Origin: Aplectana chamaeleonis
Taxonomy: Eukaryota > Nematoda > Chromadorea > Rhabditida > Cosmocercidae
Assembly: GCA_029168955.1 (NCBI GenBank)
Contig: JAPDOI010001485.1
Location: forward strand, 110,583-174,582
Direction of reading: 5' to 3'
DNA: 64,000 nt
Below, piece by piece: positions 1 through 64,000 of the stretch (positions are counted from its first letter, which is position 1; each line of letters starts with the position of its first letter). The notes beneath the pieces were generated by a model, which saw only the letters and a list, made by a program, of their open reading frames with translations, was not told where the DNA came from and ran no database searches. The translations under genes were made by a program, and so were the position numbers.

Positions 1-97
1 AGCTTTAGAAAAAGTTCTCCGCAGGACTTCTTCGAAAACTATCCATCTTTCTCCTCATTCACACACTAGTTCCAATTTCTCTGTCAGTTCGCGTTAA

Positions 98-536
98 AGG
101 CAGGGTTCGCTAAAAAAGCGTTTTTGAGCTCTCTTCATGAGAGTGTAGATTTGGTCATCACAAACGTAAAAATACGTGAAAAACCCGGAAATTCGAGGGA
201 AAAACGCTCAAAAACAAAGTTAAACGGCTAATTACCGGTGTCGGCCGGCCCCCTAATTAACGAGATTTTTGTTAATGCTTGTCTATCCGCCTTTAATTTT
301 GCTGCTAAAATAGTCAGTAGTCTCCAGAAGTACTCAGAAATTACTTAAGAAGCAAAATAAAAGTTAACAAAATAGGCTTTCATAGAAATATCGATAACCT
401 GGGCGGGAGGACACCAGGCAATAACTTGTTCCGTAGCGTTTTTTCTCCAATTTTCACGTATTTTCACTTTCGTAATGGCCAGATCTACCTTTCCATGAGG
501 ATAGCACCACAACCGATTTTATCGAGAACCCTGCCT
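98..536. mobile_element. Non-autonomous TTAA element (AGGCAGGGTTC ends)
   Basis: Terminal inverted repeats AGGCAGGGTTC and GAACCCTGCCT lie directly inside TTAA at 94-97 and 537-540, taken as the target duplication. No coding capacity. A diverged second copy lies at 1273-1699. A TTAA target is known for the piggyBac and Kolobok superfamilies; which one mobilises this element cannot be read from the sequence. Confidence 0.75.
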
Positions 537-540
537 TTAA

Positions 541-930
541 GATGAAGTTTTGCGCGAATTTACTGCGAGCTGAAAAAAAGTTCAAAGATGCTTCTGAAAT
601 TTTTTTCTAAATCAATATTTTTTTCTAGAAAAGACAGAATGAACTATTTTTTTCCGAGAATTTTTTTACACTATGCGTATCTAGTGTCTCATAAGGTGGC
701 ATGCGAGTGCGTAGTTTCAGCAATGTCTGGAAATCTTCAAATAAAAAGCCCGGGTTTAGGTGCAGTTTACAGCGATTCCTCCGCGAATTTAGCGCGAGTT
801 AACTCGCGTTCTCAAACAGCTTTACTACCACCCCAGATAACTCGAAACCCCGGATGTTTGAGCGAACAACGGATAATCGGACTACCCCTAGTGCCCACAC
901 AGCCGCGAGCATAGGCGGCGTTTCCTTCCC
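541..930. other. No recognisable feature
   Basis: AT-rich, with T-runs at 596-670. The short open frames here have no recognisable domain. Nothing supports a gene. Confidence 0.5.
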
Positions 931-944
931 ATGTTTTGCCGAGT

Positions 945-1050
945 TTTGCCGGAAAAATAACAAAAATTTCGGCAAACGACAAACGGCAAAAAAGTCCCAA
1001 AAATGGCCGGCAAACGACAAACGGCAAACGGCAATTGCCGCACATCCCTG
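945..1050. repeat. Truncated CAGGG-type element with a GGCAAACGACAAACGGCAA tract
   Basis: A short tandem array of CAAACGACAAACGGCA-like units ends in GCCGCACATCCCTG at 1037-1050. Its inverted form, CAGGGATGTGCGGC, resembles the terminus of the neighbouring 1059-3055 element. No matching left end was found, so this is probably a truncated relative. The 8 bp after it (ATCCTGAC) are also the target duplication of the 1059-3055 element. Confidence 0.5.
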
Positions 1051-1272
1051 ATCCTGACCAGGGGTGTGCGGAAATTTCTGTTTTCTGATTTCTGTTTTCT
1101 GTTTTCTGGCCGTTTTGGCCTTTCTGTTTTCTGATTTCTGTTTTCTGAAAAATCTGCGAAAAACAGAAAAAGATCAGAAAAAAAATCAACAAAATCCGGA
1201 TCTGTGAAACAGCGCAGCTTATCTAGTGTTTTACGAGGTACTATTTGTGTTCAATGGTGTGATTGCTGTTAA

Positions 1273-1699
1273 GGGTAGGGTTCGCGACAGAAAAGTTTGT
1301 TGTGGCAATTTTTTGAGAAGGGCCTGGTCATCACAAAATTTAAAATAAGTGGAAAGTCGGAGAAGAAAAACGCTCAAAAACAAGCTGTTGCTGGGTCTCA
1401 GCCAGCCCCCAATCAAATAGATATCTACAATTGCTTGTTTTGTCGTCTTTTATACTGCATTTGAAGTAGTTGCTGGACACCGAGAGACTGCTAACTTTTT
1501 GAGCGGCAAAATAGAAGGCGGAAAATAGGCATTTATAAGAAGCCCTTTTAATCGGGGGTGTGCGTACACCCACCAATTAGCCGTTCTGACCTGTTTATGT
1601 GTGTTTTTACGCAGATTCTTCTTTATTTTCACTTTTGTGATGACCAGACCTGCACTCTTATGAAGAAAAGTCAACAATCGTTTCTATCGCAAACCCTGC
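1273..1699. mobile_element. Diverged copy of the 98-536 TTAA element
   Basis: It starts after TTAA at 1269-1272 with GGGTAGGGTTCGC and ends near AAACCCTGC. The segments with GGTCATCACAAA and AAAAACGCTCAAAAACAA are shared in order with the 98-536 copy. Its ends have decayed, so it is probably older. Confidence 0.6.
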
Positions 1700-1767
1700 T
1701 AACGCACTTGAAGGGTAGTTCTTCGGCGCAATTGGGGTAGCCTCCCAGGGCAGTGCACTAATTCAAC

Positions 1768-1829
1768 CTCCCCTTGTCAGCAGCTGCTGCAGTAAGTTGT
1801 TCGCAGCAGCTGCTGCTGACAGCAAGGGG
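1768..1829. repeat. CAG/CTG-rich hairpin
   Basis: CCCCTTGTCAGCAGCTGCTG at the left faces CAGCAGCTGCTGCTGACAGC followed by AAGGGG at the right, forming an imperfect stem of about 25 bp. It lies inside the 1059-3055 element. Function unknown. Confidence 0.6.
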
Positions 1830-2325
1830 TTCCACCCGATATCTGTCCTAGAATGCAACCCTCCTTGCGCCGAGGTTCTACCATACGGGTGAGTGCTCTG
1901 AGTTTTGGCCGAGCAATAGCCGATAAATAGCCACAAAATGCCTGATTTTCGCATAATAGTCGAGAACAAGGTCGTGTTCGGAAAATAGCTGGTTGCCGCG
2001 AAATAGGCGACAAATAATGGTCTTCGAGAAACAGCCACGAAAAATGCTCGCAAGGGGGAGTGTAAGACGCGTTGTTGAGGCAGATTTGGAAGTCAACACC
2101 GCCGCCGGTTCAACTACCCATGTTCTCTCGGTTATTCCTCGGTTATTTCGCGAACAACATGGTCGCAGCCACCTAGCAGCCAAGAAATAATCAAGAAACA
2201 CTCGAGAATCTGCTCGACAGGATTAGTTGTTGAGCCTGGTGGGCTATTCCTCGGCCAAGACTCTCAGCGTGTCTTTAATGATGTTGTATCCGTCACTGAC
2301 GCATCATTGCTACTATCAATGCCTT

Positions 2326-2803
2326 ATAAAGCACAGTCCAACCTCAGAATCGGTTTTCTGTTTTCCGTCTATCTTGAGAACGGTCCCACGCTGATTCCAA
2401 TGATGTCTCTCGAATCGTTCGACACTCCCTGGGATTGGAGTTATGGGCCCTCAAAGATTGAGCTGCGGAAGCAAGGTGGACGAGTTGTCAGAGGCTTGTA
2501 ACTTACTTTATTACAACCGATGTAGGCGAGCCGACCTGAATGAAGATGGAGGCTGAGAAAGAAGGGAGGAACAGGGCTTTGATCGGAAAGCATCGTTCAT
2601 CTCGCCAATGGTGAGCTCGAAAGATCGTAAAAGGGGCGGGCCAAAGTGGCTTCCCGAGTTGGGCGCCCCAGGGTGGCTTCCTCCCATATCTCGCTTATTC
2701 GGAGGAACTGAGAGCTCGCACTTGGCAAGTATTACATGGGGTGGGTCTACTCCACAATTATCGAAATCTCAGATTTCGTCCCTGAGCTTGGACTGTGCCT
2801 TTA
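2326..2803. mobile_element. TTAA-family element, subfamily AGGCACAGTCC
   Basis: The ends are AAGCACAGTCCAACCTCAG and GAGCTTGGACTGTGCCTTTA. The target sites have decayed to TTATA. About 480 bp, non-coding. The internal blocks TGAGCT(A/G)(A/C)GGAAGCA, GTC(C/A)GAGGCTTGTAA and ATCTCGCTTATTCGGAGGAA recur at 3.4, 19.0, 27.4 and 37.0 kb, so this is a high-copy family. Confidence 0.75.
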
Positions 2804-3344
2804 TAGGTCATCTGAACAGTTCCGTAGATATTATACTACAAACATGACAAAGGCATTTAGAATTACATCCTCTCTTCACTTGAAAAAAAGTTAAAATGCA
2901 ATGAGTAATTTTTTCTGAAAATTTTCTGTTTTCTGATTTCTGTTTTCTGTTTTCTGGTCGTTTTGGCCTTTCTGTTTTCTGATTTCTGTTTTCTGACAAA
3001 CTCGATTTTCTGTTTTCTGTTTTCTGAAATTTTTCAAAAATTTCCGCACACCCTGATCCTGACCGTATACATACTCTGTCACTGCTGCTGTTGCATGTCT
3101 GCTACGTTGGGCACTGTAACAAGTTGCAGCGTCAGTATTTTTGAATTTCTGTTTTACTTCCCTTTTTTTCCTAGAAATTTGTTGTTGTGTGAAAATTTTG
3201 GAACGCAGCGCTCTAATTTTGTATTGTATCGAATCTACATTCGAAAATCGTATGTGCTAGATTCCTGTGTTGAACGACTGCCACTGGCTGTGGCAGTTTG
3301 TTGTATGTATGCATTAAGACACATGAGTTGTTGTGCTGATTTAA

Positions 3345-4066
3345 AGGCAGTGTTCACGATAAGAATCGTGTTTCTGCTTTTCCGCCTATCTTGAAGACGG
3401 TCCCATGCTGATTCCAATGATGTTTTTGGAATCGTACAAGATCTTCTGGGTATGGAGTAATGGTTCCTCAAAAATTGAGCTAAGGAAGCATGGTGGATGA
3501 GTTGTCCGAGGCTTGTAATTTCCGTCTTTTGCAACAGATGTATGCGACCTAAAAAGACTAAAAATCAGCTTAGATATAAAACAGCTGAAAAGCTACGAAG
3601 GTAGCGCGGTGAAAAACGGGCTAGAATCAGAGTTTCTAGGGCCCAAAGATGCTAGTTTGTGCACACGTGCACAGCGCTGCACAAAAAGATTGCAGCCTCA
3701 CGCCGAGCAGTCAAAAATCATGGACATTCAGAGGAAGGAATAAATTCGAATTCGCCTAATAAAAACAGTTGAACAATGAAAGCAAGCATTTCTGTCAATG
3801 TTTTTGCCTAGACGAGTCCGAAGGATAATGTTCATTGATTGAAATTCAATTTCGAACCAGCTGATGTTCTTGATATCAGAGATCATCGGTGCCGATGATG
3901 TGGAGTGGGCTCGTCCACCATCAAAAGACAAGAAAGTTCAGGGTTCAAATTTGACCCGAGACAGCGGTTTTTTCGCGATTTTTTCTCATTGGCCCTACTA
4001 CTCTGAACCCAGAAAAGGGTTTAATAAGGAAAAGAAGACAAACATATTTTATCGCTACCACTGCCT
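3345..4066. mobile_element. Compound of two TTAA-element fragments
   Basis: TTAA at 3341-3344 is followed by AGGCAGTGTTCACGATAAGA, which matches the 19.44 kb copy for about 205 bp. From about 3550 the sequence changes to the reverse complement of the 51,954-52,504 element, sharing GTGCACACGTGCACAGCGC and GGTTCAAATTTG, and ends CGCTACCACTGCCTTTGA at 4066-4070. The junction is a recombination or truncated-insertion point. No coding potential. Confidence 0.65.
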
Positions 4067-4415
4067 TTGAAGGCAGTGTTCACAATTATTTTCGTTCCCG
4101 AGTTTTACGCTCAAGACAATGCGTTGGCCACCAAGGGTTACTAAAATCACGAAGAAACGGCGAGAAACGCATTAAAACTTCGTATTTCAGTGACATTATT
4201 CTATATCATGGACTATTTGTCCGGTTGGATAAACATGATCATGGTTGTTGTTACCGATGGAAAATTGGGTGGACCGAAAATAGAAGAATACTTTATGCAA
4301 AGCAGGATTAGTTAGGACCCTAAAGAAAGAAGGGAGCAATAGAGAGTTGAGAATTGCAAAGTACGGGTCCACAAAAGATTTCATTGTTGCAACAAACACT
4401 TCCTGTGATACTTAA

Positions 4416-4899
4416 AGGCACAGGACACCCAGAAAATTAATTTTCAGATTTCATGCTTATCTTGGAGAGAGTCACACGCTAATCACCGTGGTATCTCTGA
4501 TATCGTCCAAGACCCCCTTTGAACAAAGTTATGGCTCTTCAAAGATGTCTAGAATTTGAGGGTGAAAAATTGTTGGACGAGTTGTCTCAGGCCTGTATTT
4601 CTCTTCATTCGCAATCGTTGAGCGAGAGCGAGCCAGGATAAGGAGACAGTCCGGCAATGGACTGAAGAACGCGACGCGGTCGAAATTCATCCATCCATAA
4701 AGCCGTTACCGAGGTCGGAAATTTGGTAGGGGGTCGGGCCTGTGGTGGTGAGCGAAGGGGGTCGGGCCTGTGGTGGTCGCTTATATCTCGCTTATTTGGA
4801 GGAATTAAGATCTGGCATTTGGCACATGTTATACAGGAGGGGTCTTCTACACAATTACATGAAAATCTCAAAATTCATATCTGAGGGTGTACTGTGCCT
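4416..4899. mobile_element. TTAA-family element, subfamily AGGCACAGGACAC
   Basis: TTAA at 4412-4415 and 4900-4903 flank a 484-bp non-coding element that starts AGGCACAGGACACCC and ends GGGTGTACTGTGCCT. It is the uninterrupted reference for the copy at 38,452-40,134 that is split by a mariner, because the same GTTATACAGGA target is intact here at about 4828. Confidence 0.8.
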
Positions 4900-4903
4900 T
4901 TAA

Positions 4904-6165
4904 GAGGTGGGGTGATACTTAAGGATTTAGTGTACTTCTGGTGCGTTTTTCTCGATTTCAGCGTCGATTTAGTTCTACCCGGGGACACCTAATCAATATA
5001 GCAAATAATCTTAAAATTAAAGATTATTGTGTACACTGCCTCTAAGCAACAAAGGTGGCTGGTGTTTGATATTGGGGTGAAGATAGAACTTTGGCAGCTA
5101 TTTGGGCTGCAAAACTATAAAATATTGCCGGATAAAATGCGTTTCGGTGGTGATGCCGCTATCCGAGTAATATCTGCGAGAAAAATCCCGTTACGCATAA
5201 TGCGTGCGTGTGCGCGCAATGCTGCTCCCTCCGTCTCCCCTCCGCTCTCTCGCTGGCCTTAGCCTCCGCACACGAAAGAACCATGGGAAATTCTGTATCT
5301 ATACAGCCTATCCGAACGAAAATGAGAAACGACCGGTTAAATCTGTAGGAAGCAAAGTGCGCGCTAACTCCTTTTACTTTTCTTTGGTGACGTTTTTCGA
5401 ATGCAAAAATTCAGGGTGTGAGCTGGTCGATACCTCAAATCCTTTAAATATTTCTTTTAGTGATTTCGTTCTTGAAATGTAATTTCAGCCTATTCCAGAA
5501 ACAAGCGGTTAAAGTTTGATCACAACATTTTTCACAACAAACTTGTGTTGCAATTACAACTAGGAAGAAAAATGAGTTGCAACAACGTCTGGAGTAGTAG
5601 CATTGCGTCACTCACTAGATAGTTAAACGATAAATAATATGACACAAAAAGCTGTTCGTTTCAAGTTGTGCCGGAGGACCGCGTTTAACTGAATATTTAT
5701 ACCGAATACTTGAAGCGAGTTGGAAAACCTAAATTTTCTTAAAATTCATGGGTATTAGATGCACCCAGCATTCAAAATCGACCCAATTCAAGCGATAATT
5801 TGATGGTAAGAGAAAAGTTCTCCACCCGCAGTCGACTACTGAAGAGTTGACAACGAGGAAGCATTCGAGGACGAACAGGTGCTCATGGAAATGTTGCAGA
5901 GCGAGCTGCCGCAAGGGTGAGGCTGGTCCGCCTTTTCAACAAATTCCCTCCTGTTTACTTCCAGCGTATCATAATTTGTGCTGATTTGCTTATTTGTGCT
6001 TTAGTGTTCGATGCGAACACACAGAACAAACACGGAATCAGTGATAAGAAAACTTGGGCACCAATGATCAGACGCATCATTTATCGATAGTCGTCCGCAG
6101 AGGTGTCTGTAAACAACAACGGGTTTACATCGAAAAATCAAGTTGACTGAAAACTATAGGTCGGT
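4904..6165. other. No supported gene; AT-rich unique-looking DNA
   Basis: About 1.3 kb with only short open frames, the longest near 90 codons, and no recognisable domain, splice pattern or repeat boundary. Confidence 0.5.
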
Positions 6166-6171
6166 ATTTCT

Positions 6172-6684
6172 GAAAATTTAGCTTCCTGGCAAGAGTAGCG
6201 ATTTGGTAGTGGTCAAAAAAAAAGTTTCAAAAATGTCTTGAAATATTTTCAAAAAACGATTTGGCGTAAAATAGCATGGAGTAATAAAGAAGCTGGGAAA
6301 TGAAGTGAAATAACCAAAAAATACGATTTGGTGGTCGATCATTTCCGTTAAACTTATCAAAACGAAATCAAGCACGTTATGGAATGGAGCGTTGCCTTCA
6401 CCCAGCATGACATATGCTGATTCCCTTGATACAGCTTTCAAAAATGGCTTAATGTTTCCGTTGCGCGCTTGATTTCGTTTTGATAAGTTTAACGAATAAG
6501 CTTCTGAAATGATCGACCACCAAATCGTATTTTTTGGTTATTTCACTTCATTTCCCAGCTTTTTTATTACTCCATGCTATTTAACGCCAAATCATTTTTT
6601 GAAAATATTTCAAGACATTTCTGAAACTTTTTTTTTGACCACTACCAAATCGCTACTTTTGCCAGGAAGCTAAATTTTCAGAAA
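6172..6684. mobile_element. Long foldback head of family H
   Basis: Two arms of about 190 bp (6172-6365 and 6495-6684) are near-perfect reverse complements and begin CTGAAAATTTAGCTTCCTGG. Between them sits a second inverted repeat, AACTTATCAAAACGAAATCA, with its partner at about 6470-6492. The same foldback recurs at 14.5, 28.6 and 41.3 kb, each time followed by a related tail. I see no protein. Confidence 0.8.
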
Positions 6685-7530
6685 TTTCATATATTTTTTT
6701 CCAAAGGTTTCCTTTCTGACTTCAATTCGCTCAACGATTTCCATTGTGGAATGATTCGAAACATATGACTTACAACCATAAAAAATGAAACTGCATTGCC
6801 GCATTTGGTGCAAAATGTGAAAAATCGATATTATTGATATTTGATCTTGCATGATGAAAGGAATTTCCCAAACAAATGACTTAGAGTCATCAACAATCAA
6901 AAATCATTACGGCATTTTGTGCAACAGATGAAAAAATCAATATTATTGATCAGTATTTTTCGATAATGACTGATGAGCAAAATTCCTCAACCAAGAAAAC
7001 CAATCCCAAAAGCAAACACCACTGTTCGCCGCACTTTGTGCAAAAAGCACGAAAATCGATAATATTGATTATCGATCGATGACGTGTCATGAGTACGAAT
7101 TCTGACAAGTTCAATAATTACCTTCGACGAACTGTGTTGATTGTGTGCGAATTCACCCACACACACACCGGTCTCCAGAGCCGTAGCAGAAAAAAGGAAT
7201 TTTCGTGCTCCACGGCTAATTTAGTATGTAAACCCACGATTTTGAGGTACACTTCAAAGCTGAGGTATCGAGTTCAAATTGGAATAGGAGCGACCTGCGT
7301 CCATTTCCAGCCTCCTGCCCAAAAATGAGCTCACTAGCTCAATTTAATCTGGTAGCACAAGATCGTGAACGCCGTCTGAAGAAAAAGGAGATTAACAGAG
7401 AAAACTTGCGGTTTTTCAAAATTCGCTCAAATTCTAGGAAACCATTCCAAACCATTATTGGGCATTACATGCAACTTTTTGCGCTCTTTTCAATGCAATT
7501 TAGAGCTAATTTCTACCTTCAGCCTGAACT
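6685..7530 (+). repeat. Family H tail, split by an insertion and resuming at 9957
   Basis: Blocks shared in order with the tails at 15.3, 30.6 and 43.5-44.2 kb include GTGCAA(A/C)A(T/G), GATCGTGAACGCCGTCTGAA, AAACCATTCCAAACCA and CAATTTAGAGCTA. The tail stops at 7530 and resumes at 9957. Joining the two sides after removal of one CT gives exact colinearity with 44,178-44,200. The conserved AAGATCGTGAACGCC block is not part of a long reading frame shared between copies. Confidence 0.7.
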
Positions 7531-7871
7531 CTCAGACATATAGGGGACTGCAGGCGCGGGCCAAGAAACAGCGAGCCAGAAGAGTTGACGCGCCTCATTG
7601 GATCGTTGCGCGCGGCTCGTTGGTTTGGCGCAGAACGCTGGCAGCCGAGCACGTTTTCTGAGCCATCCGCGCCCGTGGAATCGTCGAGGCGCGGGCAATT
7701 TTGCGACTTCCCATGCTAATTTTCGCAACTTCCCTCGCTCGCTCAGGCACTTGCCCGCGCCAATTGTTTCACCGATCCGCGCACGTTTTCTCATTGGAGC
7801 GCGTTTGCCGTGTATGATGCAATTCGTCGATTTTTCCCTACCGTTTGCTATTTTTAACACAATTGATAGAC

Positions 7872-8447
7872 TTACACGATTTTTGGAAGTTTTTTGCCGT
7901 AACTGCAGTTTAACGTCGCAGTGCACGTTATGGTATGTTTACACAAGGTGTTGAGTTGATCGCAAAACGCTTGGCTCCGGGCGAGATTGAACCAGCATCA
8001 TATTCCCTTTCCGGGGGAGCGCCTTATCGCACTGCACCACCGGAGCGCCAGCGCCGCTCTCACTCCAACTGCTCGGTAAATCTTTCACCGAAGCAATCAT
8101 CCTTTCACCCGCATAACGGGATGAAACAGGTATACCGCCAGAGACTATCTAACAGTCGTAGACCTGTCAAGATGATGCCCTAGTTAAGTCTTACACGATT
8201 TTTGGAAGTTTTTTGCCGTAACTGCAGTTTAACGTCGCAGTGCACGTTATGGTATGTTTACACAAGGTGTTGAGTTGATCGCAAAACGCTTGGCTCCGGG
8301 CGAGATTGAACCAGGATCATATTCCCTTTCCGGGGGAGCGCCTTATCGCACTGCACCACCGGAGACCCAGCGCCGCTCTCACTCAACTGCTCGGTAAATC
8401 TTGACCGAAGCAATCATCCTTGCACCCGCATAACGGGATGAAACAGG
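7872..8447 (-). mobile_element. Tandem pair of tRNA-like SINEs with 13-bp TSD
   Basis: Two copies of about 258 bp (7872-8130, 8191-8447), about 95 percent alike by eye, are separated by 60 bp. The pair is bounded by exact ACAATTGATAGAC at 7859-7871 and 8448-8460. On the - strand each copy contains TGGTGCAGTGCGATAAGGCG (A-box-like) and GGTTCAATCTC (B-box-like), with 7-bp acceptor-like pairing GCTCCGG/CCGGAGC. The T stem is degenerate, so this is a tRNA-derived retroposon rather than a working tRNA. A single duplication around two copies means a dimer inserted, or one copy was duplicated later. Confidence 0.65.
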
Positions 8448-8460
8448 ACAATTGATAGAC

Positions 8461-9730
8461 GGAAAAGTATAGCTCATGCATAACTAATTATTACTAAGTA
8501 TACTGAATACAGTTTTATCTAACAATTGGTTTTACCTAACCATGATCTTCTCAATTTTAGATAGATATAGAACCAGTGTAGAACAAATGGTAAAAATAAT
8601 CTCCAAAACCCATGATTAATACCCTGCAACACGATGCTCTCAATTTTAATAGAAGCCACAAGAAAAGTATAATATTGGTGATATAATCTTTTTTTAAAAC
8701 CAAACAATCACCAACTTTTAATACAAAGCCAATAAATCTTAGCAAGAATTTATAGCATGGACGCAAATAATTTCTCACCAAATTTTACGAGACAACCCGG
8801 CCTTTTGATTACATCTACTGGCTGAGAGGAGCTATACGTTTCAACATTTTTTTGAAAAATATGTTAGCTTCAGAAGCAGAACCGAGAAGTTCACGAGAAA
8901 CTTCCTGGAGTGACTATTCACTCTCTGCAACAGAACGTTGCAATGATTCAAACGGATCCTCACAAAGATACTCGTCAAGGAAAACTCGGACATAGCGAGA
9001 GATTCGATTAAAGGAGAAGAAGACTACAGAAGCAAATGTCCTAACAACAGTGCTTTGCTCTAAATATTCTATACAAACAATATGCTGTTGACTAGACTTT
9101 GTTCTTCTCCAGTAATAACGTGAAGAGTATACGTGACCATTAACGAACACTCTCGAACTAAAAATGACATGAACACATGTGAACGGAGAAGTGGAGAAGG
9201 CGAAGATAAAGTGCTTACTAAGGTAACTCCTCGTCTAATAACAGTTGCCTGTGCGATGCGTCGAGATCAGACATAGATAGATATTCTGCTATTTGGTGGA
9301 ATATGTATATTCTCACCCACGTAAATTTCAACAGGGAATCTGAAGAAAGAATGGTTTGATAAATGAAGGCATAAGACCAAAATTATGTAGTAACTGAACC
9401 CTATTATGTGTTTGTTTTCAGCTTTAGCTAAAAGTGCTCCATAATCGCCTTTCTCTACACAGCAGTTGTTCTTGAAAAGAATTCGAATTTTTTTAGAGAG
9501 CAAGTATCTAAAAAAAGCATGATCAAAATAGTACTGCAACAATCTGACTTCAAATGTAAGACAAAAACGCAGTATGAGCAAATAGTTGACCTACCTATTC
9601 CCGGCTACACGACGCGACGCGAGATTAAGCAGGAAGAACCGGCAAGAAACAAAAACGAACAAAAAAAGAAGGCAAGGTTCGCAAAAATTCTAGAAATTGG
9701 CGTCGAGTAGTTTGCTTGCCTGCCACACTC
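8461..9730. other. Interior of the CTCAGAC element, no recognised gene
   Basis: AT-rich. A 78-codon open frame on the - strand (8914-9150) has no recognisable motif. Nothing here resembles a transposase DDE/D block. Confidence 0.45.
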
Positions 9731-10007
9731 GCACCTCTCTATTTCACGGCATAAACAAACAGCGAGCCGCGCATCATTTTCTGGTCATTTGCTGTTCATT
9801 TGCGGCCGTGTTTGTTGCTCGTGGCTCCCTCCATACAATTGTTGCGAAATTTTTGGCCGCGGCTGACTTACATTTAATACTCAGCCTCGAAATTTCGCCC
9901 GCGGCTTGCCAAAACAGCCGCCTTGGGCCGCGCCTGCACTCCTCTATATGTCTGAGCTTAGATTTCGAAAAACGGGTTGCGCGCGTGGCCGATTCAAAAC
10001 CAAATCT

Positions 10008-10028
10008 GGTGCGCGCTTCGCGCGCACC
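10008..10028. repeat. Conserved terminal hairpin of family H
   Basis: A perfect 8-bp stem, GGTGCGCG...CGCGCACC, around the loop CTTCG is followed by ACAATT. The copy at 30,973-30,993 keeps the stem although it differs: GGTGAGCG pairs with CGCTCACC. The C-to-A and G-to-T changes compensate each other. The copy at 44.2 kb has lost the hairpin but keeps CACAATTA. Confidence 0.7.
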
Positions 10029-10037
10029 ACAATTCTC

Positions 10038-10187
10038 CGTTAGACTTATCAAAGCTAAATCAAGCGCGCAAGGGAAACCGTAAAACATTTCATTGAAGCT
10101 GTAATACGGAAATCAGCCTAGGTGAAGCTATGTGAACGTAACGCTCAAATCCGATGCGCGCTTGATTCAGCTTTGATAAGTTTTAAC
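10038..10187. mobile_element. Short inverted-repeat element, inner unit of family H
   Basis: The ends GTTAGACTTATCAAAGCTAA and GCTTTGATAAGTTTTAAC are inverted repeats. Equivalents lie inside the foldbacks at 6.35-6.49 and 41.55-41.69 kb. The right end is the target of the LINE that starts at 10,188. Confidence 0.6.
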
Positions 10188-10446
10188 CCAGTATCTCAAG
10201 ATAACAAAAGCGGTATATGGTATATGATAACTGACATCGTTGGTGTAATCTGCGTCTGTGGTAATCTGCGTCTGGTATTGTTGGCGTGGTCTACACTGGT
10301 TGCGTTATTATATCGTCTGTGGTAACTGGTACGATCTGGACACCGACGTCACTTCAAGAACAGGCGAGCACTCTTGTGGCCGAGTGTGAAATTTTTTATC
10401 TTCTGTGCCACCACATCAGGTCTATTTTTTAATTGGTTGTGCCGCG

Positions 10447-10752
10447 ATGACGAGCGAAACTCCGGTCTGCCCTCCAACACTTCAGGCCCGCAAGCTCCGC
10501 AAAACCTTGGTGGAAGAGCTGTCGCCGACAATGGACTTTGGTAAAGCCGCGAAGGCGCTGGTGGACGACGAGTCACTGCCGATGCATATTCGGACAATTA
10601 TCGCTTATCTCCTGAATGAAAGGAGTCAAGTTGAATCATTATGTAAGAAAAACTGTGAGTTAGCCGAGATGGTCCGAGATATGGTTAAGGCTAATACGGA
10701 GATAAGCCAGATGAACGACAGGATGAAAGCTACATTGAGGGGAAGCCCTTAG
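10447..10752 (+). CDS. LINE ORF1-like fragment with coiled-coil character
   Basis: A 101-residue frame starting MTSETPVCPPTL. Residues 45-95 are rich in charged residues with heptad-like spacing (LLNERSQVESLCKKNCELAE), consistent with the coiled coil that multimerises ORF1 proteins of jockey/CR1 LINEs. It stops at TAG 10,750-10,752, short for an ORF1 protein, so the downstream RNA-binding part is lost or out of frame. The upstream 260 bp would be the 5' UTR. Assignment rests mainly on position before an endonuclease-RT frame. Confidence 0.5.
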   Translation: MTSETPVCPPTLQARKLRKTLVEELSPTMDFGKAAKALVDDESLPMHIRTIIAYLLNERSQVESLCKKNCELAEMVRDMVKANTEISQMNDRMKATLRGSP

Positions 10753-11559
10753 TAGTGAGAATGTTCCAGATAATATCAGTGATGTTCCTTGTGCTAGTGC
10801 TGTTCCTGATTCAGTTGTGCCGTCATCTCCTTCTGTAGGGTTAGAGAAGTCGAATGACTTCAGAGAGATTGAGCGTAGTCGCTCAGTCGTGATCATAGGA
10901 GTTCCAGAGAATCGTAGCAAATGCCCGCGTGATAGAGCTATTAATGACCATTTATGTGTTTTGATATATTGAATTTCCTGTCTATTGATTGCTTGCCTGC
11001 ATCGATACATCGTATGGGCCGCGATGACTCTTCTCATAATAGGTTGCTCAAAGTGATCTTTCCTGCATCGAGCATTGCCAAGACAGTACTGAGGCGCGCT
11101 CCTCAGCTTGCGTTTCCCGTTCACCAATGGCCTGTTTATCAGAGCCTCCCTCCCTCGGGAGGAACGTGAGCGGCGAGTTACTGAGCGAAAGAGCTCGTCG
11201 CAGTCCTGCCATTGTCAATGTGAATCATGCGGGTGCGATTGTAAGTTCTCCTGTTGGTGGTACTACCCTGTTATAGTGAATTCTCCGGCTGTCAATCATG
11301 GTGTAATCACTCCTGTTAATGTCATTACTCTAGTGTAAACGTTAATGCTCCTGTTAGGGTGAATTGTATCAATATCAGTAACGATCCCGCTTCTTCCCAA
11401 GAGCCTAGTACGAGTTCGAATTGTATTCCCGGTCAGCACGTCAGTGATAACGTTGCCTCCGGTTTTTCGGGTGTTAATTTAAACTTGTAAATCCTCCCCG
11501 GACCTCGGATAGCAATCTCAAATGTCTCTCTTCGAACATACGTTCCTTCCTAAAATATT

Positions 11560-12255
11560 AATAGTCTTATAGGATATATTCAACAATTTGATTTTGGCAT
11601 TATAGTGCTGTCTGAAACGTGGTTGACGCCTCACGTCACTGATGCTTCTTTATTTGGTGGTTCATGTTCTCAGTCTGATCTGCTTAGATGTGACCGACCG
11701 CACAAGAGGGGCGGGGAGTGGCTCTTTTGTTGAGTAAGTCTCTTTGTCCAAGGTTAGTGTACGAGGAGTCTTGTTCTGAAAGTTACGAACTACTTTGTGC
11801 TGTCATTGTTGTTAGTGATAGGACGCTGAGAATAATTATTGCGTACAGGGCGCCCTCATGCTCTGCTGACTCTTTTGAAACTTTTATTAAAACCTTAGGT
11901 GATTTGCTTTCCTGTAGTCAGTCTTGTGTTATCACGGGCGATTTCAATTTACCAGATATATCATGGACGCAGCTAGTTCCTACGGCTGTAAACCTGAGTA
12001 GTAAGCTATTCCTAAATATGTGCGCTTCTGCATAATCTCACACAGAATAATTTTATGGCTACACGAGGTAGCAAATGTTTTGGATCTGTTACTGTCCAAT
12101 GAGGAAGGGTTGATTGCAGAAGTGGATACTATGGCTCCATTGGGCACTAGTGACCATGCTTCTATAGTTTTCGAGCTAAACGTTCATACTGAGGCCTCTG
12201 ATACAAAATTTACAATAGAGTATACAGTAAAGCGGATTTTGCTTGTATTAATGAA
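11560..12255 (+). pseudogene. LINE ORF2 endonuclease domain, frameshifted
   Basis: Translations in shifting frames show VLSETWLTPHVTD (near 11,610), CVITGDFNLPDISW (near 11,935) and LGTSDHASIVFEL (near 12,140). These match the E-T-W, GDFN and SDH signatures of the APE-type endonuclease that nicks the genomic target in LINE retrotransposition. In the family the Asp and His of SDH are catalytic and are kept here, but stops at about 11,732 and 12,037 and frame changes interrupt the domain. Confidence 0.8.
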
Positions 12256-12620
12256 TACCTGGATAGTGTGGATAGGTACGGCTCACTGAGTACCGTGGAT
12301 ACTGTGGAAGCTAAATATGAACTCTTTCTTTCTATTCTTGACCACACCATTGATTTATTTGTACCGATTAGTCTGGTGTCTACGAAGAAGGCATACCTCC
12401 CTGAGCACTTGGAAAATCTCTCACAGGAAATCTCAAGCCTGGAACATGGCAAATAATAGTAACAGGGCTGAGGATTGGTGCGAATACAAAAGAGTTGCGA
12501 CACTATTCGAAAAACGTTTGAAGAAGTATAATAGTAATAAGGAAAGGAAAGTTATCGAGTCTAAAAATAAAAATTCATTCCTACAGATTACTTAATCCGA
12601 AACTCAAAAATAAATCTCAG

Positions 12621-14315
12621 GTGGGATGTCTTGTGAGAGAGGATGGTTCCAGTGCAGTAGAAGATGGCCAAAAAGTTCAACTTCTGGCAAATATGTTTAA
12701 GGAATCATTCCTTGAGGATACTGACTTGGATGAGAGTGTTAGTCCTTCTCTTTTTCCTGTTATGCCTGACTCTGTATGGTTTCACCCCGGGGAATTGTCG
12801 GAGCTATTAGCCAAATGGCCTAATTCGTTTTCTGACACGCCGGATCACATACCATTATGTTTCATTAAAAAGGTGATTGATATCATAGTTATCCCGCTTG
12901 CACACATTTTCAACCTGAGTTTTATGCGTGGAGATGTTCCGAGTAGATGGCGTACATCCTTTGTTACTCCTATACCAAAGAGGAAGCCATTTTCTGATCC
13001 CAACAATTACCGGCCTATCAGTATCACATCTATTTTTGCAAGACTTTTTGAAAAAGTATTGAAGAAAAGAATTATGACTCATCTGGAGGAGCACTCCATC
13101 ATCTCGGAGCACCAACATGGTTTCCAAAAGGGTAAATCCACAATTTCGGCGATGCTGCAATCACTTGAAGACTGGAATCGTGCGCTGGACAATGATGCTG
13201 GTGTGGATGTTATTTACCTCGATTTTTCCAAGGCGTTTGACAGAGTTTCTCATCGCAAATTAGTATATAAACTAGAAATAGTGGGTATCCATCCGCGTAT
13301 CGTGGCTTGGATTCGTGCTTTTCTCACAGGTAGAACTTTCATTGTCAGGCTTAATAGTACGTTTTCCTCTCCCTTTGCAGTCCTTAGTGGTGTTCCCCAG
13401 GGTGGAGTGCTTTCACCTATTCTCTTTAATATTTATACGTATGAGCTTCCCTCGATTATATCCTTGAACAACGTTGGCTGTTCGGCATTCGCTGACGACT
13501 TTAAGTTGTATAATCCTATTCGGACCAGGGAAGATTCAGAGTGTTTGCAAAAAGCCCTTAATGATGTAGCCAAATGGTCGTCTGAATGGAAATTGCCGCT
13601 TTCCAGCGAAAAAAACTAAGGTGATGAAGATTGGTAAGAGGCGAGTTAATGGCTTCTATACTATTGACGGTGTGCAGTTGAGCGAGGTCAGCGAGATTAA
13701 GGACCTTGGTTTTCTTGTCAAGGATGATCTTAGTTTCGATGATCACTGCCTCCAGGTCGCGTCCATGGCCAACAGGATGATGCACAGCGCGTTTCGAGCA
13801 CTTTCAACTACTAACGCAAATGTCCTGACTGAGGTGTATAAAACGTACATACGTCCACTTATGGAGTATGGCACGGTGGTATTCAATCCATACAAAAAGG
13901 ATCCATCGATGCGCTGGAGAAAGTCCAGAATACTTTCACACGTAGAGTTTACTTCAGGACATCGTGGTTTCAGACTAATCGCAACGTGTGTCATGTCACC
14001 AGAAATGCCAAGTTGGGCCCTAACCACTCTAGAGCACAGGAGAAGAAGGTTTGATATGATAATGATGTATAAAATCATTCATGGGAGTGCTGGTATCAAG
14101 GCTAGCCGGCTGTTCAACCTGAGATCGTCAACCACCAGGCGCCGGTGAAATTGGGCCTCGTTGGGGCCAGGCGGAATGTAAGACAGCACTTTTTTGTCAA
14201 TAGGGCGGGGTCTGAATTCAACAAATTACTTCGGTCAGGCTTGGTAGTTGGGAAGTTCACTGAATTCAAAAAGGCGCTTGAGATTTATCTGTTCTCCCAG
14301 GAGCGATGTTTGTAA
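12621..14315 (+). pseudogene. LINE ORF2 reverse transcriptase and C-terminus
   Basis: A 332-codon open stretch (12,621-13,619) holds the RT core: VIYLDFSKAFDRVSH (motif A, first catalytic Asp), GVPQGGVLSPILFNIYTYEL (motif B) and SAFADDFKLY (the YADD-type catalytic pair). A one-base shift at about 13,618 leads to 13,621-14,148, with IKDLGFLVKDDLSFDDHC and YIRPLMEYGTVVFNPY, the typical C-terminal region of CR1/jockey polymerases. Further frame breaks follow near 13,920-14,150. It would copy LINE RNA at the nicked target. Inactive as it stands. Confidence 0.9.
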
Positions 14316-14480
14316 GATCTCATCCCTTTATGGTGCCGGTGTTGCCTCGTAGTCAGTTTATCGATCTGCTTTATTATTGTCCTCTATCTTTGATCTTTTT
14401 CAGTTGCCGTTTAGGTGTTTCGTTTTGTTGTTTGTCTATCACACGGTTCTACCGTGTAATAAATCAAATCAAATCAAATC

Positions 14481-15777
14481 AAGTTTAACGGAGAATCTTG
14501 TAAAATGTAATCTCTCGTCAGTCACTACTTATCAAAAGTTGGCCTATGAATGACCGCCAAATCCGGTTTTGGTCATTTCACTACATTTCCCAGTTTTTTA
14601 TTAGTTGTGGTTATTTTGGGCCAAATCATTTTCAAACATATTTCGAGTTTTTTTTTAATATTTTATTTTGTCAGCTTCTATATTTCTTCTAGTTATAACA
14701 TTGCCAAATCATTACTTTTGCCAGAAAGCTAAACTTTTGGAAATTTCATATATTTTTCCCAAAGGATCCCTTTCTGACCTGATTTTTGCTTAGCGATTCC
14801 CATTCTGGAGAGACGAAACCTTTTATGCTTTTACGCTTTTGCCTACGGTAAATAATTAAATCATTACCGATCGGTGTTGTCGGACGACTATAACTCCTAA
14901 AAATTGTGACCCGCAGACATGAAAACACGACCCTTTCTTTCCTACTGAGGTCCCGTACACGTTTTACGGCATCGTGCGCACTTCCAGCCGGGCCCCGTAC
15001 ATTTTTTGCGACGTCATGCGCTTTCCCACTGGGGTCTCGCACACTTTCTACGGCGTCCTGCACACTCCCACAGTGGTCCCGTACATTTTGCAGCGTCCTG
15101 CGCACTCCCACTAGGGCCCGCACACTTTCTACGGCGTCCTGCGCATCCCCACTGAGGTTCCGCAGACTTTTTTTACGGCGTCCTGAAAATTCCCACTGGG
15201 GGCCCGCGCACTTTCTGCTGCGCCCTGCGCACTCCTCAAATCCTTTTCACACCAACCGTCTCAAAGAGGAAACAATCTTGGGCGGAAGCCTATAATTAGC
15301 TGTGTTGATTTTCATTAGTTCATTTTTAAGGTTCAGTGAGCGTAGGATGGTTTACAATAACATGTTTACATGTTTTTACCCGTCTTGGCCCTCAATTTTG
15401 AGGTTCCGCTTCAATTGAGCTTTCAGCTCCAACATTGAATAGGAGCTAGTTGCATCCATTTCCAGCCTCCTGCCAGAAAAGTGACTTCCTAGCTAAATTT
15501 TAAGTGTTGCAACAAGATCGTGAACGCCGTCTGAAAAAAAGGAGATTAACAGTTCTTTGACCAAAATCACGTGGTTTTCGCCATTTTTCTCGAGCGCCAA
15601 GAAGCCATTCCAAACCATCTTTTCGTGAATACCCCAACTTTTTACGCTCTTTCCGATGGAGAAAAAACCGCATTTCCACCGCTTCTCACCTGCATTCTGA
15701 AATCGTTGTCAGATTTGAGAAAAATTCATTTTGAAGAGAGTCGTTCGAAAAGGACGATAAGCACGCGAAAACGCTCC
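14481..15777 (+). repeat. Family H, second copy, right part
   Basis: This continues the host repeat of the LINE. GACCGCCAAATCC and TTTTGCCAGAAAGCTAAA mark the right foldback arm (to about 14,740), followed by a tail with a 42-bp-type array (14,930-15,240) and the blocks AACATGTTTACATG and GATCGTGAACGCCGTCTGAA. It is replaced at 15,778 by the CTCAGACG-ended sequence. Confidence 0.7.
14930..15240. repeat. GC-rich minisatellite, about 42-bp units
   Basis: Repeats of GGTCCCGTACA...TTTCTACGGCGTCCTGCGCA spaced about 42 bp, diverged from one another. Related arrays lie at 24.69, 29.2 and 29.96-30.43 kb. The unit is a multiple of 3, so it stays open in some frames, but the translations carry no domain. 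Confidence 0.75.
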
Positions 15778-16180
15778 CTCAGACGTTCGCCGTTGTCTAC
15801 AGGACACGGATGAGATGTCACCTCACGCAATGCTCCCTGTAGGCATCCAAAAAGGGCAGAGATCGCTCCTCGAGAACTGCCCGTCGCCCCCCTCCACGGT
15901 GCCGTAGACAACCTATCTGCGGAATCGCTTCTCCTGTATACACTCAATCGGGGGAGGGTCTCCATCCCCGATTCCGCGTTTACATCCTATCAACATCCCG
16001 TAGACCTGATATTACCATTCCAGTAAATCATCAGCCGCCTTATGACGTCACCAATCGAATGGGGGTTTATCTCCTTAGAAAACTTGATAATGAGGCTCGA
16101 TTTTCTCTATTTCGGTTCTGATCTAACCCGAACAGAGAAATTGGACCCTGTCAACCAAATTTTTTAGGAAAAGACTAACA

Positions 16181-16317
16181 TAGGCGTGAATCCTAATGGG
16201 ACTTTGCGTTCCTCTTTGGAGGTTGGCGTAAACTCGGTGCACCTACGTTATAGCATATGGCCCTGAGTTTGCGCCAACCTTCAATAGTGAACGCAAAGTC
16301 TCATTAGGATCCATGCC
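16181..16317. repeat. Foldback repeat
   Basis: GAATCCTAATGGGACTTTGC...GGTTGGCGTAAACTC faces GAGTTTGCGCCAACC...GCAAAGTCTCATTAGGATCC. The arms are about 55 bp with a short centre. Probably a small foldback element. Confidence 0.65.
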
Positions 16318-16467
16318 GACGTTACATAATTTTACTAATGACGTCCTCTTGCGGAAAACACTACTACTGCTTAGTCACAGTCGTTATATGCTACTTGATG
16401 GGGCAGCCATTTTAGCGTAGTCCGAAATGAGAAAAATGGAGTACCTTGCGAGGATGCCCTCGCTACT

Positions 16468-16731
16468 ATACTTTTACTTTTTCACTTTTTTTTTGAGTAC
16501 TCGACTTTTCTAATAATTCGAAGTTTGAGTTTTTCGAATAATTCGTAGATTTCAACTCTTTGAATATTCGACTTTTGGAATATTCGGTTTTCGAATCATT
16601 CGAAAATTGGCACTTTTCGAATAGTCGGTTTTCGAATTATTCGGGAATTCGCAGTTTTCGAATATTCGAATTTTCGAAGTCGAATTTTCCAGTCGAATGA
16701 ATACTGAATCAATCAATTCGGTCAAAGTATA
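16468..16731. mobile_element. Low-complexity TTCGAATAATTCG element with 9-bp TSD
   Basis: CTCGCTACT at 16,459-16,467 and 16,732-16,740 flank a 264-bp element whose ends are ATACTTTTAC and GTCAAAGTAT. The interior is an irregular array of TTCGAATA-type palindromic words. The 8-9 bp duplication suggests hAT-type mobilisation. A further TTCGAA-rich stretch follows at 16,900-17,000. Confidence 0.7.
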
Positions 16732-17004
16732 CTCGCTACTAGTATGTAGTTAAAGCTGTGGGTGACTCTGGCCTAATCGCAGATCATAAAAAGTTTATCT
16801 CAGAATGGTAGGTGGACCACACAAACTAAAATGTTTCTTCGTGACCCAATTTTTCCCAGGTTAGCTATTTGGTATACTTCTGACCGAACTGTTATATTCA
16901 AAAACTATTTGAATAATTTTTGGAACTTCGAATCATTCAAGGTTCATAATTCGAGAATTTTGGTTTTCATATTATATTCGGATATTTCGAAAACGGACTT
17001 CTAA

Positions 17005-17570
17005 ATGATGTTCGAAATTCTAATACTTGGTAAAAAGCTGCAGCCTAGCTGGTTCAATAGCCCGAGTTTGCGGTGCTTCGCTCGCCCAGCCACTGGAGAC
17101 CTCGTCCAACCACTCGCGGCCCCAGATGGTACTTGGCGAGCTGGCCGACTAGCATGTCGGTGTGCAGCTTCGATAACGCTGGACTACCTTGCAGCATGCG
17201 CTCCTGCGATTGAATTTTGCAACACGTGCTCCTCAGGTAAAATGTTGCAGCACGTGGTGTTGTTTGGAGCACGTATCCCTGCAATACACCTTTTTAATGG
17301 GTGTGGTTACTCGAGTTGGATACATGTTGGACACGCATTGAATGCGGCGATTTTTTTGAGCTCGCAGCAATGTACTGCATTTCGCTCATTCCGGACTACG
17401 CTGAAATGGCTTTCCTTGTTAACCAGAAAATGTAATATCGGCTAATTCCGCCTATTTTTTTATCTAAATTTTTTTCTAGCTACACTTACCTCTCCTCGAG
17501 TATTGACAACATGGATGGGAATCAGGGTAAATAAACACCACCGAATGATCAGAGATTCTTCTCAAACAGC
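17005..17570. other. No supported gene; 146-codon open frame of doubtful reality
   Basis: The frame 17,005-17,445 (+) is Cys/Ala/Leu-rich with no recognised domain and lies in a region with CAACACGTGCTCC inverted words. I do not call it a gene. Confidence 0.4.
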
Positions 17571-17574
17571 TCAA

Positions 17575-18023
17575 AGGCAGCGTTCACAATGATCATTCTC
17601 GTTGACTTTTGACAGCGAAATGATAGGCAAGAAGGATCCTAGGCTCCCAGTGTCGAAAGAACGGTAGAAAACGAGCCAGGAGCGGCAAAATAACAGCTGC
17701 AAACAAGCCTTTTGGTGTCCAAGACACGCCTGGTATCCCCAGATCCGCTCCTCGTAATGAACAAATGAAGGCTCAGATTGCAGGAATGATCAAGTCAAGG
17801 AAGTGCTGATCAGTGAGCTGATCGCTTCATTGCACTGCTAGGTATCATTCACCTAGCGGTCAATTCCTCCACGCTCGAAAATCAACGTAAATAAGAGAGG
17901 GACTAGTTTTGCTCAAAAACGCGTCTTTCGTGTCCTTGTTAAGCATGCCTTGCTATATAGGGCACCAAACCCTGCCGTAAGCCGTGGAGATATCGGAAGT
18001 GAAATTTATCGTGAGCATTGCCT
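17575..18023. mobile_element. TTAA-family element, subfamily AGGCAGCGTTCACAA
   Basis: The left end AGGCAGCGTTCACAATGATC follows TCAA (a decayed TTAA) at 17,571-17,574. The right end TATCGTGAGCATTGCCT precedes TTAA at 18,024-18,027. It is 449 bp and non-coding. Confidence 0.7.
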
Positions 18024-18930
18024 TTAAAACGACGGCGCAAAAGACACACATAAACGGACGTAAAACCGAAATCTGCCTACGATGGCGGTTGCTGAAAGCT
18101 CCGTAAACCACGGAATCCTTCGGGTCCACCTCTGGGCAGGACACCAACACCTTTTCCACGGAAAGACGTTATTAATAAACGAATCACAGATCTCACATAA
18201 TCGAAAAATGAGAATTGCTATGGAAGTCTACAGTATCAACAAAAAAAACGAATTGCGAATCTAACCTAACCAAAAGGAGAACTCGGGCGGCTCAATCTTC
18301 GTGATACATTGATTGATGTACGCTACTCAGAACTTCGTTCCGGCCTTCCAGGTGCAGAAAAACCGCATTTCGGGCCACCCGGACACTCAAAATCGGGAGC
18401 AGATTCCGTTTCGGGCGACCCGATAACCTTTCAGAGCGACCCGCTAACCCCTCGATTGTTACCGGCCACCCGGAAGACGAAAATTGCCTTCCCGGTGCAG
18501 CGAGTTCGCGTGTGAATATACGTTACGGACGACTAATCTACAATGTATAAAATTTCTCGCGACAGGATTCACCATTTCGGGCGACCCGGACGAGCAATGA
18601 TTGGTCACCCGGGTCCTGGCGAATGTTCTGTAGAACAGCCCATCGACCTGCACCGCCGTAGAGATCCCGATTTGTCGTCCTGTAAACAACAACTCGGTCT
18701 GCATCGATTTGTGGCACTCGGCGGATTGCTGGTCGATGGGCTGTTTAACAGCGCGTCGTCCCCTGCTCAACGGCACACCGAGACGGCACCGCGTGTAGCT
18801 GCCTGTTCACCAGCGAAGACTCGTTCTGGGCGGATCGACGTCCTGTAGACAACGGCGAACGTCGGAGTTCTGACCGAATCATCAAATCATACGTGCGCAC
18901 TATAGCAGTTCACCCAAACTCAATGCACAC

Positions 18931-19429
18931 AGTAAGGACACACTACAACCTGGGAATGTCTTCCAAGATTTGATGCTTATCATGAGTGCAGCCCCATCCT
19001 GTTTCCAATGATGTCTCCGGAATCACACAAAACGCCCTGGGAACAGAGTTGTGACCCTTAAAAAATTGCCTAGAGATTCAGCTGCGAAAGCAAGAAGGAG
19101 TTTTGGACGAGTTGATGAGGCTTGTAGTTTCCGTCATTCCCAACCGATGTGTGGGAGTTGACTTCAATGAAGAGAGAGGCTACGAACAAAGGGAAGAACG
19201 GGTTTCTTGTTCGAAAACCGTCGCTCATCTCCTTACTCTTGATCTCGAAATGTCGTCAAGGAGGCGTGCCAAAGTGACCTCTTGCTGTGGGCTTCTTCCT
19301 ATTTCTCGCTTATTCGGAGGAATTGGGAGGAATTGAGAGCCCTCACTACGCGGGTGTTCTGGAAGTGTGGCTCCACACCACAAATTTGTCGAAATCTCAG
19401 ATTTCGTACTTGAAGGTGGGACTGTGCCT
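18931..19429. mobile_element. TTAA-family element, AGGCACA group, left end decayed
   Basis: It ends GGTGGGACTGTGCCT before TTAA (19,430-19,433) and shares ATTCGGAGGAATTG and GAAATCTCAGATTTCGT with the copies at 2.3 and 37.0 kb. The left terminus near 18,931 is too diverged to fix exactly. Confidence 0.65.
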
Positions 19430-19559
19430 TTAAGACTTTCAAAGGCAGTGTTCACGATGAAAATCGTTTTTCTGTTTTTCCGCCTTTCTTGAAAACGGCC
19501 CATGCTGATTCCAATGGTGTTTCTGAAATCATACAAGACCTTCTGTGAAAGCACTCAGA

Positions 19560-20290
19560 CAATGGGGTGGACCGACCGCGGGCGAAAAATCGCTTCTAGT
19601 ACCGACCGCGTGCCACTTTCGTACTGACCGCGTGCAAAAAATGTATTCCGTACGGAACGCGGGCATTTTCGTACTGACCGCGAAAGCGAAATAGTGCACG
19701 CGGTCGATACGCCTGAGCTCCGTACCAACCGTTAGCGATTTTCCATGGAGGCGTACTGACCGCGCGCAGTCATCTTTGCGCGCGGTCAGTAAGAAACATG
19801 ACTTTTCGCTGCGGTCGGTACGTGAGCACACGCAGTCAGTACGCAAGAGCTCGCGTTCAGCACGCAGGCAAACTGGTGAGGGAGATCGGTTTTTTAGATT
19901 GCACGGTCGGTACGCAAGTGTTCGCGTTCAGTACGCAGGAAAACTGGTGGGTGAGGTCAGTTTGTCAGTCCGCGCCGTCGGCACGGATGTGCTCGCGTTC
20001 AGCACGCAATCGCCCGCGTTCAGTACGCAAACAATTTTGTAGGCGAGGTCGCTTTGTCAGTCCGCGCGGTAGGCAAGGATGTGTTCGCTACATACAAGCG
20101 TGCAGTACGCAATCGCCCGCGTTCAGTACGCATTCAATTGCGGAGGCGAGGTCGTTTTGTAAGTTTGCGCTGCCGGCACGCAATGACACGCATTCAGTAC
20201 GCAATCGCACGCATTCTGTAAGCAAGTGAACCCGTGAGTGTGGTACATACGCAAATGCACGTGCTTAGTAAACAACGAAATCTCGAGCGT
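19560..20290. repeat. Left subterminal array, about 21-bp GACCGCG units
   Basis: Units such as GTACTGACCGCGTGC run on the + strand to about 19,790, then the reverse complement (CGCGTTCAGTACGCAA) runs on to about 20,290. The period is about 21 bp. The local G+C is far above the flanks. The array is arranged as a mirror image of the right array. Confidence 0.8.
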
Positions 20291-20299
20291 TTGCACATT

Positions 20300-21600
20300 T
20301 AGCCTATCGATTCTTCAGAGGCAGGGTTCTCCCTGAAAAGTTTTGACCTTGTTGTTCCGGTAGAGAGTCAGATGGGTTGGTCTCTGTGACAGCTGCATTT
20401 TTAGAACTGAGAATCCGACGAGAATCACTGAAATGGAGCAACACAATTTTATTCACACATCTGGCTTCATCTATCTCAAGCCTATATTTCGTTTTCTTCA
20501 AAACAGTTAGTGCTCTTGAAAAAATCGTTATTCGAGGATGGAGCAACAACATGAACGGGCGGAGTGATCCTAATTATAGCTACTTTTGAGCTGTTTTGTG
20601 TGTTTCTGTCCTGGGCTCTTGCTGAATTCCGCCATAATGAGGGTCAAATACCAATTTTGAGTTATCTGTGCACCACAAGACTTTGAACCATGAGGAAAAT
20701 AAAAATGTTTAAAAAATTCTAAAAAAAAAGAAAATCGAAATCGAAAATCTAAACATTTTTTCATGTTTTTGTATAGCTTGGTCTCTTTAGTGAACGGAAT
20801 TGTCGGAAGGGTCTCTGACAGACCTTCATTTGTGAAGAAAAAACAGTCTGAATTCATTGGTAAATTTGATTTGAATTTCGCGCCAAAATCGTTTTTGGCG
20901 TTTTTCTGCATTTGCTCGTCACTGTCATTTTTGAAGAATTTTTGCGCCAAAAATGTTTTCCATGTTGTTCGACGGTTGTATAAAAAATCAATGAAAAAGT
21001 GTTAGATGATCGACCCAGAAGTGCTTGTTGATCGACTTCACAGCAGTCCTCTGGCTCAAGTTTTGTGGGTGATAAATTATACTAATACGTATATAAAGTT
21101 CATATGTATAGGAATATACATCAAGTATGAACAATTACATGATCGCCAACTATACAATTACATTAGACCCTATCTTCAGAAAATTCATGGTAGGTTAATC
21201 AAAAGAGGTAAGGTAAGAAAGAGAAGTTGACAAAGTTCGTTTCGCCCCTGGCCTCAGACGAACTTTATCAAACAGCTCTTCCGGGTCTCCTCAGTGAGGA
21301 AAAGAACTGTCGATGAAAAAGAAGGATGAATACGAAAGCATGAGCCAAGCAGAGTGAAGCAGTGTTAAAAACGCTAGAAAGAGGTATTAGGGCAAGAAGC
21401 TATAGTATACTATCAATATCAGAATGAAGTCCATATGATCACAGTCCTTATTTGACAGTATCGAACACCGACCTATCAACAGTGAAAACTTAGCATGTTA
21501 TGCTTTTTACCAATTGTGTTATACTTTTCTTATCATCTCTTAGGTTGAACTTATATGCTATCATTTTTTGTTTATATATGCATTTTATTATATTTACTTC
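20300..21600. other. Interior of the 7.8 kb element, no recognised gene
   Basis: AT-rich. A 126-codon open frame on the - strand (20,570-20,950) is Lys/Phe-rich without a motif. GAGGCAGGGTTCTCC at 20,318 may be the remnant of a TTAA-element end. There is no GIY-YIG domain downstream of the RT. Confidence 0.45.
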
Positions 21601-21607
21601 TACAAAT

Positions 21608-23332
21608 TCAGATGTATATTGGTTTCCAATTAAAACTGCTTTTCATTTCTTTGAGTTTTTCCGTGAAGGAATTTAAATTTGAACAGATATTAGCTAATCT
21701 CAAGGTCTCCGTGTAAATTGTGGATGCTTTGACTTTTATAGAGATGTCAGAATGAGCATGAGGAAATCTTTTAACTCTGAAATTAAAATCTTTTGTCTTA
21801 TTATACAATTTTGTGTTTATTCTATTATTAATTATTTCTATACTAATGTGTAAGTTATTGGTTTTATAGGGATTGTTGTGCGTCTTTTTGAGCTCCAATA
21901 CATTCTTGTATATTAGTGAAATTTGACTGTCCACAAATGTTTCATCTTTATTATGGATTATAAGCAAGTCATCCATATATCTAAAAGGTTTGAAAAGTAC
22001 GTTATTTTCAATTTTGCGCTAATAGAGTACCTATACTCCAACATGGAAACTGTTATATCAGCTAACAATGGGCTGAAGTTACCACCCTGAGGAACTCCTT
22101 TTCATCTGTTGAAGCACAAGTTCTCCGAAACGACAGTAACTGTTGCGTAAAAGATAGTCAACGTGATATATCAAGTCTGTGATGGTATAATATCTGTAAC
22201 CGCCTTTATCTAGCTCAGAATCTCGATAAAATACTCTGTATCCATTAGTAACTATCCATTTTTTATTAGCATTTTTGAAGCAAATTTTCAAAAATTCTTT
22301 CATGTTATACAGAATAAAACTGTGCGGAAGGTTAGTGAACATATCCGTAAAATCAGCAGAATAAACTTGAACCCCATTGGTACTCAATCTACATAATTGA
22401 GCTGCTATGTTAATGTTGGAGATAGACCAATAGGTCTTGAGTCCTCCCTTCCTTTGGTAACTCACATTGGTATAATTAATAAAATGTGTCTTGAGAAACG
22501 AGAAAATTTTTTGTAGTTCTACTGCTAATGGTTTCATGCTGCTGTTTCTTGCTCCCGTAATGAATCTGAATTTTATGGGATCCTTATGCAATTTCGGTAA
22601 AGCGTAGATGATGGGTAGCTCACAATCTATGTCAAATTTAAGTCCTGCTATAATATTGAAAAACTTATGCTTTAAAATAGTTGTTTGCCTGTTGGCATTT
22701 TGAATCAGCTTATATGTGTCATTATGGTTTTGTTCTCTTTCAAAATTACCGTTTATGATATTAATTCCAAGTTCTTTCATGAGAGTTATGGTGTAGTATT
22801 TCTTACAAATAATCCCATTCAAGTGTTTCAAGTGTTTCTGGTATTCTTTTATACTCTTATAAGGTATCAGGCTATTAGACTGCCTACTGAAGGAAGTCCC
22901 TTGTAGTATTGGTTTGAGTCTTTTTCTGTACTGTTTTTTGAAGTGCAACTGCAAGTTATTTATTTTAATAACATCTAGCTTGTACGTATTTTTCATATAG
23001 TTGATGAATTTCGCTGTAGCGTCGAAATAAGTTTGTGATATTTCACTCCTGTTATTCATCTTGTCTGTCACCTAGCCCGAATGGCTCAATTGTACACAAA
23101 AAATTGAAAATGAGGCTAGCAAAGTTGATAACACGGGAGAGGCTAGCTTGATCACAATTACGCACGATTCAAATAAATGCTCGAATCTCCACTGGCCATA
23201 ATTGATATCCCTAACGAGTTCTTCGTCATCCGAAACCTCTATGACCTCCTTGATCACCTCACTATCGAACACGCTAGTGGCGACCGCATAAACTTTTTCT
23301 CCCGTCTCCACCGAAGTGCCCAAGAAGTTCAA
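21608..23332 (-). pseudogene. Penelope-like reverse transcriptase, frameshifted
   Basis: Reading right to left, a 330-codon stretch (23,071-22,079) contains IYALPKLHKDPIKFRFITGA, VYSADFTDMFTNLP (motif A, catalytic Asp) and, after a frame change near 22,100, GVPQGGNFSPLLADITVSML (motif B). A second frame change near 21,985 gives FRYMDDLLIIHN (catalytic pair), followed by KTKDFNFRVKRFPHAHSDI. The LPKLHK block and motif order fit Penelope-like rather than LTR or LINE RTs. It ends at TGA 21,608-21,610 with no GIY-YIG endonuclease. An 86-codon frame (23,332-23,072) precedes it in the same frame, separated only by TAG at 23,072-23,074, so the N-terminus may extend upstream. Confidence 0.75.
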
Positions 23333-23511
23333 CTAAAAAATGGCGATTTCCTTCGAATCGCAGGGGTTTTTCTTTATACATTCCAATTTCTCCTATTTCT
23401 CTCTTTCTTTATCTCCTCCGCTCTCTTCTCATTCTTTGCAACTTCAGATACTTTTTTCCTCTCCTCGTTTTCATCTCTTCATTAATGTGATATTTCTCTT
23501 CGGTTTAACTA

Positions 23512-23690
23512 CCTATTTATTTATTTACAATTTTATTTACTCATTTATTCACTTTTTTATTTAATTACTTATTTATTTATTTATTTACTTATTTATTTAT
23601 TTATTTATTTACTTATTTATTTATTTACTTATTTATTTAATTATTTGTTAATTGACTTGTTTACTTATTTATTTATTTATTTTTGTCGTT
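23512..23690. repeat. ATTT microsatellite
   Basis: About 180 bp of ATTT/ACTT tetranucleotide repeats with small interruptions. It lies 5' of the Penelope-like RT. Confidence 0.9.
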
Positions 23691-23717
23691 CTCTGGACCA
23701 GATTCCGGTCCGCATTT

Positions 23718-23842
23718 GCGGACTACGGTTATTGCATCATAAGACACGTGTTAGTCGTGCTGGGGCCGCTTTTTCCCGTCACGATTCACCCTTCTCCCAG
23801 CATGATTATCACGTGTCTCATGATGCAACAGTCGTAGTCCGC
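23718..23842. repeat. Hairpin repeat
   Basis: GCGGACTACGGTTATTGCAT...GACACGTG faces CACGTGTC...ATGCAACAGTCGTAGTCCGC. The arms are about 33 bp around about 55 bp containing CCCTTCTCCCAGCATGATTA. A related phrase (CCCTTCTCCCAGCACGATTA) recurs at about 24,200 beside CAGCACGA/TCGTGCTG pairs, so this is a small foldback family. Confidence 0.65.
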
Positions 23843-24689
23843 AATTATTTATTTGGCTGTCAAGGCGATATTTCTCTTTTTGCCTTCTGTTTATTGATCT
23901 CGATCTTTTACTATTTCTTGCTCTTTGTCTTGATCTCGATCGTCTTGCCCTTCTGATTAATGCTATTGTTAATCTTCTTGTTCTAGTTGGTGTAGTAATG
24001 CCTATGAATGGTTCAGTAATAATATTCAAAATTTGATGGTTTCGATTTTTGCGGAACTCATCGACAAATGTCCTTTCACGTGGACTCAAATGAAAATTTT
24101 CTTTGCAGAGAAGAGCGAGTTTATCAGCGGACACTTGCGGACAGACGCGGTGGCAGCACGACGATAATCGTGCTGGACTAGCGGGTCCCGACACAAATAC
24201 CCCTTCTCCCAGCACGATTATAATTGTGCTGCGTGCTGAAACAGCGACTCGTCGCAATCGTGGAGCGGAATTTCAGCTCGATAACGACAGTACAATCAGT
24301 TTCAACAGCTGGCGTATGCCATTGAAAAGGGTCTACAATCACTCTCAACGAGAACGTTCGATCCCATGAGAATTCGTTGAATAGAACACACGAGTACTAA
24401 GCTCACAACGCGATTAACACATTGAATTTTTTATAGAAGGATAAGGAAAGAGACAAAGGAAGGAAGTGCGAGAGTATAAACGGAATATTGTAAAATACAT
24501 ACAAGAAATGTCATCTTAGGCTGAAGAAATGTAGTAAAATTCCTCCTAACACAAAAAGTTTTATTTGAAAAGTGACACTCAGCAGGTATGCATTGCTCCC
24601 ATTGGAATGGCGCGCATTAAACGCCAAACATAGTTATCATACATAATAATGAACGGCTGAGTTGACCAGAGATCGTTGACCGATGACCA

Positions 24690-24885
24690 GAGAATGTGCG
24701 GGACTCAGGAGTGCGCCAAGCGCCGGGGAGGGTGTACGGGACCCAACTGAGAGTTCACCAGGCGCTGGGGAAGGTGTGCGGGACCCGACTGGGGGTACGC
24801 CTAGCGCCGGGAAAGTGTGTTGGACCCAACTGGGAGTGAGCCGACGCAGGTGAAAGTGTGTGGGACCGGACTGGGTTTCGAGGAA
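24690..24885. repeat. 42-bp-type minisatellite, opposite orientation
   Basis: About 4-5 units with GTGCGGGACCCAACTGGGAG, the reverse complement of the CACTCCCA...GGGTCCCGCAC motif of the arrays at 15.0 and 29.2-30.4 kb. It suggests that a family H-type piece was carried here. Confidence 0.7.
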
Positions 24886-25149
24886 CGACAATACCTAAGT
24901 ACTCATTTGGCAACGATTTCATCATTCGATGCGTCATAATACACGCCTACAAGTACGCCACAAAGCGGCGTGAGTGTGCACCTTGTTTTTCATTAACATG
25001 AAATTAAAAAAACCAAACCTCTCCAGCTGGATCGCGGCTGGGGCGATTTTGAGCTAAACACGCGGTAGGCTTGAAACGGCTAGGGCCTCGATTATAGTTG
25101 GCCGATCGCCGTAGCCAGCCCGGTCGATAATCACGAAAGACATGAATGA

Positions 25150-25486
25150 GGTGGGGTGGAAAAAACGTATTCGCCAACAACCCGCCGAGGGACGTCGAAG
25201 GGAAACGGAAGGGTTGATACCGCGCGCGGCAGAGGAACAGATCAACCCATCTTACACTGTGTATCATGGAAATGCAAACTGTGTTCCGTAGCGATATCAC
25301 TACGGAAAGATAAAGGTTCTATCGAGAAGCGAGTACTCTCCAGCGATCCGATGCGAAAAAATCCGGCGGCCGCGGCGGAAGCCAAGGAAGGCGAGAGGTG
25401 GCCGTGGAGCGCGCATTTCGTGCTGAAATTTCACCTCATATTTCCTTCTACTTCCCGGCGGTTTGAAGGCGAGTACGACCCCGGGT
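25150..25486. mobile_element. GGGGTCGTATTCGCC-family element
   Basis: CGTATTCGCCAACAACCCGC at the left and GGCGAGTACGACCCCG at the right, with shared interior (GAGGTGGCCGTGGAGCGCGC; GGAAATGCAAACTGTGTT) in reverse orientation relative to 35,234-35,553. The left terminus is decayed. No protein. Confidence 0.65.
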
Positions 25487-25699
25487 GCTTTTTGCAACCT
25501 CCATCGTCCATGCTTTTCATACGTTTCGACCGGGTCGGCCAAGACGGGTTACGGCGATTTTTTCATCCAATTCTGACAGGGACCTAGCTCCCTCATTTAG
25601 AGCCGATTGAAGTGTGGCGTATTGGGTTTATCATGTCAAGATATCCTTATTTTTGCCATAACCGATCGCTCCTCAGCTTGCTCCCCCAAGCTCATTTAA

Positions 25700-26423
25700 A
25701 GGCAGCAGACACGCTCGAAAAAGTTGTTGAGATAACTACGTTACCGAAGTCGCATGGCTCCTAGTAAACTGCTCACGCCGTTGGAAGCGTCAAAAACGAG
25801 TCAAAACTACTAAATACCAGCAATACAAATCGAAAAATCTCTGCAACCCCGCCCCAAAATATACTCTGTTTATCTTAAATTGCACAAAACACGGTCCGCC
25901 AATAGTCCTCTTAATGGCCCGCTAGTACCGTAGTGTACGTCCACGACGCGTTCTCGGCAGACCCGCGTGTGCACCCGGTGTGCAGAGCAATCGACTCGTC
26001 ATTGCCGTCACTCGGCCACCCTCCCCTGCCACCCGGGTCTGCCGAGAACGCTTCGTGGACGTACACTACGGTACTAGCGGGCTAATTAGAGGACTATTGG
26101 CAGACCGTGTTTTGTGCAATTCAAGATAAACAGAGTATACAAACTCGTCCAGATTGATAGTACTAATACGGCCACTTTGGCTAGTTTGATGCTTCCAACA
26201 AGGTGAACCTTTCAGTATAGGCTGTAATTGTATATCGGCTTCTCTATTTCAACCGTCTTGTTGCTAATATTCGCTGTTTCAACCGCGCGCCGTAAGACTC
26301 GTCCACTTTCACCTGATACCAAATTAACCGTTTTCCGTTTTTTCGTCAGTTCCCAGTACAACCAGCTCCAAACCTTTGATTTATGTCATAAAATCGATAC
26401 CATTTTGAGCGTGTCTGCTGCCT
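25700..26423. mobile_element. TTAA element, subfamily AGGCAGCAGACACGCTC, with nested hairpin
   Basis: It starts AGGCAGCAGACACGCTCGAA after TTAA (25,696-25,699) and ends GAGCGTGTCTGCTGCCT before CTAA. It aligns along its length, in opposite orientation, with the copy inside the Tc1 element at 48,758-49,251, apart from a 280-bp hairpin insertion. Confidence 0.8.
25862..26137. mobile_element. Palindromic MITE, TA target
   Basis: Arms of about 115 bp starting TACTCTGTTTATCTT. TA flanks both ends (25,860-25,861; 26,138-26,139). The host element resumes directly and matches the uninterrupted copy near 49,070. A TA target fits Tc1/mariner-type mobilisation. Confidence 0.75.
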
Positions 26424-26739
26424 CTAAGCAAACTAGACTTTGGATATTGTTGATTGAAAAAGCTTGTCCTTTGCTGTTTAAAAGCAAGCGGTTTTGGGCT
26501 GTTTCAACTTATTCGTGCGCTACCCCAAGCCCCACCCCTACTTCCAACGTTTGCTTATTTCCAATTATTTGGGACCAGATACTGACCTTCGTGATAAAAA
26601 CCTTTTTTTTCTCTTTTCACAAACCCTGCATCCGAGTATTAATGCGTTTCGAAAGAGCGCCAATTCATTGGAAGCAATGAATACCTGCCGCACGTGCATG
26701 CGTACTAATAGCGGCCGTCTTCAAAAATGTTTCGTACTG

Positions 26740-27357
26740 ACCGCGTGATAAAATCGAGCCTTCCGCGGTTGAGTGCGTACTAACCGCGGTCAATCCTACG
26801 AGCAACCTTTGTACCGACCGCGTGACAATGCGTCCCGACAGCGTGTGCATGCGCACCGACAGCGTAACAATGCTTACCGACCCCGTGCCAATGCGTATCA
26901 ACGGCGTGACAAGACGTACTGACCACGAGACAGTGCGTACCGACCGCGTAGCAATGTCTACCGACCGCGTGGCAATGCGTACTGAACGAGTGGAATTGCG
27001 TACCGACCGCGCGGCAATGCGTACCCACAGCGTGGCATTGCGTACTGACCGCGGCGCGGCGCGCTCCCACCGCTGTCAGTATCTGAAAAGCGGTCCTACT
27101 GACCGCGTGGCAATGCGTACTAACCGCGTTGCAGTGCGTACCGGCCGCGAGGCGATGCATACCGACCGCGTGGCAAGACGTACCGACCGCGTGGCGATGC
27201 GTACTAACCGCGTGGCATTCCGTACTGACCGCGTGGCCGTGCGTATCGACCGGGCTAATTTGCGTGCCGACCGCGTGCGAATTGCGTTCCAAACGTCGCC
27301 CATCCCGCTGTCGGTACGCAACCTGTCCGCGGTCGGTACGGAACATGTCCGCGGTCG
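26740..27357. repeat. Right subterminal array, 21-bp GACCGCGTGGCAATGCGT units
   Basis: About 25 units of TACCGACCGCGTGGCAATGC with a 21-bp period run to about 27,270, followed by two or three units in reverse (GTCCGCGGTCGGTAC) next to the terminus. Because 21 is a multiple of 3 both strands stay open: a 260-codon (-) and a 192-codon (+) frame overlap here. Both are products of the repeat, not genes. Confidence 0.85.
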
Positions 27358-27925
27358 GTCCATCCCATTGTCTGAGCAGGTATGGTCCCTCAAAGATTGA
27401 GCTATGGAAACATGGTCGACGAGTTGTCCGAGGCTTGTAACTTCCGTCTTTTGCAGCCGATCTATGCGAGCTGACCTGAGTAAAGAGAGAAGCTGAGAAT
27501 GAAGGGAAGAACGGGGCTAATGATTGGAAATCATCGCTCATCTCACGATCTCGAGCATTCATTTGTTCACGTCGGTGGGCGTGTGATGCGCTTTTGAGGT
27601 TTTCAATGCGCTCGAAGTTGCAACTTCGGGCTCTTTTGGGGCTCTTCCTGGCTCGTTTTCATGCGTTCTTTCGACGTTAACGTTACACAGTGTCCCTCCA
27701 CTACCCAATCCTAGTGGAATTTCGAGAACTTTTTTCATCGTGAACACTGCCTTTAAACTTTCAATGTTTAAAATTGATTACGAATGTTCGGTGCATGTCA
27801 ATGACCTCATTTATGAAGACTAGTGAGGAGTATGATTCTCTATGGAGGCCTGATGCTCTCACTATTCTTCGCAGCCTTTTCTTGTATGTCTGCTCCCGAC
27901 CAGCAATAAATAGCTTGTCTATCTT

Positions 27926-28197
27926 AAAACATTCATCGTTAATTTCGTAAGGGTTCGAAATGTTCCAAAAAGAAGATGCATTTGGGGATCGAAAGGTGAG
28001 TGTTCATTGCGCTAAACCATTACCCACTTTCCTCAGACAAAGAGCACTACGTGCAGCACATCAGCAAAATATCTTTGTCCGCAGAAGGTGCTGACTACGC
28101 ACCACTCACAGAAAAGGAGCCGTGCAGTGTCGGTGGCTATCTGAGTCCATTCTGTGGAGCACGGTACCAACCCGAATACATATGCACAAGTAGTTGA
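27926..28197 (+). CDS. Possible two-exon host gene fragment, unrecognised
   Basis: An open stretch ending at AAAG (27,993) can be spliced over a GTGAGT...TTTCCTCAG interval of about 40 nt to a downstream stretch that codes DKEHYVQHISKISLSAEGAD and then a Cys-containing end (CSVGGYLSPFCGARYQPEYI, then CTSS) with stop TGA at 28,195-28,197. The donor and acceptor consensus and the very short length fit nematode introns. The sequence is unlike the surrounding repeats. I recognise no family. The 5' end is not defined, and it may be a gene remnant. Confidence 0.35.
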
Positions 28198-28355
28198 CTT
28201 GATTCATGGATAAGTTTGTATTTTGAACTTCAGATTCCGCATTTAAAGTAGCCCTACTAACCAGAAAACTAGAAAGTTTCGGCCACAGAAAAGTGCCGCA
28301 TATGTTTTTTGTGATTTGATATTACCTGGAAGACGCGTATGGTTTGCTTTTTCGA

Positions 28356-28475
28356 TTTAGTCTGACGGATGGACCAGGCGGTTGGCCGTGCGCGGGTTGG
28401 CGGCCTCACTGGAATGGGGTTTCGATTTGCGTGGGACGATCTACCGTCGCTGCCCCGTCCATTCATCAGACTAAA
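28356..28475. mobile_element. 120-bp TIR repeat (TTTAGTCTGA ends)
   Basis: TTTAGTCTGACGGATGGACC faces GTCCATTCATCAGACTAAA. A second copy at 41,061-41,180 has the same length and the same GGCGG and GATCTACCGTCG core. Non-coding. Confidence 0.7.
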
Positions 28476-29199
28476 ATTATAGCGAGAACTCTATTGGCAT
28501 TGACAAGACAAAGTTCTGAGCGCATTCTCACCCATGACAAACCATGCACAAACTATAGACATCCTCAGATTCCTGAAAGTTTAGGTTCCTGGCAAAAAGT
28601 AAAGATTTGGCATGGCCATTTTTTCGAAAAATTAGAAATATACTCATTTAAAAAGGGAAGGTAAGAAAATGAATAAAGTTTTGAAATATTCCTGAGAACG
28701 ATTTGGCGTAGAATAATTTGATTTTTGGGAAATGTAGTGAAATAGTTGAAAGTATGATTTGGCAGTCGAGTTTGAACCAACTATTGAAAAGAGTTGAGCA
28801 AAAGGAGGAATCGCATCAAATGAGCTTATCCGTAGAACATATCGAAGCTAAATCACGCGTGATATGGAACAAACAGTTGATTTTACTTCACTTAATACGT
28901 GAAGACTGCGGCATTCCAGCTCTGAACGAGCTTTTACTGCTTGCCTTATCACGCGTGATTTAGCTTCGATATGTTACGCCAAATCGTTCTCAGGAATATT
29001 TTAAAACTTTTTCCATTTTTCTTTACCTTCCCTTTTTTAAGGAGTATATTTCTAATTTTTCGAAAAAATGGCCATGCCAAATCTTTACTTTTGCCAGGAA
29101 CCTAAACTTTCAGGAATTTCATTTATTTTTCCTAAAGGTTTCCTTTCTAACATGATTTATGCCTGGTGGTGTTAATTCAAAGTAAACCCACTGATGCCC

Positions 29200-29440
29200 T
29201 GCCCCGCCCCTCCCCCTTCTATGACGTCTTGCGCACTCCAACTGATGGCCTGCACACTTTCTATGACGTCCTGCACACTCCCACTGATGACCTGCACACC
29301 CAACTATGACGTCCTGCACACTCCCACTGATGACCTGCACACTATCTATGACGTCCTGCACACTCCCATCAATGTCCTGCACACTTTCTATGACGTCCTG
29401 CACACTTTCTACGGCGTTCTGCGCACACCCATTTGGGTCA
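29200..29440. repeat. 42-bp-type minisatellite in family H
   Basis: Repeats of CTATGACGTCCTGCACACTC with CCACTGATGACCTGCACA, spaced 39-42 bp. It is a variant of the CTACGGCGTCCTGCGCACTC unit found further on. Confidence 0.8.
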
Positions 29441-29765
29441 CAAGCACGCTCATGCCAATCATTGTTTTTCCGCAGTGCTACCTTAACCCTCTTTAAAAAT
29501 TTGCCAAGTGTCAGCTTGGGTATGAACACATCGTAATAGCCAACAATCATGCTTGCATAATTTCGACCTCCTCAGCCACTTCCCAGCGGCTTCTCGGAGA
29601 GAGCGGTGTGTGAATGAATGCATACCGCTCCTCTGCCCTTTTACACCCCGCATGTTATGAGCGTGTGTTTTCGTTCGTTATCATGCTTTGTTCAAGAAGG
29701 TTACGCTAGCAAATAATCGGCATGGGCGTACTTGTATTTAGGTCCCACACGTTGTACGGCGTCTG

Positions 29766-29958
29766 GTGCTATGTGGGAAAGGGGGGGGGGCACTGTTGTA
29801 TCGCACTTGGCCACGCCCATTTTTCCGTACCGCCATGACTCTCCTGATTTTGGCAGGGGAGGTAAACCCCGGGTAGGTGCTCAAATTTAGTGCGGCACAG
29901 TAAAATGGGCGTGGCCAAATCCATCGCGCCATAATGCCCCCCCCTTCCCACATAGCAC
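29766..29958. mobile_element. GC-rich hairpin insertion in the minisatellite
   Basis: GTGCTATGTGGGAAAGGGGG faces CCCCTTCCCACATAGCAC. Inner arms GGCCACGCCCATTTT and AAAATGGGCGTGGCC also pair. The interrupted minisatellite phrase GGCGTC[C/T]GG resumes after it. Confidence 0.7.
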
Positions 29959-29959
29959 C

Positions 29960-30430
29960 CGGCGCCTTGCGCACTTCACTTGGTCACCGCACACTTTCTA
30001 CAGCGTCCTGCGCACTCTCATTTGGGTCCCACACAGTTTCTACGGCGTTCTGTGCACGCCCATAAGGGTCCCGCATACTTTCTACGGCGTCCGACGTTTT
30101 GTCATTTTGGTCGTACAAACTTTCTACGGCGTCCCGCGCACTCTCATTTGGGTCCCGCACACTTTCTACGGCGTCCTGCGCACTCTCATTTGGGTCCCGC
30201 ACACTTTCTACGGCGTCCGGCGCGAGAGCGGTGTGTAAATGAATGCATACCTCCCCTCTGCCCTTTTATACCTCGCATGTTATGAGCGTGTGTTATCGTT
30301 CGTTATCATGTTTTGTTCAAGAATGGTTACGGTAGCCCTGCGGAAAAAATGATCGGCGTCCGGCGCGCTCCCGCTTGGGTCCCGCACACGTTCTACGGCG
30401 TCTTGCGCACTCCTACTGGGGTACCGCTGA
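29960..30430. repeat. 42-bp minisatellite, regular units
   Basis: Units of 42 bp with CACTCTCATTTGGGTCCCGC followed by ACACTTTCTACGGCGTCCTG are nearly identical at 29,990-30,215 and resume at 30,345-30,430. A 130-bp duplicated block separates the two parts. Confidence 0.85.
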
Positions 30431-31157
30431 GTCACACCGTGAGGCGTTCCAAAAAGTACTTCCGAGATCCCGCCGTATTGATTGAAGCGTTGCCCCGTCA
30501 AATCCTGAGCGAAAGCCTATCAGTAACGGTGTTTATTTCACTAGTTCATTTTTACGAATGAGTAAACGTCGGATGGTTTGTAATAACATGTTTACGCGTT
30601 TTTGTCTTTCTTGGCCCTCAATTTTGAGGATCCGCAAAAATTGAGCTAGCAACTTCAAAATTTGACAGGAGCTAGCTAGGTGCAAACATACCCAGCTCCC
30701 TGGCCAAAAATGAGCTTTCTAGCTCAACGATAAGGGTTCTAAAAAGATCGTGAACGCCTTCTGAAAAAAAGGAGATGAACATTTTATTGACCAAATTGAC
30801 GTGGTTTTGACACTTTTTCTCGAATCTCAGGTAACCCTTCCGGACCATTTTTTGAACAGTTATTCAGCTTTCTAAAGTATATTAAATGCAAAAAAGACGG
30901 TAGTCCTACGTTTACTCTGGACCCTGATACTGAGATCAGGGGGTTGCGCGAAGGCGAATCAAAGCCAAATCTGGTGAGCGCTTCGCGCTCACCACAATTT
31001 AAAACCGTCGCAGAAGTCTTTCCCTGACTGCAGACTTTCCTGATTAGCATCTTTCGGAGAGTTCATTTAATGACAAATCGGCATATTAGCCACAGCAGAA
31101 TTTGATCCGATGACGAAAAAACCATTGTGCTGTCATACTACTGGAGAGGATTCTTAT

Positions 31158-31235
31158 CTTAAAGGCATAGGACGGTCAAAAAATAATTTTTCAGATTTCA
31201 TCTATGTCATGGAGAGAGGGTTGTGATCTGAGAAA
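31158..31235. mobile_element. TTAA-element fragment
   Basis: TTAAAGGCATAGGACGGTCA and TTTTTCAGATTTCAT match the first 75 bp of the 4416-4899 subfamily. The rest is missing. Confidence 0.55.
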
Positions 31236-31426
31236 ATTTGCATTGACCGTGGCGGGACGGCACCGCAACCCAAGATCGTTCCGGGCTTATGTAGCAACGG
31301 CACAGTGATCCGAGCCCGTGCCGCGACACTGCAGCAACGGCTCCGGAATCTTGGAAGATTCCTTCTTGTCCGCAACAGTACAGCAACGGCACCGCAATCA
31401 TGAACGGTACGCGATAGCGAAGCGTG

Positions 31427-32583
31427 GTACCCGCCGGGTAGTCGAAGGGTAAATGAGGTGCAATTTCAATACAAAACGCGCGCTCCACGGCCACCTCTCG
31501 CCTCCCTTGGCTCCCTCGCGACCGCCGGAAGTTTTTGCATCGCTTCTCGGGAAAATTGACCGCATCGCGGCGAAATTTATTGCAAATCGCACGGAAGAGA
31601 CGTTAGATTCATTCATTTTGAATTCTTAAACCCTCATTCTCTCAATTTCCGTGTGATTCTGTCTTTTGTTTCCTTTTCATTGGTGACTCAGATCTTTTGT
31701 TTCGTTACAATTATACATTTTTGACTGTGAATATTAATTTTTTGCTGTTTTTTCGCACGTTTCATTGAATTTTTACCAAAAAAATTGAAAAGCGCTTTTT
31801 GCCACATCTTAATCATCCAGAGAGCTGCGGGCTCTCATCTTTATATCCGAGTATTATAGACAGTGTGCAAAATAACGATCTTTATTCTGCCAGGTTTCAT
31901 TTTTTTTTTCAAAATGTGAATATTGAATTTGAAAGACCGATCCATTTGTGGTAAAATAAGTCTAATTTGATATGAGCCACTGTCCATAATACTTGAATTA
32001 TAACATTGTATGCCCTAAGGTCGCTGAGTAATGAAATCGTGACAAAAAAGTCATATAAAAGTTTTTACGAATTTTCAAACCTGCTCTATTGGAGATTTTC
32101 TATTTTCGCACTATAATTCTTTCTTTACTGTCTTTCTTTCGCACTATAATTCTTTCTTTACTTTACTTATTCTTTATTCACTTTTGTGACATTTAACAAA
32201 ATGTAATCCCTCTGAAAAGAGACAGAAACTAAATTTAAAAAAATTTAAAATTAGAACACGAGCTTTAAATGCGCCGATTTGCTAGAACTACGAATAAAAC
32301 CCAGTAAAACATGTTATACTATTGTTCTGCAACAAAGGAATTTAGTTTTCAATATTCTTATGCCAAAAAAAAACTAAAAATGCAAAAGAATCGAACGAAA
32401 AATAGAAAATTACACAATATTCTCGAAGGGAAGTCCACGGGAATTCGAAGGGTAATCGATCAATACGTTCATTTCCATCTTACAGCGTGTAAGATGGGTC
32501 GATATATTCCTCTGCCGCGCGCGGTATCATCCCTTCCGCTTCCCTTCGACTACCCTCGGCGGGTTGTTGGCGAATACGACCCC
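31427..32583. mobile_element. GGGGTCGTATTCGCC-family element, interrupted copy
   Basis: The left part (31,427-31,600) shares CGCGCTCCACGGCCACCTCT and the right part (32,430-32,583) shares CATTTCCATCTTACA and CGGGTTGTTGGCGAATACGA with 35,234-35,553. The about 800 bp between them has no match in the window and looks AT-rich and non-coding, so it is an insertion or a longer family variant. Confidence 0.55.
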
Positions 32584-32608
32584 TGATGTGTTTATCACAT
32601 ACACAGCC

Positions 32609-32680
32609 GGTATAAAAGGTGCCTCATCTCACTCGAGTCCTCATTCGGCATTCTGATGCCGGCCCTGGAAGGTGACTTCG
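32609..32680 (+). promoter_or_regulatory. TATA-box-like motif, possible element promoter
   Basis: GGTATAAAAGGTGCC lies about 30 bp before CCTCATTCGGCATTCTG, spacing expected of a TATA box and start site. It is followed by a GC-rich stretch to about 33,040 with no long reading frame. It could be an LTR or LINE promoter fragment. No LTR partner was found. Confidence 0.25.
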
Positions 32681-33190
32681 AGTCCCTCTCCGAAGGCTAG
32701 CATATTTTTGGACGCTGAGTGGGTACGGGATCACAGCTGGGGGAGGCGGTTTTCGCCGCTGTCCGCAGTGAGGGTGGTCCCTTCACCCAGATCTCGGCAG
32801 AGGTTAAGCCTTTGCCCGGACCTAGCGGGGCTTTCTTTGGGGGGGCAGCCAGATTCAGGCAACGTCGAGATAGGGTTGAGGTACCTCCGGACCGGGTTTT
32901 GGAGCCGTCACGTCTTGATTGAGACACCGCAGCGTGGAGGTTGATGCAGTGGCACAGCTGGTGGAGGGACGCTGGATAGACACTACCCTGCAGGCACCGA
33001 TTAGGAGCCTTCAAGGCAGGGTTGGTCTGCCGCCGGTGCAAACTCTCTCAGAGTAGTAAACCCTCTCAGAATGAAGTTAAGATGATCCTTAGATAATGGT
33101 ATGGAGGAATGTTGAGATGATCTGTTAGATTATCTTAATGATATGGTCAAGGGTATGAATCTCCTCTGATAACGCACCGTTCAGAAGACT

Positions 33191-33803
33191 AAGGCCCGTA
33201 GTAAAGCCACCACTCAGTCAGGATCATCTGAATGAGTGATAAGACGAGTCCGGAAACGATTCAGACAGGGCTCAGACGAGTCCGGAAATTGTTTCGAGCG
33301 ATAGATTGCATTCGGAGCGGTCGGTCTTGCAAAGACATGACGATGGGGGCATGATGATACCTGTGATTACAAGAAAAACCGACCATTATTCTCAACGTGG
33401 TCGTTCACGAACCGACCAACTCCATGCTCCGTTTCTCAATAAATGAAATGCTGTTTGTTTCGTGGAAGCTGATATTGATAATGATACATTGATAAGCCGA
33501 AATCTCAGCTGAATTATTAAGTTACTCCTTTGCTCCTTAAAAAAGTCCAGAGCGCACTCCTGACCTGGCACACTGTTTCACTCTTCTCTAGCCAAGAAGT
33601 TAGTCAGATCTGACTGAATCGATTCAGTCAGATCTGACTGAGTGATTCAGCTTAACTTGTTTGTTGCTGACTTTCTCTGTTCAGCCTAGGTCGCTATCCT
33701 ACAACACGTACGTCTGAAATGTGTGCGGCTCATCTGAATTCTTTTCAAAACATGGATTCAGATAGGCTGAACTGAAATTTTCGCCGGCTTTACTACGGGC
33801 CTA
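33191..33803. mobile_element. AGGCCCGTAGTAAAGCC element with central palindrome
   Basis: AAGGCCCGTAGTAAAGCC and GGCTTTACTACGGGCCT are inverted ends. The interior is rich in CAGTCAGATCTGACTG-type words, including a perfect 38-bp palindrome at 33,602-33,639 centred on AATCGATT. Non-coding. Confidence 0.65.
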
Positions 33804-34469
33804 AAATTTTTAAGATGATGCTAACTTCTTCAGATAATCTGAACACAGATCAGCGAGAGAGTGTGCATATCTGGAGAAGCTCGTCTTATATTCAAGAGTA
33901 CCCTCGGAGCAACTTTAATTTTTCATATGAAATATCAGCTATCATTATCAGCTATCACAAAACAACAAAAATCTCATTTCACTTACTAAGAAAGAAATTT
34001 TGGGGTTGGTCGATTTGTGAATGACCTCCTACAGAATAAGGGCCGGTTATTCCTACTGAGACAAATCAGCCTGAGTAGCCGACGAAAACCCACTATTTCT
34101 TATGAGCACAGCATGTAGCCAGCAGTGGCTTCAGGGAGGATACACAGAGATAATACTCTTTTGTCCTCCTATTCTCTTGCTTCACTCGCAGCAGCTAAGT
34201 AGCCATTAGCCGACGAGAACACTCATATTCGATCGTGGTAACGGCTTTGATAGCTTCTGAAACGTTTTGATAGAGCTCCATTGCCTTTTCTTTGCTACAC
34301 GGAACGGTAGGAACTCCCACGGTCGGTGAGTCTCCACACGTTTGCTCACGTTTTCACTTTTCTTCCGCAATTTTGCGGAAGAACTCGGTTACGGCGGGCG
34401 GCGGTGGCGCCGCGACACTGGGCCGTATGCATAGCTCTCCCCGAGATTCCTTGCGCGGGGATGAGGACC

Positions 34470-35095
34470 ATAGTTGTGTACGAACGAAATTTTCGCAAAA
34501 AATTTGAATGATTTGTTTTGGTTGATTTTCGTTCGAAAAATTGGCGAACGAAATTCGTTCGAATTTCTTTCTTTCGAAATTTCATCGAACGAATAATTTT
34601 TTTTTCAAATTTCGTTCATTCGAAAATTCGTCGAACGATTTTTTTTCAATTTTCGTTCTTTACAGATCTGGTTTTTCGATTTTTTTTCAAAAAATCATTG
34701 AATTAATTTTTTTGAAGGTTGAAGTGTTTTGTTCTTCCTCTTGTCAAGTTGTCGTGGACGTGACCGAACAGCTCTCCTGCTCCGATAAGTTGTGCTTATG
34801 ACCGGGGAATATACTGCTTTTCTCGTTCGCTTGAGTCCGGCTGAGCAAGCAGCAGAGCGATCGTTCGTGGCAAAATATAACACTGATTAGTAGGCTCCGA
34901 CTTCATCAGCCCGCTAAGCATCACTACCTAGACCGGCTTGAAATGAGGAAGAAAGGCTATACATGGACGTAACTTGAGTAGAAATCGAACACGTGTGGAA
35001 AATTCATTCTCTGACTGAGCGATGTATTTCGATCGAGCGTCGAGTCCGATTTAGGAAAAAAGATCCGAAAATCCTAAGGAGGTGAAAAATCCAAT
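34470..35095. mobile_element. TATAGTTGT element, copy 1: GAACGAAA arm plus core
   Basis: It starts TAGTTGTGTACGAACGAAAT with an arm of TTCGTTCGAAA words (to about 34,700), followed by a 350-bp non-repetitive core sharing AAGTTGTGCTT, GGAGCAAGC and TCTCTGACTGAGCG with the 37.4-38.2 kb copy. The right end is unclear. Confidence 0.65.
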
Positions 35096-35233
35096 TTTTT
35101 TTGAATTCAGTAGAAGTATGTAGGATATATACTCACAGGTGTCGTCATGTGTCATCACATCATGAATATGCGAGAACGACCGCTTGAGGGCAACTCACCG
35201 CTAATGGAATAACTACGGAGTCCCAGCTACCAG

Positions 35234-35553
35234 GGGTCGTATTCGCCATCAACCCGCCGGGGAGTCGAAGGGTAGATGAGGTGAAATTTCAGTACAAAAT
35301 GCGCGCTCCACGGCCACCTCTCGCCTCCCTTGGCTTCCCTCGCGACCGCCGGAATTTTCGGAATCGCATAGCCGAAGAGTGGCCGCTTCGCGATGAAATC
35401 TTTATCTTTTCACAGTGATATCGATACGTAACACAGTTTGCATTTCCATCTTACATGGTGTGAGATGGGTTGATCTGCTCCTCTGCGGCGTGCGGTATCA
35501 TCCCTTCCGCTTCCCTTCGACTTCCCTCGGCGGGTTGTTGGCGAATACGACCC
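35234..35553. mobile_element. GGGTCGTATTCGCC-family element, complete copy
   Basis: The inverted ends GGGTCGTATTCGCCATCAAC and GTTGTTGGCGAATACGACCC are about 40 bp long. CAG at 35,231-35,233 and 35,554-35,556 may be a 3-bp target duplication. 320 bp, non-coding. Confidence 0.7.
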
Positions 35554-35744
35554 CAGTTGTGACTGATAACGATAATTATGAATCAATATGGGATTAAGAT
35601 CATCTGAAACTTGTTTGGAAGAATATCAGATCATCTTATCAAAATAATATCAGATCATCTGACAGGGGTGGTTTACTACAGCACAGATTCACTCGCTGAT
35701 CACAATAGTGTCTTTGGAATCGTTCAGAGCCCGCCTATTATAAT

Positions 35745-35890
35745 CATGTCGGGTCGAGTCGAATCGTGTCTTGAGAACGACTGAAACAGTCGATATCGAG
35801 TCATTCGACTACTCGACTATTCAACATTTCGAGAAAGTCGAAAACTCGATTACATAGTCGAAATTTCAAAAATCGTGTTAGTCGATAGCC
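35745..35890. repeat. TCGAGTCG-rich self-complementary repeat
   Basis: Irregular array of GTCGAGTC, ATTCGACT and AGTCGAAA words, flanked by CTATTATAATC and CCCTATATTT. Same style as the 16.5 and 50.5 kb low-complexity elements. Confidence 0.5.
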
Positions 35891-36272
35891 CTATATTTGA
35901 AATCCTAAGCATTCGAGTTACATACTTGTGGTGGTCTTTTATACCTCGTCTATTTGGAGGACAAAACCACATAAACTCCACAGAACTCATGTCTGAGTAT
36001 GCACTGCGGGTTTAGTTTTTTGAAATGTAGACCCCTCATGTTTGAATACAGTAAGCACCTAAAGGTTGAGAACTCTCTGGTATGCTACAGATATGATGTA
36101 TTATAAAATAACGAAAAGGCTTCAGCTACATACAAAAGACAACCCCCAATGCTCCGTTTGCCTTCAAAACGAATAGATTCTTCCAGAAAAAGTTTTCGGA
36201 CAAGAGATTAGTATTTTTGACCGGCCAAACGTGCACATCTCAACACTACTAATGATAAAATCGCGCCTTTAA

Positions 36273-36879
36273 AAGCATCGTACACGATGAAAACCACGCT
36301 TGGGTTTCTGACGTCTTCGTGCTGTTATATCCCTATAGTCACTAAAGGTTGCAAGAAGCCTCCTCAAAAATGTCAACTTTTCAGGAAAAACCCATTTCAA
36401 TAAAGCTCATGACAAATTTGAAATTCCCGCCGACATCAACTTGGGATAGTTGCGCGGAGAACGCAAGGGACAGTTTTACGATTCGTTTCTTGGCGCTGCG
36501 TTAGAAGTAATTCACTAAGGACTCCATTCAAATGAGCGATCATTTTTTTCTTGAACAGTTTAATAGGGTTACTAACATGCTGCGTCCAATGCTGTCAGCG
36601 GCTTTCGATCGATATTGAACGTGAAATCGAGGGGCGTGTGCTTTGCGCCCTACGACGCGTCAACGCACGATCGCCGGCGGCGACCACGGAGTTTTGTTCC
36701 TTGTAACAACGGATCGACCCCAAGGCCGGCCCCCCAAACCCAGGAAGCCCTTTTGAGATGAGCAAATCTTCATTCAGAGGCGATTTTGAGACTTCAAACG
36801 TTGTGAGTGACATTGTTTCGGCCCACTAGTCCGACTGAACGCAAAAGCTGAAATTCGGTTTTCATCGTGTACGATGCCT
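36273..36879. mobile_element. TTAA-family element, subfamily GCATCGTACACGATG
   Basis: AAGCATCGTACACGATGAAA at the left and TTTCATCGTGTACGATGCCT at the right, with TTAA at 36,269-36,272 and 36,880-36,883. 607 bp, non-coding. It shares its right TTAA with the next element. Confidence 0.75.
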
Positions 36880-36883
36880 TTAA

Positions 36884-37300
36884 AGGCACAGCCCAACCTC
36901 AAAATTGTTTCTCTGTTTTTCTACTTGACTTGAAAAAGCTCCTACGCTGATTCCAATAATGTCCCTGAAATCGTAAAGACTCCCTAGGAACGGAGTTATG
37001 CCCCCTCGGAATATCAACTGCGGAAGCAAGAGTTGTCCGAGCCTTCTAGCTTCTGTCATTTGCAACCGATGTATGCGAGCCGACCTGAAAAAAGAGAGAG
37101 AGGCTGGGAATAAAGGAAATATCGGGGTTATTGATCGGAAATCATTGCTCATCTCGCCACTGTTACGTTCGAAAGATCATAAAAGGGGCGCACCAAAGTG
37201 GCTTCCTGATGTGGGCGCCACATTGTGGCTTCCTCCTATATCACGTTTATTCGAACAAATCGAAAACCTCAGATTTCGTCCACGAGCTTGGACTGTGCCT
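36884..37300. mobile_element. TTAA-family element, AGGCACAGCCC copy
   Basis: A 417-bp copy of the 2.3 kb subfamily ending GAGCTTGGACTGTGCCT. TTAA at 36,880-36,883 and 37,301-37,304 is shared with both neighbours. Confidence 0.8.
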
Positions 37301-37304
37301 TTAA

Positions 37305-38447
37305 AGGCACAGGTCAACCTCAGGGACGAAATTTGAGATTTCTACATGTTTGTGGAGTAGATCCACCCAGTATAATATAGTACGCAAGCGAAACTTTCGA
37401 AAGATTTATCGAAATTTTCATCGTTCGTTCGAAATTCTGTTGAACGAATTTTTAAAAAAATTAGTTCGCTCGATCTTTCGACAAATGAATTTTTTTTTCA
37501 AATTTCGTTCGCTCGAGATCTGGTTTTTCGAAGATTTCGTTCGATTTTGAAAATGGTCTCCGAAGCGTAGGTTACGCTGTTGGTTATTGCTCGGAGTTGT
37601 CGTGGGCGTCAGCGAACAACTCGCCTGTTCGAATAAGTTGTGCTTGGGATCGGGGAGTATAATGACTTTCTTGTTCTTATGAGTGCGAGCGGAGCAAGCT
37701 GCGGAGCGAATGGTCGTGACAAATATAGCACTGATAAGGAGATTTCAACATTGTAGTTTCGATTAACATCTTGAAAAAAGGAAGGCAATGGACATGCTCG
37801 CGACTTGAGCAGAAATCGAACACTTGTAGAATATTAATTCTCTGACTGAGCGGTGTAAATAAAGCGTTGAGTCCGGTTTCAAAAAAAAAGAACCGAAATT
37901 TCGGAGGAGTATCGAAAAAAGTTCTTAAACTTCGAACGAAATTTGGAAAATTTCAAAATATTGAACGACATTCGAAAAAAATCGAAATTTCGATTAGTTC
38001 CGAAATTCGTTCGTTCGACCTCCGAAATTCCAAAATATTTTCGAAATTTGTTCGTTAGAAATTTTTTCGAACGATTTTTTTTCATTGTTCGTTCGTTCCA
38101 AAACCTTTCGAACGAAAACAATTCGATTTTCATTCGTTCGAAATTTTTTTTGAAATCGTTCAACTATAATGTATAACACCTTAAAAAGTGCGAGATCTCA
38201 ATATCTCCTATTGAGCGACATATAGGAAGAAGCCACTTCGCCACGCCTTTTGCCTTTCGAGCTCAACAATGGCGATATCAGCGACGGCTTACAACTGCTA
38301 TCGCTTGCAAATGAAGGGAATTAAAAGCCTCGGACAACTCGTCCTCCGCCTCTTAATTTATGTGATATCGGAGTGGCCATAACTTCGTCCCAGTGGATCT
38401 CTTCAAAATAAAAAGAAAATCTAGGAAAGCATTCGTAGGTTGTACCT
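37305..38447. mobile_element. TTAA-family element, inverted, split by a TATAGTTGT element
   Basis: AGGCACAGGTCAACCTCAGG begins it. It runs in the opposite orientation to its left neighbour, is broken at 37,376, resumes at 38,169 with the expected interior (GAAGAAGCCACTTCG) and ends near TGTACCTTTGAA. The right target has mutated to TTGA (38,448-38,451). Confidence 0.75.
37376..38168. mobile_element. TATAGT element, copy 2: arms plus 350-bp core
   Basis: TATAGTACGCAAGCG and CGTTCAACTATA are decayed inverted ends. Flanking 8-mers CAGTATAA and ATGTATAA agree at 6 of 8 positions. Arms of GAAATTTTCG/TTCGTTCG words flank a core (37,558-37,915) alignable with 34,712-35,090. The core has no conserved reading frame between the two copies. 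Confidence 0.75.
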
Positions 38448-38855
38448 TTGAAGGCACACAACACCCAAAAAATTATTTTTCATATCTTATACTTACTTTG
38501 GAGAGAAACACCTGCTAATCAGAATGGCATTTTTGAAATCGCTCAGGAATCCCTGAAAAAGGAGTCATGTAATTTTGGATTTTCCTGTGTTTGATGGGCG
38601 AAAATTCGGTGGACGAGGTGTCCTAGGCCTGTATTTCTCTTCATTCGCAGTCGCTGTACGGGAGCGAACGATGATCAAGAAACATACCAGCAAGGGAGAA
38701 GACGCGGTTAAATTTATCCATAGTCTCGCCCTAGTGTGTTTGAAAAAAGGGGGGCTGGACGTGCTAGTTCCATATTCAGAGGGTTGGGCCCGTGGTTGTC
38801 GACTACACTTCGCTAGTTTGTAGGAATGGAGATCTAGCACTTGGTACGGGTTATA

Positions 38856-40066
38856 CCAGGTTGTAAATAAGTTTTGTCGTTTGATAAGAGAGGGCGTTGC
38901 TACTAGCCCAAATTTTTTTTGTTTTGTTGGTATGCTCTTAATATGAACGTACATATGTGAAGTTTCACTTCAATCTGTGAATTCATTCTTTGTTTACAAG
39001 CCATTCAGTGTCGCCGTGTCACAGCAATGGAAAAAAACGAATATCGTGCAGTGATAAAATTCTCATTCTTGGAAGGTGTAGCACCAAAAGAAATTCACGA
39101 ACGAATGTTGAAAGTGTATAATGATTGTTCACCTACAATTCGAACAGTGGAAAGATGGGTTGCTGAATTTAAACGTGGTCGTACAAGCCTTGAAGGCGAT
39201 CCACGTGAAGGACGTCCAAAAATCGCATTAACACCAGAAATCATAGCCAAAATACAGGATATGGTTTTGGAAGATCGTCGATCGACTGATATAGATTCAG
39301 TAGAGGCTCTACACATGGGTGCCGCATTCGCTAACGATGGAACAAAAACACATTCGAATGCACCTTCTCAGCAACATTTGGAGCGTTTAAAAAAGGGTGG
39401 ATTTTGTGCGTCGATTCATCACTATGGATGAGACTTGGGTCTATCACCATAATCCTGAATCAAAACAAGAGGCTCAAGAGTGGTGTGAACCTGGTCGTTC
39501 GGCTTCTAAACGAGTTTGTGTCCGGAAATCGGCCAAGAAGGTCATGGCATCAGTTTTTTGAATGCGAAAGAAATTTTGTTTGCGGATTACTTGCAAACTG
39601 GTAAAACATTTGATTCTCAATATTATTGCAACCTTTTAGACCAGTTTAAGGAAAAATTCGTGAAAAAGACCCGGTTTGCAGAAGAAAAAAATCTTTTTCC
39701 ATCAGAACAATGCACCGTGTCTCAAGAGCATTTTGACAATGACTAAAATCCATGAATTAAAGTTCGAATTGTTGGAGCATCCACCGTATTCACCAAATTT
39801 GGCCCCCAGCGACTCGCATTTGTTTCCAGAACTCAAAAAATTTACGCGTGGCAAGCGTTTTTTCATCAAATGAAGAGGTCATAACGGCTGCAGCGCATTT
39901 CGCAAACCTTCCGCATTCTCACCTTAGGGATGGAATCCTTAGATAGGAGGATCGTTGGAGCAAGTGTATTAATGTTCAGCGAGATTATACTGAATAATGA
40001 AGTGTATTTTGAACCATAAAATTGTGTTTTTCCTATCGCTACGACAAAACTTATTGAACAACCTAG
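38856..40066 (+). mobile_element. mariner element, TA target
   Basis: The left end CCAGGTTGTAAATAAGTTTT and inverted right end CTAGGTTGTTCAATAAGTTT are typical of mariner. TA at 38,854-38,855 and 40,067-40,068. The empty site GTTATACAGGA is present in the reference copy at about 4828. 1211 bp, slightly short because of an internal deletion. Confidence 0.9.
39027..39997 (+). pseudogene. mariner transposase, DD34D, inactivated
   Basis: Starts MEKNEYRAVIKFSFLEGVAP with the helix-turn-helix region (TIRTVERWVAEFKRGR) that binds the inverted repeats. About 25 residues are missing after DRRSTDIDSV. Catalytic Asp 1 is in MDETWVYHHN (39,427). The second Asp of the usual HQDNAP is Asn here (HQNNAPC, AAC at 39,706-39,708). 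Asp 3 is in LAPSDSHLF (39,811), 34 residues further. Several frameshifts separate the parts, and the end QRDYTE precedes TAA at 39,995. Cut-and-paste activity would be abolished by the Asn alone. Confidence 0.9.
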
Positions 40067-40139
40067 TACAGGACGGGCCTGCTTCATAATTACATAAAAA
40101 TCTCAAATTTCATATCTGAGGGTGTGCCAAGCATTTAAA

Positions 40140-41060
40140 AGCGCCATCAGTTCACAATTCTGCCGTAGCCGATTTGCTGTTTCGACAGGAATTTAGAATG
40201 GAGTGTCTGGAAGACATTAATGGGGAAAGTCTGCAGCCATGGAAAGACTTTCGTTTTGGAGGCGATAGTTGCTGCATGGACTGACAAGGGTGAGATGGTG
40301 AGAGTGAGATAAACCTTTTTTACTTACTTCTTAGTATAATTCATCCCTACACTTTCGAAGCGATTTATCATAGTGCATTTTTTAAAATCGTTAAGAGTTA
40401 TTCTGCAGCTGAAACTTCGTGGTTTTCTACCTTGTAAGGTTACACCTTGAAATTCTACACTTTCCTATTTTTTCCTATGTATTCTCATTCACTATACATA
40501 TTCAGTGTACACATGTATCATAAACGTAGTGTGAAAGGTACTTACACGAAATTATATAGTTCGGGTAAGTCGATCAGGGAAATCAGAAAATCCTGGACAA
40601 GTTCCAAAAAGGTGAGAAGCTGGAACGGGTTGGAACTGACCTGAACTTATAATCCTTGTTCTTACGAATCTCCATCTAAAAGGAACTGGCTGCGGAAAAC
40701 AACGCTTCCTGGTATAGCAATGACACTTTATGTACCATCACATGAATTGTTGAAATTTCCAATCATCAGATAATGTGTCGGGATTGTTCGTTGAAGAGTT
40801 TTTTTGGTGCCGAGGAATGTGGTTCAAGCAGTGTAATAGTGCTAGCCGATGTGATTACTGGAGGAATTCTCTTGATGTTTCCACGATTGTCCTAGAGGCC
40901 TCAACGAAGTTCAAGTATTTAATCTGATGGGAATTCACCCTTGTATGTAATGTCCTGAAGTGATTTCTGTGGTATGGGGCATACGACCCGTGAATGGATT
41001 ACAAAACTGTTGTATTGAAAACATTACAACAGGTATGGTAAGTATGTCTTCTGCATTCGA
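40140..41060. other. No supported gene
   Basis: AT-rich DNA between a TTAA element and a small TIR repeat. The open frames are below 80 codons and without motifs. Confidence 0.45.
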
Positions 41061-41180
41061 TTTAGACTGACGCATGGACCAGGCGGCTGGCCATGCGGTG
41101 TTGGCGGCATCACTGACCAACTGGTTTCGATTCGCGAGCAGCGATCTACCGTCGCCGCCCCATCCATTCATAAGACTAAA
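41061..41180. mobile_element. 120-bp TIR repeat, second copy
   Basis: TTTAGACTGACGCATGGACC and CCATTCATAAGACTAAA bound it. Same length and interior as 28,356-28,475. Confidence 0.7.
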
Positions 41181-41798
41181 TTTGTTACGTGAACTCTACT
41201 TCCACGCCGCCATTGTCTGCGCTTTCTGCTGGGCGATCAACGAACGATAGTGGCTCATACATCTGTAAATGGAAAACATTCCAGGAACACTTAGGAGCAT
41301 TTGCATCACCAATATTCTGAAAATTTGGCTTCCTGTTAAAAGTGACGATTTGTCAGTGCTTTTTAGAACTCAAAAAGTTACAAAAATATCTCGAAAATCT
41401 TAAAAAGTGATTTGGCGTAAAACAGCCTGAAGTAATAAAAAAGGTAGGAAATGAAGCGAAGTAACAAAAAACACGATTTAACTGTCAATCATAGACCAAC
41501 TATCCAGACGTAGTGACTGACGAAGGATCGAATTTTATAATCTTTTACGTTGAACTTATCAGAGCAAAATCAGGAGCGCACATTAAGCGTTGGCTGAAAG
41601 CTATAATTATGGAATCAGCATAGGTCAAACTAGGTGAACGCAACGCTCCAAACCATGTCGCGCTTGATTTCGCCTTGAAAAGTTTAACGGAGAGGCTTGC
41701 AAGATTCGACCCCTGCTCTGTCACTACTCCCAAATTGTTGGTCTATGATTGACCGCCAAATCATATATTTAGTTATTTCACTTCACAAGCCATTACAG

Positions 41799-43310
41799 CT
41801 TGCTTTTTTAGACTTTGAAGCCGCGTTCGACTCTCCTCATCGTGATCGATTGCTCAATGCTCTGCGAGCAGATGGAGTCCCGGAAAAGCATGTTCGGTTA
41901 ATCGAGGACATGAACAAAGGAACAACTGCAGCAGTTCGTACACCTGTCGGATTTACGTCAGCTTTCGAGGTGAAAACATGAGTAAGGCAAAGAGCCGTTG
42001 CAGGACCTTTTCTTTTCAACTTCGCCGTTGATGACATCATGCGTAAAGCTGCGGAACAGTTTCCTGCAGACGTGATACTAACACCATCAAGACGCTCATT
42101 TGTCGACTCGGAGTACGCCGACGACATTGTGTTATTCGCTGAAAACAACGCAATACTGCAAAGAATTGTGAACCTCGTTTCAAAGTATGCCGCAGCCTAT
42201 GGACTTCGTCTTCGTCCTGACAAATGCAAGCAGATGTGGGTCTCTCAGAGGCCATCAACGGAAGTTTGTGTGGACGGACAACGTATCGAACTGGTGGACG
42301 ATTTCTGTTATTTGGGCTGTTTGCTGAAGAACGATGGTAGTTATGCAGCGGATATTCGACAACGATGTGCGAGAGCTACGTCTGCATTTAATTCTCTCAC
42401 CAAGTGTTTGTGGTCTACCACCATCGCGAAGGAAGTCAAGTTGCGCGTCTACCTATCCGCTATTCGCCCTACCATAATGTACGAATCGGAGACGCGGGCA
42501 GCAGCGAAGACGCAGATAAAAAGGCTAGATTGCACGGAGAGAAAGCTTTTTAGGCGTTTGCTTGGATATTTCTGGCCGCGTGTATGCCATAACGAAGATC
42601 TTTACAAGGCAATCGACGCAGTACATCAACGCTTGACACGAGGGAGGTGCCAGCATCTCCTAGCGCCATCTCAAGCAGCAATGGAAATTCGACTTTGACT
42701 GCTCGGGCATATACTAAGAAGAACGCCGGATCGTCTCGTACAACACGGTTTAAGAATGCTTCTAAATCCTGTCTGGAAACGGCCACCTGGGCGTAGGCGA
42801 AAGTTCTGGACGGGTGTGGTGAAAGAGGATTTGAAGTCACTTGGCTTCGAAAGGCAGTTCAGGCGCGATGTTTTATTTCGCAGGAAATGGAGTAGTGACA
42901 GTTGGATGGAATGTGTTCAAATTGTGGCTGAAGAACGTGAAACAAGGTTGAGCAGGCCGTTGTGGCGATTTTTGTGGCGGCTACGACCCCCACCCCAAAT
43001 TTTCTTTTTTTTTTTGAAAAAAAAATTCTCAGAATTTTACGACCCCCCTCAGGAGTACCCTGGGACCAAATTTGTTTTTAGCTTTTTCTAGTGTCAAAAT
43101 TTGAAAAGAAGCGAAAGGTGGTGTAATATTTTTAGGGTACAGTTCGGTCGCGGCCGACGTGTGGACGCGAAAGGATCATGTACCGCATTAAAAGTTTTAC
43201 GAGCCCCCCCCTAAATTTTTTTTCAGAAAATTTCTTGAAATTTTACTACCCCCGTTGTGGCCGTTCACAACGCTGCTCAACCCTGCTGTGAAAAATGGAC
43301 ACGGCTGACT
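41799..43310 (+). pseudogene. RTE reverse transcriptase and C-terminal region
   Basis: LAFLDFEAAFDSPHRDRLLN (motif A), VRQRAVAGPFLFNFAVDDIM (motif B; usually GVRQG, so one Gly is Arg) and YADDIVLFAENN (catalytic pair at about 42,116) identify an RTE polymerase. The C-terminal part has FCYLGCLLKNDGSYAADIRQ, LRVYLSAIRPTIMYESET and KLFRRLLGYFWP, the usual RTE order. A TGA/frame break lies at about 41,981 and others near 42,690. The endonuclease domain is absent because of 5' truncation. The end is interrupted by a 287-bp insertion at 42,967. Confidence 0.9.
42967..43253. mobile_element. 287-bp insertion in the RTE, 8-bp TSD GTTGTGGC
   Basis: GTTGTGGC occurs at 42,959-42,966 and 43,254-43,261. 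The RTE frame reads on sensibly (SRPLW then PFTTLLN) when the insert and one copy are left out. The insert has C-runs (ACGACCCCC, GAGCCCCCCC) and T/A-runs that can pair. An 8-bp duplication fits hAT-type mobilisation. Confidence 0.7.
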
Positions 43311-44235
43311 ATTAGGACGGCACACCTCGGTGAAGCGGAATGACCGCGTCAAGCGAAAGCCAACCGATTAAGTCAAATCAAGTAAGTCACTTTACCTCCT
43401 CGCTTTTTATTATTCCAGGCTGTTTTACGCCAAATCATTTTTAGGATATTTCAAGATATTTTCAAATTTTCTTCTGACTGCTAAAGCTAAATGGCATTGC
43501 CAAATCGTTACTTTAGCCAGGAAGCTAAATTTCCAGAAATTCGACATATTTTTACCGAAGGTTCTCATTCTGACATTAATTTTGCTACACGATTACCATT
43601 TTGGAATGATGAAGCATCTAACAGACAATTTTGTCGTATGAGTACAACTTTTGAAACCTATGACCCACAAACATAAAAATGCTACTCATTGCCGCATTCC
43701 GCGCAACATGCGAAAAATCGATATTATTGATCAGTAATGTTCGATTTTGCATGATGAGAAGAATTTCCCAAACAAGTGACTTAGAGACATCAACAATCAA
43801 AAATCATTGCGGCACTTTGTGCAACAGGCAAAAAAAATTCAGTACTTACCTCCGACGACCGGTGTTAATTGGCTGCAGCTCCACCAAAACACCCTTGTCT
43901 CCACAGGCGTAGCATGCCCAAGCGGTTTTCGTGCACCACGACTTATTAAGTATGTAAACCCAAGATTTTAAGATAGCCGAAAATGAGCTCCCCAGCTCAA
44001 TTTTATGTGTAGCAACAAGATCGTGAACGTCGTCTGAAAGAAAAGGAGATCAACAATAAAAACAGACGGGTTTTCCCTTTTTTTCTCGAAAACCATTCCA
44101 AACCACTTTTGTGTAGTAATGCCAGTTTTTTTTTGCGCTCTTTCTAATACAATTTAGAGCTAGTTTCTACGTTCACTCTGAAATGAGATTTCAAAAAAGG
44201 CGTTGCGCGCGTGGCCGATTCGAAACCAAAACACA

Positions 44236-44980
44236 ATTACCCCTTATCAAATTTTGGGGGCCCACCACCAGGGCCAAGCGGTATCGGATATCTTGCCAAC
44301 GGGTGATGAGAAGGGAATTGTGAGATTTTGGATAGAAAACTTTTAATGCGGGGTTGGTAAATACGAAAATAAAACAAAATAATGCTATGGGAGGCCGTTT
44401 AACATTTGGCCAAATCAAAAAATTTCAACCACACACCTCAGGCGGATCGGCAAATCCTAGGTCTTCTGCAAGGAGAGGGGTCGTACACCGATGCGCTCGC
44501 CACATGCTGCCACACGCTTTGTTTTTATTTGCGAGGTTCCGAAACTCTATTGTCGGCTCGAGAACTGGAATCACTCAATGCAGGAATGGAAGTTGTTTAC
44601 GTTTCTCCTTTCAATAGAAATGCCTGTTATTGAGGAAATGTTATGCAGAGGGGAAACCTCGAGAGAAAGTTTTTAAGATGCCTGAAAAAGTCAGATCGGT
44701 GTGAAAGTGGCGGATATTAGAGAGGACGAGTTTTGAGAATAGCTTTCGTCAACTCATGCGACATGCGTGCCGCACGGAAGAAAAAGTTCGGCGAAGGCGG
44801 AACGGCGCGATCCTCTCAAAATCTCTTATGAACCATAGGAACTGTGCCCATTTATCAGGTCGCTCAGGAAGTACAAGCATATTTTGGGCCCGTGACAAAA
44901 TTTGGTGGAAGTGTGTCAAATCGATCTCAAGAAAGTCTGACACGGTTTCTTACCAGTTGCTTCAACTTCTTTGAACTTAA
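44236..44980. other. No supported gene
   Basis: Overlapping open frames of 60-87 codons at 44,354-44,676 share no domain and differ in all three frames. Nothing decisive. Confidence 0.4.
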
Positions 44981-44982
44981 TT

Positions 44983-45225
44983 GATGCCTTTTCTGATTGG
45001 AGTTGTTCTATGAACACCGGTGGCTCTGTAGACATAATTTTCTTTGACTTCTCAAAAACATTCGATAAGGTCAGCCACAACAAACTTTTTAGCAGAATTG
45101 GAGTTTCTCGGAATTCGTGACAGACTATTTGAATGGTTTAAATCGTATTTAAATGATAGGCATATGACTGTGAAGGTAGTCAAATCTTCTCCGCGGGGCA
45201 GGGTACTGCACGAGATGCGAGCCGG
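44983..45225 (+). pseudogene. CR1-type LINE RT fragment
   Basis: LIDAFSDWSCSMNTGGSVDI is followed by IFFDFSKTFDKVSHNKLF (motif A) and, one frame over, FLGIRDRLFEWFKSYLNDRH. About 80 residues of RT palm only, with a frameshift near 45,090. It is more like the 13.2 kb RT than the RTE one. Confidence 0.8.
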
Positions 45226-45599
45226 CCAGTTTTGCTCAGACCCCCCTCTTAAGGAAAGCTTGCTCAGACCCCCAGGAACGTTAGTAGGTCAATTTTTCGA
45301 CCCTTTTCTCCCACCCCCATCAAGAGCTAATGTGTTCAAGCAGTTTATCCAGCTGATTTACATACCTCTAACGTTTCACTGCAGTAAAATTTCTCTTGTC
45401 GTGTTCAAATGGTGAGTAAAATTGTCAAATGGTTAAAAAACCAAACCTGACAGCTCGAAGCCAATGCTTGGCGAAAAATTCGGATATTTGAGAGGACGAG
45501 AGCACAAACAGAACTTATTGCATTTATGTAGAGAGGAGCTGAAAGTGCAAAAGTATAAGTAACAGGTAACAGCTTCTGCTGTGTTATAAAATGCGGATG

Positions 45600-46310
45600 T
45601 CTAAAAAAGGGTTCAATCTCGCCTGGAGTCCATATTCTCTTACGAGTCACGAGAGTAGGATATTCGAGTCAAGCATGATTGACATACAAAGTAAATATAT
45701 CAACTTTGACCGTTCAAAATCGACGCTGAAGGGCGCTACACTGTATGGTACGCCGGAAGTCGACAATTTTGAAAATTAGGAGTCATGATAGTAGGCTATT
45801 TGAGTTGGGCGGAGGCGATTCACCCTGTATACTCACTTTCACCATCTCAGATGAACGCTGAAGATCGCTACACTATAAGCGATCACACCTTTCTCAGGTT
45901 TAGTCCCGCCGGAAGTCGTCAATTCTGAGAACTAGCTTTCATAAGAGTAGGATATTTGAGTCCAGCGTGGTGGATTCACTCTAGATACAATTTTTCGCCA
46001 TCTCAGATGAGCGCTGAAGACCGCTACACTACAGGGGATCACACCTTTCTCAGGTGTGGTCCCGCCGGAAGTCGTCAATTCAGAAAACTAGGAGTCATAA
46101 GAGTAGGATATTTGAGTCCAGCGTGGTCGATTCACTCTAGATACAATTTTTCGCCATCTCAGATGAGCGCTGAAGACCGCTACACTAAAGGGGATCACAC
46201 CTTTTTCAGGTGTGGTCCCGCCGGAAGTCGTCAATTCAGAAAACTAGGAGTCATAAGAGTAGGATATTTGAGTACAGCGTGGTCGATTTACTCTGCGTAC
46301 AACTTCTCAT
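45600..46310. repeat. 156-bp tandem repeat, about 4.5 copies
   Basis: The phrase AGGATATTTGAG recurs with ends at 45,960, 46,116 and 46,272, exactly 156 bp apart. Older units end at 45,804 and, after a 20-bp deletion, 45,668. The last two full units are nearly identical. Each unit includes CACACCTTTCTCAGGTGTGG, a short hairpin. 156 is a multiple of 3, so a 140-codon frame (45,956-46,378) stays open over the last units. Without other evidence I treat it as repeat. Confidence 0.85.
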
Positions 46311-46379
46311 CATCACTACGCACCCCCGCGCGCCATTTTACATCTGAAACCTACGATCGATTAGCCGAGCACAGCTGAG

Positions 46380-47790
46380 ATGATATGAAAAAATCGGAGT
46401 CAAGCTTCTGAAATTTCTGACTTTGGTGCGAAGTCAGGTAACACTAATATTTTTCGGTGGTGGCAAAACAGTTGTCTTGAGAACTTGTAATCGAGTGATG
46501 GGAACACCAATGGCGAAGAATTACGACAGAATTCAATATGTCAAACCAGTCCTGCTCAGATGCACCTGTGTCTCTTACGATAGCAGTGCGACTATGCACA
46601 ATGGAGGGTAAAAAGGTAATGCTCGTCTCCTTGTGCTCGAGGTTTGGGCTTACGAGCAGAAACTGCCAGCAGAATTATACTTGTGCCCAAGCGCACTGAA
46701 AATGTCAGCATGAGTAACACTCGTGATCAGGCGAAAGATATTCGTCACGTATCTATTTTTCACAAAAATCATAAATTACTCAAAAATTCTCGATATGCAA
46801 AATAAATGTACAAACAACGTCAGTTCTAGCAATCACGTTTTTCAAGAGATTTTCAAAAATGCTCTCTGTTCAATTGAAGGATTGCCTGACGCGAAAATAT
46901 ATTCTCGCCTAAAGTTTTTTTTACAACCAACACGTAAAACACCGAATTCGCTACACCTATCTTTCGAAACTCAAAGGATCTGCCGGATGAGTTTGGACGT
47001 AATGAATAGCGAAATTTAGCTGTAAATACGGATGGTTTCCCAAAACACTGGACTTTACGTGTGTCGAGATTCACTACTCCCAGGAAAAAATATAGGACAA
47101 TTCGTGAACAAATTTTTCTGAAACTTCCTTTTTCAAAAGTTCTTCATTTTACTGAAACTTTAGCACATGAATTCATGGATCGTAGATGCGCGCAGTATTA
47201 TGGAATTTATTCAATGAAAACGTGAAGAAAGTGCTCAAAAGCAGGAGTATAAAAAGATATGAGGAGAAGTTATCGAAAATGAAATCAATTCTTTTATAGG
47301 CGAAAGCTTCAAGCATATAACTTTTAACAAGAAGTGAAAATAGAAAAATAAAGTCTGAGGAATAGAAAAAAAGTCGATTCTTGCAGCGTGGCCGCATTCT
47401 TGCCCTAGCCGGGGCAGCCGCTGCTCCAGCTTCCTAGTCGGGGCATTCAGGGGCAGTGCCCCTAATAGCCCTTAGCATGCCGATTTCGCTGCCCTGCGTG
47501 CCCAGGCGCCTGCTCCAACCCCGACAATCGCGTTCATGCATCCCGGCCCCAGGCTCAGTGATCGTGATCGAATGCAAAGACGAAACAGACTGCCACCAAG
47601 ATCAAAGATTGCGAAAGAACGAGACGAGTGGAAGTTGTGCTGGTGCTCGCACGATCTGTGAAGGCGAGCCGTCTAAGTATCAAAGTAAAGTATCAAGTGA
47701 GATTACATGATTCATTACGCTAAATTGTTCAAAAAGTTTGATCCTATGAAAATTCTCGCGTGAATATCCATGAGGAGCGCTTTTTATTGA
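46380..47790. other. Unassigned; short open frames only
   Basis: Open frames at 46,423-46,611, 46,723-47,019 and 47,456-47,710 (+) have no domain I recognise. The last includes VIVIECKDETDCHQDQR, and its G+C is higher than the flanks. None has a convincing splice context. Confidence 0.35.
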
Positions 47791-48169
47791 TTAATCGAAA
47801 ATTTTCTGTTTTCTGTCAAATTAGGCTTTCTGTTTTCCGTCTCCTGAAAAGAATTTCTTGGACACCTCTGTTCGGAACCGACAGCATACAGTAGCGATCA
47901 AAAGTGTAGTACCACTTAACTTTTTCAAAAACTCGGCTACTAAACAAGCTACGGAGCTGAAATTTTGCGAGAGGCGTCGAAGTCCACGCTTTTACTTTAT
48001 CAAAGTCCTTCTTAATAAATCGCGAAGTTTTTGAAGGAAAAAGGATTACTTTGTGTGCGACCACTTTCACATAGGTATTGAAAACGCATAGTTTAACAAC
48101 TTTAATTCAACAAAAAACACATTCAAGTTGCAAATTAACAAGCTAACAACTAGTACTTTATTGGGTACC

Positions 48170-49674
48170 CATTAGCCTTGATCACGGCTTCACATCGCTT
48201 TGGCATAGATTGAATAAGTTTCTCCAATCGTAGCGGGCGAGATCTTCTGCCACTCCTCCTTCAACTGAGAAATTTCATCGGCCTTAGAAGTCGCCGTTTT
48301 TCTTCCTCAGACGTCGCTTCATCTCGTCCCATAAGTGCTCGGTAGGATTCAGGTCTGGACTTAGCGAGGGCCACTCGAGAACATCAATTCTGTTGGTCTT
48401 AAACCAGCTCTGGACGCAACCGTCAAGTGTGTTTTGGGTCACTATCCTGCTGGAAAACCCATAAATTACCGAATTTCTCGCGAGCATAAGGTAGCAGAAC
48501 ACTCTGCAGAATGTTCTCATACATTCCTGCATCCATTTTGCCTTCAATGAAGTGAAGGGTGCAACGCCGGCGGCGGAAAAGCATCCCCACATCATGACGG
48601 AACCGCCACCGTGTTTCACCGTAGGAACCTGGTACTTTGGCGAGTACCTACTGCCAGAAGGGCGTCGCACACAGCTCAGTCCATCAGTTCCAAACATCAT
48701 GAACTTTGATTCGTCTGGAGAAGACGACTTTTCCCCACTCCTCGGAAGTCCAGTTAAAGGCAGCAGACACGCTCAAAAAATGGTATCGATTTTATGGCAC
48801 AAATCGAAGGTTTAGAGCTGGTTGTATCGGGAACTAACGAAAAACAAACTAAAACTTTGTGCAAACAGAGGAATAACGGTTATATTGTTATCGAGAAAGT
48901 GGACGAGTTTCTCAGCGCGCGATTTAAACAGCGAATTTTATCAACAAAACGGTTGAGATAGAGAGGCGGATATACTCTTACAGCCTGTACGTGAACGTTC
49001 ACCTCGTTAGAAGCATCAAAAACCAGTCAAAGTGACCGTATTAGAACGACCAATCTGTACGAAATTGAATTTTGGGGCGGGGTTGTCGAAGCTCAGGGGC
49101 GGGGTTGCAGAAATTTTCCGATTTGCATTGCTCAAGTTTAATAGTTTTTACTCGTTTTTGACGCTTTCAAGTGCGTGAGCATTCTACTAGGAGCCATACG
49201 ACCCCAGTAATGTAGTTAACTCAACAACTTTTTCGAGCGTGTCTGCTGCCTTTAAGGTGGCGCTTCGCAAACGAAATTCGAGCTATGCGGTTCTTCGCAG
49301 ATATCAGTGGTTTCTTCGCTGGTCTGCGTCCGTTCAGTCCCACAGCTCTCAGGCGACGTTGTATTGTCGATACACTCACGTTCAAGTCATGAGAGGTGCA
49401 GAGTTCCTTCTGAATTTCAGCAGCGTTGAGGTGAGGGTCGCTCTTCCTCATCCGTGTCACAATGGAAGTCTTCACGAGAAGTCGTCTTTTTTGGTCTTCC
49501 AGGAACTTTGGGGGTTTCCGCAGTTCCCCTGGCGACAAAGCGATGCATTAAATTGGAAACTGCCGATTTTGAAATTCCTAGGTTGTTTGCAACTTCCCGG
49601 TGTGACATGTCGGCGGAGACCTTTCGAATTACAGCATTCCTAAGGCTCAGATGAAGTAGCTTTGCTCTGACCAT
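48170..49674 (-). pseudogene. Tc1-type transposase, DD34E, split by a TTAA element
   Basis: Starts MVRAKLLHLSLRNAVIRKVS at 49,674. The paired-like DNA-binding domain includes REVANNLGISKSAVSNLMHR and GRPKKTTSRED, then a frame change near 49,480 and VSTIQRRLRAVGLNGRRPAK. After AKRHL the frame is interrupted by the insertion at 48,758-49,251 and resumes with WTSEEWGKVVFSDESKF (Asp 1). [10 protein letters not shown] (Asp 2, about 48,430) is in a shifted frame. LSPDLNPTEHLWDEMKRRLR supplies the Glu. Inactive through the insertion and frameshifts. Confidence 0.9.
48758..49251. mobile_element. TTAA element inside the Tc1 transposase
   Basis: A 494-bp element starting AGGCAGCAGACACGCTCAAA and ending GAGCGTGTCTGCTGCCT, with TTAA at 48,754-48,757 and 49,252-49,255. 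Removing it with one TTAA takes out 498 bp (166 codons) and leaves HL joined to NWTSEEW in frame, so the pre-insertion site is known exactly. Confidence 0.9.
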
Positions 49675-49973
49675 GATCTAAACTACTTAAAAATAATCAG
49701 AGTCATGGAATTTACCCTAAAACTTGTATACAAAGCTTCTCACCGTGATGTTATAGTGGCCGAATTAATCAGTCGAAAATGCCGAGGCAACGACCAAAAA
49801 TCGATATGTTGGTGTAGATCAAACATGCATGATCGCAGGTTTGATCTACTCCGCAGAAAGATCGGCCTATGTCAAAAGACTTGCTGCTATGTTGCAAATT
49901 ACCAATCCATCTCGTTCTTATTTACTGCCAATTTTTCTAAGTGGTCCTACACTTTCGACTTTCGACTACTGTA

Positions 49974-50492
49974 CACCCTCGCTGTCCATCCACTTGCTCC
50001 GCACGGAAACGCGGGGGAAGAAAGTCTGTGTCGCGTCGAATGAGGGAGTAAGTGTCCTCTGTTATAATGAAAGGAGTAAGACTGTTGATTTACAGCATGG
50101 GAATGTTTTTTTTTATCTGAAAGGGTTCCTAATGAGGTTCACACTACAACTCTTGGCAACAAGCACGCTCGTATTACTCATTTACTTCCTTGAATCGTTC
50201 TTTCGTGCTTGTTTGACTTCGACTATTTTCTGTTCTTCACTGGGATAACATTTTTCTGAATATTGCTAACTCTTGCCACAACGATTTGGGACTAAGTCTT
50301 CTTCAGGTCAACTGTACTGAAGGAATCAACTCAAAACCTCAGATATCATCGAGAACAATCAGCCTTTTGGAATTGAGATGTTACTACGTCACAGATCCTA
50401 AGGTGAGACCAATATTTTTCGAAATTATGGTGGATTTGGGCTCATGTAGGGTAGTGGTAAGATTCGCCACTAGTCGGATGATTGATAGAAAG
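49974..50492. other. No supported gene
   Basis: Open frames of 112 and 139 codons overlap the Tc1 end and this stretch in different frames. Neither shows a domain. Confidence 0.4.
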
Positions 50493-50500
50493 CTATGTAA

Positions 50501-51179
50501 TATAGTTGTACAATCTCAAAAAAATGTCGAACGAACGAAAATCGAAATTTTTTCGTTCGAAATCGTTTCGAACGAACGAAAAATGAAAAAAGTTTTGTTC
50601 GAAAAAATTTGGAACGAACGAACATTAAAAAAATTTTGTTCAAAAAAATTTGGAACGAACGAAAATCGAAAAATTTTTGTTCGAAAACATTTCGAACGAA
50701 CGAAAAATGAAAAAATTTCGTTCGAAAAAAATTTCGAACGAACGAAAATCGAAAAATTTCCGTTCGAAAAAATTTCGAACGAACGAAAATGAAAAAATTT
50801 CGTTCGAAAAAATTTCGAACGAACGAAAATCGAGAAATTTTCGTTCGAAAAAATTTCGAACGAACGAATTTCGAAAAACTTTCGAAATTTTGGAGGTCGA
50901 ACGAACGAAATTCCGAACAAATCGAAATCTCGATTTTTTTCGAAATTTCGTACTTTTTCGAAATTTGTCAATTCCGAACGAGCGAATTTCGAAAAATTTT
51001 CGGAAAACCGGATTTCAGAACGAACAAAAATTGAAAAATTTTCGTTCGAAAAAACTTCGAACGAACGAAAATTTGAAAAAATTTCGTTCGACGAAATTTC
51101 GAACGAAAGAAAACGAACGAAAAAAGTTTTGAAAAATCTTTCGAAAATTTTTCGAAAATTGCGTTCGTGTACAACTATA
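50501..51179. mobile_element. TATAGTTGTACA element, copy 3: GAACGAAA array only
   Basis: TATAGTTGTACA and TGTACAACTATA are exact 12-bp inverted ends. CTATGTAA (50,493-50,500) and CTATGTAT (51,180-51,187) are the 8-bp duplication. The interior is an array of AATTTCGAACGAACGAAAAT words that lacks the 350-bp core of copies 1 and 2, so this is an internally deleted or purely array version. Confidence 0.85.
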
Positions 51180-51369
51180 CTATGTATGCTCATAAATGGA
51201 AGTCCAAATATGTAATGTTGAAGAGATTTCAGTGCTCTTGGATCTTCTTCGGTCACAAGTATGTACTACTGGTATTGCTTCGTTGTCAGCACTGTTGATT
51301 ACTGCTGTCATCCATGATCCACTTACTCATTTGCCCAATGGGGTAGTGAGCTATAATGAGTTACATTAA

Positions 51370-51922
51370 AGGCAGTGTTCATGATAAAAAGCCGTGTTCA
51401 ATGTAGTTCTCGATGTTTCTGAGTATTTAAGTGCACTAAGTAGAGGTTAGTAGGAAAACTTCCCCACAGAACACTCAGATACCGAAAAAAACGGTATAGG
51501 GAAATCTCTTAGAAATTCAATTATGCCTGCTGGTGTGTTCCGGGAGACTGCAGACAAAGCATCGAACGTAACGTAGGAAGTTGTTTGACCCGCTTCAGAA
51601 TTTTTAGGGAAGTGAATTTTTGTCTGTTGATTGTACCAAAAACTCTTCAAAAATAAGATGGGCCAATGCACATGCTGTGCTGATAAAACCTTTGGCGATA
51701 AAGAATATTCAAAATTCGGTACTTTTTTTCTCTGGTGAAACGAACGCAGGGTCAGTGTTCTATGGCTTGGGCAGGGTGATCCAATGGGCCGGCTGGTCCC
51801 CGAAGTTTCCTCCCACTTTCTGGCTGTTTTTCGTCGTACTTCCGTTCTTACTCTTCTTAAAGGGACTCAACGCTTACGTTTTAGCTAAAAGATGGGCTAC
51901 CTTTTCATCGTGAATATTGCCT
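51370..51922. mobile_element. TTAA-family element, subfamily AGGCAGTGTTCATGA
   Basis: AGGCAGTGTTCATGATAAAA follows TTAA (51,366-51,369). TTTTCATCGTGAATATTGCC ends it before TTGA. 553 bp. The open frames inside (up to 97 codons) are not shared with other members. Confidence 0.75.
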
Positions 51923-51953
51923 TTGAATGCTTGCGTGCTTCGACCAAAGTTAA

Positions 51954-52504
51954 AGACAGTGGTGGCGATGAAATATGCTTGTCTTCTTTTTCTCTCTAAA
52001 CCCTATCCCGGGTTTAGAGGAGTAGGACCTGTAAGAGAAAATCGCGAAAAAAAACCACTGTTCCGGACCAAATTTGAAGCCTGAACTTCCTTGTCTTTTG
52101 GTGGTGGACAAGCCCACTCCACATCATCGGCAACGGTGACCTCTTATATCAAGAACATCAGCTGGCTCGAAATTGAACTTCAATCAGTCAACCTTCGGAT
52201 TTGGGTACACATCTGGTCAAAAACATTGACTGGAGTGCTTTCTTTGATTGCTCAATTGTGTTTATTGGGTAAATTTGCATTTATTTCTCCCCCTGAATGT
52301 CGATGATTTTTGACTGCTCGGCATGAGACTGCGATCTTTTTCGTCGGCGCTGTGCACGTGTGCACAAACTGGCTTCTTTGGGCCCTAAAATCTCTAATTC
52401 TAGATCGTTTTTCCCCGCTCTACCTTAATAGTTTTCCAGCTGTTTTCGATCTAAGCTGATTTTTACAATTTTTTCGATAACGTTTTTCATTGCGACCACT
52501 GCCT
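51954..52504. mobile_element. TTAA-family element, subfamily AGACAGTGGTGGCGATGA
   Basis: TTAA at 51,950-51,953 and 52,505-52,508. The ends are AGACAGTGGTGGCGATGAAA and CATTGCGACCACTGCCT. A reverse-oriented partial copy lies at 3550-4066. It includes GTGCACGTGTGCAC, a short palindrome conserved between the two copies. Confidence 0.8.
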
Positions 52505-52742
52505 TTAAGCGAGGAAAAATTTGTACAGAATCTTTGCCCACCATTTACTACTCTTTGTAGCCATCATACGTAAAGTACAATGCATGTAGCAGGTTGTACT
52601 GTTCTGCTTCACTGAGAAATGTCTTGTTCCTATAACAACGATTTCACCTCATTCATCTCCAAACGAGAACGAATGAAGAGCGTTTTTTTTAATTTCTAGT
52701 TTTCATTCAATCGTATCCTTCACTCTGGAGGCGCGTGACGGG

Positions 52743-54409
52743 TATACATTGGATTCGACTCACTCATTTTTGGATATCCATCCGAATGAACCGAAATTTT
52801 CATGACTCAAAATCCGATTCACCGAAAACACGTCAAAATACGAATGATCCAGAATCCGAATCACCGAAAAAACGTCGAAATCCGAGTGATCCAAAATCCG
52901 ATTCACCGAAAAAACGTCAAAATCCGAGTGATCCAAAATCCGATTCACCGAAAAAATCTCAAAATCCTTTTGATTCAAAATCTGAATCACCGAAATGTGC
53001 TATGAGTCGGATAATGATTCGGATACCGAATATCCGAAGTATATGTACCTTGATTCGCATTGGATAATGAGTCGGATATCGGTAGATTCGGCTGATATGC
53101 TGGTACTCAAAAAAGTGTATCTGATGTCACGACTCGATATTTCATTCTACTGTAGCCATTCGGATTTCGTTCTACTGTAGCCCTTTGAGTTGTTGACAGA
53201 CCGCTCCCTGTTGACTACTCAAATCGCGCACATCGTCAGCCGGAGACCTGCCCGTTGCCCCCTGTTGTCCTTGTTGTCGGGCTGTTGAAATCTCCATGTT
53301 GTCGGACTGTTTACCTTGTTGTCGGGCTGGCGACATTTCGATTTGTTGCGTTTAGCAGCCTATTTAGCAGCAGTTCTCATCCTGCAGGACTGTTTCATCT
53401 AGCTCAGGAACTACTTTACTCCGACCCGCGTCGCGGTCGACACACCAGCGCGCGTCGCTGTCAGCACACTGACACGCGTCGCGGCTGGGTCGCCCGGCCT
53501 CCACTGGGGCCGCCACCGGATGGGCAGGGCCTCCAGATGCAGGGCGGTGCCTATACCCCAAGCCTGAGTAATTGAACCGGCTGCCCTGCATCTTATCATT
53601 TGAAGCATGCCAGAAAATGCATCGTACACTTCCTTTTTATCTAGAGCGCGAAAACGCTAGCTGTACAACAGCTGGACCAGACCATAACTAGCGGCCACGG
53701 CCCTGACAAATATCGGCGCGTTGGCTCATGGTGGGCGGATCAAACTGCTATCGACGCCCCAGTTTGCATGAGACACTATAGACACACAATTGGAGCACAG
53801 TGTGAAATTTCCGGCGCATTTCTACGCATAGTCAGCGTAGATTTTGCGCATGTAAGGCATTGATCCTCTTCGTTTGATTTGTTCTTGCGAGTATGGCGCA
53901 TTGAGGGTACGATTGTCTCCAAAAAACCATGTGTATTGATCGAACCGGCAACCCTGTTCAAAGAGATTCAGACAGGAATTCACGGGTATTTACGAAATTG
54001 ATGAACAAATTTTTAAAAATAGAATTGGTTTGCAAATATTTCGATATGAAGATCTTTATCAATGAATTGTTCTATCATGGTACGGTAGAAGACCTTTTCT
54101 CGAAAATCTTCGCCAGAGTGCATTATACCCACTTGAATCGAACCGGATATCCGACTCGGATATTCGGATTCCGACTCACCGAAAAAAGGTCAAAATCAGA
54201 ATGATCCAAATTCCGAATCACCGAAAAAACGTAATTTTCGTATCAATCCGAGATCCAAATATCCGTTTAGCCTCTTTATCCGAATGACTCGGCTTATCCG
54301 ATGTTGTTATTTTCACTCTGTCCATTTGAGTCGGATATCCAAGACCTTTGATTTTTGAGTTATCCGAAATTCGAGTATCCGAATTTTTTTGATTCGGATC
54401 CAATGTATA
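52743..54409. mobile_element. TATACATTGGAT element, 8-bp TSD, with 42-bp array
   Basis: TATACATTGGATTCGACTCA at the left faces ATTCGGATCC...AATGTATA at the right. Flanking GTGACGGG (52,735-52,742) and GTGAGGGG (54,410-54,417) match at 7 of 8. A tandem array with a 42-bp period (52,800-53,000; CCGATTCACCGAAAAAACGT) lies near the left end and single units near the right end (54,170-54,225). The GC-rich centre (53,200-53,960) looks like separate inserted DNA. No transposase. Confidence 0.75.
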
Positions 54410-54417
54410 GTGAGGGG

Positions 54418-54832
54418 CATGGCGGCGTTAACCTTTGTGTAGGGTTTCTTGCGCCTGGCTGCGATATGCTCTTGTTCAGTTTTGGGAACGGTAAGTGTTG
54501 GGTCTGGTTGCCCCTATCTGTTGCATCTTTTCCTGAAGGAGATGCCCATGGCAATGAGGTAAACAATCACAGCATCAGGCACCGTGAGTCGCTGAAATGG
54601 CTGAAAAACGGCGAGGAACGTCTATTGGGGAGTTGCATTCGATGGAGTAGTTTATCGACGTCAAAACCAGGAGGCAGGGGTTGTTCAGGGGCAGGATTCT
54701 CGAACAGTATACTCATGGGTCGGGGGTAACCTTCACTCGAACCTCCGTAATTTGCTGCACAAAGTACATTCATCTCGCCATGTTGCTTATCTTCAACCCA
54801 CGGTTTATAGTTGATGAATCCGACCCCGGGAC
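54418..54832 (-). CDS. Probable host exon or gene remnant, unrecognised
   Basis: On the - strand an open frame from about 54,832 reads GVGFINYKPWVEDKQHGEMN, then PRPMSILFENPAPEQPLPPG and FDVDKLLHRMQLPNRRSSPF to a stop at 54,567. Its composition (Pro, Glu, Phe, balanced charges) is unlike repeat-derived translations here. A second open stretch (to about 54,418) after CATCTCCTTCAG, a plausible acceptor, reads DRGNQTQHLPFPKLNKSISQ and ends exactly where the 52,743-54,409 element is inserted. No family recognised. Start and donor are not fixed. Confidence 0.35.
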
Positions 54833-54839
54833 TATGGCT

Positions 54840-55550
54840 GGGTCACACGTTTCGAGGCTGGGTAAAATCAGACGGATTCATTTGGTATGCGGTGAAGCGC
54901 GCAGCCGGCCAAACTGTCAATACAGTAATAAGCTGAAACGACTCTAAAAGGGGAAGTCGGATAGGTTCTACGAGCCGTTTGCTAGTACGAACAATCAGTT
55001 CGTCCAGTATGAAGAGAAAATGTGTGATGAAAAAAACCCTATAGGGTGCTTCGTGTCGACGTTTCACACCGCTACTTCGTCATGTCCGCTTCATCGTGGA
55101 CCAACGAAATCATGAACTGCACTGACACTGTTGCGATGCTGCCTTTACTGCGATGCCTACCAACCTCTGTGCATTGAAGTGAAGCTCTAGTGAGAAAAGT
55201 TTATTGCTGTACACCACATCAGCACCCAGATGACACAGGATTGAAAAGGTCACATAAAGTTCAAAAAAAAACAATACAACAAGTGTGTGCAATATAATAT
55301 ATGCTCAGATCCAGCAATACCAGATGAAGTGAAGTAATTGGAGCCAATAGGGGTTCTCACTTACAAACTTATTCCTCACCCTAACGCGGCGTTCAGAGTT
55401 CATTCGCGGCGCGACAAGACGTTATCAATTAAAGCGCCGCTAGGGGTTCACAGTGGAGCGGCGCGATACATCGGATTTGACGCGCAAATGATGACAGCTC
55501 CGCGTCGATCTCGTCGTGTTGCATTGCAAGGCGATGCGATGGACGTCGCG
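54840..55550. other. No supported gene
   Basis: Mixed sequence with open frames below 90 codons. The - strand could hold upstream exons of the 54.4-54.8 kb candidate (MNPSDFTQPRNV at about 54,845-54,880), but no splice pair is convincing. Confidence 0.35.
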
Positions 55551-55554
55551 CTAA

Positions 55555-56262
55555 CTCAGACGTTCGCCGTTGTCTGCAGGGCGCCGTTCCGCCCAGAATG
55601 AGTCATCGCTGGCAAACGAGCAGCAGCCCTACGCGGGGCCGTCTCGGTGTGCTGTTGAGCAGGGGGCGATGGGCTGTTAAACAGCTCATCGACCAGTAAC
55701 CCCGCCGACTGCTATGAATCTATGCAAACCGAGTCGTTGTCCACAGGACGACAAATCGGGATGTCTACGGCTGTGCAGGTCGACGCTCAGTTCTACAGAA
55801 CGTTGCTTCTTAATCGCTACGGACTAAAAACGATCGATGTCGTTCACCGCTGATTCTTCCATGTACAACGTGCCACCGATTCGCTTTTCCCACCTCTTTT
55901 CTCAAGAGAGTGCATTTTCTACATTGCGGGGTAATTAGAAACGAAACCGGTGAAATCGAGCCTTATTATCAAGTTTCGAAAGGAGGATATTCTTGTTCAA
56001 GGGGTGACTTAATTAGGCGGCTGATGCTCCAATGGGATGGTAATGTCAGGTCTGTGGGATGTTGATAGGATGTGATCGCGGAATCGAGGATGGAGACCAT
56101 CCTCCGATGGGATGTCTACAGCAGCAGCGTTTACGCGGATAGGCTGTCTACGGCACCATGGAGTGGGGCGACAGACAGTTCGCGAGGGGCTGTCCCTGCC
56201 CTTTTTGGATGTCTACAGGGAGTATCTCATCCGTGCCCTGTAGACAACGGCGAACGTCTGAG
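55555..56262. mobile_element. CTCAGACG-ended element, complete short copy, TSD AA
   Basis: CTCAGACGTTCGCCGTTGTC and GACAACGGCGAACGTCTGAG are exact 20-bp inverted ends. AA flanks both sides (55,553-55,554; 56,263-56,264). The two halves match the two ends of the 15,778-18,867 composite. 708 bp, non-coding. Confidence 0.8.
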
Positions 56263-56264
56263 AA

Positions 56265-57925
56265 GGCAGGCTTGCTGCTGGTTTCCTTCAGGATTTTTTC
56301 ATTAACACAACGAAATATAATTATGAGAACAATAAAGTGAGCTTTCTTTGGACCACCTGCAATTTCAAACGAACATGAAAGAACTGTTGCTATCTTGACT
56401 AAAAATTGATGTTGCTTGTTTACGAAATCGCGCGTGGTCGCCCAGCGTTCACACCTTAGTTCCAACGCGACGCAATATTAGCGTCGCACTGACATGTGCC
56501 ATCGTACCGCAGTGCGAATACTCTGAACGTCGCCAAAGGCCGGAATCATAAGTGCTTCCAGCAACGAGCGACGAGGCGCTTTGTTTACCATCCATATCGA
56601 CCTAAATCGATATGCCTGTTGCTCACTGTCGCTGTCGCTGGCTGCTGGAAGTATGATCCCGGCCTAAGTGGGGACGAGCCCTTTTGCCACGAACTGCATG
56701 GTCTGGCGGGAATCCAGAGAACAGGAAAATTAAGAAACGTAGTCTTAAACCCTAGTTTTATGTTGTGGCGAGGGAACAAATCTTGAACACGTAACGCCAC
56801 ACGTCGATGTTGAACGACTATCGGAACTCTCGTGGGTTTAGATCTTGGCTTTACAACACTCTGCGCATTGCTGGCAACATATCATTTCGCAGTGATTGGG
56901 GTAACGGCCTACTGGTTTTCACTGGTGTTTCTAACGGTTCGGAATCCGATTTGGTTCTTCTGGCGCTACAAATCGGGATAGAAGAGAATATAGAGGTATC
57001 TAGGCAACCTGCCAAACAGGTACAATTCCTAGGCTTCAAGTTCCTCTATGTTTCGGTTTTTGATGTTGAGCCTCCAACACGGCCCAGGCGCCACTCCCCT
57101 GCCGTATCTATGACGACTACCTCCTGTACGAAAACAATAGGTGTTGTTGTAATTGACAGCGGCATGGGAATTGTTTCAACGCTCTTCTTTCTCTATTCAT
57201 GTCAATTGTTTAAAATGTCGTTACCGATGTTTTCGTTATCATAATTGGCTTTCTGCTAAATTACAAACTCAGTCTGGTGGAAAGTTATGCACTTATGGGG
57301 CTTTTGGCTGCACAATAACATCTCATCTTGCTCATCTGTGAGCGTACTGTAGGGTACATTATCTCTTATAAACGTGGAGTTTCACTATTTCAAATTCTTC
57401 CACAGATTCCCATGTGCGGTTGAGATACATTGTTATCCACCTCAGAAAGTGATTTGTATTTTTTTGCTAAAGCCCGATTATCAGCAGGAACTCGCGAATG
57501 CTCAACGCCTGTCAGTCGCGTTAGATTTGCGACATCATTCGCTAAGTGGAAAATCATTGAGCATTGTATTTGATTGATAGAAAGGTATCTTCGTTCACAC
57601 TATACAAAAAGAGGCAGGTCAAGCAGATGGCGAAAGTAAAAGCCATTCGCCAAATCTAGCCGAGAAATGGACGAGACGCAACGGCGAGCCGTGCCGCGAT
57701 CGCGACAACCCCAGCTAGTGGGGCGCGAGCGCAAATCTATCACCGCTGCTTCGTCCATTACCTCTACTAAGTTGGGCAAAAGGCCTATACGTACATCGCT
57801 AGTCGTGCAGTTCCTTCCGAACACACATTCTCAATTCAAGATATATGTTCCTGGTTGCATGCCGCACTTCTGTGAATTCGCATCTTGTTGCCCAAAGATA
57901 TTCAGCTTTTATCTCTGACATTGAA
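56265..57925. other. No supported gene in 1.7 kb
   Basis: The longest open frame is 145 codons (56,807-57,244, +), without a recognisable domain. A 74-codon frame on the - strand (57,824-57,600) has protein-like composition but no motif. A host exon cannot be excluded. Confidence 0.35.
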
Positions 57926-57929
57926 TTAA

Positions 57930-58326
57930 AGGCAAGGTCCGGTCAGATTTTGACACCACCGAAATTCGGGTTAGATAGATTCGGCTGGTCTAGCCGGGCA
58001 CCGTCCAAAATTTTCACAAACTCTAAGTCCTTATTTCTGAAGAAAACAGCCTGAAAGTCAGGATTACGGTATTCACAGCATGATAATCATGGCTGAATGA
58101 CCGATAATTACGCACCACTCTGGAAGAATGCGTGGACGACGGCTAAAATGTGGACGATGGCCACACTTTTCTGACTTTTCTGGATCATCGGCTCACGGAA
58201 GTGGCTTTAATAACTTGAAAAAGACCGATTTTAACGCAGTTTTCGCATGTTCCTTCGGACTACCTGTACCATGAGCACAGATCCAGCGAAAAATCTCAGA
58301 ATCGAAATTCTGCCCGGACACTGCCT
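57930..58326. mobile_element. TTAA-family element, subfamily AGGCAAGGTCCGG
   Basis: AGGCAAGGTCCGGTCAGATT follows TTAA (57,926-57,929). AATTCTGCCCGGACACTGCC ends it before TTCA. 397 bp, non-coding, single copy here. Confidence 0.7.
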
Positions 58327-58329
58327 TTC

Positions 58330-58860
58330 ACCATAATCGCTGCGAGATTTCTCTGTTTTGCCACTGCACAAAGTCGGAATATGCGGCTACCAACAAAGAA
58401 CGCAATCACATTTTCAATTTCCTACAAGGCGTGGAAGCAGTGCTAAATGCATAAATGCAATTTGTAATGCAGCCAAATGATACTATTACCATTTATTAGG
58501 GTCTTTGACGTGGGAATTAGTTTGGCAGTGTTAGCGTTATTATGAAAAAAATTTGTGGAATAGGGAGGAAAAAATAACTACTCCACTCCGAGGCCACCAA
58601 TTTGAATGCTTGGAAGCTCGCTCAATACTTAAAAAAAAGGTAGAGGCTACTAATATAACGCTTGCGAAGGGTAATTTGATGGGAGAGATTATCTGTCAAT
58701 ATTTTCAATTTACGACGTCTATTCCTTTTTTTGGTTCGTGTCCGTTTTTTGTGTTTTTCGATAATAATTTGGGATTTTTGCGTTCTGCCGGACGCGCCAA
58801 TCACTTGGAAGTAGAAATCTGTCACTGGTGCTCTAAGGTCTGCCATCTGAGGTTCTAAAG
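58330..58860. other. No supported gene
   Basis: A 101-codon open frame (58,553-58,858, +) has no motif and abuts the 3' end of the - strand LINE. Confidence 0.4.
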
Positions 58861-59079
58861 TGGGTCTATTAGATTAGATCAGATTTATTACGACATATAA
58901 GACGTCGTGAGAACAAAAAAGGGAATAAATTACCATAATTCTGCGATACTGCAAACGGAACACGTAATGAACAAGGAGATAGTAAATGAAGAAAAATCCT
59001 TCCAATTAATTCCTTTCTAGGAAACCTGTTAATCACGCATCACTAATTGCTGAGCAACTTGGCATCAGCGAAACGTTTG

Positions 59080-60990
59080 AAACACCGGAAGGTGTTTTAT
59101 GTGCAGTTGTTCTGCATCAACTGGCTGTAAACATTTGCTGCTCTATTACCAAAAGCATGCGCCGCTATGTTAGATCTTGCTCGAGCTGTGAAAACCTTAT
59201 ACTGTTCTCCTCTCGTTCTAGTTCGTCTTAGACGGAAAAACTGTTGGAAACATATTTTGATTCAACCGTTAATCAGTTTGTAGACCATACAAGCATCAAA
59301 CACTTTCCTTCTTGATTCTAGCGTAGGCAGGTTGAAGTACTCTATTCCGGAAATGAGATCTCCAGAAGTTCTGGGCAATACAAGAACCCATGCTTCCTGA
59401 TCAACAGCTTTCTAGTGAAGCTATTCTGGCATTTTTCGAGCTTAAGGATATCCTCTTTTTATTACAAGGATTAAGAAACGGCTGTTCCACACTCCGTGTA
59501 TTAACGGCCGAATGTATTTTTATATGCTCTCGAAAGGACGTTGGTGTTGTTTGTAGAAAGCGCCTTGAAGCAAAGGAAAAGTGTACGAAGGCGGACCTTG
59601 TTTTGGATATTCCGAATATGACCTGAGAACTCCAGTTTGTGATCCATAAAAAGAATTCCAGATCTCTCACTGTCCTAGTCCGGAGCAATGATGTTTCCTT
59701 CTACAGAATAATTGGAAACCACCTCAGATTTCCACCCAACCGGAGATGGAGATGAGGTCTTAATGTGCGGGAGCCAGGGGCAACTTCACCATTCCCTAGA
59801 CCACTCAGATATAATGTTGTAATTGCATTTCTGGAGTTCCAAAGAATCTAGAAGATTTTTCAATCCTCCTATATAGCTTTAGGTCATCCGCGTAGCTGCC
59901 TACACTCAACGTTAACTGCAGCAAAATTAGAAGGCAAGTCAGCGATGAAAATGTTGAACAAGATAGGTGAAAAGTACACCTCCTTGGAGGAACTCCGCTT
60001 ACTGCTTGCTGAATAGTGGAAAATGCTGACCTAACCTTGACCTGGAATGTCTCGATCGGTTATAGCGTATGCTTCGATCCATCTAGATTACTACTGGGTA
60101 GGAACTGCAGCTCCTTGATCTTATGCAATAGTTCTTGATGACTGGACTCCGGTCAAATGCCTTAGCAAAGTCAAAATATATATTACATCGCAAGCCCCCT
60201 TCTCATCGAGAATCCTAGACCAACTCGTTAACACATTCCAACAGATTTGTTTCAAAGAAGGGACCTACCGTTGACGAACCCATGTTGTGGTCCTGGAATT
60301 ATTTTTTATATTGTCACTAAGTGAGAAACAATATGCTTTTTCAGTTTCTTTTCGAAAAGCTTTTACAAAAGTAGATGCTAATGCTCACAGGCCTATAGTT
60401 TCCTGGGTCGCTAGATGGTTCTTTTCTTCTTCAAAGATAGGAGTTACAAAAAGAGTGCCTCCATCGAGAAGGCACTTCACCCAAACAGCAGCGACTGAAG
60501 TTTGAAAATGTAGGCCAATGGATTTTGATGGCCAAAGCTGTCTGCCTCTAATGAAAGCTTTCCAGGGTATCAAATCAGGTGTAACTGAGAAAGATCCTAG
60601 AGCCATTTCAGCAATGCTTGGTAAATTTAATGCAGCTGAAACCATGGAAAAGATTCCCATTTGGGTAGCAACATCAGGACGAAAATCAGGGAATGCGCCC
60701 GTCATCCATCAAATAGACGTTTGCAAAGTGTTCTCGCTAAAACTTCAGCTTTGTCGGCTTCAGTTACATGGTTCGAGCTGTGAACCCCTGCATACTACTC
60801 CACCCTACTTATACCTACTCCACAGCTTCATATCTGGGAGAGACACCCAAATTCCTGTTCTTTCCTGAAAGCCCTCAGAGTTCACGTATCTGAAGAAAGC
60901 ACTCTTATTGTTAGACTCAATTATTCTCTTTTCTACGCTTCTATTGAACTTTTTGAGTTCTTTGTGTAATCTACCTGCAAAAGTCATTGT
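59080..60990 (-). pseudogene. LINE RT and C-terminal region, many frameshifts
   Basis: Recognisable pieces, in order, are SPKSIG-like linker sequence near 60,540, NYRPVSITSTFVKAFEKKLK (about 60,390-60,330), QHGFVNG (about 60,275), a SYADDLKLY catalytic block (about 59,900) and VYKLINGxIKICFQQFFRLR. Stops and frame changes occur every 20-60 codons. It is older than the + strand CR1 copy. Confidence 0.75.
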
Positions 60991-61317
60991 ACCCAGCCCA
61001 ATAGCCAGACGATTTAGCGTAGTTGTAAAAGACGATCTCTATGCTCTAACATATCTCTCCAGGTGTGGAGGAAGATTACCTAGCTTTGCATGAACTGGAA
61101 CCTAAGGAGCATGATTATCCAAAGCATAAAGTTGTAAAATCCTCAATGAAACAATTCGTATTTTCTGTCTACCGTTTCGAGAACTTCGAACTGACGCCTA
61201 GCCGTCTAATATTTACTAAAAATTGCATGCTTTTTCGAGGCCAAACATGGATAAATCACGGCGATAAACAAAAAAAGCGGTTAGACTTCCAATCCAGAAA
61301 TGAGGAAAACTATGCCA

Positions 61318-62127
61318 TCATGATCCCACTTGAGACCAAGAGGAGGCTGGATTGATACATTGACGCACCAGATTAGGTTTTGAAGAAATGGAGTAAGTCA
61401 AGAATGGAAGCCCCTCTAGTTGAACCCTCTCACCAATTGCAATAATTCGTGATCTTTCAACATAATTTATGGGAAAGCAGTCGAAGCGGAGGAGTTTCCG
61501 CGTAGCGTTTGCCAGCAACATATCTGGAAAATTGAAATCTCCCACAATAACTACAGGATATTCCGAGGTGACTTAAATCACTTATCACTTTGACAAGTTG
61601 CTCTGAGTTTGGCAGCAAGCTACAAGAAGGTATCCTGTAAAGAACCACAAACCGGACCCAGGCTGCCTTCTTCTTTTTTCTCTTCTTCCCATTGAAGTAA
61701 ATATCCAAAGCAAGAATCTCATACCCGTCCTCACAGATTTCGAGAGGATAACAGAATGTGGAAATGTGTTTCTCACGAAAATAGCTACCCCACCGCCTTT
61801 ACGACTGGCAAGCACGATCGCAGCGAATAACAGTATAATCGTTTAAATAGTTTCCAAGCATTGTGGAAATGAGGTGTTGGCTTTTGAGCCAGGTTTCCCG
61901 GAGAGAAGGCAAAATATCGAAACGAGAACTAAGAACTGTTATTTCAACGTGGCTCGAATTACTTCCTCCAAGGATTTTATATTAGCATATAGACATCGAA
62001 TATTATCGGAACGCCCACTAGGAACCAGAGCTACTATGATCGTGAGAAACAGGTAACCTTCATAAGTTGCCTTGGGTACCAGAGGTGTAGTTTGAGCCAC
62101 GTTCACACTTCCATGTCCAGAACTCAT
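61318..62127 (-). pseudogene. LINE endonuclease domain, frameshifted
   Basis: IRCLYANIKSLEEVIR (start of the AP endonuclease fold, with the Asn of the NxxS region), ASRKGGGVAIFVRN, FVVLYRIPSCSLLPNSEQL (usually VYRPP) and MGDFNFPDMLLANATRKLL. The SDH catalytic block further on is not clear. Three frames are needed to read it. Confidence 0.8.
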
Positions 62128-62624
62128 CCTTCAGCAGGTGAAAGTGTTGGGCTGAGAAGCGCTGGGTCCCCCTGAAATGGAATTGAGTTCGAGCTTCACG
62201 TCTGCGCTTCAACTCCTCCGCAGTCAGAAGGAATTCCCTAAGGAAAACTCTGCCTGGGAAGGAACGTAGGAGAGAAGCTCTTTTCACAGATTGCTGCTGA
62301 TGAAAACGAGTAGGTAGCACAACTTTCAACGGCCTGGCTTGTTTCTATCATTAGGACTGCCGGTAAACGATACACTGTGTTGGGTAGGTCTGCACTCAAC
62401 ATTGAGATGCTCCGAGAATATTCATGACCTCGTGCTCTTATGGGAGGGATCGCCTACTCAAGTTGGCAAGAGCGTAACGCGGAAGAAGAAGTCGGTCGCT
62501 ACAACTGCCGTCATCCTTCCGGAAGTCAACGGTCCTCAACTATACCTCCCAGAATTCACTTTTCACGAGTCCTGGAGCCATTTTTTTCGGTTGCGGGTCA
62601 GCATAAACCGGCGCTGCTGATCCG

Positions 62625-62672
62625 TTGTTCTACTCATCCGTGCCGGAGATTCAAGCAAACCCTGGACCCCCT
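62625..62672 (+). other. 2A-like NPGP motif in the LINE frame
   Basis: SVPEIQANPGPP at 62,637-62,672, with NPGP at 62,658-62,669. The 2A consensus is DxExNPGP; here Asp and Glu are replaced by Glu and Gln, and NPGP is intact. 2A sequences make the ribosome skip a peptide bond and are known near the N-termini of some LINE proteins. With two consensus positions changed, activity is doubtful in this copy. Confidence 0.5.
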
Positions 62673-63062
62673 CATCGGATTCTCCGATGGCCCTGCAAAT
62701 TCAGTGTGGCACCTCAGCCGCCGCAGGAGCGTCCAATGTATCAAGTGCAGGGGAAATGGACTCATGTGAGGAAATGTTCCGGTCTCAAGTCCTTCAAGAA
62801 TGCCGGACAACTCATACGTGTGCCCGAACTGCGTGAGCCGTGCCGGCATCTCAATCCCTCAACGTTCAAGTCCCGATTCTCTCAAAGATAATCCAATGGA
62901 ATATCAATGGTTTTCATAACAAATCAAGCGGAACTAGAAGCTCTCGCATGCTACCGTATAGGAGCTGAAATTGTGGGACCTTCCAAGAGACTAAACTGGA
63001 CCCAAATCACGGATCACCGGTTGTTCGAGGTTACACACCTGCCTGAGAAACGACCAGGACGG

Positions 63063-63400
63063 AAGCTCTGGAGGAAGTGTGGCTTTTCTGGTTAGAAACG
63101 ACTTACAGTGCAGTGTGATCACTCCAACAACTAGCGATGGTACCACGGAATGCATCTCCATGGCTGTTCAGGAAACGAAGGCTGGATCTGTTCACATTCA
63201 CAACCTCTCTACTCTCCCGCCAAGATCCTCATGCCCACCCTCATACGAGCTGTCTATCGCCCAATTCCTAACATGCGGGGAAATCCACAATCGTGTCATG
63301 GGAGATGTCAACTTGCACAGTCCTCTATGGTCAGAGGGTGAAGAGGACCAACGTGGACAGGACCTCCGAAGAGGAGATAGGCGCAGTCCGATTTCGTGAA
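63063..63400 (+). pseudogene. LINE endonuclease fragment
   Basis: GGSVAFLVRNDLQCSVI, TTECISMAVQETKAGSVHIH and NRVMGDVNLHSPLWSEGEED follow the order of APE-type endonucleases. The 106-codon frame ends at TGA 63,397-63,399. Coding resemblance continues in other frames (ENHVR near 63,590). Confidence 0.75.
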
Positions 63401-64000
63401 TCTCAATGATGCACCGCACCCTACTAGGAAGCCGACATATGGAAGACCGTCCTCACCCGGACCTCTCGCTGTGCTCACAGGACTCAGCATCGTCAGCAGC
63501 TTGGGACACCGTGAACACAGGGCGAGTCTGACCACCTCCCGATCCTGATGGAGTTCAAAAGCGAGGCCCTCGCTATCTTCCTCACCGAGAACCACGTTCG
63601 TTAGCTTCCTAAAAGGCGAACTGGTTCAAGTTCTCGTCTGTGCTGGAACAGCAATCTGCTAGTTTGAATTCCGGGCAGACCCACTGGAGATGGATCGATT
63701 CCTGACATCAGCCGTAAGGACAGCAACGTCACAATCTATCCCTAAGGGGAGGCGTAAAGGCTTTTATACTTGGGACTTTCGGATAACGCTAAAGGACATC
63801 ATAAAGGGAAAGAGACTCGATTCGTAAAACGGACCCCACCAACACCAGGATCCTATAGGCTGAACAGAGAAATCGCAGAAGAAGTGAGGATGGACCGACA
63901 ACAGACTTGGAGAGCGTTCGTGGAAGGCATAGATCATCGTACCAAAACTCCTCCAAGCTATGGACAACTCATGAAAGCTTTTGGATGGCCGTTCAGTGAA

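Follow-up and report, generated by a model that had tools for sequence, protein, structure and literature searches.

The stretch of Aplectana chamaeleonis DNA analysed here (the window, 64,000 nucleotides) contains a sequence bounded by inverted CTCAGAC ends that harbors a reverse transcriptase (RT), which raises the question of what kind of element this is and what moves it. The features discussed below are collected in Table 1.

Table 1. Positions in the window of the CTCAGAC element, its parts and two further elements with the same terminal heptamer
Feature	Position	Strand	Remarks
Whole element	19554..27376		7823 bp
Left target-site duplication	19552..19553		CA
Left terminal inverted repeat	19554..19581	+	28 bp, starts CTCAGAC; inner part contains first array unit
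Left array	19569..20200		units with 12-bp core GTACCGACCGCG, mostly + in outer block, - in inner block
Passenger retroelement	21074..23065	-	element positions about 1521-3512
Reverse-transcriptase frame	22079..23071	-	330 aa, stop to stop, inside passenger
Nested fold-back repeat	25860..26139		84% self-inverted
Right array, + block	26734..27275		mostly 21-bp period
Right array, terminal - block	27306..27361		three units, last one within terminal inverted repeat
Right terminal inverted repeat	27349..27376	-	28 bp; one mismatch to left repeat
Right target-site duplication	27377..27378		CA
Second CTCAGAC element	7531-9956		duplication CT/CT
Third CTCAGAC element	55555-56262		duplication AA/AA

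Ends, target sites and copies in the genome

The initial annotation had described 28-bp terminal inverted repeats (TIRs) with a single mismatch, flanked by CA. The outermost 28 bases indeed pair at 27 of 28 positions, and CA was read both to the left and to the right of the element. An exact, uninterrupted copy of the host site had also been claimed at 3.4 kb. The flanks, joined with a single CA, match window positions 3340-3550 at 85.8% over 211 bp, with 29 mismatches and one gap; nothing interrupts this site, and a 2-bp duplication accounts for its length, but it is not an exact copy. The joined flanks also match positions 2348-2603 at 80% and 36901-37155 at 74%.

We searched 1,036,593,504 bases of the genome in 2087 contigs and found a 27-base end pattern at 752 plus 740 places with at most three mismatches, compared to 0 plus 0 for the reversed pattern as a control. 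The terminal 147 bp gave 840 first-look candidates for the left end and 872 for the right, 40 of which were scored for each. Of the 40 left ends listed, we retrieved 20, each in a stretch no longer than 10 kb. A right end was paired with the left one in 16 of them, L028 had a variant right end, and pairing could not be judged for L018, L026, and L015, the last of which lies at a contig end; the ends thus occur as pairs at other loci. Eight copies of 7.9 kb differ pairwise by 1.6% on average, and six copies of 5 kb by 2.9%; this low divergence within subfamilies indicates that the spread was recent on the genomic scale. The nested fold-back repeat is missing from the shorter subfamily in all eight copies that are complete or nearly so.

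Target duplications measure 2 bp in 31 of 34 paired elements and 3 bp in one, and are absent in two. In the first set, made up of the window copy and 17 loci, 17 of 18 elements show a 2-bp duplication (chance about 6e-20 at 1/16 each), although those of L013 and L019 sit in CA/TG repeats and carry little weight; the eighteenth, L014, has ATA on either side. The duplication is likewise 2 bp in nine of nine further pairs from the end-pattern list, in both the 462- and the 222-bp element, and in three longer elements, namely L051 (TA/TA), C131 (AT/AT), and C119 (AA/AA). Eleven different dinucleotides are duplicated in the first set. TA, the target of Tc1/mariner elements, makes up 7 of the 31 duplications, which is above an even share, and is at most preferred here, not required, unlike in Tc1/mariner. 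Neither of two older relatives, L029 and L030, has a duplication, which favors inverted ends produced by rearrangement instead of insertion; however, 2-bp duplications in 31 of 34 elements and the uninterrupted site at 3.4 kb speak against this origin, and we consider it exceedingly improbable. That the element is a transposon is as good as certain. Paired TIRs and short duplications at many sites, with no transposase in the scanned copies, are the marks of a non-autonomous TIR transposon.

The heptamer CTCAGAC is not confined to this family. Two other elements in the window share it (Table 1), and blastn of 19554-27376 against them gave no match at E<=1e-5. A count over the window plus 24 retrieved loci gave 41 inverted CTCAGAC pairs, 21 of them with further TIR similarity; equal dinucleotides flank 18 of these 21. 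By comparison, 60 shuffled heptamers gave a mean of 0.12 such pairs (maximum 3), none of them with a duplication. Since the 24 loci were chosen for the family of 19554-27376, most pairs belong to it, and the independent cases are the second and third elements of the window. The heptamer marks a wider group than the family itself.

Polarity of the end arrays and the range of element sizes

The outer 2 kb of the element contain 39 GTACCGACCGCG-like sites (at most two mismatches), versus a mean of 0.27 and a maximum of 3 in 100 Markov-1 control sequences. Read from left to right, the units of the window copy run +++++-+-------- at the left end and 21 plus followed by three minus at the right end, and the unit orders of the two ends agree with the mirror-image switch of orientation noted previously. 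We compared polarity in 19 complete copies, allowing two mismatches to the core. In the left 1 kb, all 19 show +++++-+ and then minus units, with one extra plus at the start of L030; in the right 1 kb, plus units (with one stray minus in L029) are followed by two or three terminal minus units. In a twentieth copy, L051, the left order is ++++-++ and then minus, one early unit lying below threshold, and the right terminus has three minus units. Pooled over the 19 copies, 252 of the 379 spacings listed between right-end neighbors of the same orientation measure 21 bp; at the left ends, only 57 of 213 listed spacings do, the others being mainly 29, 50, 30, and 22 bp. Compared with the window copy, L029 and L030 reach only about 74-80% identity at their ends and have mostly unlike interiors, but the array pattern is nonetheless kept.

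Mirror likeness is expected of any two inverted ends; the noteworthy feature is the change of polarity inside each end.

Since this polarity is conserved, we read the arrays as putative binding sites. Transposase-binding arrays as in CACTA elements, which the initial annotation had proposed, fit best: that the element inserted, duplicated 2 bp, and has paired ends at other loci all held up, and binding at the arrays is suggested by their conserved polarity. Its other proposal, a structural feature needed for the mobility of a large element, is disfavored by the arrays of elements of 222 bp (L032), 462 bp (L031), and 1254 bp (L051). These three consist of TIRs, array units, and 2-bp duplications with little else, which suggests that the ends probably suffice in cis.

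Much longer elements also occur: from end to end, C119 measures 11.4 kb and C131 9.9 kb, and their inserts may have arrived later than the last transposition. We sampled 12 long TIR pairs by snippets, and in 11 of them at least one snippet fell in a known family interior. As candidates for an autonomous member, C7, C8, C17, C19, C23, C31, C39, and C47 were rejected because their snippets contain known interior only, and C27, C52, and C131 were set aside with known interior plus stretches without a match; both snippets of C119 lacked any match. Among 100 listed end-pattern places, 61 are unpaired exact left ends, and 20 of these were sampled at +1.5 kb. Six samples fell in known interiors, one matched weakly (L063), and 13 were unmatched, among them that of L051, which falls outside the element. 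From these 13, 45 frames of at least 42 aa gave matches to RVT_1, Exo_endo_phos, and one doubtful match, and no transposase. Neither the long TIR pairs nor the end samples examined revealed a long member encoding a DDE transposase.

The reverse transcriptase as a passenger and the search for a transposase

The RT that the initial annotation had placed on the minus strand is confirmed by database relatives of its frame. A Pfam domain search of two window frames, the RT frame included, detected no domain; the two best relatives carry RVT_1 and PF26215, and the nearest named proteins are from Pristionchus. The surrounding retroelement, judged by eye from the sequence, is presumably Penelope-like. 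An RT found in 10 of 20 informative copies (L015 was too short to judge), with one frame open over 534 aa, might be the engine of a TIR-flanked retroelement. However, ten mobile copies are free of it, which refutes such a role, and the 222- and 462-bp elements are too small to hold an RT; we therefore give this reading almost no credence. The left junction is identical in all ten carriers and the right junction in nine, L012 being deleted there, and nine of the ten copies without the passenger read through the junction position. L022 lacks the passenger and is otherwise close to the window copy. Shared junctions and passenger-free copies indicate a single old insertion that was copied along with its carrier. 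The RT is a passenger without a role in mobility. RT genes seemed at first to belong to three relatives, the window copy, L030, and L051, but the one adjoining L051 lies outside the 1254-bp element and was rejected as part of its content.

Scanned against Pfam, 96 frames of at least 62 aa from the interiors of the window copy, L029, and L030 showed no transposase; for the remaining copies, long frames were listed without a Pfam scan. Comparison of the window copy with L029 gave translated matches in several frames on both strands, which is no coding signal, and a conserved coding exon was rejected. Genome searches for Transposase_21 (PF02992) and for the Plavaka domain PF18759 gave no match at E<=0.001, where the control was blind in both cases and absence is not implied.

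DDE_Tnp_4 (PF13359), on the other hand, gave at least 143 genome matches, with 150 of 314 candidates scored. This abundance, together with the 0-, 2-, or 3-bp duplications given for PIF/Harbinger-ISL2EU (PHIS) elements in the published excerpts consulted, would suit a PHIS transposase as the mover of the CTCAGAC elements. However, in three PF13359 loci the gene never lies between CTCAGAC TIRs: L073 and L074 (3.5 kb each) contain no CTCAGAC, and L075 (6 kb) has one per strand, 549 bp apart, upstream of the gene and not framing it. Similarly, when the PF13359 matches on contigs C1-C51 were compared by eye with the 100 listed exact TIRs (part of 1492), none was within 10 kb of any of them, and we regard a PHIS transposase as improbable.

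We also searched with an 83-aa fragment modelled on animal CACTA transposases and obtained nine weak genome matches at E<=10, the best with E 0.003 at two places, L103 and L104. These two carry CACTA/Mirage-like transposase fragments and are 99.1% alike over 3.2 kb. Frames from L103/L104 and from L105 matched Pfam DUF1258 at E 0.012 and 0.00084, respectively, both weak and under the cut-off, and the L105 frame also matched Transposase_21 at E 0.19. From these sequences, CMC-type transposons are very likely present in the A. chamaeleonis genome. In the 9.2 kb around one of them, the C45 transposase copy, there is no CTCAGAC, and array-like matches (at most three mismatches) are limited to three scattered ones, so this transposase family is at most a candidate partner; the other CACTA/Mirage-like fragment loci, read over 3.1-3.2 kb, contain no CTCAGAC either.

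Candidate transposase class and meaning for the genome

We propose that the element belongs to the non-autonomous cut-and-paste DNA transposons and depends for its movement on a CMC-type (CACTA/Mirage-like) transposase acting in trans. Mobilization in trans is itself very likely, and the proposal as a whole, including the class of the enzyme, seems to us somewhat more probable than not. To cleave, a transposase made elsewhere in the genome would bind the outer ~15 bp; this transposase or a helper protein would bind the 21-bp units and thereby pair the ends. Since 21 bp is two helical turns, sites in phase would face one side of the DNA, and the polarity change near each terminus may orient the complex. 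As a less sure step, the transposase would belong to the CMC group (CACTA/EnSpm-TRC, Mirage, Chapaev), and would probably be Mirage/DUF1258-like or TRC-like.

Three features speak for CMC, namely the target size, the C-N-C form of the ends, and the arrays. Termini of this form, 2-bp duplications, and subterminal arrays all have precedents in the group, and the target duplication of Mirage is 2 bp. In En/Spm (CACTA) of maize, subterminal repeats in both orientations bind a helper protein, as we suppose for the arrays here, whereas its 12-bp motifs, CACTA ends, and 3-bp duplications are unlike this element. Ds and other non-autonomous partners keep their ends, vary in their interiors, and move in trans, as the present family very likely does; no autonomous partner of the CTCAGAC family was found among the copies and loci read.

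The view that neither ends nor target size fit a nameable superfamily was too pessimistic, as the published excerpts consulted report 2-bp duplications for TRC and Plavaka. CNEST of the CMC group has a 2-bp duplication, TA. According to the same kind of excerpts, SmTRC1 (TRC, CACTA/EnSpm superfamily) has 2-bp duplications in 7 of 14 copies and an internal tandem-repeat region, and the animal TRC elements SmTRC1 and Spongebob resemble our element in combining TIRs with 2-bp duplications. They differ in that TRC ends start with CCC (and CACTA ends with CAC) instead of CTC, that SmTRC1 carries Transposase_21 where our element has no recognised transposase, and that the portions of the TRC descriptions consulted mention no two-polarity 21-bp array. 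Fungal Plavaka elements, as excerpted, share the 2- or 3-bp duplications but end in TGT or CATCA, unlike CTCAGAC. The Mirage group (DUF1258, PF06869) is weakly matched by the transposase fragments described above, and no Mirage gene was found between CTCAGAC TIRs in the copies and loci read. In the part of the source consulted, DUF1258 is equated with Mirage transposases, mostly of nematodes, and is placed near Transposase_21 (PMC3985635). The duplications (2 bp in 31 of 34, 3 bp in one) fall in the 2-3-bp range of the CMC group, but the termini are CTCAGAC and not CAC or CCC. CMC membership is thus plausible and unproven, and the element works like a CACTA element but cannot yet be classified as one.

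Instead, these elements could be moved by a transposase of an undescribed superfamily whose hallmarks are CTCAGAC termini and 2-bp duplications. The three window elements share these hallmarks, two of them without a blastn match to the first, and shuffled heptamers almost never gave such pairs and never any with a duplication. The searches for Transposase_21 and Plavaka with blind controls, and the CACTA-like locus read to 9.2 kb without a CTCAGAC end, point the same way, as does the print record, in which we found no transposon with a CTCAGAC terminus (literature holding both terms, judged by title). However, this is an argument from absence, and the same form of termini, duplication size, and kind of array already occur in the CMC group, so that we consider a new superfamily unlikely. 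The broader idea that CTCAGAC with variable 2-bp duplications defines either an undescribed superfamily or a new CMC branch, whose transposase or helper protein reads a phased, fixed-polarity 21-bp array at both ends, is offered tentatively, as a minority view.

In the portion of the assembly report consulted, the A. chamaeleonis genome comprises 2,088 sequences and 1,036,852,746 bp, and unclassified repeats make up 51.8% of it (PMC10043924). The terminal heptamer and the 2-bp duplication provide a simple key for sorting part of these repeats, and if the reading as a CTCAGAC superfamily or CMC branch were true, part of the 52% now labelled unknown could belong to it. The arrays are a natural experiment in transposase-DNA recognition, in which polarity stayed fixed as interiors changed, and since the ends are retained down to 222 bp, the minimal cis-acting ends may already have been delimited by nature.

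Elements and arrays within the window

The 2426-bp element belongs to a family other than that of the main element (the non-autonomous transposon at window 19554-27376), with the terminal heptamer CTCAGAC in common. A left end resembling that of the 708-bp element lies at window 15778, with no partner among the ends listed. The two longer-coordinate arrays, at 24685 and 29119, were recognised by eye and from reading frames, and all three arrays may be the subterminal arrays of a further transposon family.

Repeats, elements and coding frames in the window
Feature	Window position	Sequence	Duplication	Other
2426-bp element	7531-9956	TIR CTCAGACATATAG(G/A)GGA(C/G)TGCAGG	CT/CT	
Reverse transcriptase frame	12522-13619			Pfam RVT_1, E 1.7e-35
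21/42-bp array	14940-15235	GCACACTTTCTACGGCGTCCT-like		
21/42-bp array	24685-24880	GCACACTTTCTACGGCGTCCT-like		
Fold-back repeat, 280 bp	25860-26139			Inside main element; self-inverted identity 84%
21/42-bp array	29119-30238	GCACACTTTCTACGGCGTCCT-like		
708-bp element	55555-56262	TIR CTCAGACGTTCGCCGTTGTCT	AA/AA	

Neighbouring family members on contig C1380

Two members of the main-element family, L030 (an older relative, coordinates 2709-9900) and the left end of L014, lie about 150 bp apart on contig C1380; the dinucleotides flanking one of these neighbours differ (TA/AA), and a 3-bp duplication borders the other.

Transposase-like sequences elsewhere in the genome

Two loci, L073 and L074, encode a 263-aa Harbinger-like transposase, and repetitive sequence adjoins the gene. 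CACTA/Mirage-like transposase frames were found at three further loci (L103, L104 and L105). Since L103 and L104 are 99.1% alike across 3.2 kb, they probably represent a separate element that was duplicated recently.
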